Source of the DNA: Diadema setosum
Lineage: Eukaryota > Echinodermata > Echinoidea > Diadematoida > Diadematidae
DNA: 64,000 bases
Direction of reading: 5' to 3'
Assembly (NCBI RefSeq): GCF_964275005.1
Contig: NC_092688.1
Coordinates: 24,206,940 to 24,270,939, forward strand
The notes under the pieces are model-generated. The model was not told the origin of the DNA, ran no database searches, and saw only the letters and a list, made by a program, of their open reading frames with translations. Shown here piece by piece: positions 1 through 64,000 of the stretch (position 1 is the stretch's first letter; each line of letters begins with the position of its first letter). Made by a program: the position numbers and the translations under genes.

Positions 1-160
1 TCTCAATGGACATTCTAATTTGAATTGTGTTAAGGCTACGTAATTTGAAGTGATAGGATATAGTGAAAGGAAACTGAGATTGAATGAACATCTTCATTGC
101 GCGATCTTTTTTTTTTTTTAGGCGCTTTTGAATTACCTAACTGTGAAATTAGAAGACAAA

Positions 161-200
<40 letters not shown>

Positions 201-1155
201 TGACTGCAAAATCTTTGCATAATGTTGAACCATTTTGAACACTCGAATATGTCGTTTTGCTCTTCCTTTGTAATACATTTGCCTCGATTAGTGCTGCTTC
301 GATTTATCTCATTGCATCTCATTACTTTCCTTTCCAGCTATCCACTTCTTCATTCCCATCATCTACAATTAATTGTTTAGATTGAATATCCCCATTGATG
401 GTGGCGATCACCTTTCCAGGATACTTTGCCCGTATTATTATATATAATCTCATAAGATATCACCATAACACAGATTATAGACAAACCTAGCCGTGTGTAA
501 TATTTCATTTCGTTTGCAAAAGTGTGTTCAGATTACCGTCCATGGAACTAAATTTAGAAGACCAGCCTATTTTTTTATCTCTTTATCTCTCAATCTTTCT
601 TCTTATCGCATAGACTCCGATGTTTCGTTTGCAGACCGGAAGAGCTCATAAATGCTCAATCAACTGACTTGAATAGGTGTTATATATAAATATATATATA
701 TATATATAGCAATAATCTATCCCGTTTGCTGATGATTATTATATCACTGTGTGACATTTAATTTCAAGTGATGTGCAGTGAACAATACCTTCCCGCCATT
801 ACGGTAGAGTTGTAAGGGAATCATGATTGCACATAAAATTTGCAACATACAACCCGACAGTAAACTTACAAATGCGCTCGTTGATCTCCTTTATTCATCT
901 CATGGAAACCTAAGTCATATAATTATGGTCGAAATCTGGAGGCAGTCATGATGGATAATTTCACAAAGCAAACGTCTTTATACAAAAAATGCATGGAGTT
1001 CGCAGGTTTAGTCACCATTAGCTGTCAAAGATTGCAAGAAAGATGCAACGATTTATCTGAATATTGAACATCCCATCAGGCTCTTGTCAACATTATGAAA
1101 ATTGTTGAAACAAAACCAAGAAACAAACTCAAATGGAAGATTGGTTTGAGAAACT
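1..1155. repeat. Tandem segmental duplication, copy A
   Basis: This stretch is aligned by eye with 2,961-4,310, in the same orientation and about 2.96 kb away. Shared landmarks are the opening 'tctaatttgaattgtg', the block around 'catcttcat', the polypyrimidine block near 250-350 and the end near 'aactcaaatgga'. The copies differ by many substitutions and microsatellite lengths, so the event is not recent. A (CA)n tract lies at 163-199. No exon was recognised; short open frames here are microsatellite or chance frames. Confidence 0.8.
163..199. repeat. (CA)n microsatellite
   Basis: A run of about 18 CA dinucleotides, absent at the matching place in the second tandem copy near 3,145, where only a short 'acacaaaa' remains. 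It therefore expanded after the duplication or was lost from the other copy. Confidence 0.95.
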
Positions 1156-2960
1156 CAACTTCGATGTTGCTTGAAGCTTTTTTCTCTCTCTCTCTCATAC
1201 TTATGAATGACAGCGTGATTATGTTATAAGATCGTTCAAAAAATCTACTCGGCCAACGAACCAAATAGAGGATATTCTGTATAATAGTCATCATTTTCAT
1301 ACAATGCAAGAGCCGATATTGCCACTATGGGGTCTTACAATTATATTCATCATGGTGAAACACAGCGTAACATGTGCGCGTGTTATAGGCAAGAACACTT
1401 TGAATAGACCAGGTGGCCAGAGTATCAGGTTACATCGTACCTCCTTGAATAGACAGGATGTTGATACAAAAACATTCCTAAGACGCACTCGTAGACGCCA
1501 TCCGAAAAGTCGGGGATTATGAGCATAATAAAGAAGTTCAAAGGCCGATTACAGACAGTCTCTTTATTCTGCACCGGTCCATAGAATGCATTATAGTGAT
1601 GTGCTTCGTATGTATTACGTAACCGCTTTTACGGACCCCAATGATTTTATGGTTGTTGAAAATCCAATGTGCAAGTTCTCATGTACTTGTTACGAACATG
1701 TATTACAGAATTTAAACCTCGACAATGACATACGCTGCAATAAAGCGAGAAACAAGACATACGGCAGAAGTTGTCTTTTTTCTCTCTCTCTCTCTCTCAT
1801 ACGCTTAGAATTCACAAATAAAAATTATGATGTTCAGTATTTGATGTTTGCAGTATTTCAAAGAGGCAGTCAAAATAAAATTACATCCAATATTACGACG
1901 ATACCGACAATGGTGATGTTGACTGTTTAGTCTTTTTTGGTTCTAGTTTTGTATGAATTCTTCATAATATGCTAATTTTCGGCTATAGTCGCTCTGTCAA
2001 TTACTTATACGTTTAGAAGTCTGGGTTTTTCAGTCCATCTCTTTCGGAAGTTCACAAGTCAAATGATTTCGCGATCATTGAGTTATAATGGTTTTAGCAA
2101 CACACTACCGTTTTGTAGCTCAATCGATTTATAATCAGTAGAATATGGTAACTCATGCCTAAACAAAAAAAAAAAAAAAACAACTTTTTTATGTAAATTT
2201 GTAGAAAGCACTCCAAATTTGCGAAGTGATGATTCAGTTTTGCGAGAGACGGAGATGTGATAACCCGTCGCTTCAATTGAACACTCTACTTTGTTTAGGA
2301 GCAAGGAATTTCGAGCAATAAAAGCATGAAATGTTCTTGTCCATCTCATATATTGATGTGATCAAATGTTTTCATGCTGCTATTGAAGTGGTTTATGCAC
2401 TTATCGTGGCTGCGTATTTTTTATAAAAATTGCATTATACATCTCTGTATTTACGTAGACCTACTTGCATTCATTCCTTCAGACTTCGTGAAATCGCATT
2501 GAAGCATTTTCATATTCATAAACGATTGCAGCAAATGCTCGTTTCCTTTATACATTATGCTTATTGAATGAGAATAGTACTTCGTTTTCTGTCTTTTACC
2601 GGGCGATGACTCGTATACACAATAAAACAAAACAATATTGATTTACACTCATGACATAAGAGAAGATCATTTCAGCAAAATTAACCGTCTGTTATGAGAG
2701 ATCGAAGAATGTCGGGAGAAATGTCGTTTATTTCAACAAACATATCATCTTTTCGTTATTTTCTGAAGTGATGTAATGATTTTAGACCTTCAAGCTTGTG
2801 TGACATGTGCTCGCCGTTCTCCCATGGTCATGTCGTCTTCTTCTATCAGCTGGCGGGTGGTCAACCTTTTTGTTTCTAATATGAATGAACTTCTCCGACG
2901 AACTCGGAAATGCTCACCTGCGACCCTGTCTGAAAAGATATTCTCTCACATTGATGCGAA
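1156..2960. other. Spacer between tandem copies, no gene seen
   Basis: AT-rich sequence with short poly-A and CT runs. Open frames are all under 115 codons, lack recognisable domains and show no convincing splice signals. I see no exon, RNA gene or defined transposon end here. Confidence 0.5.
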
Positions 2961-4310
2961 TCTGAATTCTCGATGGGAATTCTAATTTGAATTGTGCTAA
3001 TGCTACATTTTTTGAAGTGATAGGACATAGTGAAAGGCAAACGAGGTTAAATGAACATCTTCATGGCGCGGTCTTTTTTTCTTTTTTTTTTTTTTTGTTG
3101 GCTATTTTGAATTACGTAACTACGAAATTGGAAGGCAAACGTACACAAAAAATGACTGCAAAATCTTTGCATAATGTTGTACCCTTTTGCCCTTTTTTGC
3201 CGTTTTGCTCTTCCTTTGTAATACATTTGTCTCAATTAGTGTTCCTTCATTTTATCTCATTACATCTCATCACTTTCCTTTCCAGCTATCCCCTTCTTCA
3301 TTCCCATATACAAACGTGTAGATTGAATATTATCATTGATGGTGATGATCGCTTCTCCAAGATACTCTGCCCATAAAATTTATATATGTATGTATGTATA
3401 TATATATATATATATACATATGTATATATACAGATATATATATATACAGATATATATATATATATATATATATACATATGTATATATATATACAGATATA
3501 TATATATACAGATATATATATATATACATATGTATTATATAAAACGTAGAAAGATATTACCAAAACACAGGTTGTAGGCAAACCTCATCTTGTATAGTTT
3601 TACATTACGTTTGAAAAATCTTTTCAGATTATCTACCGTCAATCAAACAAAATTTAGATGACCAGCCTATTTTTCTCTCCTTTTTCTCTTCTCATCGTAT
3701 AAACTGCCCTGTTTCATCTGAAGAGCTCATACATGTTCTGTCAACTGGCTTAAACAGGACCGGTGTTTTATTCTTAGTTTTTTTTTTTCTATGTAAGAAA
3801 TAACGATACTCATTTAGGTTGGTGATTACTTTTTATAATAATTAAATATATGTCTTGTATCACTGTGAGAAATCTCATTTCACTTGATACATAGTGAATA
3901 ATTAAATCATTATCTTCCCGACATTACGTCGAAGTTGTAAAGGAACTTGTAAGATCGCACGGAAAAATAGCAGCATCAAACCCCGATAATAAACTCACAA
4001 ATCGACTCGGTGATATCTTGTATGCATCCAATGAAAACCTATTATAAGTCGCATGATCGAAATTTGTAGGTAGTCACGATTGATAATTTCGGGAAGCAAA
4101 CTTCTTTATACAGACTTCTTCAGAGGATGGCAGGTATCGCGCAAGCGTGGATTATGCATTTTTATTCGTCTCAAAGAAAGTTAGAAAGATGCAAAGATTT
4201 GTTTGAATATTGAACATATTCCAGGCTCTTGTCATTTTTATGGGAATTACTGAAACAGAACCAAGAAATAAACTCAAGTGGACGTTATTCTATTACGAAA
4301 TTCGACTTTG
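2961..4310. repeat. Tandem segmental duplication, copy B
   Basis: Second copy of the 1-1,155 segment. It begins at 'attctaatttgaattgtgc' and ends near 'aaactcaagtgga'. It differs by a TA/TATG/CAGA microsatellite expansion at about 3,384-3,536 and scattered indels. The 82-residue and shorter open frames of alternating Tyr-Ile inside it are translations of that microsatellite, not genes. Confidence 0.8.
3384..3536. repeat. Compound TA/TATG/CAGATA microsatellite
   Basis: Alternating (TA)n blocks are separated by 'catatg' and 'cagata' units in a near-palindromic order. It lies inside the second tandem copy and is much longer than the (TA)n found near 680-710 in the first. Confidence 0.95.
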
Positions 4311-5285
4311 ATAAATCAGTATCACCAATTCTACTTGTAATATTACATCGTTGATGGTTTGCCTAGTGTTGAAATAAAGCCACGTGCTTCTGTTACAGAC
4401 ACGCGAGCTTTGTATTTGGATACAAGTAGCGGGGACAAACAAGGTGTAACAGATTTTCAAATGTTGTATACAATGAATAAACTTCCTTCTGTTTCCAAAA
4501 TTCATTGACTAGCTATGGTAAGGAATTTTGTGAACAACAGGAAGTCAAGAGTGGGTTCGTGTGCCTTTGATATCGCCACAATACGAGATTTACTTGGCGT
4601 GTCTTACAGTCGTGTAAATGGAAATACGCAAGCCTGTACACAATCCTCCGATCGATCGCTTTTCATTGAAAGACTTTGAAGGCTTGTGATCAACGGATTA
4701 CAGTTTCCATAAAAGATTGCCTCCATGAATCAGTAAATTCAAGACAATTATGTAGTAGAAATTTGCGACACCCTCGACATAGCCTGGTGCCCAATAATAA
4801 AAGACGCTATTCATTTGAGTTGACGAGGGAACGTAAATTGACGATCGTATAGTACGTGAAGTTCAAACCGCGCGCGCGAACCCAGATAGCGAAGGGAAGC
4901 GACATTATTATTCATGAGCGGTCGTTATTCATCCAATCAGAAAGCGGATTCCTACACCGCATACACGGCAATTTGATGATTGGGTAAAGCGGGACCGTAA
5001 GTCACACCCCCTTAGTAACCCTCGGTTCGGGCTCGATTTTGGAAAACCTGTCCGTCTGTGGGGGTGTTCGCTCGCCAAAGCAAACCGTCCTAAACGGGTT
5101 AATTCTATTTGTATTGAACTTCTTCTACAATTTATGTCGTCGATCATTAATTCGGTTATTCTGTTTTGTTTTTTGTTTTTTTTTTGTTAGGTTTGTTGGT
5201 TTCTGGTTTCTTTTAAATTGATAATACGTAATGATTGTACATTATGTTCATTCAAATACTAGTAGACATATAACAGAGCACTTAC
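4311..5285. other. Intergenic or intronic, no gene seen
   Basis: Mostly AT-rich, with a GC-richer patch at about 4,860-5,100 (CG-rich 'accgcgcgcgcgaacc'). From about 5,105 the sequence is shared with 28,345 onward as part of a large duplication. This should be intron downstream of the gene-1 SRCR-like exon. The expected WSC-like exon of gene 1 was looked for and not found, so it lies further left or is lost. Confidence 0.4.
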
Positions 5286-5504
5286 CTTGAGATGAGCATG
5301 ATACGCGTTGAGTTCTGGTTCGTGTTGCCAAGCTTGGCGTAGGCTCAGGCGAATACTCCTCTGCCGCTGGGAAGCCTAGTTCTCCATACACCAATTCGGC
5401 AGCTTTTGCGGTAAATCCTTCATAACAGGCATAGCTGCCTGACTCCAGGACCTTTAAGCCCTCCAGAGGAGAGGCCCCGTTAACCAGTTGCACATAGGGC
5501 ATTT
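5286..5504 (-). CDS. Gene 1, SRCR-like domain exon
   Basis: A 219-nt exon read on the minus strand: acceptor after 'actcccaag', donor CAAG|GTAAGT. It starts with two bases and ends with one (phase 1-1). The 72 whole codons read VQLVNGASPLEG, then ACYEGFTAKAAELVYGELGFPAAEEYSPEP and VSCSS. This follows the scavenger-receptor Cys-rich pattern (VRLV.G.SP.EG, .VC.DGF...A.VVC.QLGFP.A, V.CSG). The usual second cysteine (VVC) is Tyr, and the C-terminal third of a normal roughly 100-residue SRCR is not encoded here, so the domain is divergent or partial. Its paralogue at 28,501-28,719 has the same length and only about ten differences. SRCR domains are extracellular ligand-binding modules common in innate immune receptors. 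The preceding gene-1 exon ends in phase 1, compatible with this start. Confidence 0.72.
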
Positions 5505-6880
5505 CTTGGGAGTGAATATCACAAATATGTTAATATGCATTGATGTGGAACGCTCATCGTACTTTCATATGCAGTAAATTTTTAGCATTTTGTTCCAAAT
5601 CTAATCGGTGTTGAAAAGAGAATCGGAACTTACAGCAGTATGCATTTCTTAGCAATGAAATCAGTTTCCTTGCATTGCTATGCTAAACGAGATAATCTAC
5701 TTAGTTTTCAGATGCACTCTAAGAAATAAAACAAAAAAGTAAAGATATACTTCAATCGATTTCCAACTGAACAAAAAACTTTGGCAACCTCCCATCAGAA
5801 TTACCGATTTCATATAGCCAAAATAACACCAAAGCATCACACCAAAACTATAGCGTCATATTGACATTTGACGTATTTGATGATTAATGATGCCCGTGAC
5901 ATAGTGTTACCCGTCACCGTCACCCTTTGAAATACATCATCATTCTCCAGTAATTTTGGTAATTATATCGCCTCGGATTTCCCAGTGGACGAGGGTGTCA
6001 TAATTCAGGAACATATCTCATGCAGGTGGTGGAAGTGTGAAAAGTGATATTTTCCTTTCTATAAAAATCATCGAGAGGAAATTGAATTTTTCTAACCATT
6101 GTTTCTCTCTTTGTCTCTTATTTCTCCTTTTTTTTTAAGAAAAGGAAACATGTCCGCATTCCAAATTTTCCAATATTATATCTTGGGGATTTCGCTTTGA
6201 TTTAATTTGAGAAAAGATACACAAAGACGTTCTGAAGGCCAAAATGATAGCACCACTGTCATCGCGATGTCATGAGATTTACCACCCAAAAAAAAAAAAC
6301 CGACAAAAAAGAAACAAAAAATAAAAATAAAAACGTAAACCCTCCTGGACTCACCCAGAGCAGGCAATGTAAATGTGACAATCGTTCGCACCGCACATCT
6401 CTATACGTATTGCCGGACGAGTTGCAAAAAACCCGTATTTGAACAGTGGAAATGTATTGTATTACTGACTTCGGTGATGCTCTTTGTACTAAAGTATATT
6501 CATATACATTATATCTTAGGAAGAATGATTATGAGTCATCTCAACTACAAGATCACAATCAACATATTGTGCATATGGGGAAGAGGCTTGACTGTTTTCA
6601 CGTTTGTCTTTAAAACTGTTGCGCGATAAAGAGAAAGATGGTAGTCATTTTTTTTCGCATTGTCACTTTTAATATACCGACTCTCATTTTTGCCAAATGA
6701 GTGGTGTTCGTTGCCCGAAGTGAAAAAAAAAAAACTCCAAAGTTCTTATTTCCCCACTATGAAGGCATACTTATGATAAAAGAAAAACAAACAAAACCTG
6801 CCAACTCACAAAATGTACCTTCCAAATAGGAAGAAAAATCTGAAAGCATAATATTGTATAACAAGCGATTAAATACTTAC
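5505..6880 (-). other. Gene 1 intron
   Basis: Sequence between the ectodomain exon and the SRCR-like exon. It contains poly-A/poly-T runs (6,290-6,315; 6,725-6,734) and matches 28,720-29,189 plus 39,246-40,051 of copy 2. The site equivalent to 5,989-5,996 is where the 10-kb transposon pile entered the other copy. No exon was recognised. Confidence 0.6.
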
Positions 6881-7849
6881 CATCGTAACAAATCACAGTC
6901 ATCTTGAAATTCGCAGGATATATATATATGACCCTGCACCTCAAAACAAACAAAAAGTCGCCAGACATGAATTTTTAGTTTAGACAATATTCTGAAAGAG
7001 CAGACTTTAAGCTTTAAAATGATGTATAACTCAAATCAAATGGACTCTCCTAACCTATCTAAATATGAAGTACTGAAGTACTGAAGTACAGTGTCTATTC
7101 AAGCGCTTAATCTTTACCAAACCGTGCTGGCTGTGCCATGAATGGGACAAAAAACAGGAAGTAAACCATCAGAGTAACAACAATGAAGGGATTATCAGCT
7201 TAAACTGAAATTAAGCATGCCTCCTTAACACATTCTGTCCATAATCAATGCCAACTTTCAAAGCAGTAGCACTATCCTTTCAAAAGTTATTAGAGTTGAA
7301 AGTGAAGAGTGTGGACAAGGTTTTTCAGAAATGAAAAAGGGATTCTAAAGACACACCTAATCACACTATTCTACCAAAAATGTTAAACTGCTAGAAAAAC
7401 ACACTTTCCTGCCCATTTTATGATACCAAATTTTAGCATAATGTAAAAGAAGACCCGCTCTTTCAGAAAATATGAAAAAGTCAAGTTCGGCTAGGTTGAC
7501 CCATTTCACTTATTTTCAGTCCTCACGCAAAATCATTGTGTGCGACTTTATGTTCGTTTTGAGGTGCACGGTCACATATTTATATACCATATAGTTAGCT
7601 TCGTCTTATGGCTCAGCGATAAAACGGACGAAGACGGGGAACCGCTTAAAGCAAGAGTGCTGAACGTTTTGTTTGCTACTTCATCTAATATTTGGAATCC
7701 CAGCACTCTGTTATTGAGAGACTCAATTTCAGTGAGAATTCGCCTTCCAGTAGGTGCATGTACAACCCAACCATCGCCGTTGGTGACGCAGTCTTTGGTA
7801 CGCCACAAATCACGCTCTACAGGTCGTTCCATACAGGTCAGAGATAGAT
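6881..7849 (-). pseudogene. Gene 1, first ectodomain exon, split by a transposon
   Basis: The exon begins at 7,849 after a strong acceptor (tcctcttgttatctcacag) in phase 1, joining the signal-peptide exon without changing frame. It reads YLSLTCMERPVERDL, a Cys in KDCVTNGDGWVVH, then GRRILTEIESLNNRVLGFQI, STLALSGSPSSSV and KTKLTI. The end, FKMTVICYDG with donor GATG|GTAAGT, lies at 6,881-6,924, beyond a 654-bp inverted-repeat element. With that element present the frame ends at a TGA within it. The paralogue at 40,052-40,364 lacks the element. Two Cys near the start and one near the end, with alternating hydrophobic strands, suggest a CUB-like beta-sandwich, but I cannot name the domain firmly. 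Gene 1 is probably non-functional unless the element is skipped by alternative splicing. Confidence 0.55.
6925..7578. mobile_element. Inverted-repeat element, TGTGACC family, copy a
   Basis: The left end reads TATATGACCCTGCACCTC and the right end is its inverse (GAGGTGCACGGTCACATA). The terminal repeat is about 35 bp and continues into AAAACRAACAAAAAGTCGC. The element lies in a receptor exon; the paralogue at about 40,090 has an empty site with only a few TA repeats. No transposase frame, so it is non-autonomous. Related copies: 10,365-10,872, 11,058-12,790, 45,105-46,337 and 46,380-46,925. Confidence 0.85.
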
Positions 7850-8638
7850 CTGTGAGATAACAAGAGGACGGAGTGCGTTTTATGTCACATTGCGTCTGAA
7901 AAGAAATAGTCTCATAATTTCATATTACAAAGTTGGAGTTGGAGTTGGAGAGTGGAATAACCTCATTCAGTAATTTGTGTGTTCCCTGACAGTTCCAGAT
8001 GAACATATTTCCCTGTCTTATTTGTGTTTGAATATTCATTTTTCATTCGAGAGGGTTGTAAAGGTACAGACAGCCAGTCAATTAACCCGCTAAATTTTAG
8101 GTTAATCACATAAACATTCACTATCAAAACCACAGTGAGTTTTGATTTACACAAAGTAAATGATGACGCAATGCACATTGATGAACGCGTAAATTATTTG
8201 GAGTTTCTTTTCGGAAAACAAACGTTTTATGTTGCTTTTCTTCTATAAGCATTGTAAACTTTTGTCAGTTTTGAGATATAGAGTCATATATTATGACACA
8301 TATTGTAATAAGTAAGCTACAGTAAACGGGGCGACAATTAAACTCTTAGAAATCCCTGCTTTTTTACAAAAATCAAGAAGTTATGTCAGAAATGCATGTG
8401 CAGATTTCATATCACGAAAGCATTAGGTAACCATCGTTATCATAATCGATATCAAGAAATCGTCCTAACAGGTGTAAGTAGAGTTTGTAAATATACCACT
8501 TATTGCCACAAAAGACGTGCAACGATTTATGCACATTAAAACATGACAGTACTTGTAACGACCGTAATAATGATGGTGAGAATAAAATAAACTGGGTGGA
8601 CAATGATAAGAAAGACAAAAAAAAAAAAAAAAACGTAC
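7850..8638 (-). other. Gene 1 first intron
   Basis: Sequence between the signal-peptide exon and the first ectodomain exon, matching 40,365-41,138 of copy 2. No further exon was recognised. A poly-A run on the plus strand at about 8,618-8,633 sits next to the signal-peptide donor. Confidence 0.6.
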
Positions 8639-8711
8639 AATTTTCAGCTGCCAAAGCGAGAGACGGATAGCTATAGATGAAACTAGCAAATAGCAATGCT
8701 AGCGCCGCCAT
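8639..8711 (-). CDS. Gene 1, signal-peptide exon
   Basis: The ATG is at 8,711, reading MAALALLFASFIYSYPSLAL then AAEN. This is a classic signal peptide with a hydrophobic core of about 12 residues and small residues before a likely cleavage after ALA. The donor AATT|GTACGT leaves one base (phase 1), which fits the next exon's acceptor at 7,849. The paralogue at 41,139-41,211 is the same length (73 nt) with five residue differences. It targets the protein to the secretory pathway and is the first coding exon of the receptor. Confidence 0.75.
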
Positions 8712-9807
8712 TTTTCATTTGGCTTTCGGAACTGCAGCAGTCGTCAACCAACTGTTTAGAAACCAAGTCCCAGCAATATGCAAGATATCTCTGAAAGCAA
8801 GAAGCCAGACCAAAGTTCTTCCAATAAAAAGCATACGCCGAGCCCTGTCTTTTTTACGGATTGATAAAAGCTGTATGAACCACCTCTTGAGCTGTTATGG
8901 AATGGACGATCACACGGATTATGGGGGGGGGGGGGGAGGTGTGACTCATTGCTTGTGCTTTCGTATATATTATAGAGAAATTTCTTCGAAGCAGATTTGA
9001 ATAAAGGCCCACTTAGTGCTGTCAGTCATTCCTTGAATGCGTGTGAAAGACATCGCCATTTCTCAACAAATATTCGACTACTTCAATTTTAGTTTCATAT
9101 CCGTGTACAAAAATTGGCTTTAAGAACAATGGCAGGGTAGTCCTTAAGGTGCCCAAGAGTAGCCACCTCTCCTCCATACTTTCATTACAGTAAACTGATA
9201 TCGTTTTCGGTTTGCAGTAGTAGTTGGATGAGAATCACTTCATTGCTGTGATATTGATGAAAATCAGTACATCTTTTTTTTTTTTTTTTTTGAGTAGTGA
9301 TTAATGATGAGCCAAACTCTGCCTTACCAGGCTGATGCTTACACTTTGCCTTTGATAATTGAGGTTGGCATTAGGCATTACATCTACGACTAATTGTTAT
9401 GTCAACGCAGCACAATTATTAATATAATATTCAAGTATGAAAGTCTGTTAAAAATATTTCGTTTGGACATCTTATGCTATTTTCCTGTCCAGTTTTCGGT
9501 AATTATTACGTTCTGTTGTAAATGTATTATTGATTGATTTTACAAAAGTCCACACCCCGTTAATGTGTTTTGCCATTTCAGTGAATGAGGCTGTGCATTA
9601 CACTTATATGTTACACTTCCCCTTTCTGTACAAGGACACATTGACATTGCATACTTCTGAGAAAGCTACTGATGTGTGTGTTTATTTGTAATTGCAGAAT
9701 TGCATAACTGATTCTAAACTTGTTAGATAAACACTCACTTGAATATCACCACTTTGGTCTCTGGATTACTAAGTGTGATGAAACTGATCAACTGTCATTT
9801 ATGTTTA
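8712..9807 (-). promoter_or_regulatory. Upstream region of gene 1 (duplicated)
   Basis: About 1.1 kb upstream of the signal-peptide ATG that is conserved with 41,212-42,560 of copy 2, apart from a hAT-type insertion there. A G-homopolymer (about 8,924-8,937) is shared but varies in length. The promoter should lie here by position; I could not assign a TATA box or start site. Confidence 0.35.
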
Positions 9808-9816
9808 TAAAATCTA

Positions 9817-10075
9817 TAGTCAGGTGGTAGTTTTTTTTTTTCACTTTGTCTCCCGCTACAAATTAAATTTGTTACGATCGCCAGTGCTGATTTTAGATTA
9901 ACAAACATTTCGGAAAAAAGGAACAGGTGGGACTTGAACCTGACATACACTGCTTTCCGGGCAGCAACACTACCACTGCCGTCAGTGACACGATGAACAT
10001 GGAACAAACACCAGAGCTCCGAAACTCCGACATTATTATATTAAGTAGTCCAAAGTGGACAAGGCATATCAACTG

Positions 10076-10125
<50 letters not shown>

Positions 10126-10230
10126 TATTATTCAGAAGGTTGAAGATTCAGGTGAGAGTTTCTTCACTTTCTGAAGTGAAGAAATTCGAGCCTAAACCTT
10201 CAACTCTGTGAACAATATCGTTCTTTCATT
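9817..10230 (-). mobile_element. tRNA-derived SINE, 9-bp target duplication
   Basis: A 414-bp insertion flanked by TAAAATCTA at 9,808-9,816 and 10,231-10,239. The duplicated locus near 42,560 is an empty site. On the minus strand, residues around 9,990-9,925 resemble a tRNA: GGCAGTGGTAGTGTT (A-box-like) and a perfect B-box-like GGTTCAAGTCCCACC. The element ends in poly-A next to the left target duplication. An internal (CA)n tract spans 10,076-10,123. It is moved by LINE machinery and codes for no protein. Confidence 0.85.
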
Positions 10231-10364
10231 TAAAATCTACATGTGTATTCCTCTGTGTCACGATGAAGCGGTTGTCGTTTAGAAACTATCATAGACATCA
10301 CAACTTACTGCGGCACAATATCGAAGGGGCTATCAATGAATCACATATTGTTTAAACCTTTTAA

Positions 10365-10872
10365 CCCCTTTTAGCACAGGGTCTATGCAAGCGTTTAATC
10401 TTCACCAAGCCGTGCTACCTGTGCAATAAATGAGACAAAGAACAGGTTTGAAACACCGGTTTAACAACAATGAAGGGATTATATGATTGAGCTGAAATTG
10501 GGCATGTTCTATCAACATATTCTTTCCATAATAAATGCCAACTTTCACAGCAGTAGTATCATCCTTTCTAAAGTTATTAGAGTTGAAAGTGAAGAGTGTG
10601 TACACGGTTTTTAAAGAAATGAAAGGGGGACTATAAAGACACATCTTATCACACTATTCTAAAAAAAAAACAGTGTTCAAGATTAACTGCTAAAAGACAC
10701 ACTTTTTTGTTCATTTTATGATCTCAAACTTTAGTATAATGTAAAAGAAGACTTGCTCTTTCAGATATATAAAAGCCAAGATTGACCATATTGCCCCTTT
10801 TCACCTATTTTTAGTCCTCACACAAATTCAGTGCGTGCGACTCTTTGTTCGTTTTGTGGTGCATGGTCACAT
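10365..10872. mobile_element. TGTGACC-family element, truncated copy b
   Basis: The interior resembles 7,090-7,578 (for example 'caagcgtttaatcttcacca' and 'aagttattagagttgaaagt') and the right end is GTGGTGCATGGTCACA. The left inverted repeat is missing, so the copy is truncated. Confidence 0.75.
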
Positions 10873-11057
10873 TATGATAATAATCACACCTTCCTCTCCT
10901 GTGAAAAGGGGATGGGCGGATTCATAATGATTTTATTTCAAACTCCCGGGTGAACAGGGGGAAAATGGTAAAGCCTGACTCTGGTTATGCTTATAACTTT
11001 GTGTTTGAGTAGTGTTGGAGAGTAGGTATAAATCACATCATCACATGTCGACGATTA

Positions 11058-12790
11058 TATGTGACCGTGCACCTCAAAACGAACATAAATTCGCACACAA
11101 ACATTTTGCGTGAGGACTGAAAATAAGTGAAATGGGTCAACCTAGCCGAACTTGACTTTTTCATATTTTCTGAAAGAGCGGGTCTTCTTTTACATTATGC
11201 TAAAATTTGGTATCATAAAACGGGCAGGAAAGTGTGTTTTTTAGCAGTTTATCTCGAACATTTTTTGGTAGAATAGTGTGATTAGGTGTGTCTTTAGAAT
11301 CCCTTTTTCATTTCTGAAAAACCTTGTCCACACTCTTCACTTTCAACTCTAATAATTTTTGAAATGATAGTGCTGCTGCTTTGAAAGTTGGCGTTAATTA
11401 TGGATAGAATGTGTTAATGAGGCATGCTTAATTTCAGTTCAATTTGATAATCCCTTCATTGTTGTTACTCTGGTGGTTTACTTCCTGTTTTTTGTCCCAT
11501 TCATCGCACTGCCAGCACGGTTTGATAAAGATTAAACGCTTGAATAGACACTGTACTTCAGAGCCTCTTTTCTCAGTTCACACTTTTCCTGAGTTTGTAC
11601 TTTCTTTCCAATATTTAGATAGGTTAACTGACGGTCCCAAGGATTTCGTTATAACGAGAGCCCACTGTATATGTAAAACCCCGGATGCTCGTAATATGCT
11701 CTAATATCGCCCGCTGAACTCCCGACCCTGCAAAATAACAACTGTAATTGCCTCGCAAAACTACCTCGTATAGGTAATAATAACCTTTATTGGGATAATT
11801 GAACATTGTAAATGATTTAGTTTCATGGCAGAATTTATTCTGAAAAAAAAAAATCTCAATCATTCTCTATAATTTTCACAAACTTGTAAACTGTGACTCG
11901 CGTGACAACCCTAAGAAATCTTTGCGTGACTCGTGTGACATTATGGTTCTGGTGTTTTTCACGATGAAGGGGTTTACAAATGGAAGCCTTGTTTCCTGGT
12001 ATGATTGAGGACTCTAAGGTCCTCATTATATATCAACTACAGTTCATACAATCTACTAATTTTCAAGTAATCTGAAATTTAGACATATTTTTGTGACACA
12101 TTTGAGGGTGTTTTTCAATCTAAAATATTGTCAAGCTCATTACATATAAATGAACAAACCAATTTGATGTGGTAAAATGGGTATAAAATACGACCTTATG
12201 TGAAGAAAACATTGTGAATGTACAGATAATAGAAAATGTCTTGAATAGTGAAATTTAAAGAAGTACTAAAGAGGCATATCTTTTGTAGCTCGGCTGTTTG
12301 AACGTGAAAAGCAGTGAAAAATCAGATTCAAACCCTTTGAACATATACCTGGCCAAAATTAAATCATCTTTCTTAATTAACATATTTTGAATCACTTCAG
12401 ATTTCAATGACAGAAACACTAAATTTTCGTATTTTTTTGAACGATCAATGGAGCATTGTGAGATTATGACATGGTTAGCTCACTCATTTGCATATTCCTT
12501 ATCCGATGTACAAGAACTGTTTTGCATAAATTAGCAAAACCTCCAAATCTCATAACTTCCTTATTTTTCTTCCAATTTCGGTCAAACTTTTGCCGCTGTA
12601 CGTGTAAGATTTTACTCTTCTTTTTTCAGACTAACCTATATATTGTCTGGATTTCCCGTTAAAGGGCTTGAATAGACCCTGTACTTTCATGACTTCAGTG
12701 CCTCTTTTCTGAATTCATACTTTTCCAGAGTGTTTGATTCTTTCCAACATTTAGATTTGAACTATATATCATTTTAAAGCTTGAGAGTCT
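11058..12790. mobile_element. TGTGACC-family element, long copy c
   Basis: It begins TATGTGACCGTGCACCTC and runs in the opposite orientation to the interior of copies a and b. The matching locus at 43,627 ('gacgattaactgcc') is an empty site on the left side. The right terminal repeat is absent; near 12,790 it meets the next duplicated block. The internal stretch 12,430-12,660 is also found at 45,920-46,140 inside copy d. No transposase frame was seen. Confidence 0.7.
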
Positions 12791-12915
12791 GCTCTTCTTC
12801 GTAGATAACATAAGAAAACTACTTTGTATTCATAGTCATGTACTGACATTAAAGAAAAGAGTTCATGATTATGTATTTGATATAGACCATTTTGAGCACT
12901 AACTTTGTATATTAA

Positions 12916-13409
12916 CTCTTTATGTGCCATGGTGGAAACCCCCTGTGTGCCATGTTATTCTGAGACACGGAGGTAGTCATGCTTTGAGAAAGAATTCTGT
13001 TTTTCCAATTTGTATAACTTCTACAAATTTCTGTTAAGCTGGACATAATAGTGAGCAAAGTTAAAGAGGAATGCCAAACTTTGCTTCCATATACCTGACA
13101 ATTTTATTTTCAATTTTTCTTTTGAATTACCAGTTGCTACATTACTGTAAAGGCATGACTTTTGCATATAAAATAGTGACAGAAACTTAGAATGTACACG
13201 CAAATCTAGTTGGGAACACCGCTTGATAGTCAATCACCACATAGAATGCAAGCCGTATGTGAGAGGAACAAAAGCTCAAGAAACGCTTTGATTGTACCGC
13301 GAGATTAGCCATTTATCGATCGGTTTTGGATGCTTTGTTTGTTGAGCAGAATATGCGAAGTTGGCACGCCGTCGACTGAGTCGGACGTGCGAACGTGGCA
13401 CATAAAGAG
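12916..13409. mobile_element. TTAA-flanked inverted-repeat element
   Basis: Flanked by TTAA at 12,912-12,915 and 13,410-13,413. The ends are CTCTTTATGTGCCA and its exact inverse. The duplicated locus at about 53,760 is an empty site (tatatcaaagttatt). A TTAA target is typical of piggyBac-like elements; there is no transposase frame, so this is a non-autonomous 494-bp copy. Confidence 0.85.
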
Positions 13410-13571
13410 TTAAAGTTATTTACTTGAGAACACTGATATTTGTTGTAACCATGGGAATGCACTTGGACCACACGATTTGTAGCTGTACTGACACACTGAC
13501 ACATTAATGCTTGTTTGTTTGTTTGTGTTTGTTTGTTTGTTTGTTTGTTTGTTTTTTTGGGGGTTCCTTAA

Positions 13572-13746
13572 AGGGCATGGCTAGTAACTGATCAGTGGGA
13601 ATCAGTGGGAATGCTGGGGGCTGAAGCAAATTATTTTCGCACATTAATATATATATCATGTACTCTTAAATAAATCCCACAAGAATTGGAACAATCATCC
13701 CCAGCATTCCCACCGATTCCCACTGATCAATTACTAGCCATCCCCT
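13572..13746. mobile_element. Short palindromic TTAA element
   Basis: A 175-bp insertion between TTAA copies (13,568-13,571 and 13,747-13,750). The terminal repeat is about 50 bp: AGGGCATGGCTAGTAACTGA on the left, mirrored on the right with two changes. The paralogous site at about 53,895 is empty. Confidence 0.85.
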
Positions 13747-14099
13747 TTAATTAAAGAGTGGATCACACACGCAAGTTGATGCATGTAATTCAGTTCCACA
13801 CCGCATGTACGAAGATGTGTTTGTACTATTCATTTGCACGATGATACATGTATGTATGTGTAAATAATAATGTGTTTGTAACGCGCTACAATGTAAGTCT
13901 TTGATATCTTTTTTTGGTAGAAACGTTCAAAGACTACTCTTCAATAATTCATAGGAGGAAACGAAAAATCATTGACTTTGTATTAATCATTTATTTGCCT
14001 GAAGAATCGTTGACAGGTGGATGGCAACACTGCATAAACATACAGTAGTACATACAAATCTTATCTGTATTCTAACATGGTACCAAACCATTAAAATGC

Positions 14100-14836
14100 G
14101 TGATTCAAAGTTCGGTGCTAGTGCTAGTGCCAGTGCTATTGCTAGCCCCCAAATAACAGCCGTAAAGTGAGCTCAAACACCGACGGTCAGATTGACGAGG
14201 AGATCCCCATCAAAATTATCGATCACCAGCACTAGGTGTTGGCACTACAGCACCGCGAGGTCCGCGGGAATCGCGCGACAAAAACAAAGTGATGGCGCGT
14301 GATTACAGTCAAATAATAAATGACGTAGCGAAACTGCTTAGTTTTAGACATTATAATGAGGAAGACAAATCAAAATGCCGAAACTTCCATCCATTCTACA
14401 AAACGCAATTATCCTAATTTTCTTCCCAGGCTCAAATTTAAAAAGCCGTGTCCAGAATGTTCGACCACTGCGTTTGCATGGACTTTGCATGTAAAACGTG
14501 CATCTACTTATGGACGTAAATATGGGTCTCGGCACAGCAATGCTAACACCAGCACCGAAACTAAGATTAAGAAGATAATAATCCCTTGGGGACTAGTGTT
14601 AGTCAGCCGGGGGGGGGGGGGATGGAGGGGGAGAGAACACGTAAATCGTTAACACAAACGACGGATATCGGTTTCAGCGGATGACATCCAACACCAAGCC
14701 CAGCACCAACAACCGAAAATACGTCATAATTAAGAGGTCAACTTCCCAACACCGACTGATTTCAAGTTCGGTTTTATCGCCGGTGCTAGTGCTGAGATAG
14801 CACTAGGACTAGCACTAGCACCAAACTTGAAATCAC
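14100..14836. mobile_element. Foldback element with GCTAGT repeats at its ends
   Basis: The left end GTGATTCAAAGTTCGGTGCT, followed by GCTAGTGCTAGTGCC, is mirrored at the right end (GCACTAGCACCAAACTTG then AAATCAC). Hexamer-like GCTAGT repeats sit inside both arms. The paralogous site near 54,175 lacks it. The interior has short chance frames only; a G-homopolymer at 14,610-14,621 lies near its middle. Confidence 0.8.
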
Positions 14837-14890
14837 CCAATGTTTAATAATTATTGGACAAACAGGCAAACAAAGACGATAATGGAATCT

Positions 14891-15328
14891 TGGTATTATA
14901 TATAACGCCTGAAGACATCCTTGTTATTTGATTGGTTATTTGACATTGAGCATTCGGCCCATTTCACTATGACGTCATCACCCGTGCAATTGCGACACCA
15001 TCTGCCGTGTAATTTTGGATCCATACGATTTGCTCCATTGCACGCTCGCTGAGAGCCCGGCACACTACGCGTGTCAAACGCTTTTGTTTGCAGTGTGTGT
15101 ATGCGACAGCGCGCTAGCGTAAAGCGCTCAGTGAGCACTCTCGCGATCTCAAATTCTCTCTTGTTTCGAAATTAATAAAACATCAAATGAGAAGAATATA
15201 TTAGAGGCGTTATATAAAACAAATAATAAATGTTTTTTCATTCGTGCTGTGGACAGAATATTTCGTTCGGTGAAAGATTATTCTGTCCATTGCACTCATA
15301 AACATTCATTATTTGTATAATAGAAAAC
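14891..15328. mobile_element. Composite inverted-repeat insertion
   Basis: TATTATATATAACGCCT near 14,891 is mirrored by AGGCGTTATATAAAAC ending near 15,217. It is followed by a second small hairpin (15,218-15,328) whose arms carry ACAAATAATRAATGTTT and GGACAGAAT. The paralogue near 54,225 has neither. The inner part is GC-rich. No coding capacity was recognised. Confidence 0.65.
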
Positions 15329-16225
15329 GGAACAAGGGAAGATAAGGAAGATACGAATTATCGTAAAATAAACATTAATACACGTTTTTAAGGAACCCCC
15401 AAAATATGAAAATGGAATTTTATTCTGAATCTTACTTACAATAACTTAAGAATTGAAATAATGAGTTCATAACACAATAATATAATACACTGTACACTAT
15501 TCTAACTTAAAAATTGAGGAAGGCTATTTTCTTCAAAAGATTTAAAAGCATTGATCACTTTCTGTTATATATGCTGCAGTATCTTTTTATAATCGAGCAT
15601 GTGCTGCTTTTGAACACATCACCTTTATGACAGACTTCTAAAGTGAATACTAACAGTAAAAAAGATAACAATCAGGTCACAAAAGGAAAGTGGATAGAGA
15701 TGAAAAGAAGAAAAGAATGACTTGAAAAAGAGAGAAAGCGCACATGTAAAGGAAACACGAATTTCTTTAAATTAATCTAAATATCTAATATTCATATTAA
15801 CAATATTTTTTTCAAGATATTCAACAACAGACTGTTCATATTATCAAATAAACGTCAAGCAGGATCTGCTCAATGCCATTTGAAAAGGAATCCAGAATGT
15901 GATTCTAATATACTCTGTGTAGGCCAACATTGGAAAAAGTGCTAAACTAGTGCTTTTCTTTAGATTAATACTGTATTAGTCTCTTTATGATTTCAGCATA
16001 CACGTAATCATGTTACTTGCCTCTACAAATGTGTATTGGATATCGACATGCCAGAGTATAGATATAAAGAAAAAATATCAGTCACAAAAAAACACAATAT
16101 TGTCTTTTTTTTTTATAGATTATTGACCGTCTTACAGAGATCACAAGTTTGATACAAAAATACCTTGGTGACAAACAAATCACAAATGTCTCTTAATTAT
16201 ATGAATTCAAATAAGATGAATCATT

Positions 16226-16413
16226 GCAACTGATTGACAAATTGCCCTACATCGACGTAAATAAGCACTGAATTGATCAGTGTTTTGGTAGTAGCCATGA
16301 TAAAAAATCATGGGCGTACATACTCAAGCAGGATTCGGACCTACGACCTCCTGATCAGTTGCAGTTGCAACGAAAACATCTCGACGGAAGAATTTCATGA
16401 ATTTGAAAAAGAG
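16226..16413 (-). mobile_element. Short tRNA-derived SINE, 8-bp target duplication
   Basis: Insertion of 188 bp bounded by GAATCATT at 16,218-16,225 and 16,414-16,421; the paralogue at about 55,125 is an empty site. The minus strand carries a B-box-like GGTCCGAATCCTGC. The flanking cloverleaf is not complete, so it is not a working tRNA gene. Confidence 0.75.
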
Positions 16414-17107
16414 GAATCATTTCTTGCGCATCAAATCCTAGATTTTAATTGATTAATCAGCAATTATGACGAGCAAGAGACATTTCAAAAGACTGTAAAA
16501 ATGAAAACAAATTTCTTTTATCTACAGATACAAATTAGTGGTATGACAACAAAAAGGCACAATCACCACGCATTATTTGCAGCTCATAAAAAAACTCGTC
16601 TATTATCCTTCTATAATGGTCTCTCTTAATTTGCGATTGGTTAGATATTGTGGCCCATAGTTTCATTAAAAAAAAAAAAAAAACATGTGGAACTCGCATT
16701 GCTATAATTTTAGTCACTGAAATGAAACTCGAAATGTACCCCTCTGTCAACATCACAGTTTGGTGAGCGACAAACTGAGAAGAAACGATCTACGAAAGAT
16801 GGTACGACGACAACATGAATGAAAAATTTAGTAGTAACTATACAGGGTTTTTTTTTTTCTAATCTTAATCTGTTGTTTATTATGTTTTGTTACTGCCAGT
16901 GCACTCTTCCGTGTGTATTTATTTTTGCTCTTGAATTTCAACATTGGCAGATGGATCAATCTCAGGATATTTGATTTTATCACAAAGTTATTGCGCTTGA
17001 TTGTCAATTTGTGGTCTTGATATTTCAGGCCCTTTCTCAATGCAGGAAGTTACCATTGTATTTAATTGTTTACTAAGCATTTATACGGTTACAACTATTA
17101 CTTTATT

Positions 17108-17685
17108 TCAGAGACAACACGGAAGATTCAAGAACATTTCCTGTGACATTATTGCCATGTTCACCAATCTCAGACTTTTCGCTTGGTTTGCATGTGTATA
17201 GGCGTATACATCAATAAATCTTTCGGGCTTGTCACAAGATGGGAACTTTACCCATTTTTGTCTATATAATAATACATGTACACGGGACATGATTGCGGTT
17301 CTAGCTGGCATTTGCTTCCAGAACGATTGAAAGCATTTTTCTTTCTTTTTTTTTTCATGCATCAAGTCGGGCTTTTTGCTTAGTTTGCGTGAGAAGATAG
17401 ATGGATCATTCAAGCTTGTCGCAAGAGGGACATATTTTGCTTTATTAATCTTGATATACATGTATTCGGGGAGCAATTGCGGTTCTTCTGTCAATCTATT
17501 GTCTCGGATTGGTCTGGAATAATAAAATGGCATTTGCTTCGCCATGTTCATCCACCTCGGGTTTTTCGTTGGGTTGCCTGAATAGACGGATGTAGAATAT
17601 GATAGATTCGTCACTCTGGTTCTTCATTACTCTGTGTCTATATTTACTTGGGGAGAGACTGCAGCGGTTCTTGTATTGTCTCGGA
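17108..17685 (-). pseudogene. Gene 2, decayed distal tail repeats
   Basis: Fragments of the tyrosine-rich tail repeat in shifting frames: NLSYSTSVYSGNP, EEPQLLPEYMYI, YVPLATSLNDPS, and degenerate remains nearer 17,200. They continue the array in register with the intact units upstream. The region aligns with the equally decayed 55,871-56,680 of gene 3, so decay preceded or accompanied the duplication. Not expected to be translated as one frame. Confidence 0.7.
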
Positions 17686-18414
17686 TTAGTGTGGAGTAAT
17701 GTTACCCGCACCTTCTTCAAGAACAAGATAGTCATGTTCACCCACCTCGAACTTTTCGTTTGCTTTTTCTTGGTAAATAGATGTAGAATATGATGAATCC
17801 GTCAAGCCTGTTGCAAGAGGGACACGTTCTTCATTACTCTCGATATACATATACTCGGGTAGAGATTGCGGTTCTTGTATTGTCTCGGGCTGGTCTGGAG
17901 CAATTTTACCAGGATTGTCTTCAAGAACAAGATAGCCATGTTCATCCACCTCGGGCTTTTCGTTTGCTTTGTCTGAGTTGATAGATGTACAATATGATGG
18001 ATCCGTCAAGCTTGTTGCAAGAGGGACATGTCCTCCACTACTCTCAATATACATATACTCGGAGAGAGACTGTGGTTCTTCCATTGTCTCGGGCTGGTCT
18101 GCAGCAATTTTTCCGGCATTTTCTTCAAGAACAAGATAGCCACGTTCATCCACCTCTGGCTCTTCGCTTGCTTTGTCTAAGTAGATAGATGTAGAATATG
18201 ATAGATCCGTCACGTCTGCTGCAAGAAGGACACCTTCATTACTTTCGATATACATATACTCAGGGGGAGACTGTGGTTCTTTTACTGTCTCGTATCGGTC
18301 TGGAGTAATTTTACCGGCATTTTCTTCATGAACAAGATTGCCATGTTCATCCACCTCGGGCTTTTCGCTCGGTTTTTCTGGATAGATAGATGTAGAATAT
18401 GATGGATCTGTCAA
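17686..18414 (-). pseudogene. Gene 2, middle block of tyrosine-rich tail repeats
   Basis: An open frame of 242 codons with four repeat units of about 68 residues. The core motifs are DERGYLVLEE, DEHGYLVLED, EYMYIES, PLATSLTDPSYCTSI and TDSSYSTSIY. It is in the reading register of the array but is cut off from the upstream tail exon by a stop and a microsatellite-driven shift at 18,452-18,515, and it ends in a stop at 17,686. The units are very similar at DNA level to those of gene 3. It would lie in the cytoplasm if translated. Splicing that skips the damaged unit is possible but no good splice pair was seen. Confidence 0.65.
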
Positions 18415-18451
18415 GCTTGTTGAAAGAAGGACGCTGTCTTTATTACTCTCA

Positions 18452-18474
18452 ATATATATATATATATATATATA
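18452..18474. repeat. (TA)n microsatellite grown from Tyr-Ile codons
   Basis: The tail repeat normally encodes EYMYI as TATATGTATAT. Here that stretch is a pure run of about 11 TA units, which lengthens the codons for Tyr-Ile and shifts frame. Other units at the same place (for example 57,514-57,530) show shorter, mostly in-frame TA runs. Confidence 0.85.
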
Positions 18475-18510
18475 CTCGGTTAGAGATTGCGGTTCTAGTA
18501 TTGGCTCGGG

Positions 18511-19143
18511 CTAGTCTGGATAAATTTTACCAGGATTTTCTTCAAGAACGAGATAGCCATGTTCATCAACCTCTGTTTTTTCGCTTGATTTACCAGAGTA
18601 CATAGATATTGCATATAATGGATTCATGGGAGGGCGATGTTTTTCATAAGTACCAATTTCCATGTATTCGGGGCATGACTGCAGTTCTTGAATAGTGTCG
18701 GATTGATCTGGAGTAAATTTACCTGCATTTTCTTCGAGAACGAGATAATCGAGTTCATCAACATCGGGCTTTTCGCTTGGTTTGCCTGAGTAGATGAAGG
18801 TGGAGTATAATGGGTCATGAGGGCTCATTGCGAAATGGACTAGGTTTTCATTACTGCCATTATGCGTGTCCTCTTTGCATGAATATGGAATATTGATGGT
18901 TTCTGATTGATCCGAAGTAATTTCGTTGGTTTTCGCTTCGAGCACTATACAACCATTCTCATCTCCTTCGAGCTTTTCTCTTGATATGGTTGAGTAGATG
19001 GCTGTAGAATACAATGGATCATTGATGTCCATTTCAATTGCGCCGATATACTTGTCTTCCTCTTCTCGTGGTTTGCTGGAGCAGGCGGATGCAGATCTTT
19101 GAACATCCCTCTTGCTACCCATGTCCCTTACATGATCGTGGTC
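18511..19143 (-). CDS. Gene 2, proximal cytoplasmic tail exon
   Basis: Acceptor cctttacag at 19,144 opens a frame of 210 codons, from DHDHVRDMGSKRDVQRSASA to GKIYPD and a stop at 18,511. It has a basic/Ser-rich start, then three repeat units with NDPLYSTAIY, GCIVLEA, HDPLYSTFIY, LDYLVLEE, CPEYMEI and DEHGYLVLEE. Tyrosines in YxxL/I settings suggest SH2-binding sites after phosphorylation. The stop replaces what is usually CAG (Gln) in other units and ends the tail early compared with gene 3. It starts in phase 0, and the matching donor of the membrane exon is not settled. It may still give a short-tailed receptor, or be part of a pseudogene. Confidence 0.6.
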   Translation of the reverse strand, partial: DHDHVRDMGSKRDVQRSASACSSKPREEEDKYIGAIEMDINDPLYSTAIYSTISREKLEGDENGCIVLEAKTNEITSDQSETINIPYSCKEDTHNGSNENLVHFAMSPHDPLYSTFIYSGKPSEKPDVDELDYLVLEENAGKFTPDQSDTIQELQSCPEYMEIGTYEKHRPPMNPLYAISMYSGKSSEKTEVDEHGYLVLEENPGKIYPD

Positions 19144-19251
19144 CTGTAAAGGTGAATAGAGCACATGGGCAAACGTTGATCGTTACCATCTGATTCACTC
19201 TACCATCTCTCCAGACACGTGTCTAAACAAATAGGAATATACATTGCAAGC

Positions 19252-19403
19252 CTGGGGCCTGTGTCATAAAACTTGTCATCAGTGACAAGTTGTCATAGAT
19301 GTGACAAGCTACTGAAATACTTGCATCTGATTGGCTGAGAACAAATTTGTCATAGAAATGTGGCAGTTGTCACTGATGACAAGTTTTATGAAACGGGCCC
19401 CAG
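19252..19403. mobile_element. Short inverted-repeat element, GGGGCC ends
   Basis: A 152-bp element whose arms read CTGGGGCCTGTGTCATAAAA on the left, mirrored as TTTTATGAAACGGGCCCCAG on the right, followed inward by CTTGTCATCAGTGACAA on both arms. It lies in the intron between the membrane and tail exons of gene 2. Ends of this type are typical of abundant non-autonomous elements. Confidence 0.85.
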
Positions 19404-19529
19404 GTGTGTATTTTAATAATGAACCCATATATGTCGACATTTAACGGGGAAGTTACAATTTCTACAATACGTAACTGACAAAATCAATACCGTTAATGTG
19501 ATATTCAGTTTGCAATGGTTATTTCATTC

Positions 19530-19532
<3 letters not shown>

Positions 19533-19563
<31 letters not shown>
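19533..19563. repeat. Poly-A run
   Basis: About 31 uninterrupted A residues in the intron of gene 2. No adjoining retroelement body was recognised, so its origin is unclear. Confidence 0.95.
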
Positions 19564-19564
<1 letters not shown>

Positions 19565-19689
19565 AAGCAGGAACAGTACACCCATAGCATTATGCTTCTG
19601 AAAGACATTTCTGTTCTCGATAGTTAAAGTTTAAAAGATACCAATTCAAATCTAGTAATACAATTAAAACAAGAGTCATCAGAATACTT

Positions 19690-19810
19690 GCTGTCTTCTT
19701 GCCACGGTTCTTGATAAACTTTCGAAGAATACCAGTACCAAGTACCGCAAGAAGAAATCCCAAAATCGGCGCTGATGTTACTACTACTTTCTGCGTGGCT
19801 CCTTTCCTGC
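19690..19810 (-). CDS. Gene 2, candidate transmembrane exon
   Basis: Acceptor tctaaattgcag at 19,811. Read in phase 1 it gives RKGATQKVVVTSAPILGF then LLAVLGTGILRKFIKNRGKK: about 20 hydrophobic residues followed by a basic stop-transfer stretch. This is the usual layout of a type I single-pass receptor. The phase agrees with the phase-1 ends of the mini-exons upstream. The 3' boundary is uncertain; several weak GT sites follow and none gives a clear match to the tail exon. It does not align in sequence with the gene-3 membrane exon at 59,651-59,765. Confidence 0.5.
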
Positions 19811-20759
19811 CTGCAATTTAGATGAAAGTTTGATTTATCTGCTAAGCTGTGTCGTAAATGATAAAAGCCGTGCAACAATCACCCAAGAAAGAACATGTTA
19901 GTCTGAGGAAAACCTACAGCTCACACATAAACGGTAAGAGAGGTATTCTTTGGTAAACGTCGTCGTGAGTAATGTGTATTGACAGGCGATTTAAGTTTGT
20001 ATCTCTAAGCAACAAATGGCATAAGGAGGTTTGATATTTTGTTAAATGGATGGCAGAGGATGTTTATGATAATGATTACTTACAGGGTGGATTTAAAAAG
20101 AAAGTCACTAGTAAGATTGAAAACTCAAAAAAGGTGAAATGAGTCAACTTTGAGTCATTGAGTCAATCTTGAGTCTTTACATTTTCTGAAAGAGCTCTCC
20201 TTCCTCTACGTTATTCTTTAGTTTGAAATCATAACATAAATGGGAAAGTGTGTTTTCAGCAGTATTGTTTTTTAAACAAAACACACATATATATATGATA
20301 CCCAAACATAGAACTTCAGTCTTCACATTTTCTGAAAGAGTTATCCTTCCTCTACGTTATTCTTTAGTTTGGGATCATAACATAAATGGGAAAGTGTGTT
20401 TTCAGCAGTTGTTTTTTTTTTAAACAAAACACACATACATATACCCAAACCTAGAACTGAATATGAGAAATGCTCCTTCACGTATGCTGCAAGCAAATAA
20501 TTAAATGGGTTACCCATTTTTTTTTTTTTTCAAACAGCCCCCTCATTGCAAACATTTAAGAATTGTGTACGCCAACATCACTCTCCCACTTGATATGAAC
20601 CCTTTGCACTAGCTATGATTTATTCAGATATCTATTTTCTCTGCTCGTTTTATGTTCTTTCTTATGTGTTTTATGTTCTTTCGAACCGATTGTTCTTTAG
20701 CTGTATCATATCTATTTTCGCTTTGTTCTTGTTTTTTATTGTGTGCACATGTAATGTAA
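19811..20759 (-). other. Gene 2 intron with a relic repeat
   Basis: No exon seen. The block 20,173-20,465 is two tandem copies of about 147 bp (each begins 'agtctt.acattttctgaaa' and ends near 'aaacctagaact'). Its wording matches the interior of the TGTGACC element family, so this is a decayed, internally duplicated copy. Confidence 0.7.
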
Positions 20760-20860
20760 TGTATATTAACGCAGGGCTCCCTTGTAAAGCAGGCCTTTGT
20801 GGCACTGAATGGGACTACCCTGCTTTTAAAAAAGACTTAATAAATAAATAAAATAGATAA
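20760..20860 (+). mobile_element. LINE 3' tail ending in TAAA repeats
   Basis: The sequence CCTTTGTGGCACTGAATGGG followed by actaccctgc, and the end TTAATAAATAAATAAA, have the form of a non-LTR element 3' end with a short tandem-repeat tail. Only the tail is visible; the family cannot be named from this alone. Confidence 0.5.
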
Positions 20861-21271
20861 ACAAGGTTTTATGCAGCCCTTTGGTGCTTGCTTATCAAAA
20901 TTTACAAACTCCTCATCGCTGACACCAAAAAAAAGGTAAATTATCAAAAGAATTGTCATTTCCTACATAACCAGTACTTGTTTCGTCAGGGCTTAAAAAA
21001 TCAGATTGTAATGTACTTACTGAGTGTAACATACAGAAACAATACCTCAAAACGTTAGAACAAACAACATCAACAACAGACGAAGATCAATATATCAAAA
21101 TTGTAATCACTGAAACAGAGCAAAAAGACAACAGAGCATGTACACATGTGAAAAAATAATCATCAAAATTGTCACAATGTAATTTAGCAAAACAAAGAGA
21201 AACATGGCTATCAAAAATTCACCAATGACAGATCGCAATATATCACTTGGCATGTAATTTTTTAATGTAAT

Positions 21272-22071
21272 TCATAATTTCACCAATTCGTCCCTGCCCC
21301 TGATCACCTTCTTCACTGACTTCCCATTTGTGGCGGGCAAGAGTACGACAATGCGCCCGTCTGAGGCCCAAGCCTCCTTCACTTTCGCGTGTTTTTTCGC
21401 GTCCCATAGTAGCTGCTGGTTCTGTGCCGTGAGTGCCTCGTCGATTCCCATGCCTGTGCCCGCGAGCTTCTTCCGTGCGCGCAGCACTGCCGTTCGTGTT
21501 TTGTACGAGTGGAACTTGGCGATGATGACACGCGGACGTGCCCTTGGTTTAGCGCCATCTGCGGTGGACGATGTAGATTTGGCACCATGCTGAGTGTGGT
21601 GTCTCGGAGCGATTCGGTGAGATCGGTCCAAATCGGTCACAGACAAAGGCACCTTCAGTCGCTGGGACACCAAATTGCAGATGAGATCGTCGGTGCTTTC
21701 ATTGTTGCCCTCAGGAACACCGTAGAACTTTAGGCAATTTCAATTTCGTATTGTTCCATTTCGTTGATGGATAGCTGGAGGTTGTGGATGGAATCTGCCT
21801 GCGAAGCGAGCTGGCTATTCAGGCGATCAATCTCACTCGCCTTGGCCTGAATAGCGACTTTGTTCTCCATTGTGGCATTTTCACTCTTCTCCAGCCTCGT
21901 CATTATTTCCACATTGCGTTTCTCTGAGCTCGCTAATCGGTCAGCAAATTTCCCCAATTGTTTGTTGATTCCCTTTTCAAGGGCCTTTTCAATGGCTTCA
22001 AAGAATGCATCGCTTTGCATGGCATGTACAGCGATAGCCTCTATGTTGGCTTGGGATCTAGTCGAAGCCAT
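21272..22071 (-). pseudogene. LINE ORF1 fragment (coiled coil plus RNA-binding region)
   Basis: Two minus-strand frames. The first (22,071-21,730) reads MASTRSQANIEAIAVHAMQ then a heptad-rich coiled coil (KRNVEIMTRLEKSENATMEN). The second (21,673-21,272) carries LDRSHRIAPRHHTQH, RPRVIIAKFHSYKTRTAVLR and KKLAGTGMGIDEALT. The RRM-like FYGVPEG segment sits between them in a shifted frame, so there is one frameshift. This is the ORF1 nucleic-acid chaperone type seen in the LINE at 52 kb (RSHRIYRDRDA; RPRAIIVKLTSYKHRQQLLR). The frame downstream carries a trace of an ORF2 N-terminus (LSPDETSTGYVGNDNSFDN) and no reverse transcriptase, so it is a truncated copy in a gene-2 intron. Confidence 0.75.
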
Positions 22072-22422
22072 GTTAGGCGATGTTCCAAGAAGAAGAATAG
22101 AGAATATTTCAAGATATGATGATGAAGAAGCAGATAATCAGACAAGCAGAGGGTCAGTGAAAATAACAATAAGTGAAATGTGTAGGTTTCATTCTGCGTC
22201 ATTGCAAATTTGGTAATCACGGTAATTCACAAGTATCATATTTCACGCCGACCGTTACCACATGTCCAAGATGATACATTTCGCGGAGAGATCGACCGAT
22301 GTTTACCACATAGTTCAAACATGAGAGGGAATTATTCAATAAGGAATCAAATATTGCAGCAATGATACAGTACCTTCTCTAGATAATCAACCTTGGAACA
22401 GAAAATGGTCGTAGTATATAGT

Positions 22423-22584
22423 TCAGGTGTGGGATGAGAAGTGGACGTACGCTGCACCAGGTGGGACTACGGGGTGGCACAAATCATAGTGGTCACTCTC
22501 TGAATCCGCTTGAACGTGCAAGTATTCTTCACAAAGTCGGCATTTTCTCCATGGAATGTTTGGTTCTTTCGTCAAAGAATAACA
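22423..22584 (-). CDS. Possible small exon, unknown
   Basis: After an acceptor-like atcatagtgcag, the frame reads CYSLTKEPNIPWRKCRLCEE, YLHVQADSESDHYDLCHPVV and ends PPGAAYVHFSSHT with a stop at 22,423. It lies in the gene-2 intron between stalk and membrane exons. Five Cys and YDLC/YVHF are visible. It could be an alternative terminal exon giving a secreted form, or chance. I do not recognise the domain. Confidence 0.25.
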   Translation of the reverse strand, partial: CYSLTKEPNIPWRKCRLCEEYLHVQADSESDHYDLCHPVVPPGAAYVHFSSHT

Positions 22585-23173
22585 CTGCACTATGATATAC
22601 AACACTTGTGAAGATAATGAAGAAATGGACTTGGCAAAAAATAGCTGTATTATGATCAGTAATGGTCAGCTCTCTATAATCGGAACATTAAAAAAGTTTC
22701 ATTAATCCAAAAGTGAAAAATATATCATTTAAAAGGTATTATTTTGTACTTTATGACAGAGACCGTACTTTTCAAAAATGGACATATCGATTTTTGCGAA
22801 CAAACTCTTCATTATGTACTTGTGAGTGAATGTCATAATGATTGTGTATACATATACACGTGTTTTCTAACATAATAGGAAGTTGACCTCTTTCTTTCAT
22901 GAAGTACTTTTTTTTTTTAAATCGAAATCAGTTTATTTGGAATCTACATCGATTTGAATAACAGCAAATGAAAGTACAAAATGGCATTATTGAAATCTAA
23001 ATAACTGTACGTATTATTTACTGTTATCATATGTTGCGTCGGTAGTTACCAATACTCATGTGCACTAAGAGACGGAGGCAGTATTTTTTTATACCGGAGA
23101 CTGCAAAATCAGAAATCAAAATATGCGTATATACATTTTGCGCATTTAAATCATTTTGTACAAGTAAACTCAC
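22585..23173 (-). other. Gene 2 intron, nothing else seen
   Basis: AT-rich sequence with a poly-T tract at 22,908-22,918. No exon or element ends were recognised. Confidence 0.5.
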
Positions 23174-23206
23174 TTAAAGCAGACGTTGGTTGTCGTGTCG
23201 TCAAAT
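23174..23206 (-). CDS. Gene 2, candidate Ser/Thr-rich mini-exon (third)
   Basis: A 33-nt candidate exon: acceptor attcttcacaag, donor TTTAA|GTGAGT, phase 1-1, reading LTTRQPTSAL between two split codons. Together with two similar mini-exons upstream it would form a short O-glycosylated stalk between the WSC-like domain and the membrane. Support is only the donor quality, the shared phase and Thr/Ser content. Confidence 0.35.
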
Positions 23207-23662
23207 CTTGTGAAGAATGCTTTCTGCCTGTTTACGTGTAGATTGTAAATCAACATCATAAAGTTAGATACGTTATGTTGAGGTTATACATAAACATTAT
23301 TTATATCCCCTTAACCAACAAAGTACAGTATACCCTTTATTTGATGCGCCAGTGGCTTTCTTTTTTTTTTTTCTTTCTTAGTTGTTAGTTGTCAGAGCTA
23401 TGCTCGTGTCAATCAAAATATTATAGTTTATACAATATGTCAGGCAATGACAGAACGTACGTCTTCAAGTCATAGTTAATCACTTCATTTTGTCAAAATA
23501 GACACACATAAAGAAAAGACGAAAAATCACACTGAATATCATTTCGCACATTTGGCACATGATTTTGTCAAAATCTTTTCGTTTGATGGAATATAATCAT
23601 GAAAATACTTGAGAGAAAAAAAAAAGAATCATAGAAACAGTATTTTTTTACATGTCACTCAC

Positions 23663-23704
23663 TAGAAGCAAGCATGGTGCTTGTCTCATGGAATGTTGAT
23701 ACCT
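23663..23704 (-). CDS. Gene 2, candidate Ser/Thr-rich mini-exon (second)
   Basis: A 42-nt candidate exon: acceptor agtctacgcaag, donor CTTCTA|GTGAGT, phase 1-1, reading VSTFHETSTMLAS. It resembles the other two mini-exons in length class, donor (GTGAGT) and composition, as if the stalk arose by duplicating a short symmetric exon. Confidence 0.35.
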
Positions 23705-24371
23705 CTTGCGTAGACTGTCTCTCACCCATTTAGGGGTGATGATAAAGATCAGCGTCACTGACATTTCATTCAATTCAATTAAATCCAATTCAATTGATTT
23801 GTTTTTCATTCCTCTTTTTTTCCAACAAAACATAACGCATGATAAATCTGGAATTACAACATAAACATAAACATTCGACTTTGCGCAAAAGATAAATGAC
23901 ACAGATAAACAAAAGAATGCATACTGGCAAAAAAAAAGTACAAAGTTATGCTTCAGTTGAGAAAACAAAAAGAAATTGAGATGCATTTCTCAATAGTTCG
24001 ACACTTTTCGAATGCCTTTAGTATTCCTGCAAAATCTGAATAAATTATTGTTATATGTACGTTTGTGTGTACATTTATATGGATGCATCCATTCTTGTGT
24101 GTGCATGTATGTGCGAATGTGTATTTCTGTGTTCCCTATTAGTTTCTGTGTGTGTCCGCTTACATTTGGGTTAACATTATTTGTCCCTTCCAGTACATGC
24201 ACATTTACGATAGTACCAGCAAACGTAAAGGAAGTGTCGGGAAATCGTAAAATGGAATTAAGAAAATAAATCAAATAAAAAATACGCAAAAAAACACGCG
24301 CACACTCAAGTACAAAGAAGGAAAACAATAATTTTTGTTCAAAAGAAAAGGTTGAAGTTAGAAATACTCAC

Positions 24372-24434
24372 TAAAGGTATTGACTGCAGTCTCTGCTGTC
24401 GATGACCTTGTACTAACTGTGTACACCCCAGTGT
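24372..24434 (-). CDS. Gene 2, candidate Ser/Thr-rich mini-exon (first)
   Basis: A 63-nt candidate exon: acceptor aattattttttag, donor CCTTTA|GTGAGT, phase 1-1, reading TGVYTVSTRSSTAETAVNTF. It is rich in Ser and Thr with no Cys, as expected for a mucin-like stalk. The polypyrimidine acceptor is the best of the three. The link to the WSC-like exon, which ends in phase 2, needs another exon not found here. Confidence 0.4.
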
Positions 24435-26349
24435 CTAAAAAATAATTAATACAAAGGAAGACATGCAAATCTGTGGCATGGTATGATAGGCAAGTACCCA
24501 GTTTGATACTCACGCTGACTCATGAATCTCAACGACTAAGAATAACAAGTTAATTCAGCATCTGCCTTTGCTATAATACATTGTACTTTCTCGTTTACAG
24601 TTCAGGAGTAAAGCATATAGCATAATACTCGCAATTCACGCAAAGCGGCTCAAAACCGAATGCAAATATTGTAGATTATTTTAAAAATGATGATAAGTAA
24701 TATAGATCAATTTCATATTACTAGAGTGTTCCAGTACACGATGCCATTTGACTGTTAGGGAAATCGTAGCATCATTGGCTAGCATACATGAAAAGAAAAT
24801 AAGAACATTAAGTCTCAAGATAAAGATTATCATTCCATGTTATATTTCTTAAGAATCGCTTTTGAAAAATAATGAAATTTGAAATTTAGAATGTAGGCCT
24901 ACTGATGTCAACTATCTTTTGTTTACAATAATCTTTGCCAAATTAAAGAAAATAACAAACTAGGAATAGAAAATCCTTATAACAAGGTACCTTGAAACCA
25001 TCCTCATCCTGACCATTTTCATATTTATTGAGTACAAAACACCAATGATATCCCAAAGTACCAATGCTAACATCGATCGTGTTGATATTTATCCATGCTA
25101 TGTTTCCAGTCTCTTGCTGTTGATAGTGATTTCGATGTACATTTTTTAAGCATAATTATTGATTATGCTCAGTATTGGCTCAGAGTACAAATACACCATT
25201 TGCATTCAATTTTGTAAAAACTTTACACTAAAAAATATACACATACACGCACAGAGCAGAGGGTATCTCTTCATCTACCACCGACCATTTGATTCAATTG
25301 CGACAACTCGGCAAGACGCGAATGGCGGATTCCATTGCGGAAAGTAAGTCGACCAAATGGGTAGTTCCTTACACTGCAACGATGCGGGATCGTGCTGGAT
25401 TAATGACGTAACCTTCACCGCACCTTACACTGCAATGATGCGGGATCATGCTGCATTAATGACGTAACCTTCACCGCAGGTGAGAGTTATGTTGGACCCA
25501 TATGTCGTGCTATTTGTGATCCATGACCATTCGTCACAGGACTAGGGTAATCACAATACCCAACAGATACTTCAAATCATATAGGAAAACAGAAAAGCCA
25601 ATCAAAGTAATTATATAGATACAGTAATTAAAAAAGGGTTGTGCACATCATGAAAGAACTTGTATCGTCTGTTAAAGACCTCTTTACATTGCCTAAAGAC
25701 CATCATGACGGCTGTTGAAGAGGTGAATGAATCATATCAATAAACAGGTAATATCAACCTGGATATTGTGAAATAATGTTATGTTTTGACTGTACCTCTC
25801 AAGACCATTCGTGTCATGGCATTCAACATCATAAAACGTGTGAAGAAAAATGATAAAAATACGAAGACAAATGATCCTCGGTCACAAAACTCCACAAAAT
25901 TTCCCCCTGTTTTCCAGTAGAACTTACAATTCAGAAAAGCAAGAACAATAGGCAACCCTCTTTCTAATCAAACTCAGTTTTTGTTGACACTTTTGTATTT
26001 TTTTTTCCATACTCCTTCCGAGGTGTTTGAAAATGAGCTTACAATTCCGGTAGTCGTCATTAAAGCAGTTGGCCGAAGCTGATAAAATTTGTAATAACGT
26101 GAGTAACCTTGTGTTTTGATATATTTAACATAATCTGTTTTCATTACTTTTTTGGCGGGAACCTTCCATCCTATTAAGGGCCATTTCAAAGCTCAAAATA
26201 GGAACCCCTTTTAGAATGCGATTGTGATCATATATCTCGGGATATTTTTCTTGGGATTTTGCAGGTTCACTTTTGTCTATTGTGCTTCCTGTTCTTATCA
26301 TTGTATAAATAATATTGCGGGTTTCTTTCTCTTTTAAACTCATACTCAC
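24435..26349 (-). other. Gene 2 intron, with one small tandem repeat
   Basis: No exon recognised. At 25,367-25,478 there are two direct copies of a 56-bp unit (ccttacactgcaaYgatgcg). The remainder is AT-rich single-copy-looking sequence. Confidence 0.5.
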
Positions 26350-26611
26350 TGTTGAATGAATAATGATATAGGTTGTGCCTGGCTGGGACATGTCCAGTTG
26401 CTCGAAAAACTTCCATCAGAAATCAAATCGGCATACGATTTTGTTTGCAAACAAACACAAAACCCACGATGTATGACAGCAACCCCATTGCTTCTCGGTT
26501 CTCTCCTGCAGGTAGATATACATTCCTCATCGGATTTAGATTCAGACGCATAGGCGAGCAGAATCGAAAGGGCTCTACTGTCACCTTGATAGCATCCGAG
26601 AAATCCACGCT
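26350..26611 (-). CDS. Gene 2, WSC-like domain exon
   Basis: Acceptor tttgttcttag at 26,612 in phase 1, exactly matching the phase-1 end of the SRCR-like exon upstream. It reads RGFLGCYQGDSRALSILLA, SKSDEECISTCRREPRSNGV, AVIHRGFCVCLQTKSYADL, then NWTCPSQAQPISLFIQ before donor CAACA|GTGAGT. The order GCY.D.RAL, .EC...C, G..G.FC.C and a late WxC is that of WSC domains, which are Cys-rich carbohydrate-binding modules on cell-surface proteins. Six of the usual eight Cys are visible, so this is a divergent WSC. The exon ends in phase 2. The product would be extracellular, between the SRCR-like domain and the stalk. Confidence 0.65.
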
Positions 26612-28344
26612 CTAAGAACAAACAAAATGAGAAAAGGGAGACGGTTACCTGGATAACATATTTTGATTTGTTTGTTTGTTTCTTTGTCTTTTTGCTATCA
26701 GAATTTGTATCAGACCAATCACAAGTCTATTGCCTAATATTCTGAAAATTCGTTTTACCGAGGAATCCATATTCCAGTGTATCGTTAATAAAAAAGAAAG
26801 CACAATTAAAAAGTTCAAGGACTCGAAAGCGAAATAAAGTTCGAATAACGTTGGTATTTAGTAGGTACCTTTTTCTTCTTCTGTTTTTTTTTTTTTTTTT
26901 TTTTTTCATTTCGGATGAAATCAAAGCTTCGGAATAACGAACATCACCCTTCATCCAGGCCAATCCCTGTCCCGCAAATTGTCCCCAACAAAAAGAGAGA
27001 TCCTTTAAAAGCAAATAATACAAAATAAGATCTGTTGTTCTCTAGACATTAGTTTTGTAGAAAACATGACATAGCCTATACCTGGTTATGCTGCTACTGC
27101 TATGTGTTCTTTCAATCTCCACAAATTATTCAATTATATAGTCGGTGTATACAATTTCCGTCGTATCTACATTGTACAATCTTTCAATGTGGAGGGTTGT
27201 TATTGGTTAATGAACACCATAAGCATCATGTAATATGTATAAGACATGTATTATATGCTGTCCATTGACAAAACAACAACAACAACACGTGATGCTTGCA
27301 CTGGGAGATACTTGGAGATAGAACATGTTGAATTGATAATTTTGCACAAGACGCTTGAGGTACCTTTTATATCTTGTTTTTCCTTTGTCTATGAAAATGC
27401 ACCTCTTCTGTTTATCAAATCGTTCACATTCTAAATAGGTTAAGATGGTTCAATTCACACGATATAATATATATTATCACTGTCTCATTTCAAAGGTTAG
27501 ATTTTACATTTTTATACTACAATGTAGAAAAGTGAAAATTCATCCTGGCCGCCTTTTTTGTGCTTTCTGCATATCTATAATGTAATAGCAAATTTCTCCC
27601 TCATCTGGAGCCACCCTATTTTGCAACACCTTTTGTTTTTCACTTTCTTTTTCCTCGTCAATTTTGGTTTCGAGTTATCACTGATCGGAACAGCGAATTG
27701 TATTCATCATTGTTGCTGCTAAATATGATACTATAGGCTGACCTCGGCATTTCACTCTATCAGCCATGTTGGAAGAACACTCAGCCGTTGGGCAATCCCG
27801 TAAACGCTGAAACCTGTATGAATCTGTGCATTGATGACGTAGATTTTTTTTTTTTCAACTGTTCATCTGTCCGGTCAATTCATTAGTCATGAAGCAAAAA
27901 CATCGACACAGTAATATGTGTTAGACATTTCTTTATTCTTACAACCACGAAGAATAAAGAATAGAAACAAAAATCATACAAAATGCAACGATTTATCTGT
28001 CCATTGTCAATAATATTTATCAAATCTGTCCCAATGTGCAAAAAGATTACCTTTTGAACTTTAACCTGCCTTCTATTCCCTTCATCATTTCGGAATCCTA
28101 GATTAAAAAAAAAAAAAATACGTAAGTCATGTAGGCCTAATTACATCTCTTCGGTTTTGTTTTGTTTTTTCCTCCATTTGACAGGAAATAAAACATCCCG
28201 CATGATTTGCCCTTGCCCTTGGGTAAATGTAACTGTAAAATCGATGTTCTGTGCTGCTGTACTAGCAAGATCTGAAAGATTTTCTTCATTTGGGGGCTTT
28301 TGTCAAACCAGGTCTCGAATAATCATTCGAAACTGTCATTTTAT
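26612..28344 (-). other. Gene 2 intron, nothing seen
   Basis: Intron between the WSC-like and SRCR-like exons. It contains a poly-T tract (26,885-26,906) and a CAA run near 27,272. No exon or transposon boundary was recognised. Confidence 0.5.
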
Positions 28345-28500
28345 TTGTATTGACCTTCTTTTATAACTTATGTCGTCGATCATTGCTTCGGTTATTCTGA
28401 TTTGTTTATTGGGTTTGTTGGTTTCTGGTTTCTTTTAAATTGATATACGTAATGATGGTATATTATGTTCATTCAAATAGACACATAACAGCGCACGTAC

Positions 28501-28719
28501 CTGGAGATGAACATGATACGCGTTGAGTTCTGGTTCGTGTTGCCAAACTTGGCATAGGCTCAGGCGAATACTCCTCTGCCGCTGGGAAGCCTAGTTCTCC
28601 AAAGACCAATTCGGCAGCTTTTGCGGTAAATCCGTCATAACAGACATAGCTGCCTGACTCCAGGACCACTAAGCCTTCCAAAGGAGAGGCCCCGTTAACC
28701 AGTTGGACAGAGGGCATTT
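28501..28719 (-). CDS. Gene 2, SRCR-like domain exon
   Basis: A 219-nt exon, phase 1-1, acceptor after acttccaag and donor CTCCAG|GTACGT. It reads VQLVNGASPLEGLVVLESGS, YVCYDGFTAKAAELVFGELG, FPAAEEYSPEP and VSCSS. SRCR signature positions are kept (EG, VC.DGF, A..V..ELGFPAA, V.CSS). Phe replaces the usual VVC cysteine and the C-terminal third is missing, as in gene 1. Joined to 26,611 it gives SS-P-E-RGFLGCYQG without a frame change, which is the best evidence that SRCR-like and WSC-like modules belong to one protein. This exon looks undamaged although the exon before it is not. Confidence 0.72.
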
Positions 28720-29429
28720 CTTGGAAGTGAATATTACAAATGTTTTAATATGCATTGATGTGGAACGCTCACTTTTATATGCAGTAAATTTTATCATTTG
28801 TTCCCAATCGGTGTTGAAAAGAGAATCGGAACTTATGCATTTCTAAACAATGAAACCATGTTTCTTGCATTGCTATGCCGAACGCGATAATCTTTCTGGT
28901 TTTCAGATGCACTCTAAGAAATAAGACAAAAAGTGAAGATATACTTCAGTCGATTTCCAACTGAACAAAAAACTTTGTCAACCTCCCATCAAAATTAACA
29001 ATTACATATAGCCAAAATAACCGAGCATCACACCAACATTATTGCGTCATACTGACATTTAACGAATTCAATGACCAATGATGCCCCTGAGATAGTATTA
29101 TCCGTGACCGTCACCCTTTGAAATACAGCATCATTCTCCAATAATTTTGGTAATCATGTCGCCTTGGATTTCCCAGTGGACGAGGGTGTGTTACGGCACA
29201 TTTTGGTAAATCGGCACATTTTAGTAAATTACCAAAATGTGCAAGTTACCAAAATGTGCCGATAGTGTACCTATACCTGACGGGATCAACTGTTACCAAA
29301 ATGTGCAGTTAAAAGTGGATTTGCCTGCACATTTTGGTAACTGCACTAAAAACCCATGGATGGGCTTGAGATTTATAATACGGTCAAGGAGTTCAGGTGG
29401 TATGGTCCTGCAGTAAAGACAGGCAAGAC

Positions 29430-29965
29430 ACTTTAGCTCACCCGAGCTGAAGGCTCGAGTATACGCTATTGCGATTGCTTTTCGTGCGTGTATCCTGCGT
29501 GACCTGCGTGCCAGGTGCGTGGGACTGACAACTCAGTGAAGGAATAATAGTGTGATTCCTCTGATGGAATGGCAGAAGTACCACAGAATGTCATCAATTT
29601 GGCCGCATACGGGGACTGCGAAATACATGCGTGGGAGTTGTCTGCGAGGTGCTGCCGCTAAGGGCCTCCTACTGGCGTTCTGCGTGTATCTTTGCGGGCA
29701 ATTCCCACGACTCACCCGGAAAAAGTTTTGGTCATGCTGTAGACTTAGCTGTGGGTAAATCGGACTTGCGTGCGCACCTCAGGGCAAATACAGGCGAGAT
29801 ACGCGCTAGATACTGTCAGGTGCGGACCAACTGCGAAGAGCTCCGGGTAGCAAATTTGCTTCCCAGCAAGTCAAACTTCCCCAGATACGGTGTGACAAGG
29901 CCTTGAGCATGTTCAAAATATGTTCCGAGTTGCGGGGGTACACGCAGAACACCAGTAGGAGACCC
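29430..29965. mobile_element. GC-rich inverted-repeat element pieces, family of 36,828-37,293
   Basis: The stretch from about 29,490 to 29,906 parallels 36,990-37,293 (shared: GACCTGCGTGCCAGG, GGAATGGCAGAAGT, GCATACGGGGACTGCGA). It ends with CGGTGTGACAAGGCCTT, an inverted-repeat end of that family. From 29,910 the sequence turns into an inverted piece of the same family that continues at 36,591 on the far side of the LTR element, so the LTR element landed in this older element. Confidence 0.65.
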
Positions 29966-30160
29966 TGTGACGGAGAACCGTGATGTGCCTTGGTGAAACC
30001 AGGGTGGGGTGTAATAAAAGTGTCCATTCGGGACAGGAGAGTTGGAGTTGGCAAACATGGCGCGAACAGTCGCAGTCATTCGGTGCTGATCCAAGAATGT
30101 TTTGTCGGTGTATGACAGATGTTATGTCGGTGCTGACGGGTGTTCTGTTGGTGCATGACA
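29966..30160 (+). repeat. 5' LTR of the Gmr1-like element
   Basis: 195 bp, starts TGTGACGGAGAACCG and ends GGTGCATGACA. Unusually short for an LTR. It differs from the 3' LTR at one position by eye. Confidence 0.93.
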
Positions 30161-33100
30161 TGTGGGGAACATGTCCGGGAAATGAACATACAAACAAGCT
30201 GTCTTTTGGGTAGTATTTCGGTGTTTTGTACATCGTTGTAATGATTGATGCCCGTTGGGGGTACAGTATGTGTAGTGTTCGCACTCATGTGAGATGTGTA
30301 CACAGGGTAGCGAACGTAACAGTGTCGTTCGTTCGTAGCGGTAATGTATACTGCGTGACATTGCACGGTATGTGTAATGGGGCTGCGTTAGCAGTGGTTG
30401 TGAATGGAAGTGCGATTCGCGAAGCGATGAGTATGTTTTGCGCACTTGTACTGGTCTTCTCGCTAGCTGAATACCAGGGTTGCAGCATTGATTGCTGGAA
30501 AGGAAGGGTACGTATCATCGTTTCATTTATGTCATTCTATCAGATTAGTGTGTCACTTTCTGGTTATTTGGATTAGCATCGTTAGATGTGGCTTTACGAG
30601 GAAATTGGCCTCGAGATATACGAGTGTTTGTCCGGTCTGAATTGCTTAGACTATTCTCGTAGTTCGGTACGCAGTGGAGTGTACTGTAGGAAGTTGCGTT
30701 AGCGACGTAGTCTTGAAATCTAGTCGGAAAGCTAGATGTGAATAATCATGGCAGCCAAGTTCGATGCCGCAGAGTTTGTGAAAGACGTCACTCTTGGTAG
30801 ATTGAGAGGGTTAGTGAAAGCCCAATTGATTGAGGTTGCAACTCATGTAGATGCTGATATCAGAGAGTGTAGTCGAAAGAAAGAAATCTTTGCAGTTCTG
30901 GTGAAGAAGCTTGAACTGGGTGGTGTAGAAAATGAACACACAGACCAGAGTGAGAGTACAGATGAGATTGAGAGTGCTGGTAGAAAAACTGCTCCAAGTA
31001 CTACTACTACATGTATTACTAGACCTAGTGAGATGAGGGTAGATTCCACACAACTAGAACTGGCTAGATTGGAGTTAGGAAAAGAAAAAATGAAGGCAGA
31101 AAATCTGAGACTCGAACAAGAGTTAATGCAACGTCAAATTGAGTTGACCCAGGCCCAGGCCAGTAGCGTCCCAGGGGATAGGCCTAATGTTACTATGTCG
31201 AGACCAAAGACGCCCGACATTGCAAAAATGGCAAACACAGTCCCCCGCTTTGATGAAGAGGATGTAGACTCTTTTTTTTTTTCTCCTTTGAGAGAATAGC
31301 CAGGAATTTGGAGTGGGAGAAGAAATATTGGTCCATGATAGTACAACAAAAGCTCACAGGCAAGGCACATTCAGTAGTGTCTGCTCTCTCGGATGAAGAG
31401 GCAAATGACTATGACACAGTTAAGGAAGCAGTCCTTCTTGCCTATCAGTTAGTCCCAGAAGCCTACAGGCAAAAGTTTCGAGGATATAGGAGAGGTTCGA
31501 GACAGACCTACGTAGAGTTTCAGAGAGAAAAAGAAATTCTGTTTGATCGATGGGTTCGATCAATGAAAGTAGATCTCACTTCTGACAATTTGAGAGAGAT
31601 AGTGTTGATGGAGGAGTTCAAGAAATCGACACCTCCAGATTTGAGAACATATTTGGAAGATCGTAGAGTACATGATGTAAAGAGTGCAGCAGTCACCGCT
31701 GACCAGTATGAGTTGACACATAAAGTGAAAACAAAAAGTCCTGAGGGAAAGAGGAAGTTTGATCAGTCGAGAAATCCTGACACTCAAAAGTGGCACGGTA
31801 GTCATAGGGATAAAGTAAAGACTGAATCACAGAAAGAGCGCCCAAAATCGCCACGGCCTCAATACAAAGAAGTGAGATGCTTTTTCTGTGGAAAAACGGG
31901 TCACATCAAGTCTGAATGTAGGCGATTGCTGGAACAAAATGAAGCAAAAGAGAAACAAAAGCAAAAAGCAACACATGGTTTAGTCCATGCAGACACACGT
32001 ACACAGAACAGTTCAGATGCTGAAACAAAAGAGAAACAGTACCAAGCAGCCACCAATGGTTTTGTTAAGTCAAGTGTAAGTGATGAACAGCGTCATCCAA
32101 ATGTTGTGAAAAGCAGTGTCTCAAAAATGACAGATACGTGTTCAAGTGGTCGTGTGGATGAAAAGTACAAGGACTTCATTTCCAAGGGTACAGTTACCAT
32201 TGCTGAATTTAGATTATCGGTTGTCATCCTTCGTGATACTGGAGCTACACAGTCCCTCATGGTAGGAGATGTGAAGAGTATGCCCATAGACTGTAACACG
32301 GGTAGGAAAGTACTGATACATGATGTCAATGGAGGAACTCAGGCGGTCCCTCTATTCCAAGTGAATTTGGATAGTGGACTGATTTCAGGGGAAGTGATTG
32401 TGGGAATTGTTCCATTTCTCCCTATGGATGGAGTTTCCTTTTTGCTTGGTAATGACCTTGCAGGAGGTCGAGTGAGTGTCCTTCCGGTTGTTTCCGAAGT
32501 CCCAGTGTACGAACAGGAAACGGAAAAACTTGTCGATGAATTTCCAGAAGTATTTCCAACATGTGCTATCACAAGGTTTCGAGCAAGTGAAGCAGAGCGT
32601 GAGAGAAAAGAGTCTGAAAGTGAAATTTCTCTTGGTGACACATTCTTTGGAAAGGTGACTAGTGAAGGTGAAAGAGAACAAAGTTGGGAAGAAGGTGTGT
32701 TCAGTCAGCCGGCTTTAATCAAAGCACAGATGGAAGATGAGGAGTTGTTGAAGTTGAGAGAGGGTGCATTGACTGTAGATGAGGCGAAGGGAGTGCCAGA
32801 ATGTTTCTATGTAAAGTCTGGTGTTTTGATGAGGAAGTGGCGTCCTCCAGATCGTCCCGCAGATGAAGACTGGACGGTTGTCGACCAGATAGTTGTTCCT
32901 CCGCCGTATCGAAAGGAAATTTTACGTCTTGCACATGAAATTCCAATGGCCGGACACATGGGTGTCAAGAAGACTTTGTGTAGAATCAGAACTCACTTCT
33001 TCTGACCCAAGATGAGAAAGGATGTGTCTGAATTTTGTCGAACGTGTCATGAATGTAAAGTGGTAGGAAAACCACAACATGCCATTAGATCTGCGCCGTT

Positions 33101-36100
33101 GATTCCTATTCCGGTTTTTGAGGAGTTATTTAGCCGTGTGATGGTAGAAGACGTAGGTGCAGTTGTGAGTGAGAGTGTCCTACACAGTGCTGAGAAAAGT
33201 GCAGAAGAGTTTGAACCTGATGCTCCAGATTCTCAGAGTGTGAGTTTCAAGTCAGGAATGATTCCGCGAGTAGAGAACTCAAAGGCACTAGAAAATCCAG
33301 AGTTACTGCTCAATCATTTGTCTGATTCGGAGAGGCAAGATGTTGTCGACACCTTCCAGGAATTTCCGGAGGTTTGCAGTGATAAATTGGGCTGTGCGAA
33401 AGATACTGTTCATACAGTAGATGTGGGTGAAAATGCACCCATAAAGCAGCATCCAAATCGGATTCATCCTGCTAAGAGAGAACAGGTGGATAGGGAGATA
33501 GATTTCATGCTTGCAAATGGAATCATAGAGCCTAGTAACTCAAACTGGAGTTCCCCAGTAGTGCTAGTCCCAAAGGCAGACGGAACGTCCAGGTTTTGTA
33601 TCGATTACAGGAAGGTCAATACCATAACCAAGACTGATTCGTTTCCGCTTCCTTTGATTGAGGAATGTATTGATCGGGTAGGAAGTGCTGAGTATGTCAG
33701 CAAATTGGATTTGATGAAAGGGTATTGGCAGGTGCCATTAGACAAAGATGCAAGAGAGATCTCGGCGTTTGTCACACCCTCCGGGTTATACCAGTGTCGT
33801 GTCATGCCCTTCGGGATGAAAAATTCCCCCGTAACTTTTCAACGGATGATGAATCGAGTTATTGCTGGTCATGATAACTGTGTTGTCTATATAGACGATG
33901 TGTTGGTTTTCAGCAATACGTGGGAGGAGCATGTTGCTCATCTTCGAGAGCTGTTCCAGAGGTTGTCACATGCAGGACTCGTGGTGAATCTGGCCAAATG
34001 CGAGTTTGGAAAAGCTTGTGTGACCTACCTAGGTCACAAGGTAGGCCGAGGTAGCGTCGCACCACGAGATGCCAAGGTCCGAGCCATCGTGGACTTCCCA
34101 GTGCCGTCATCGAAACGGGAGCTTCAGCGCTTTTTAGGAATGTGCGGATTCTACCGGAGATTCGTTCCCAACTTCAGTCACCTGGTGGTGCCCTTGACGG
34201 ACCTGTTGAAAAAGGGTACAACGTTCCAGTGGTCGGCGAGCTGCCAGGATGCGTTCCAGAAGCTGAAGGCCGTCCTCATGAACGATCCCGTGCTCATCGC
34301 ACCAAACTTCGAGAGGAGCTTCCAGCTGGCTACGGATGCTAGTGACCGAGGAGTAGGAGCCGTGCTACTTCAGGATGACGACAACGGACACAGCAAACCC
34401 GTGTGTTTCTTCTCCAAAAAACTGAATCGCCATCAGCAAAAGTATTCAACTGTGGAGAAGGAATGCCTCAGTGTCGTTCTAGCCGTGCAACATTTCGAAG
34501 CGTATTTGGACGGTGGAAGAGACATCGTGGTGTACACTGACCATAACCCATTGACATTCTTAGAACGCTTCAAGCACAAGAATCAGCGTCTCTTCCGTTG
34601 GAGTTTGATTCTGCAACCGTACCCACTGAGAATTGTGCACATAGCAGGAAAGGACAACAAATTAGCAGACGCTTTGTCGCGAGTTTGAAACTGTGCGCGC
34701 GCTGATAATGTTGCCGAACGATTATTATATCAAATCTACAGTGAAACCTACATCAAGCTGAACATTTCAAACAGGACTCAAAACAGACAAGAAACTGATG
34801 TTGATTTTTTTTTTTTTATATGACAGATAAGTATATCTGTGTTTATGTATTTTCGTTCAGTTTTCTTCCTTTTCCAAGGATCTGTGAAGGAAGAAATTGT
34901 ATTTATGCTAATCATGTTTGTTTCAAACGAAAACAGTATATGTGATTGATGCTAGGAAGTATGAGAAAGTACTAGTACACAATACATAGTATTCTGTCTT
35001 TATAAGGAGACATCACTTGAAAAATTTGATGATGTGTTACACGCCAAGCATTGTATGATGTTTTGAAAACCCAACATTACAGGAAGCGCCAGGATACAAT
35101 ATCTGTGGTGTGTAAGATTACGGTGAAAGTTGTGCTTCAGTTGCACACTTCTACATGTATTGTGATTTCATTCAATGTACCAAAGAGTCAAAGGATTCAG
35201 ATTTGTATGTATACCGATACGTTACCGAGTTAATGCTAGCAAATGCAAAAACAGTATAGCAAAACACAACCGGCCAGTCACAGGAAAACTGTTGATCAAA
35301 TTTTGAGTTTTATATCAACCGATTGGTGTTAACACAAAAGAATTTGTGTTGTTTTGTATAAATGAAAAAGTGTTGAGTGACAGTGAGGCATAAAGAAGCC
35401 AAGATATAATGTCACTCTTGTAAATTAACAACCTGTGTATATAATGTATTTCGTTACAGAGTGACAGATTCACATTTGTGTGTCAAGTTTTGAGCAACAC
35501 TTAAAAAAAAAGTATGATCTCGATATTTTCCAGAGTTTGCACATATATTACAACATCTTATCGCGTGACAGTACATATGTGTGAAGGGACAAAAAGAAAT
35601 GTCCGATGTTCAAAATTTTGTTGTCGTTTTGGCTAACGTATGACGCAGAGTTGACATAAGTATAAGATGTATTAGCAAGTACATTGAGTAGATGTACACA
35701 TGAGTTGACGTGTTTAAATACGATTTTGTTATAATCAAGAAATGTGTGCTGTTATACCACATTCAGTGAAACTCCAATGAAAGTTTGTGTTGGGAAAACA
35801 GACATATCTTTTCAACAGTCAGAACAATTTCAGGAAGTGTATGTCGTTGGTTTTCACATTTAAAGATGAAGTGTATGTGTTACCAAAAAAAAAAATATAT
35901 ATATTATTCATGCCTGAAGTTATGTAAGTTTATTGGTCAAGTATGCGAGGATATAATTACAGTCGAGACTACCAGAAAGCACAGTGTCAGTCAAAATATC
36001 AATACTACTGGAGAAATGATTGATTACATTTGGTGTAATCTTTCCGGATTATGTGCACTCGTATGTGCACCCGTTGAAAAACAGTTTCACATGTGCATTA

Positions 36101-36390
36101 CTGTAGACACATTGCGTAATTAGTGTATTTACATGTTTTGTAGGGGGCTTGTCAAGTTTTCATATACATGTGTATTGTTCCAAAAGGGGACAATTGATGC
36201 TGCAGTTAACTGATTCTGATAAGGCTCAAAATCAGTAATTATATGTGTAGTATGCCAGGTGATGTTTTAAGAAAACAACACAAAACTAAACTAATACGTG
36301 TAGTAAGCAAGAACAGTGAAGCAAGCCTTACAACGAGGGTGTTTATAGTCGAAAAGTTACGTTCATAACTTTCCTCTTGTTGGGGGGAGG

Positions 36391-36585
36391 TGTGACGGAG
36401 AACCGTGATGTGCCTTGGTGAAACCAGGGTGGGGTGTAATAAAAGTGTCCATTCGGGACAGGAGAGTTGGAGTTGGCAAACATGGCGTGAACAGTCGCAG
36501 TCATTCGGTGCTGATCCAAGAATGTTTTGTCGGTGTATGACAGATGTTATGTCGGTGCTGACGGGTGTTCTGTTGGTGCATGACA
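36391..36585 (+). repeat. 3' LTR of the Gmr1-like element
   Basis: 195 bp, preceded by the purine-rich tract TTGGGGGGAGG and followed by the target duplication GACCC at 36,586-36,590. Confidence 0.93.
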
Positions 36586-36590
36586 GACCC

Positions 36591-36827
36591 TAACCGGCAG
36601 CACCTTGCAGACAACTCCAGCGCAGGTACTTTCGCAGTACCCGTAAGTCGCTCGAAACAGGCCGTGTCACATCTTTCCGGGCAAGCCTTTCGTGCGACTT
36701 GCGAAGAACATTTTTTACTGCTCAGAGGTTCCTGCAGATGACCTGTACGTAACAGTACCTAGCACGTATCTCACCCGTAGTCGCCCGGAGGTGCGCACGC
36801 AAATCCTTTTTACCCATAACCATGTTA
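36591..36827. mobile_element. Older inverted-repeat element fragment beside the LTR element
   Basis: It continues the inverted piece interrupted by the LTR element, then at about 36,656 shows another AGGCCGTGTCACATCTTTCC end of the same family. It adjoins the complete copy that starts at 36,828. Confidence 0.55.
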
Positions 36828-37293
36828 AGGCCTTGTCACACCTTTCAGGACAAGCTACGCGGGCTTGTTGCGTGTGAGGATTTTCCAGCATACCGGACAA
36901 TTTCTGAGGGCGGACAAGGATATGCGCGAATTCTGCATATGTGTCTTACTTGCTGGATGCGTGCTACTTATGTTCTTCTTGCGGATGTTCTGTGTGACCT
37001 GCCTGCCAGGCGCGTGGGGGCTGACAACTCAGAAATTCATCTGAAGGAATGGCAGAAGTCCAACAGAAATGACAGAATGTCATTATCTTGGCCGCGCTGA
37101 CCGCATACGGGGACTGCGAGGTATCTGCGTGGGAGTTGCCTGCGAGATGCTGCTCAAGATTTGGCTCTAGGTAAATCGGACTTGCGTGTCCGCAGCTCCG
37201 GGCAACTACGGGCGAGAAAATTTTCCTGCGTGCTGGGAAAACCTCACTCGCAACAAGCCCGCGTAGCTTGCCCGGAAAGGTGTGACACGGCCT
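36828..37293. mobile_element. GC-rich inverted-repeat element with TTA target
   Basis: 466 bp. The left arm AGGCCTTGTCACACCTTTC is mirrored at the right (GGAAAGGTGTGACACGGCCT), and the arms extend for about 47 bp through AAGCTACGCGGGCTTGTTGCG. It is flanked by TTA at 36,825-36,827 and 37,294-37,296, the target type of PIF/Harbinger elements. The superfamily call is therefore an inference. No coding frame. Confidence 0.75.
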
Positions 37294-37297
37294 TTAA

Positions 37298-39090
37298 AGT
37301 ATGGTGAACGAGAAAAACAGGACGATATTCATAAACAAGGTGATTTGAATATTTCTGGAAAGCTTAAGTCTCTAGGAATATGAATAATTGATTTTCAGAA
37401 GGTGGAAAGGTCTCTAGAACGATGGAGAGATGGTGTTTAGAGACCCTTTTTAGACCACCTGAACCCGATCTGACGGCGAAATTTTGGTGATCGAAATTAT
37501 GACGTCACGAAATGAACGATATCAGCCCTGCGCAAATGCGCTGTGCTACGCGGCGCCGTGGTTCAAAGCGTGAATTCCGCGTCCGCATGAGTGCAGCGAG
37601 GTGTCTTGTTCACACAATCAGGCACAAGTGAGTTATGATTTCACTTATTGAATCCACCTTCCTTAGAATTACCATTAAGTATACAGATGGCAACCTTTTC
37701 ACACTTGTACTTGCGCTGTCGCACCTCAGTCTCGACTCTCAAACGGCTCGTAGTAGGCCTAGGCACTCTAACTTGGAACCAGAACTCTGACCTACGTAGT
37801 AGTCGTAATCACGTAGGCCTAAGTTAGATGATCTTAGATCAAACGTCAACGGTTAGACGTGCATTTACTTTATTTCCTAATATACGAACTTATATTATGA
37901 ATTCTTACATCTAGATTTGTGTACGTGTGCATGCCACTGACGGCAGCTATTTAGCTGGAGTGAAATCAAGCAGGGCGGCGTCCGCCGCCGGTAAAGAAAT
38001 TATTGTTGGTTGCCCTTCTACTAGTAACCGTCAGGTCTTTATAATTATAGGCCTAACGTTACAGGCAGAGTACATAAATGTTAGATACAATGAATGTAGG
38101 CCCTTTCCGCTATAGAAATGAAGTAACATTAGAACACTAACATATTAGAAGGAAGGACAATGCCGCAAAAAGTTGTAGGCCTGCTTGAAAAGTGAGGTTA
38201 GCAATTTCGAGTAATCAAATCAAGCATACGAAACTGTACTCACCAGTTCCCTTGTAGATTGTAGAAATCTATTTGCCGGTAAAGTGATGACATGCTAAAT
38301 CGTCTTTTGTTTTGTTTTGTTTTCATTTGTACACAGAAATCCTGAACACAACTTGATCTAGTCTGATGCATTCTAGGGGCAGCTAGCTACTAGTAGAAGT
38401 AACCGTTAGACATTTTCTAGAAGCATTAGAGCCTAGTAGAACCTCTAACGTTACTAGATACATTACTACTACTACTAGTCTAGTAGTAGGATGCTGACGC
38501 GTCGCGACGTGTGTCATGCCGCTAGCTAGCTAGCTAGCTGATATTGTAACAGAACCAGACATGGTTACTTTTGGCGCGCCATAACAAAATACAACAACAC
38601 AGTGGGCTACGTTGCCTCTCCCTCGCTTTTTCTACCACCCAGACTTTGCATCTGTCACTATCAGTGTCATTGTCACTGCCATTACTCAATTCACTCTCGA
38701 TGTCAAACCCAAAGTCTTTCCGTACAATACAACGTAAAAATTAGGCGTTTTAATGTTTCAGCCAAGAAAGCAGATGCGAGTAAAGACAGGCCTGATATTG
38801 CATCCGCTCACCAAGAAATACGTGCTTTATGAATGGCGGCCTCGATGTCCCGCTGCGCACTCGTAAAGGGTTTGTTCATTTCGTGACGTCATATTTTAGG
38901 GCTCGAAAAAGACGGCTGTTCCGGAGCGAAAATCGGTGAAGTAAATCAGTCAGTTTTAGCTCGCGATTTTTCAGTGGTGCGAATATCTTTTAATAAGTCA
39001 CATTAAATATCTGTTTTAGGAGACATTTCCCTCTGCTTTGACACTTCTTTTGTATGATTTTCTTGATTTTAATGTCTCGTTTACCATACT
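37298..39090. mobile_element. TTAA-flanked element, 1.8 kb
   Basis: Flanked by TTAA at 37,294-37,297 and 39,091-39,094. The ends are AGTATGGTGAACGAGA and the inverse of AGTATGGTAAACGAGA. A perfect 19-bp internal inverted pair, ATGACGTCACGAAATGAAC, lies at 37,499-37,517 and 38,874-38,892. Short open frames (37,927-38,115; 38,602-38,832) show no known domain. The TTAA target suggests a piggyBac-like non-autonomous element. A GCTA palindromic run lies at 38,520-38,540. Confidence 0.7.
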
Positions 39091-40051
39091 TTAAGCTGCC
39101 GAACTCATTCGGTGGAGACAAAAACCAACTGCACACTTACAATTTGTTTTTGTGATGATTGTGGAGGAGCAGAAACTTACCAAAATGTGCCGTCAATGCC
39201 CTGCACATTTTGGTAAATTAACCAAAATGTGCCCTAACAGGGTGTCATAATTCATGAACATATCTCATGCAGGTGCTGAAAGTGTGAAAAGTGATATTTT
39301 CCTCATAAAAATCAAAGAGAGGAAATGGAATTTATCTAACCATTGTTTCCCTTTTTGTCTCTTGTTTATCCCTTTTTAAGAAAAGGAATCATGTCCGCAT
39401 TCCAAATTTTGCAATATTATGTTTAAAGTGATTTCGCTTTTATTCAATTTGAGAGAAGAAAAACAAATACAGCAAAGGCATTCTGAAGGTTAAAATGATA
39501 GCACCACCGTCATCGCGGTGACATGAGATGAACAACAAAAACAACAACAACAACAACAATCTGCCAATCACACGCACCGCACATCTCTATACATATAGGC
39601 GGGGCAAGTTGCAAAACCCGTCTTTGAACAGAGTAAATGTATTGTATTACTGAGTTCGGTGATGCTGTTTGTAAGTATATCCATAATAGGAAGCATGATA
39701 ATGAATCATCTTAACTACAAGATCACAATCAACATATTATACATATGCCGAAGAGGCTTGACTGATTTGACTGGTCATTATAAGTGTAACGCTATTAAGA
39801 GTAAGATGGTAGTCACTTTGTCGCATTGTCACTTTTAATATACCGACTCTCATTTTTGCCCAATGACTGGTGTTCGTTGCCCGAAGTGAAAGAAAAAAAA
39901 AAAAAAAAAAACTTCCAAAATTCTAATTCTCCAAGTATGAAGACATAAGATGAAAAAACAAAACAAAAAAACAGTCAACTCACAAAATGTACCTGTAAAA
40001 TATATGAAAAATCTGAAAGCATTTTTGTATAATAAGCGATTAAATACTTTC

Positions 40052-40364
40052 CATCGTAACACTTCACGGTCATCTTGAAATTCACAGGGTATAAATTTAT
40101 ATATACCGTATAGTTAGCTTCGTTTTATGGCTCAGCGATAAAACGGACGAAGACGGGGAACCTCTTAAAACAAGAGTGCTGAACGTTTTGTTTGCTACTT
40201 CATCTAATATTTGGAATCCCAGCACTCTGTTGAGAGACTCAATTTCAGTGAGAATTCGCCTTCCAGTAGGTCATGCACAACCCAAACATCGCCATTGGTG
40301 ACGCAGTCTTTATCACACCACAACTCACGCTCTACAGACCCTTCCATACAGGTCAGAGATACAT
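40052..40364 (-). pseudogene. Gene 2, first ectodomain exon, disabled
   Basis: Paralogue of the gene-1 exon at 6,881-7,849, without the transposon. The same acceptor (tcttgttatctcacag) opens VSLTCMEGSVERELW, then KDCVTNGDVWVVHD. A single-base deletion relative to gene 1 (CATGCACC to CATGACC) then shifts frame into LLEGEFSLKLSLSTECWDSK and a stop. A 3-bp deletion follows, a further length change occurs near 40,095, and the donor is GATG|GAAAGT instead of GATG|GTAAGT. The exon thus has at least two frame changes and a lost splice donor. Gene 2 probably cannot make the full-length receptor from this start. Confidence 0.65.
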
Positions 40365-41138
40365 CTGTGAGATAACAAGAGGACGGAGTGCGTTTTATGT
40401 CACATTGCATCAGAAAACAAATAGTCTCATAAATTCATTTTACAGTCGGTTCGAGAGTGGAATAACCTTATTCAGGAATGTGTGTGTTCCCTGACAGATG
40501 AACATATTTTCCAGTCTTCTTTGCTTTTGCATATTCATTTTCCATTCGAGAGGGTTGTGAAGGTAAACTTTTCATAAAGGTATAAACAGCCAGTCAATTA
40601 ACCCGCCGGATTTTAGATTAATCACATAAACATTCACTATCAAAACCACATTGTGTTTTGATTTACACAAAGTAAATGATAACCCAATGCACATTGATGA
40701 ACGTGTCAATTATTTGCAGTTCCTTTTCGGGAAGCAAACGTTTTATGTTGCTTTTCCTCTATAATCATGGTAAATTTTTGTCAGTTTTGGGATATAGAGT
40801 CATATATTATGACGCATATTGTACTAAGTAAGCTACAGGAAACGGGGCGACAATTAAACTCTGAGAAATTAGTTATGTCAGAAATGCGTGTGCAGATTTG
40901 ATATCACGAAAGCATTAGGTAAGGATTGTTATCGTAAAAATCAATATAAAGAAATCGTCTTAACAGGTGTAAGTAGTGTTTGCACTTATACCACTTATTG
41001 CCACTACACTGGGATGTGCAACGATTTTAATATACAGATTAGAACATCATAATTATAGTACTTGTAACGACCGTAAAAATAATGTTGAGAATAAAATATA
41101 CATGGGGGATAATGATAAGAAGGAAAAAAAATACTTAC

Positions 41139-41211
41139 ATTTTTCAGTTGCCAAAGCGAGAGACGGATAGCTGCAGATGAAACCAGCAAATAGCAATGCT
41201 AGGGCTGCCAT
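41139..41211 (-). CDS. Gene 2, signal-peptide exon
   Basis: The ATG at 41,211 reads MAALALLFAGFICSYPSLAL then ATEK, a signal peptide with likely cleavage after ALA. The donor AAAAT|GTAAGT is stronger than in gene 1 and again leaves phase 1, matching the acceptor at 40,365. The exon and donor look undamaged, in contrast to the following exon. Confidence 0.75.
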
Positions 41212-42660
41212 TTTTCATTTGCCTTTCCAAATTGCACCAATCATCAACCAACTGTTTAGAGAAACCAAGTCTCAGCAATATGCAAGATATCTCTGAAAGC
41301 AAGAGGCCAGACAAAAGTACTTCCAATAATACGCCGAGTCCAGTCTTTTGTACCGATTGATAAGGGCTGCATGAACCACCTCTCGAGCTGTTATGGAATG
41401 GACGACCACATGGATCACATGGGGGGGGGGGTGTGACCAGTGGCGTATCTAGGGGGGGGGCAAGGGGGGCACGTGCCCCGGGCGCCACTCCTTGGGGGCG
41501 CAAAAAAAAAAACGAAAAAAAAAAACGAAGAAGAAGAAGAAAAAAAAACGAAGAAGAAGATCCCTTTTAAGTGCTTGAAAAAGCATCATGTGGACTTAAA
41601 GTCCCTACCGGGATGGGGATGGGGTTGAACACTTTTTCAGAAATTTGGGGCGCAATTTTCGTGCTTGCCCCGGGCGCCGTTTTCCCCAGATACGCCACTG
41701 GGTGTGACTCATTGCTTGTGCTTTCGTTTATATTGTACAGAAATTTCTTCGCAGCAGTTTTGCAGAAAGGTTTCGCGGCGTACTCAGGGCTGTCAGTCAT
41801 TCCTTAAATGCGTGCTAAAGACATCGCAATTTTTCAACAAACATTCAACTAGTTCAATACTAGTTTCATATCCGTTTGCAATAATTGGCTTAAAAAACGA
41901 TGGCAGGATCGTTCTTAAGGTGCCCACAGTGTAGCTACTTATCCTCCATATTTTAATTACAGGAAAACTGATATCGTTTTCGGTTTGCCGTAGTAGTTGG
42001 ATGAGAATCACTTCATTGTTGTGATATTGATGAAAATCAGCAGACCCCCCTTTTTTTGGAGTAGTGATTAATGATGATCCAAACTCTGCCTTGCCACGCT
42101 GACACTTTGCCTTTGATAATTGAGGTTGGCATTACGCATTACATCTACGACTAATTGTTTTGTCAACACAGCCGAATTATTATCATAATGTTGAAGCAAA
42201 CATGTAATAGTCTGTTTTGCTTGGACATCTTATAATGTGTGTTTTTTTCCTGTCTGGTTTTCGGTAATTGGTACGTACTGTTGTTAATGTATTATTGATC
42301 GATTTTACAAAAGTCCAAACCCCTGTACTGTTTCTTTTGCCATTTCATTGAAGGAGGATGTGCATTACACGTACCTCTTACACTTCCCCTTTCCGTACGA
42401 CACATTGACATTCCCAGCACACTTCTGAGAAAGCTACTGATTTTAATGTCAAAGGGTGTGCTCTATTGTAATTGCAGAATTACACCACTGGAACATCACC
42501 ACTTTGGTCTCTAGCTTTACTAAGTATGATGAAACTGATCAACAGCCATTTTTTGTTTTATCTACAATCTCTCTGTGTAACGATGAAGCAGTTGTAGTTT
42601 AGAAACTATCAGTGACATCACAACTTGAAGGGGATATCGATGTATCATACATTGTTTAAA
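41212..42660 (-). promoter_or_regulatory. Upstream region of gene 2 (duplicated)
   Basis: Matches 8,712-10,345 upstream of gene 1 apart from copy-specific insertions. The promoter is expected here by position. No core motif could be fixed. Confidence 0.35.
41438..41700. mobile_element. hAT-type non-autonomous element, 8-bp target duplication
   Basis: 263 bp. It starts CAGTGGCGTATCTAGGGG and ends CCCCAGATACGCCACTG, flanked by GGTGTGAC at 41,430-41,437 and 41,701-41,708. The paralogue near 8,938 has one GGTGTGAC, an exact empty site. CAGTGGCG-type ends with 8-bp duplications are hallmarks of hAT elements. The interior is A- and GAA-rich without a frame. Confidence 0.95.
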
Positions 42661-42722
42661 CTGTTTAACCTGTTTATTTCATATTTTTATTGATCTTTCC
42701 CTGCCAGATGTATATATACATA

Positions 42723-42726
<4 letters not shown>

Positions 42727-42774
<48 letters not shown>
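42727..42774. repeat. (TA)n microsatellite
   Basis: About 24 TA units, absent at the matching site of copy 1 near 10,370. Confidence 0.95.
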
Positions 42775-42775
<1 letters not shown>

Positions 42776-43084
42776 CAGATGATGTAAACAGCTGGTATAC
42801 GTAATTTTCCTTTCCTCCGATCATTGACCCTCTCGTGTGTTTACCAGCGTTGACTTTGTCAGGAGGCTTGCCGTACAGAATGAAAATGGATAACATTGAA
42901 ATCTCCCTTAACTACGTGTAAAATATTTGGTGCATATTGACAAATTGACACGACAAAATCTGCAGTTAATTACAGGTTTACTGAACATGTCATGATGGAT
43001 ACACAAAATTTGTTGTCCATCAGTGAGCTTGATAGAGTCCCCCGAAAGAGGGGTTAAATACCAGGCTCGAAAGCCCCTCCCCCT

Positions 43085-43087
<3 letters not shown>

Positions 43088-43118
<31 letters not shown>
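43088..43118. repeat. (CA)n microsatellite
   Basis: About 15 CA units after a C-rich stretch. Confidence 0.95.
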
Positions 43119-43121
<3 letters not shown>

Positions 43122-43627
43122 ACCTGCCTTTACTTCATTATAATTATAATTATGCCTAGTTATTTTTCAGGTAGTTGGACAATGATCAAAGATTGGAATG
43201 AAAATTGAAATTTAATCTAGGTTTATTGTTTTTTGTTGTGTTTTTTTTTTTAATCAGATATTTGTTACATGTAAACTCAAAATGTGTTGACCACGATTAA
43301 ACTTGTTACATTTCACCGCAGAGGGCTTAAACCAAGGGCTAGAAGGCCCCTCTTTGTACTCCTGCTTCGCCATTCCCACCTGCTTGGTCATTAGTTTTAC
43401 AAGTATTATAATGATAAAAACCACACCCTCCTCTCCTGTGAAAGGGGATTAGGCGGATTCATAATGATTTTATTCCAGCCTCCAGCCATTCCTGTATGTG
43501 CGATAGGGTGAACAGAAAAAAAAAGGAGTAAAGCATGATATTAGACTCCAGTAATGATTATAATTTCGTGTTTGAGCTGTGTTGGAGCATAGTTACTAAT
43601 CACATCATCACATGTCGACGATTAACT

Positions 43628-45104
43628 GCCCGAATGCATCGCTATCACACTAGTACAGCACTTATTTCTGCGACCCTCTGGTCATCTGTATAATTTATTT
43701 TTATTTGTACGAGTACCTTCTCAGTCTTTCCGCTGTTTTTTTTTTTTTTTTATTCTGTAAAAGTTATATTGTATCTTTATTTTCATTAATTTCTGTTTCT
43801 GTATTCAGTTTATATAGTGCGGGGCATATAACTTTACCATGCACCATAAACATATCACAACAGGTACACAGCATGCATACATGTACGTCGATCTATATCT
43901 TTCAGCATAAGCAGTCAAGCAAAAGTTGTCGTTGCGTATTAAATTTTACCGTACCATTTTCGTCGACGGACCCATTTGTGTGTGTGTGTTTTTGTTTTTG
44001 TTTTGTTTTTTTTTGTAAAGTAGTGCAATTTTCGGCGTATCTCCGTGGAGGATATTTACCAAAGATCTATTCTTCACAGGCAAGCTACCTTATTTCTATC
44101 ATTAAATCGGTGCACAAAAGTTATTTTCTTTGATTATAACATACATGTTGTCTTTGGTGCAGGAATGCTCATAATTAACAATTCCAAACACGTTTATCAC
44201 AACGGATCACAATTTTCTCTGCTCGAGGAAATTACCTAGCATGCAAAATTCAGGCTCATAGATGTGTTTTGTACCCAAATACTATCTTTTCTATAGTGCT
44301 AGTCTTGATTATGATGTTGCTTTCTTCAATCTTTACATTGTTTGACAGATTTTACTGATATTTGCTTTCATAAGATCATAAGGGATCTGCATAATATTGA
44401 CGTTTCTTATCGTGCATGATGTGGTCTGTCACTTTCAGAATAGTGTCTGATTCTGTGTCCCTATTAAAGGCTCCTTAGTTAGTCTGCTTGAAAATGCGTC
44501 CAAGTTACTGTTTCATCGGGATACCTGAAAAGATAAGTCGGTCCTTTATTATCTGTCTTTACTCCTTTTAAGCATTCCTATATGCGTGGGAGCTTATGTA
44601 TATATCCTGCTTCAGGTACCTGCACATCGGCCTGATACGAATGTATCCACAAGCAAATGCCACTGCCATCTTCTAAAAGGGTGAGCAGCATTGAAAGCTG
44701 TCCTGTGTTTCTGAAAATGTGTGTTGCAAGCTGCTAGAGCACATTTTAACTAGTACAATAATTGATTGCATTGATAATTACTTGATTTCTCCAGTTCTTG
44801 ATCGATCATCTCCTTTAATTTGGATTTTAACTGAACTTACATAATCGCCAGTAGATAAGCTTCGGGCGATGGCTAGAGCAGGTAGAGCGTAGAGTTTAAT
44901 AATTATTCATGGCACGAAGCTCTCACTCAAGCTAAGAAACTATTACTTACGCCATAAGTTGGACAATTAAATAGCAGTAAAGCCTTTGAAAGCTCGAATA
45001 TTTTACACTCCTCTAGTAACTCTTGTACCAGACTAAAATCGGGGTTTTCTCAGTTTTGATATTATAAGCGACTTGTTCCATTCGACCTCACGGGCCACAT
45101 AGGT
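43628..45104. other. Intergenic, no gene seen
   Basis: Region between the end of the large duplication and the next transposon. The longest frame (142 codons, 43,705-44,133) is hydrophobic and poly-Phe from T runs, with no domain or splice context. Nothing else was recognised. Confidence 0.5.
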
Positions 45105-46337
45105 TATGTGAACGTGCATCACAAGACCAACAAAAAGTCGCACTACTTGATTGTCAAATTGTCAACAGAGTCAATTTTGCGTTTTCATGTTTGCTGAAAA
45201 AGAAACATTATTGTACACCATTTTGAAGTTCGGGATCATAAAAATGTGAGAAATTTGTTTTCAGCAGTTTTTCTACAATGCCCATACAAAGTATGATAAC
45301 GTATGTCTCAGAAGCCCCTCTTCATTTTAAACAAACATCTTTTATACACTGTTTACTTTGAACTCTAAAAACTTTCGAAAAGGTGATGATACTGCTTTGA
45401 TTGTCATTATTAATGGACAGAATGCGTTCATGTTAATAGAGCGTGCTCAATTTCAACTTGATCTAATAATCCCTTCATTATTGTTGCTATGGTGGTTTAC
45501 ATCCCGTTTTTGTCCCATTCATTAATGGCTACCACTGTTAGGTAAAGATTAAAGGCATTACTCATCATTTCCAGATGAAACAAACCCCAGCATTAGTAGG
45601 GCTACTTTAGTTCTAAAATGTGAGTTAGGGATAGAAACGACCAATGTAAAAATGTTAATCAGTATCATCAATGCCAAATTTTGTTGAATAAATAAAAGTG
45701 TTTCTATAATAAACCAACGACAGTTATGGTTTATTTAGAAAAATAGTGATATCTCCTCACATTTTAGGATTTATTGCATTTTTTTTTTCATATGGCAGGA
45801 TGTCTTGTGATGCAACTGACCTACACATATGCATCAAATATGATCACTCGAACATATTTTAAATCATTTCAGACTTCAATGACAGAAACACTAAATCTTC
45901 GTCACCTTTCTTTTTTTTTTTTACATGATCAATGAAAAATTGTGAGGTTATGACATGGTTAGCTCACTCATTTGCATATTCCTATCCGCTGTACAAGAAC
46001 TGTTTTGCAGAAATGAGCAAAACCTCCAAATGTCATAACTTCCTTATTTTTTCATTCAATTTCGGTCAAATTTTTACAGCTGTACGTGTAAGATTTTACT
46101 CTTTTTTTATCAGATCAACTTATATTTAGCCTGGATTTCCCCTTTAGGGCCTCTTTTCTGAATTCACACTCTTCCAGAGTGTTTTATTCTTTCCAACATT
46201 TCGATAGGTTAGGAGAGTCCACTTAAATTGAAATATATATTATTTTAAAGCTTCAGAGTCTGCTCTTTCAGAATCTGCCCTAAACTAAAACCCATTGTTA
46301 GCGACTTTTTGTCGGTTTTGCGATTAAAGGTCACATA
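45105..46337. mobile_element. TGTGACC-family element, copy d
   Basis: The left end TATGTGAACGTGCATC continues through CAACAAAAAGTCGC and is mirrored by GCGACTTTTTGTCGG and GGTCACATA at the right. 1.23 kb, longer than copies a and e because it includes the 'gttagctcactcatttgcat' block also seen in copy c. No coding frame. Confidence 0.75.
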
Positions 46338-46379
46338 TTTGAGAATAAAATTACTACAAATCGTGCTAAAATGTTATAA

Positions 46380-46925
46380 TATGTGACCGTGCATCTTCTT
46401 CTGCATCATACTAAAGTTTGGGATCATAAAACGAACACTTTTTAGTGTAACAGTGTGATTAGTTCTTTCTCGAAAAGTTTTCTTTTCATTTCTTAAAAAC
46501 CTTGTTCATGCTCATCACTTTAAACTCCAATAACTTTAGAAGGAAAAAGACTACTGCTTTTAGAGTTGGCATTGATCATCAACAGAATGTGTTAATAAAG
46601 CATGCACATTTACAACTTTATCTGTTAATCCCTTCATTGTTGCTCTGGTGGTTATCATCCTGATATTTGTTCCAAATTATCGCACAGCTAGCACGGCTTG
46701 GTAAAGATTAAACGCTTGAATAGACCCTGTTCTTCAGAGCCTCTTTTCTCAGTTCACACTTAACCATGGTGTGTACTTTCTTTCCATATGCAGTCCATTT
46801 TCAGTCCATTTGCATTGGGTTATATACCATTTTAAAGCTTAGAGTCTGCTCTTTCAGAATCTGACCTCAAGTAAAAATTCATGTCTGGCGACTTTTTGTT
46901 CGTTTTGTGGTGCAGGGTCACATAT
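46380..46925. mobile_element. TGTGACC-family element, copy e
   Basis: 546 bp from TATGTGACCGTGCATC to TGGTGCAGGGTCACATA. It sits about 40 bp from copy d. The interior matches copies a to c ('taaagattaaacgcttgaat'). Confidence 0.75.
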
Positions 46926-48685
46926 ATATTCACATATGGGCCATTCTCAGATTAAGTGTTCAATTCCATGTGAGTAAAACCGAAAAATCAACCACAAAGT
47001 AATACATTCAAAGATGTGTTTTCGGAAACTTCAAAACCGGTCAAATACGAAACAAAAAGTGGAACATTCTAAATGATGGCCATTCATTGAGTAAAAATGA
47101 ATTGAAATAGAGCATCATATATGATTTTTTATCACCAATCAGATACGTTACCGCAAATTTACATGTTGTAATGGACTCCTAACTCTTAATTAAATTTACT
47201 GTTTTGATCCAATTTCTGTTCAGGAAAAGACATCTGTCCCCCCTAAAGATATTGGGGTTTTTCAAGAGGTAAAGATGTTGTCATCCCTTGCTAATTAGTA
47301 GAAATTATTTCTGTGTGGTAGGTTGAAATATGCTTTTTGCTGATATGATATATAACCTTAAGATTCACTTTGTATTTTTAGCAAATTTCGCTTACAAATA
47401 AAGTTTCGAATCCCACAAATCATGCAAAGGGAACGATTCGATCTGGAATTTCCACGGGAAACAAATATGAATTGCTTTCCTGGGGAAATAACTATTGAAA
47501 AACATCGAATCACCTTTGGTAACGTATCTGGTAAAATATAAGTAATGATTTTAGTTGTGTATGAATTAATGAATATCACCTGTTTAATTATTTACCTAAT
47601 GAATTGATGTAAAAATGAACGATGCAAGCCCAAATTAACCATTTTAAACATTGTACGTAATATTTAAACTATGAAATGTAGTGGAAAAGAGCCCTAAATG
47701 TGAAAGCTGAGTTCTTCATTCACAGAATATTCTCATCTTACGTCTGAATGTATTTATCCATCTGACTATAAATATTCATTAAGTTTTGATGGATAATGCA
47801 AACAAGATTTAAAAAACATATTTTTGCAGGCACTTAGAAGGAAGTAGGTACAGTTTCTATGAACTCGATATGCTAAACAGTTGTTTGACCTATGGTAACG
47901 TATTTGGCTCCTCCCTTTTAATGAAAATGAATGAATAATTGTTCAACTTATCAATGAATCTTGAGTAGTTCTTCATATGTTGAAAAACACTAGAATAGAT
48001 ATGCAACAGAACACTGAAACTTTTCTCGGAAGCGTTTCATAAACTACTTTTTACTCTTTCAAAGTTTGGTAACGTATCTGGCGTACCGTAAATATATCAG
48101 TCGGTGAAGTTACAGAGCAATTTCTACTGAATATTCTTCATTTGAACATAACTTTGACTTTTTTATGGAAGCGTCATTCTATGCAGAATTGTTTTATGAA
48201 CACTTTGTTTTACATAACATTATTTGCCACCGTGGGTGCCCTGAATTATACGTAACGCATCTGTTAAATCTGAAAAGCAAAAAACTGATACGCTGAATCT
48301 TAGCTTCGTCTTTTAAAATAAACGTTCAAAGTTGTTGCATAGAATATGAAAGTGGCTGGGTTTTATAGAATAGAACTTTGGAGTTTATGAGCACACAACG
48401 ATTTGTTTGTAAAAACATTTACAATTTCTTTTCAGCATTTTAATAATAATAATAAATTCAAATTTATTTCACATGCTAAAAAGAAAACATCACGTTCACA
48501 ATAAAACAAAAGAGAAAAATGTATACAAACATAGCACGTGAGGGATCAGTAAAGGCCGTATAAAGCCTATCGTGGCCGATTCCCTTACAACAATAAATAG
48601 GACCCAATTTACATCAAAGGAACAAAAACAACAAAGAAACATCACAACAATAAGAAAGGGGAAAATGGCAAAATTATTTCAATAA

Positions 48686-51600
48686 TTACTCAATTGCACT
48701 TTGGATTAAAAACATTTTGTATTTACGTTTAAAAGATGACAGTGTTGGACTCTCTTTTATAATAATTGGCAACTCATTCCAGCATTTTGCTCCAGTGTAT
48801 CTAATTGTAGTCTTTGAGAACTTATATCTGTAAAAAGGTAAACATATCTCGTTGGCACGTCTAGTGTTGTAGGCATGGATTGCACTATTTGGGGTAAACG
48901 AATTATGGAACGTGACAGGTAAGACACCTTTAAAGTATGAAAACATAAATGTAGCCACTTGTAATTGCACAATTTGATCAATTTTCAAAATTTTCAATTT
49001 CTTAAACAGTACTGCAGTGTGTGTGTACGGATTTACATTACAGAGTATTCTTATTGCACGCTTTTGTAACATCAAAACACGATTCAATAAATATAACGAA
49101 CTATGACCCCATATTATTGCACAATACGTTAAATGTGGGGAAATCATTGTATGGTACATTGTCAAAAGAATTTTTAAAGGAAATATATGTTTCAGATAAT
49201 TCATGACACCAACAATTCTGCTTATTTTGATACAAATATCATCAAAATGACCTTTCCATGTTAACCCATCATCAATTGTAACACCAAGAAATTTTACTCT
49301 GTTGACCTGCTTGATTTTGACATTACCTATATATATTTGTAAAACATCTTCATCTATTACCTTATTCTTTGTCTTAAATACCATATAGCATGTTTTATCA
49401 ATATTTAAAACCAAACGATTTGCAGTAAACCAAGAATACACTTTCTGCATTTCAGAATTAATCATATTGTTAACTTCATGCACATCCCGGCCTGAGAAGA
49501 ATAGGTTCGTATCATCTGCAAATAATATAGAATACAAATAAGGGCTTGCAAACTGCAAATCATTAACAAATATCAAAAAGAGAAGAGGACCCAGTACAGA
49601 CCCTTGTGGAACGCCTGTATTCACATGGCACAATTCTGATTTTGTATTATTTACAACTGTATATTGTGTGCGATTTGATAAATAGCTTTTAAACCAGTTC
49701 AAAACATTTCCTCTTATTCCATAATATTCCAATTTCATAATAAGTATTCTATGATCTATACAATCAAATGCTTTTGTTAGATCTAAAAATATTCCGACCA
49801 AAAATTCATGATTTTCATATGCATTTGATATTCTTTCCATCAATTTAAGTAACGCCATATATGTAGAATAACCATGTCTAAACCCAAACTGCTGATGATA
49901 CAAAATATTATTGCTGTCAATAAAGGATATCAATCGAGCATAAACTAATTTTTCAAACAATTTAGCAAAAACTGACAACAAAGATATTGGCCTATAATTT
50001 TGTAGCTGGTGTTTGTCCCCCTTCTTAAAAACTGGAATTACTTTTGCTACTTTAAGTTGTCTTGGGAATATCCCAGTTTCCAGAGATGAATTAAATATTG
50101 CACACAGGGGTTCCATTATAAAACATATTGATTTCTTGAAAACATTGACGTGAATATCGTCGTCACCAGGACTCTTATTTACTTTCAAATCATTTACAAT
50201 AGTTAACATTTCAGGTATAGTGATAGGCTTAAAAAACATGGATTGGCTATAAGTATTGCGCAGGTAAGTATAAACAGATGCAGATGAGTTAGACACTTCT
50301 GATACAATATTTCTACCTATTGCACAAAAATACTCATTAAAATGTGTTGCTACAGACTCTGCAGAGTCGATAAAATGATCATTGACTTGCAATGATTCAA
50401 TATGATTATTCTGCCTTTGTTTATTCATTACATCATTAATAAAAGACCATGTTTTCTTTAAATTCCCACGCACAGAACTAAATTTCCTGTGATAAAATTC
50501 ACGCTTCCTTTTACGTATTTCCTTATTAACTAAGTTCCTATACTGTTTGAATTTCTGTTCATTGGTGGCAGTACGATTCCTTAGATACTTACGATAAAAT
50601 AAATACTTCTTTTTACACATTTTTCTAAGCGTACTATTAAACCATGGTTTGTCATTCCTTTTTACTCTGTGTACGCACGTTTGTAGTGGAAAACACTTAT
50701 TATAGAACAGGAGATATCTGGCAAGAAAGGCTTCAAATTGATCATCTACATTATGCATATTGACAACATACTCCCAGTTACAATTATAAAGCATATTACA
50801 GAAAAACTGTATAGAGGAGTCATCAAAAACACGTCTAAATCTGTTGCCTTCAATGTTGCTGTTATAGTTACATCTTATAATAGTAAATATCGGTAGATGA
50901 TCACTAACATCACATGTAAATATCCCGGATATGACAATACTCTCGAGATTATTAACAAAAATATTATCTAGAAGTGTTGATGACTGTGTTGTTATTCTAG
51001 TGGGTTTTGAAATTACCGGAGAAAATGAATATGATGAAAACTGGTCGATGAAAGCATCAACAGTCGACACAGATGACAATAAATTTACATTAAAATCTCC
51101 GACCACATAACAGCTTTTCTTTTCCCTCATAATCTTGTGAAAAGGCAATTCAATGGCATGCAGAAACTGGGAAATAGATGCAGCAGGTGGCCTATAAACA
51201 ACTGTTACTATAATGTTTTCACTTTGACAATGTATCTCAATACATACCGTTTCAATATTATCATCAAATAATTCCAAATCTAACCTTCTCTTAAATTTCA
51301 AATCTTGACGTATATAAAAACCAACTCCTCCACCACGTTTATCATGGCGTCTATTATCTACAAATGTGTAACTGGGTAAAACGCACAATGAACTTTCTTG
51401 TGTCTTTAGCCAGGTTTCTGTTACAGCAATGAGTGAAAATTGGTGCCTAAAATTTTGTAAAAATGTGTCCATATTATCAAAATTCTTCTTTATACTTCTG
51501 CAGTTAAAATGACAGATCGATAAGTGGTTGTCCATATCTAAATCTTTCAGAGAATTATCAAATTGCACTGGAAGATAGTAATTAGAATTGTGTTCAAAGT

Positions 51601-51748
51601 ATCCATTTCGAGTATGCTGGCTAAAGTTACCGTAACAAATTGAGCACTGTCCATTACTGTCATTCAGGTTAAAATATATTTGCCAGTCACAAGTAACACA
51701 TACATGTACAGAGTTAAAAGACATTACGTGAATAACAGAGCATAGCAT
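48686..51748 (-). CDS. LINE ORF2: endonuclease and reverse transcriptase
   Basis: 1020 codons without a break. Residues about 75-300 are an APE-type endonuclease: SICHFNCRSIKKN, VTETWL, GGGVGFYIRQ, VVYRPPA, VVGDFNVNLL, SDHLPIF. Residues about 535-800 are a reverse transcriptase: VIPVFKKGDK, NYRPISLLSV, FLDLTKAFDCIDH, GVPQGSVLGPLLFL and the catalytic LFADDTNLFF (FADD). A thumb and C-terminal region follow to WNELPIIIKESPTLSSFK. The first 70 residues (MLCSVIHVMSF..., with CSICYGNF) are of uncertain role; the true start may lie anywhere before the endonuclease. It nicks target DNA and copies the element RNA in place. The length is usual for CR1/L2-type ORF2 (900-1100). Confidence 0.93.
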   Translation of the reverse strand: MLCSVIHVMSFNSVHVCVTCDWQIYFNLNDSNGQCSICYGNFSQHTRNGYFEHNSNYYLPVQFDNSLKDLDMDNHLSICHFNCRSIKKNFDNMDTFLQNFRHQFSLIAVTETWLKTQESSLCVLPSYTFVDNRRHDKRGGGVGFYIRQDLKFKRRLDLELFDDNIETVCIEIHCQSENIIVTVVYRPPAASISQFLHAIELPFHKIMREKKSCYVVGDFNVNLLSSVSTVDAFIDQFSSYSFSPVISKPTRITTQSSTLLDNIFVNNLESIVISGIFTCDVSDHLPIFTIIRCNYNSNIEGNRFRRVFDDSSIQFFCNMLYNCNWEYVVNMHNVDDQFEAFLARYLLFYNKCFPLQTCVHRVKRNDKPWFNSTLRKMCKKKYLFYRKYLRNRTATNEQKFKQYRNLVNKEIRKRKREFYHRKFSSVRGNLKKTWSFINDVMNKQRQNNHIESLQVNDHFIDSAESVATHFNEYFCAIGRNIVSEVSNSSASVYTYLRNTYSQSMFFKPITIPEMLTIVNDLKVNKSPGDDDIHVNVFKKSICFIMEPLCAIFNSSLETGIFPRQLKVAKVIPVFKKGDKHQLQNYRPISLLSVFAKLFEKLVYARLISFIDSNNILYHQQFGFRHGYSTYMALLKLMERISNAYENHEFLVGIFLDLTKAFDCIDHRILIMKLEYYGIRGNVLNWFKSYLSNRTQYTVVNNTKSELCHVNTGVPQGSVLGPLLFLIFVNDLQFASPYLYSILFADDTNLFFSGRDVHEVNNMINSEMQKVYSWFTANRLVLNIDKTCYMVFKTKNKVIDEDVLQIYIGNVKIKQVNRVKFLGVTIDDGLTWKGHFDDICIKISRIVGVMNYLKHIFPLKILLTMYHTMISPHLTYCAIIWGHSSLYLLNRVLMLQKRAIRILCNVNPYTHTAVLFKKLKILKIDQIVQLQVATFMFSYFKGVLPVTFHNSFTPNSAIHAYNTRRANEICLPFYRYKFSKTTIRYTGAKCWNELPIIIKESPTLSSFKRKYKMFLIQSAIE

Positions 51749-52025
51749 AAATATAAAAGAACTAAAAATGTAAAAGCACGAAATTTATTGCACGGGTGAT
51801 GCCTGGAGAATTTAAAACATTTCATATTCCAACAGTATGCTAAAAAAAATAATAATAATAATCTAGTGTGGTGACGGACTCTATGTACAATTTAAAAGAA
51901 TTTACCTGTGTACAGTATACTTCCAACTAAACATAGCTACAATCTATCCAGATCATTCTTGTTGTGGATCTGCTTTCGCAACGTCTTTCCTCCAGTGGTT
52001 TTGACTGAGACCAGGATTCTTCCAT

Positions 52026-52492
52026 CTACAGACCACGCAGAGAGAATGTTGCTGTCTCTTTTTTTTTGCAGGCAAGAAAGGCATCTTGAAGGAGCTTCCG
52101 GTTGAGGTCTGTGAGGTCTTCACAAATGCTCATACCCGAACCCTTGAGCTTCCTCCGATTTCTCAGCAGCTGCTGGCGATGCTTGTAGGACGTCAGTTTC
52201 ACTATGATAGCTCTTGGTCTTGCTTTTCCTGGCGTTGGTTGGGCATCGCGATCGCGATAGATACGATGACTGCGATCGATGTCCTCAGATTTCAGATCCA
52301 CGCCGAGCTGTTGTTTGGCGATGCGACATACGACTGCATCTGTGTTTTCCTCGCTGGTTTCCTGGACTCCAAAAAACCTCACGCAATTCCTGCGGGAGTA
52401 CTGCTCCTGTTGGTTGAGCTGGGATTGGAGACTCCTGATCAGCTCATGATCTTTTTCTGCATTGGACTTCAGTGTGGCAGCTTCCTCTTGAA
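52026..52492 (-). CDS. LINE ORF1, 5'-truncated
   Basis: The frame starts at the truncation point with AVQEEAATLKSNAEKDHELI (coiled coil), then SRRNCVRFFGVQETSEEN (RRM-like), IDRSHRIYRDRDA, RPRAIIVKLTSYKHRQQLLR and GSGMSICEDLT, and ends LRGL at 52,026. This is an RNA-binding chaperone of LINE particles. Codons upstream of 52,492 in the same frame belong to the host DNA element, not to the LINE. Confidence 0.8.
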
Positions 52493-53639
52493 CAGCATTT
52501 TGATTATGTGGTAACGTATCTGTCGGAAAACTTGGCATTAAGTTGTGATACACTGACGCAGAAAGAAAAACCATGTGGAAGTGTTGCTCTTTTTCACCTC
52601 TCTGTCCTTTTGGTGTAAGAATATAATCCTGAGGTTTAACAAAACGAAGCATGTAATTTGTAGGGATGAATTTTGACCAGATTTGATCCCCAGAAAGCAC
52701 AAGACCAATGCGCAAAATTCGGTCACGTATCTGGGGTAACGTATCTGTGGTAACGTATATGGTCGATCATATTATTATGAGAGCGATAACTACCAAATAT
52801 TTCTCACTTGTACTAAACTTTAATGTTGAATCGATGCGTCATTCCGAGGAGTAATGTATAATATACAATTTGTCTGACACTGCAATATCTGTCGCAGTGG
52901 GTGGCGTGAAAAGTATGTCACGTATCTGTCCAAATAAAAGTGTAGAAAACCGATATTTCAAACATTGTACCGTATTCTCAATAAAGAGCTGTTGCACAAA
53001 AAAATCTAAGTACTTGCAATGTATGAAGTATATCCTCAAGGTTTCATATACACAGGGTCATTGCATAGTCTTGTTATTTTCGCAAAGCTGTAACACTAAA
53101 GAAACTGGTAACGTATCTGGAAGTGAACTTGGCGACAGGTTTCAAAAGGCTATAGAAAAAAGAAGTCAATAAAAATTTTGGAACTTTTTGAGTATTGTGA
53201 TTAGCACATATGATATGCTCATCATCCATGAAAATAGTATTTGGAAAGTGTGTTTGTGGACGGAGAGGAGCAATAAAACATAATTCTGAAATAGCCGGCG
53301 ACACTGCGTTTTGGGGGTCTTAACGAAGTTTAACAGCAAAATTTTATACAAAAAGGCAGACAACCGCATTTGATCGTGTTTATTTTTAACATATAACGTC
53401 CTCGTGATATATTATAAACATTTAAATAGTATCTAATAGGTTTCAGGGAACCGCAAACTGTCATGGAATGTCGGCGACACCAACATTCCGTATTTGAACG
53501 CTTTTACTGAGAATGGGCCATATATGATATTTCATATAATTTATAAAATATCATATCATATAAGATATATTATGTTGTTTGTGTGTGCTTACACTTATTG
53601 CTGTAAAAGAAGGCATTGTTTTGTCTCCATCTTCCTACG

Positions 53640-55870
53640 TTCTCCGTAGATAACATAGAAAAAACTCTTTGTTCATAGTCATGTACTGACATTGAAGAAA
53701 AGAGTCCTTGATTATTTTTTTGATATACTAGTAGACTATTTTGAGCACCAACTTTGTATATCAAAGTTATTTACTTGAGAACACTGACATTTTTTTGTAA
53801 TCATGGGAATGCACTTGAACCACACGATTTGTAGCCGTACTGACACACTTTCCCCGAAGTTGTCGACATTTGCTAATGTTTGTGTTTGTTTGGTTTCCTT
53901 GATTAAAGAGTGAATCACACGCACGTTCATACATGTAATTCAGTTCCACACCGCAATGTACGAAGATGTGTTCGTACTATTCACTTGCACGATGATACAT
54001 GTACTTTGTATGTGTATGTGTGAACAATGTGTTTGTAACGCACTACAATGTAAGTCTTTGATTTTTTTTTTTTGAGTAGAAACGTTAAAAGAACACTCTT
54101 GAATAATTCATGGGAGGAGACGAAAAATCATTGACCTTTTTTTTAATGATTTATTTGCCTTGATGAAACGTTGACAAACCCAATGTTTGCCAATTATTGG
54201 ACAAGCAGGCAAACTAAGACGATACAAACATTTTGGTAGGAGAAAACGGGCAAGGGAAGAAAGGGAAGATACGAAGTATCGTAAAATAAACATTAATACA
54301 CGTTTTTAAGGAACCCCCAAAATATGAAAATTGGATTCTATTCTGAATCTAACTTACAGTGACTTAAGAATTGAAATGACAAGTTGATAATATCATTATA
54401 CACTGTACACTATTCTAACTTGAGGAAGTCTATTTTTCTTCAAAAGATTTAAAAGTATATACTGGATCACTTTCCATTATAATATATGCTGCAGTATCTT
54501 TTTATAAAGGAGCATTTGTTGCTTTTGAACACATCACCTTTATGACAGACTTCTAAAGTGAATTACTATAGTAAAAAATAACAATCGGGTCACAAAAGGA
54601 AAGTGGATAGAGATGAAAAGAAGAAAAGAATGGCATGAAAAAGAGAGAAAATGCACTTGAAAAGGAATCAACAATGTGAGAGTTAATCTAAATATCTAAT
54701 ATTCATATTAACAACATTTTTTAAAGATTTTCAACAACGGACTGTTCATGATTATTATCAAATAAATATCAAGCAACATTTGTTCAGTGCCATTTCAGAA
54801 GGAATCCAGTATGTGGTTCTGATATACTCTGTGTAGGACAACATTGGAAAATGTGCTAATCTACTGCATTTTTCCATTAATACTTTATGAGTCTCTCTAT
54901 GATTTCAGCATGCACGCAATCATCATGCTGCGAGACTCTTGCCTCCACAAATGTGTATTGGATATCAACATGTCATAGTATAGAGATAAACAAAAGATAT
55001 CAGTCACAAAGGACAATATTTTTTTTTTATAGATTATTGACCTGTCCTACAGAGATCACAAGTTTGATACAAAAATACCTTACTGACAAATCAGAACTGT
55101 CTTCTAATAATTATGAATTCAAATAAGAGAAATCATCTCTTTCGCATGAAATTCTAGATTTAATATATCAGTCAGCAATTATGACGAAAAAGGGACATTT
55201 CAGGACTGTATAATACAGACGAAGATGACAAATGTCTTTTATCTACTGATGCAAATTAGTGGTATCACAACAAAAAAGCACAATCACGTCGCATTAATTG
55301 CAGCTCATTCATAAACTCGTCTATTATTTCTTCTACAAACATCTCGCATAATTTACGATTGATTAGATATCGTGACCCATAGATTCATGGAAACATGTAT
55401 AACTCGAAATGCTATAATTTTATTCACTGAAATGAACATTGAAATGTACCCCTCTGTCGATATCATAGTTTGGTAAGCGACAAACTGAGAAGAAACGTTC
55501 GTCCGAAGATGGTACGACGACAGCATGAATGAAAAATTTAGTAGTAACTGTACAGTTTTTCTATAATGTTAATCAGTTGTTGCTTATTCCTTTTTGTTAC
55601 CGTCAGTGCACTCTACCGTGTGTATTTATTTCTTTCCTCTTGAATTTCAACATCGGGAGATGGATCAATCTTAGGATTTTTGAATTTAACACAAAGTAAT
55701 TGCGTTTGATTCGTCAATTTGAGGACTTGATACTTCAGGCCATTTCAGGCCATATTTCAATGCATGGGACCATTATCTTCAATTATTAATTAAGCATTTA
55801 TGCGGTTACAGCTATTACTTTATTGTACAGACAACACGGTAGATCAAAGAACATTATAGTGAATTCTCCG
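53640..55870. repeat. Segmental duplication, 3' flank of gene 3
   Basis: Same orientation match to 12,800-17,100 near gene 2, starting at 'tccgtagataacata' and including 'gaaacgtt.aaagaacact' and 'ggtacgacgaca.catgaa'. It lacks five insertions present in the other copy and so preserves the empty sites. No gene was seen. Confidence 0.85.
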
Positions 55871-56680
55871 TTAAGAGAACGCTCCTGTGACATTAACAAT
55901 GTTCATCCACCTCGGGTTTTCCGCTTTTTCTTTTTGCATGAGTATAGGCATATAAGTCTTTCTGCTCGACACAAGATGAAAACTTCTCATTTCTGTCTGC
56001 GTAATATTATACATGTACATGGGGTATGATTGCGGTTCTATCTCTGTAAAAGAAAAAAAAATCGAGTTAAAATATTCACTCTTGAAGGAGTGAGTACAAA
56101 AATAGAGTGAATTTAGAGTAAAATTGGTGTGAATTTGTTCTAGAGTGACCTCAGGGATCACTCCAAATTCTTCGAGTGATCCCTGACGTCACTCCAAAAT
56201 CAGTGAAAATGAACATTTCTACTTAAAATTCATTCCAATTTCACTCTAAATTACTTTTTTTTATTCACTCCTTTAAGAGTGAATATTTTCACTCGATTTT
56301 TTTTTTAAGAGTAGGATTGTCTCAGAAAGGTCTGGAGTTATTTTACTGGCATTTGATTTGAGAACGATTGATAGGCATGTTAATTTATCCACCTCGGACT
56401 TTTCGCTTGCTTTGCCTCAGTAGATACGTAGATGGATCATTCAGGCTTGTCGCAAGGGGGACATGTTTTGCGTTACTCTTAATAATCATGTACTTGGGCC
56501 CTCGGGGAGACACGGCGGTTCTTAAATTGTGTAGGATTCTTCTGGAGTAATAAAGATATCTAGATATTCATGTTCATCGACCTCGGGTTTTTCGCTTGGT
56601 TTGCCTGAGAAGATAGATGTATAACAATTATGATGGACCCGTCGCGCTTGTTGCAAGACAGTGCATGAGGGACAAGTTTG
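55871..56680 (-). pseudogene. Gene 3, decayed distal tail repeats
   Basis: Broken pieces of the tail repeat (QSYPMYMYN, NPRWMNIVN, and minus-strand traces of YLVL/PEYMYI units) in different frames, interrupted at 56,052-56,306 by a hairpin element. Homologous to 17,108-17,685. Beyond the likely ancestral stop after EYMYIDTEQ at 56,681. Confidence 0.65.
56052..56306. mobile_element. Near-perfect foldback (hairpin) element
   Basis: AAAAAAAATCGAGT, then AAAATATTCACTC, is mirrored by GAGTGAATATTTTCACTCGA at the right. The arms continue through GAGTGA..., GGGATCACTCCAAATTC and its inverse with a 4-nt turn (TTCG) at the centre. It lies in decayed tail repeats of gene 3; the homologous place in gene 2 (about 17,310) lacks it. 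Confidence 0.85.
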
Positions 56681-56929
56681 TCATTGCTCTGTGTCTATAT
56701 ACATATACTCAGGGAGAGACTGCGGTTCTTCTATCGTCTCGTATTGATCTGGAGTAATTTTACTGGCATTTTCTTCAAGAACGAGATAGCCATGTTCATC
56801 AACCTCGGGGTTTTCGCTTGATTTGTCTGAGTAGATAGATGCAGAATATGATAGATCCGTCAAGCCTGTTGCAAGAGGGACACCTTCTTCACTACTCTCG
56901 ATATACAAATACTCAGGGAGAGACTGCGG
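56681..56929 (-). pseudogene. Gene 3, last tail repeat beyond the stop
   Basis: In the same frame as the tail exon and directly after its stop: PQSLPEYIEY-type start, MYIESSEEGVPLATGL, LSYSASIYSDKSSE, VDEHGYLVLEENASK, YETIEEPQSLPEYMYI and DTEQ with a stop. The stop at 56,930 is TAA where other units have GAA (Glu), so one substitution removed this unit from the protein. It contains the clearest YxxI-x8-YxxI pair of the array. Confidence 0.7.
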
Positions 56930-58907
56930 TTATTCTATTGTCTCGTATTGGTCTGGAGTAACTTTACTAGCATCTACTTTAAGAACGAGATAGCCATGTT
57001 CATCAACCTCTGGCTTTTTGCTTGCTTTGTCTGAGTAGATAGATGTAGAATATGATAGATCCGTCAAGCCTGTTGCCAGATGGACACCTTCTTCATTACT
57101 CTCGGTATACATATACTCAGGGAGAGACTGCGGTTCTTCTTTAGATATTGTCTCGTATTGGTCTGGAGTAATTTTGCTGGCATCTTCTTCCAGAACGAGA
57201 TATCCATGTTCATCCACCCCTGGCTTTTCGCTTGGTTTGCTTGAGTACATAGATTTAGTAAATGATGAATCCGTCAAGCTTGTTGCAAGAGGGACACGCT
57301 CTTCATTACTCTCGATATACATATATTCGGATAAAGACTTCGGTTCATGGATTGTCTTGGGCTGGTCTGGAGTGATTTTGCCTGCATCTTCTTCAAGAAC
57401 GAGATAGCCATGTTCATCCACCCCTGGCTTTTCGCTTGCTTTGTCTGAGCAGATAGATGTAGAATATGATGGATCGGTCAAGCTTGTTGCAAGAGGGACA
57501 CCTTCTTCATTACTCTCGATATATATATACTCAGGGAGAGACTGCGGTTCTTCCATTGTCTCGTTTTGATCTGGAGTAATTTTACTGGCATTTTCTTCAA
57601 GAACGAGATAGCCATGTTCATCCACCTCGGGTTTTTCGCTTGCTTTGTCTGAGTAGATAGATGTAGAATATGAAGGATTCGTCAAACTTGTTACTAGAGG
57701 GACACATTCTTCATTACTCTCGATGTACGTGTAGTCGGGGAGAGACTGTGGTTCTTGGATTGTCTCATATTGGCCGGGAGTAATTTTGCTGGCTATTTCG
57801 TCGAGGACGAGATAGCCATGTTCATCTATATCGGACCCTTTGCTTTGTTTGGCTGTGTAGATAGATGTAGAAATTAATGTATCATTCAGATTCGTTGCAA
57901 GAGGTATATGTTTCTCATTTCTGCCTGTATACATATACTCGGGACATGACTGCGGTTCCTGGATTGTCTGAGAAAAATTGCGAGTGATTTTACCGGCATT
58001 TTCTTCGGGAACAAGATAACAATTTTCATCAAACTCTGACTTTACGCTTGGTTTCCTTCGGTAGACGGATGTAGAATACAATGGATCACTCAGACTCGTC
58101 ACAAGAGGGATATTATGTGCATTTCTACTAACCGACATGTCCTCGGGGCATGACTGCGGTTCTTGCAGTGTCTTTAATTGGTCTGGAGTAATTTTACTGG
58201 TATTTCCTTCGAGGACGAGATAGTAATGTTCATCCATCTCGGACTTTTCAATTGGTTTGCTGGAGTAGATTGATGTGGAATAAAATGGATCTTTCAGACT
58301 CGTCGCAAGAGGGGCACGCTTTTCACTTATATCGCTACACATGTACTCGGGGCAAGACTGCTGCTCTTGGAGAGAATTATGATAGCTGTCGTCAAGCAAG
58401 CATGCTCTACCAGGGGGTTTAAAGTCATCTCTCGTCAAACTGTCGTTTCTATTATCAAGGTCTACATCCTGGTAATCACACTCTTCATACACGCTCGCCA
58501 GTTGATCTAGTGATGTTTCCTGCCAGCACTGGTATCCATGGTAACCTGATGAATTCATTGCCATCATCGAAGCCGTGGTGGCACTGCCCATGTTACTGCC
58601 TACACTTATAGAGGAGGAGGTGGAATTCACTCCAGTGATTCTAGAAGGACCGTTGCGTACCTCTTCAGCGTCCTCATAGATATGATACGGGTCTTCTTGA
58701 TGATCTATGACGTCACCAAATATGTTTAACGAATGGCTGGGAATAGGTTGGCCCATCGAGTCAGTGTCAATGCTGGAATAGTCCAATAAATCAACATCAT
58801 TCGTCGTGGTTGCATTCTGGGTCGCCGTGCTTAAAGGATGCATCTGCAATTGACCGTCTTCCACGTAGTTTTTTGCCTGATTGGGCAGCCGTGATGTCCT
58901 GCGTCGT
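56930..58907 (-). CDS. Gene 3, cytoplasmic tail exon with tandem hemITAM-like repeats
   Basis: Acceptor tctcatttccgcag at 58,908; one base completes Arg with the membrane exon (phase 2), then 658 codons to a TAA at 56,930. The juxtamembrane part is basic (RRTSRLPNQAK). About 190 residues follow with tyrosines (DPYHIYEDAEE, VYEECDYQDVDL) and a Ser/Met-rich stretch. Then come seven units of about 68 residues: DEHGYLVLEE, KITPDQYETI, EPQSLPEYMYIES, PLATSLTDPSYSTSIYS. Five units keep DEHGYLVL, close to the hemITAM DEDGYxxL of CLEC-2 and Dectin-1. Likely role: a cytoplasmic scaffold that, once phosphorylated, binds many SH2 proteins such as Syk-type kinases (inference). Repeats become more uniform toward the 3' end, suggesting recent unit amplification. 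No catalytic domain. Confidence 0.75.
57514..57530. repeat. Short (TA)n within Tyr-Ile codons
   Basis: A unit of the gene-3 array encodes EYIYIES through a TATATATA run, an in-frame early stage of the microsatellite growth seen at 18,452 in gene 2. Confidence 0.7.
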
Positions 58908-59650
58908 CTGCGGAAATGAGATGAAAGATAAAAGACACAAATTTGTCAGTTTTTGACTAGTCAGTCCTTATCCTCGTAGTTTATAGCGAATGCCAGACGT
59001 TCCTTTTGTAAAGCCAAATGTAAAAAAAAAAATGCACCAAATTAAACTATCCTGCAATGCAATTGTTTGGTATAACTAAGTCTCTTTTTTATGTTCATAT
59101 TTCTAAAACCACTTTCGAGATGAGAGAGACCTTCTTATTCCTGAAGTATACAAACATTCAAGATATATCTACATACAAACAGAAATTATTCCTTTAATAT
59201 AATGTAGAGATCGAATATCATAGCGTGATATGTCATATAAACATTGACTTTACTTTAATGTACAAGACTAGAGTATCATTGCAACGTAACTCTGCTCCGC
59301 AAACAGGCCAGTATAAAGGAAATGACCTTGTCGTTCACCAACAATCACCAACTACATTACTGCCACTGTAGCCCCGTAGCGAACATGTAGCTATATGTCC
59401 TTGTTAAAAGGACAAAGATTCCATTCATGAAACTTCACATTCCCTTACATCATAAAAAAACATATATGTGACCTCTAATTTTGAAGATAAATGGGACATT
59501 TTATATTTCTCTATATCCAATTCATATTCGAGAAGCATCATAAAAAAAAAATCAAAAGCCTTTCCTTTTCTCCTACAAAACAATATTAATAACAGACAAT
59601 TACTATACTGAATAATAAAATAAGGCAAACTATTATGAAAGAAAGCACAC

Positions 59651-59765
59651 CTCTTCTGCCGACGGTTACGCCAAAGCAAGGACAGTACGGTGAGGACTAT
59701 GAGAACGACACCCACAAAGACTCCAAGAGCGTATGCTATCAGTGTCATCCCAGGCCCTCCAGAAT
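59651..59765 (-). CDS. Gene 3, transmembrane exon
   Basis: Acceptor aacatgttgcag at 59,766, donor AGAAGAG|GTGTGC; the exon enters in phase 1 and leaves in phase 2. It reads SGGPGMTLIAYALGVFVGVV, then LIVLTVLSLLWRNRRQK: about 24 hydrophobic residues followed by a strongly basic stop-transfer sequence. Joined to the tail exon it gives QK-R-RRRTSRLP without a frame change. This places the tyrosine repeats in the cytoplasm of a type I single-pass receptor. Upstream ectodomain exons of gene 3 were not found in the window. Confidence 0.75.
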
Positions 59766-60409
59766 CTGCAACATGATTGGATGGACCATTGTTATGTTGA
59801 CAATTCTGGAAGTGATGCAGCCACATTCAGGTTGTTTCTTTTTTTCTTATTTAGGAAATAGAGAATGGTTACAGTGTACGTGCCTACCAAAATTAAGCTT
59901 CATTTTTTACAAATCATTTTTACTATAATCTAGCAATTATTTTCAGTTGCTTTAATTCTAACACTTAAAAAAAAAGAAAAAAAAAAACTTTTCTGTAGGC
60001 AAGATGGAATGAATGCCAAGGCAGGGCACATTGAGTGTATTTAAATCTGCCATTCAATGTAGATAACGAAAGAAGAGAGAGAGAGAGAAAGAAAGAGAGA
60101 GCATGAACACAATGCAAACTTTAAAATGATGGTGATCATTACTGACTGATACTTAACAAGAAATGTATAAAGGTTATGGTATTTTTTTATTATGACCTCT
60201 TTCTTGGACAAATGACAATCAGTCTATCATTGAATATATTGCATGATTTTGTAATAATTAAGTTTTTTAAGCTCCATTGTAGTGGCATTCATTATGAGTT
60301 CCCTTGTGGAGACATTTATCATCATAACAATCAATATCTTATAATACTCTTTGATTTTTTAAAGATTTATTATGGCTGATTTTACAACAGTATTGTCTTG
60401 GGCAAATTA
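59766..60409. other. Gene 3 intron, no exon seen
   Basis: AT-rich with poly-A (59,968-59,990) and GA repeats (60,070-60,105). Chance frames only. Confidence 0.5.
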
Positions 60410-60701
60410 TTTTCTTAATAAATGGTCCCATTTTCTCTTTTTTTCCTCCAAAACTCCAAACAGCAACAGAGAGGATATACATATATGATTCAGTAGATTT
60501 TGTAGAGAATGATTACCTCATTAAGTAATGAACTCAAATTACTAGCCCAACTTAGAAGTTTGCCTGTGCACGGGATTAAATGGAAGCGCCTTATTTGAAA
60601 ATACTTCTTTAATATGGTCCCATTTGTCTCTTTTTTCTTTCAAAAACAACAACAATAGAAATGTTAAACAATTATTAGATATATTTTGTAAAGAATGATA
60701 A
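60410..60701. repeat. Tandem duplication of about 195 bp, second unit split by the Penelope-like element
   Basis: Unit A at about 60,410-60,604 begins 'aatggtcccatttt' and ends 'gcgccttatttgaaaatact'. Unit B begins at 60,611 ('atggtcccatttgtctc'), is interrupted at 60,701 by the retroelement, and resumes at 63,185 to about 63,285 ('gcgccttgtttgaaaatact'). Confidence 0.85.
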
Positions 60702-62135
60702 TGGAGGGGCACACACTACAAACAGCAACAAGGCGCAGCCATGGGCTCCCCCCTCTCACCGATCATTGCCAACATTTACATGGAACATTTCGAAAGTCAC
60801 GCACTAGCCACGGCACAGCACAAACCTTCACTCTGGCTCCGGTATGTCGACGACATCTTCACTATCTGGCCACACCAAGCAGATCAACTGGACGACTTCC
60901 TCACACACCTCAACGAACAACATTCCAACATCTCATTCACAGTGGAAACGGAACACAACCATTCTCTCCCCTTCCTCGATGTTCTCGTCGCAAAGACCAA
61001 CGCTGGCACTTTCTCTCACCAGGTCTACCGCAAACCCACTCACACTGACAGATATCTTCACTACCGCTCCTTCCATCATCCAGCAGTCCGCCAGTCAGTA
61101 CCAAACGCTCTCGTCCGACGTGCTCATCAAATCGGCGACAAAGAACATCTTCGACAAGAACTCGAACATATCACAGACACACTCACCACTATCAACCAAT
61201 ACCCTAAGCACAAAATCTACACTCAAGCACCTTCTCATCCCAACCAAGCAGCCAAGGAACAGCCCATCACAACTGTAAATCTTCCCTACCTCGGCGCCAC
61301 CTCGCACAAACTACAACGCATCTTCAAGTCCGCCAACATCCAGGTCCGTCATACATCTTCCAACAAACTTCACAATTCATTGCACTCACACAAAGACAAG
61401 CACCCCAGACACAAACAACCAGGTGTCTACCGTATCCCATGCGAATGCGGCAAAGTCTACAAAGGTGAAACAGGAAGATCGCTAGAGACTAGACTGAAAG
61501 AACACAAAACATGCTACAGACGTTCGGAATGAGAAAAGTCAGCCATCGTGAAACACGCTCAACAGTCGGAACATCGCATCAACTGGGAAGACAGCAAACT
61601 CATCACATTCATCAAAAACTGGAACACACGACGCATCAGAGAAGCCATAGAAATTCACACACACGACACTGTTACACAGGATACTGGACTCCACATCAAC
61701 AACATCTGGCTTCCTCTCATCAACAAACAATCAAACAGCAACAATGACAACAACAACACACTCTATCCACAGCACATTCCCCCCTCTACTTCTTCCTCTC
61801 ATAACTCTTCCCCCACCTCTTCACAACAGCGCCCACGACGTCAACCGCGCCTTCCACTCACGACCACACCTATCGCTGGTTCCAGAAGACGCCCTCACCG
61901 ACACAATTCATCCACACCACCGGCGTCCACCCCATCTACTAACCCGCACTCCAATCTCCAGCCACGACCTACTAACAGCCAAGTTAGCCTTCACAGATGT
62001 ACTCCGCCACCAACACACTCCAAGAACAATAGAACGCATCAACGACCACAACACTCCACCAACAGCCGACGCTCAGCCCGCCTGCGAGCCCGCCTCGACC
62101 GACCTCTTCCATCTAGGTCCGCATTCTCCATATAA
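60702..62135 (+). pseudogene. Penelope-like reverse transcriptase/GIY-YIG endonuclease, partial
   Basis: The frame enters at the truncation with QQQGAAMGSPLSPIIANIYM, the end of the reverse transcriptase palm. It has LWLRYVDDIFTIW (YVDD catalytic motif), LPFLDVLVAKT, VYRKPTHTDRYLHYRS, then the GIY-YIG-type endonuclease PGVYRIPCECGKVYKGETGR and SLETRLKEHK. An in-frame TGA at 61,530 interrupts the endonuclease; the same frame resumes with KSAIVKHAQ and NWNTRRIREAIEI. It then runs into low-complexity Asn/Ser/Pro sequence. The upstream half of reverse transcriptase is missing through 5' truncation. Family: animal Penelope-like elements with a C-terminal endonuclease. Confidence 0.9.
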
Positions 62136-62160
62136 CCCGCCTCCTCTCAGATCACGCTTC

Positions 62161-62201
62161 ACTTCTGACGAAGGACAGTCAACCTGCCCGAAACGTCAAG
62201 T
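62161..62201 (+). ncRNA. Hammerhead ribozyme motif of the Penelope-like element
   Basis: The core CTGACGA (62,165-62,171) and GAAAC (62,190-62,194) are followed by the cleavage triplet GTC (62,195-62,197). Stem I pairs ACTT (62,161-62,164) with AAGT (62,198-62,201). Stem II can form AGG-A-CAG with CTG-CCC around a TCAAC loop. Stem III is minimal (AC/GT). Hammerhead motifs with very short stem III are known from Penelope-like elements, where they are thought to work as dimers. An A.C pair at the base of stem II is a weakness, so activity is uncertain. Confidence 0.75.
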
Positions 62202-62259
62202 TCCTCGGTTCTCCTAGTTATTCTTATAACTAGACTTCTTGCTCTACTTTCACTAGCTG

Positions 62260-62699
62260 TGCACCTTTACTCAGTGTTTCATTTCTCTTTCCTCTCTCTC
62301 TCTCTCTCTCTCTCTTACACTTTTGTCTGTTTCTACACTATTCATCTTTTCTTTTCTTTCTGTTCTGTTCTCTCTTCTTTTCTTTTTTATTTCTTCCTTC
62401 CATACAACCCAACGGTCCTTTTCAGGACCACTAGTTTTAATTTACACATTTCTTTACAGGTTATTTCTCTTGTCTTCTCTCCTCAGGTCTACACTTTAAC
62501 CTTATCTTAATTTCTCTTTTTTTTTTTTTTTTGCATTTCTCCCACAGGAACCTTTTCAGGATTTAACTGTCACCAATTTCCTCTCCATTTATTTTTTTTT
62601 CTTTTCCGCAGCAGCATTTAATTCTAGGATCCACACTAGCTCCCTCTAATTTACGTCCTGAAAGTCAATTTGTTCTTTTCTTCTTCTTTTCATAGCCAC

Positions 62700-62743
<44 letters not shown>

Positions 62744-63130
62744 TCTCTTCGCTTATTCTCACCTCTCCTCTACTTACCCCTCCTTATTTCTATTAATCGT
62801 AATTTCTCCATTGATTCGCATTCCATAGCCATACTGTTCGCCGACTTCGTTCTCCTCTTGGTTTCATGAATCTTCACTACTCTCCCCTATCTCATCTTCC
62901 TCTTCCCTTCTATTTCATCTTTCCCCTTCTAACGATGTCCGAACATCTTACTTGATTCTCACACTATTCTTCCTTACCACTCTCTTTGTTCCTTTTTCTA
63001 CTGTCTCCACTAGTGCAACTTCAACTTCCAGTCCATTACTGTCTCCCACTCTTCACTTTTTGCCCTCCTCACAACCCCCATATGTCGCTTCCCTCTTCGT
63101 TTCTCCTCTCTCTAAGCTCTTCTTCCAAAC
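62260..63130 (+). repeat. C+T-rich 3' region of the Penelope-like element
   Basis: Almost pure pyrimidine tracts, including (CT)n at 62,710-62,745, T runs at 62,517-62,532 and repeated 'ttcctctct' wording. Part of the element, before its right target duplication. Frames here are chance. Confidence 0.8.
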
Positions 63131-63285
63131 AACGATCCGGTTAAGGACTACATACACATGGTGTCACCGCAAATCTTTCTTCCTAATGATAACCTCATTC
63201 AGTAATAAACTCACAGTATTAATCCAGCTTAGCAGTTTGCCTGTGTCTGAGATTAAATCGAAGCGCCTTGTTTGAAAATACTAAT

Positions 63286-64000
63286 TATAATTAATGATTT
63301 GGCTGGAATATGATTCGATTTTAATGACAGTGAATGAAGTGCAATAGCAATGGCATCATAGATATTTGTGATATGAATAGGTCTCTTTATTCATTTATAT
63401 TCTGCGCTCACAATCACCAATACTCTGAGTAAGACACCGAATTACATTAAAACCCAACACCTCACAATGATGACAGTTTGCCAGATACTGCGAGAAATCT
63501 CAACTTTGATTCCTAGAATAAGCCCCGGCGAAATTTCAGAGACTTCAGATATTTTGAAAATCGAAAAATGCATGGTTTTGTTCAGCTCCTTAGTATCGTA
63601 TTTTGAATACATGTACTATCATAATTGTTTGCTGATCTTCCGCATGCCTTTCACATTTCAACCATTAATTTTTGTCAGTAGAGAACAAGCGAATAGAAAT
63701 ATACACGCAGGTGTTCCATTTATGTAGTGCATGTTCTATACACGAATGTAAAATTTTGCACATAGATTATGTATATGTGTATGTAATGCATATATGATAT
63801 CAATAGCGAGTTTACTTCCAAAATGTGTTAACTCTACTATTGACGGTAAGAAAACACACTAGATTTTCATTTCACATGCTTTAAAGTCTGTTCATGCAAT
63901 AACTTTATGTCCCATAACAGGATAAAGAAAATGGGCCTTGAAAAAAAAAAAAACTTTGCGTCCACACTGACTTGAACAAAACATTTGGCGCTGCAATGTA
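63286..64000. other. Gene 3 upstream intron or intergenic, no exon seen
   Basis: AT-rich. The 86-codon plus-strand frame at 63,467-63,727 has no domain or splice context. The ectodomain exons of gene 3 should lie beyond the right edge. Confidence 0.4.

Follow-up and report, generated by a model that had tools for sequence, protein, structure and literature searches.

Does the long repetitive tail encoded by gene 3 of this locus belong to an echinoderm cell-surface receptor, and could its repeats serve as multiple docking sites for signalling proteins? The question comes from a sequence-only reading of the window (the whole stretch of 64,000 nucleotides of Diadema setosum DNA considered here), in which the repeats were likened to the hemITAM of vertebrate receptors. 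In vertebrate examples, one hemITAM is carried per chain. The excerpted text of PMC11484026 lists CLEC-2, Dectin-1, DNGR-1 and NKp80 as hemITAM receptors and gives DEDGYxxL as the consensus. Considering the whole of the evidence, we lean towards a family of SRCR-WSC-Sushi receptors with tandem phosphotyrosine docking cassettes as the best explanation of the locus.

The gene-3 tail and its receptor family

The tail of gene 3 is encoded on the minus strand by one open frame of 671 codons (58945-56930). As proposed from the sequence alone, a module of about 68 residues is repeated seven times. The ORF list, repeat finding and unit alignment place seven tandem units at 56933..58366 (minus strand), starting at 58366 and measuring, in order, 68, 68, 68, 68, 68, 70 and 68 residues, with a DExGYLVLE core. 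Tandem Repeats Finder gives 8.2 copies of period 204 over 56697-58368. The core reads exactly DEHGYLVL in five units (3-7), again as described earlier; unit 1 has DEHYYLVL and unit 2 DENCYLVP. The statement that every unit adds EYMYI and YSTSIY holds only loosely, in terms of variants: the exact motifs occur in one unit of seven (unit 6) and in three of seven (units 1, 4 and 7), respectively, and the remaining units carry variants, some of them devoid of tyrosine. YETI occurs in three of the seven. Pfam matches in the tail (BPL_C, ULD_2, Spt5-NGN and XkdX) are 10-38-residue bits of unrelated domains lying on repeat sequence; that to BPL_C passes the Pfam cut-off, yet it was set aside with the others.

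By comparison with 500 shuffles, gene 3 contains five DExGYxxL (shuffle mean 0.00) and 13 YxxL/I (5.2 by shuffle), contrasts that are overstated because the repeat copies are not independent, so that the constraint tests given below weigh more. The strict form DEDGYxxL was absent from gene 3 and from the nine other tails scanned. Closeness to the hemITAM is therefore retained for the relaxed pattern and lost for the strict consensus. Like vertebrate hemITAM receptors, gene 3 combines an acidic-acidic-x-G-Y-x-x-L core with a single-pass receptor. It differs from them by H or N at the third acidic position and by the presence of five copies in one long tail, and the Diadema family has SRCR, WSC and Sushi domains and lacks a C-type lectin domain.

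The receptor context is provided by P0001, a D. antillarum protein model of 1175 residues and the best match to the tail (80% identity over 97% of the query). P0001 aligns to the transmembrane exon of gene 3 (59650..59766, minus strand; SGGPGMTLIAYALGVFVGVVLIVLTVLSLLWRNRRQKR; 90% identity to P0001 residues 352-390), then to the tail ORF. The splice junction predicted between 59,651 and 58,907 is supported by fitting splice sites, AG|GT for the donor (59651) and CAG|A for the acceptor (58908/58907), and by the annotated protein model P0001, which runs across it. From this acceptor to the first unit, the juxtamembrane part of the tail exon (58367..58907, minus strand) is 91% identical to P0001; its stretch 58907-58378 also shows 70-80% identity to P0002, P0003, P0004, P0006, P0007 and P0008. 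Best identities per exon to Diadema proteins range from 88.9 to 96.9%, and the best-matching species varies from exon to exon (D. antillarum, D. setosum in the case of the transmembrane exon, or a tie).

In P0001, nine units are detected by profile search within one uninterrupted protein model. Its ectodomain belongs to the SRCR superfamily according to Pfam (SRCR, 27.6 bits for a cut-off of 26.1) and also contains a Sushi domain (30.3 bits for a cut-off of 20.7). Ectodomain exons of gene 3 itself were not found up to the right end of the window. The single-pass topology put forward earlier agrees with the transmembrane exon and with the P0001 model, and is consistent with the AlphaFold model of the relative P0003, in which one long helix is predicted at residues 358-392 (pLDDT 66-86 over 361-390). 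That model was computed with 17 sequences and has a mean pLDDT of 34.9, so that its membrane helix alone is usable; the tails may be disordered, but such low values do not prove it. The N-terminus of P0001 has no obvious signal peptide. Likely signal-peptide exons were spotted by eye, the ORFs near 41.1 and 8.6 kb having a signal-peptide-like start, MAALALLFA.

Protein searches returned 16 proteins with the gene-3 tail, all from D. antillarum or D. setosum, 14 with the tail of P0016 and five with the P0001 array, all from Diadema. No relative beyond Diadema appeared in these searches, which rely on exact-word matching and may miss distant relatives; two of them scored only about 8000 candidates sharing most words. 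The invertebrate origin suggested earlier is borne out, since all 25 proteins found are from this echinoderm genus. As far as these searches reach, an array with constrained units is so far seen only in Diadema. In the accessible part of the sea urchin SRCR survey, SRCR domains are associated with Sushi and WSC partners, as in the Diadema family, and the words 'tyrosine', 'ITAM' and 'Diadema' do not occur in its main text (PMC10855680).

Conservation of the unit and of its tyrosines

Neutral evolution of the repeats, with equal synonymous and non-synonymous change, had been named in advance as the outcome that would count against a function. For the seven units of gene 3, pooling gives an omega of 0.47 (0.34-0.66; 0/2000 bootstraps at or above 1), which argues against neutrality; here and below, intervals are column bootstraps only, because unit pairs are not independent. 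Omega is 0.24 over the nine DEHGYLVLE columns (0.06-0.67; 12/1988 bootstraps at or above 1) and 0.50 over the rest of the unit columns. For the four units located behind the TAG stop of a second array in the window, gene 2, it is 0.77 (0.46-1.43; 392/2000 at or above 1) and not distinguishable from 1.

Conservation was also compared over six unit groups, weighted equally. After removal of rows aligned over less than 40 residues, they total 52 units, of which one follows the gene-3 stop and several follow that of gene 2. The DExGYLVLE block is the best preserved, with a mean entropy of 0.79 versus 1.58 overall (2/20000 permutations). Out of 65 columns, the tyrosine of GYLVL ranks 5, the two of YSTSIY 15 and 10, and the first of EYMYI 11; these four columns, chosen after the data had been seen, together give 162/20000 permutations. 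The second tyrosine of YMYI and that of YETI rank 60 and 56. Taken jointly, all six unit tyrosine columns show no excess conservation (3273/20000), nor, in the window's 14 units alone, do the six columns where tyrosine is commonest (permutation p 0.68).

The idea that some units hold a full ITAM, with YETI followed by a second YxxI at x8, fared less well. Gene 3 has one pair of the YxxL/I-x6-8-YxxL/I type, at the expected spacing between units 3 and 4, and at least one pair is obtained in 45/500 shuffles; two are present in P0001 (4/500 shuffles) and none in the remaining eight tails scanned. The tyrosine of YETI is kept in 4/8 units of gene 3, 1/7 of gene 2, 4/9 of P0001, 0/6 of P0005, 0/8 of P0009 and P0010, and 0/14 single units, and is thus not conserved across the unit groups. 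On these two grounds, a full ITAM per unit was rejected. When the spacing is widened to 12, gene 3 has four YxxL/I pairs (0/500 shuffles), three of which are YLVL-x11-YETI. They share the x11 spacing of the Draper/MEGF10 ITAM, given as YXXI-X11-YXXL in the excerpt of PMC13148388, with the order of L and I swapped. However, the YETI half is unconserved, and the Draper ectodomain is of the EGF type.

Of the 25 Diadema proteins, 18 contain units according to a profile search; among them, P0012-P0025 have one full unit apiece. DExGYLVL is found in all 14 of these paralogues; 12 also contain DEDGYLL, with S or T instead of L at the +3 position. In the single-unit tails, 12 tyrosine columns reach a modal frequency of 0.96, versus 0.78 over 310 columns (0/20000 permutations), and tyrosine is the most conserved of the 20 residue types; columns with fewer than 11 of the 14 sequences were dropped, and the P0013 tail was miscut, 519 residues being kept. 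Because tyrosine is generally slow to change and the sequences are close relatives, this conservation is strong but not conclusive. The YMDM, Y[EQG]N, YHEI and YESI sites of these tails are nearly invariant. Among array relatives, P0009 has one DExGYLVL, and P0010 has none and contains Yxx[LIV] at the shuffled level (3 versus 3.2).

The omega values, the DExGYLVLE block and its presence in the 14 single-unit paralogues all point to purifying constraint on a hemITAM-like core. Judged from these alignments, the unit combines a hemITAM-like cassette with several other conserved tyrosines, the ITAM reading being unsupported, and the array is real and constrained, outside the strict-consensus hemITAM class.

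Expansion and decay at the locus

Each of the first three gene-3 units has its counterpart in the same-numbered unit of P0001 (0.82, 0.78 and 0.80; next best at most 0.63). Units 4-8 are about equally alike among themselves (0.72-0.83) and to P0001 units 4-9 (0.64-0.82). A core of three units would thus predate the split of the two genes, the rest having expanded later.

Unit 8 opens with a TAA (56930..56932, minus strand), which ends the gene-3 frame; the corresponding codon reads GAA in units 2-7 as well as in the partial unit 9, and GAG in unit 1. Beyond this stop, unit alignment shows that unit 8 is otherwise intact and stays in frame, and that 15 residues from the start of a ninth unit follow (56684..56929, minus strand). 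Unit 8 shares 0.81 identity with unit 7. Further decayed units, with several stops, are recognizable at 56276..56680 (minus strand). The TAA and the in-frame eighth unit were absent from the sequence-only reading. Since the stop precedes an intact unit and P0001 is uninterrupted, the window copy of gene 3 may be a shortened, perhaps inactive, member of an otherwise intact-looking family.

The gene-2 array (17689..19182, minus strand) comprises six units of 62-72 residues, with a partial one ahead. Unit 2 is interrupted by an in-frame TAG (18511-18513), at a position occupied by CAA or CAG in three out of four gene-2 units for which this codon was listed. Before the array, the ORF 19593-19817 (minus strand) contains a transmembrane-like segment that resembles by eye that of P0005 from D. 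setosum; tblastn with P0005 gave no match at these positions.

Exons of a neighbouring family member are also found on the minus strand. Its SRCR exon (28505..28726), 90.5% identical to P0001 residues 6-79, continues at 27741-27824. An open stretch (26349..26726) surrounds a WSC-like exon (26364-26606), which is 85% identical to P0001 residues 110-190 and has a Pfam WSC match at E=0.0014 and 19.3 bits, below the cut-off of 27.8. The Sushi exon (25287..25576) is broken by a 56-base tandem duplication with stops (25367-25478), so that this copy looks broken. A third member is represented by an SRCR exon (5284..5508, minus strand; 92% to P0001 residues 7-81), to the left of which alignment of P0001 gave no further exon within the window. 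When minus-strand ORFs are compared by blastp, two pairs of paralogous stretches emerge between the copies, 6138-9665 with 39443-42462 and 12772-16889 with 53573-55568. Reverse transcriptase ORFs occur at 31257-34688 (plus strand; 33006-34688 scanned), 48686-51784 (minus strand) and 60702-61532 (plus strand); one is gypsy-like, one LINE-like with an endonuclease and one, by eye, Penelope-like.

Possible signalling by the two tail classes

The locus belongs to a family, of Diadema type, of single-pass SRCR-WSC-Sushi receptors, and the long tails of these receptors may be proposed to act as scaffolds for phosphotyrosine docking. The array class has one cassette (DExGYLVLE, YxxI and DP-Y-x3-I-Y) multiplied in tandem. 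Clustering by ligand would most likely lead Src-family kinases to phosphorylate the tail tyrosines; the DExGYLVL sites would then recruit SH2 proteins, with Syk as the first candidate, for a presumably activating output. By raising the number of sites per receptor, the repeats would increase the gain. We regard phosphotyrosine docking by the tail as probable, and Syk specifically as a plausible but tentative choice of partner. According to the accessible parts of the sources, Src-family kinases phosphorylate the YxxL of ITAMs and hemITAMs, and Syk binds them (PMC9287148; PMC8092387, on Megf10). Excerpts also mention transcripts of Syk, Csk and Src-family kinases in the eggs of sea stars (PMC11593052) and expression of Src and Syk family kinases in the tunicate Botryllus (PMC12065747). 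A further parallel is offered by the fester co-receptors (FcoRs) of Botryllus, likewise a deuterostome invertebrate. As described in the same excerpt, they have a Sushi domain and tails with possible hemITAM, ITIM and YxxI/L/V motifs; unlike the Diadema proteins, they have Ig domains, with no SRCR mentioned and no tandem cassette array described, and ITIM or hemITAM motifs are also recorded there in candidate allorecognition genes of Hydractinia (PMC12065747). Among the matches listed from a mostly open-licence literature, no title or abstract beginning describes a tandem hemITAM-like array.

Should the cassettes indeed function in SH2 docking, the strength of an innate receptor signal would be set by repeat number, and, as this number can be changed by unequal crossing-over, the family would offer a natural dose series. 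At the sequence level, several points speak against docking: the joint behaviour of the six tyrosines is unexceptional, strict DEDGYxxL is absent, P0010 lacks the motif, gene 3 carries a stop and has no ectodomain exons that could be located within the window, and its neighbour is broken.

YxxL is also an endocytic signal, and GYxxPhi is a sorting form. The tail could hence be imagined to serve endocytic or lysosomal sorting, its YxxPhi signals (the G-preceded YLVL, YMYI and YETI) binding clathrin adaptors and multiplying scavenger-receptor uptake with phosphorylation unneeded. The scavenger-type ectodomain of P0001 would suit such a role, as would the 15 Yxx[LIV] of gene 3 (7.1 by shuffle). 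Yet the acidic D and E that precede GY and the E that follows YLVL are conserved to about the same degree as the tyrosine itself (entropies of 0.64, 0.38 and 0.78 versus 0.61), and neither the conserved tyrosines of DP-Y-x3-I-Y nor the Y[EQG]N tyrosine present in most single-unit tails fit YxxPhi, which makes sorting an unlikely main function. A general scaffold for SH2 proteins other than Syk (PI3K, Grb2 or Src-type) is suggested by the single-unit tails, with YMDM or YMEM in 13/14 and Y[EQG]N in 12/14, and by P0005, whose units read YANI and which has seven YxN versus 2.5 by shuffle (5/500). We take YMDM to be a PI3K site and YxN a Grb2 site. Gene 3, by contrast, has retained DExGYLVL, contains a single YxN and lacks YxxM, and for its tail we judge such a scaffold rather improbable.

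Finally, the repeats might have expanded in the ordinary way within a tandem cluster of genes undergoing decay, the window copies being functionless. The in-frame stops of both arrays, the decayed units, the broken Sushi exon, the retroelement ORFs close by, the late expansion of gene-3 units 4-8 and the omega behind the gene-2 stop, indistinguishable from 1, would all fit with it. An omega that stays below 1 in every bootstrap for the units of gene 3 and the existence of P0001 as one protein with nine units are at odds with this explanation, to which we give little credence. Docking by constrained cassettes stays our preferred reading of the array class.

A second tail class complicates the picture. 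P0002, P0003, P0004, P0006, P0007 and P0008, from D. antillarum and D. setosum, have an ectodomain of the SRCR-WSC-Sushi type and an unlike distal tail after residue ~568, with 4-6 ELYATV-type matches each, mostly 17 residues apart (at least one copy each was missed by the pattern in P0003 and P0004). In D. antillarum, P0001 and P0003, whose entries differ in the length of the longest contig, are nearly identical over SRCR (106/108), WSC (78/82), Sushi (79/80), stalk (79/81) and transmembrane segment (39/39), less so over the juxtamembrane part (146/178), and their distal tails are unlike. P0003 and D. setosum P0004 are 92% alike over their whole length (SRCR 100/106, WSC 76/82, Sushi 78/80, stalk 76/81, transmembrane 37/39, juxtamembrane 166/178). 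That the outer part of P0001, and not its tail, is nearer to P0003 than P0003 is to its likely counterpart P0004 indicates either a recent exchange or a joined gene model. Near-identical ectodomains on unlike tails, as seen in these annotated models, recall the vertebrate paired receptors described in the excerpt of PMC3533184, which belong to other protein families.

It is tempting, if doubtful, to imagine that Diadema has paired SRCR-WSC-Sushi receptors, where an expandable activating hemITAM-like array would be opposed by a 17-residue ELYATV array with ITIM-like motifs damping the signal, copy exchange keeping the ectodomains alike and repeat number tuning the gain. Two such tail classes on nearly the same ectodomain would allow testing of an independent origin of paired activating and inhibitory receptors outside vertebrates. 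ITIM-pattern counts give only a hint of opposite signalling. Three of the six second-class tails were scanned, and each has four matches versus 0.7-0.8 by shuffle (0, 5 and 2/500 shuffles), when P0001 and gene 3 have 1-2 versus 2.1-2.7. The array protein P0005, with three versus 1.0 (38/500), goes against an opposite-signalling split. The ELYATV sites, with E at -2, are not ITIMs, and one of the four ITIM matches, LDYSSI, is juxtamembrane and common to P0001 and gene 3.
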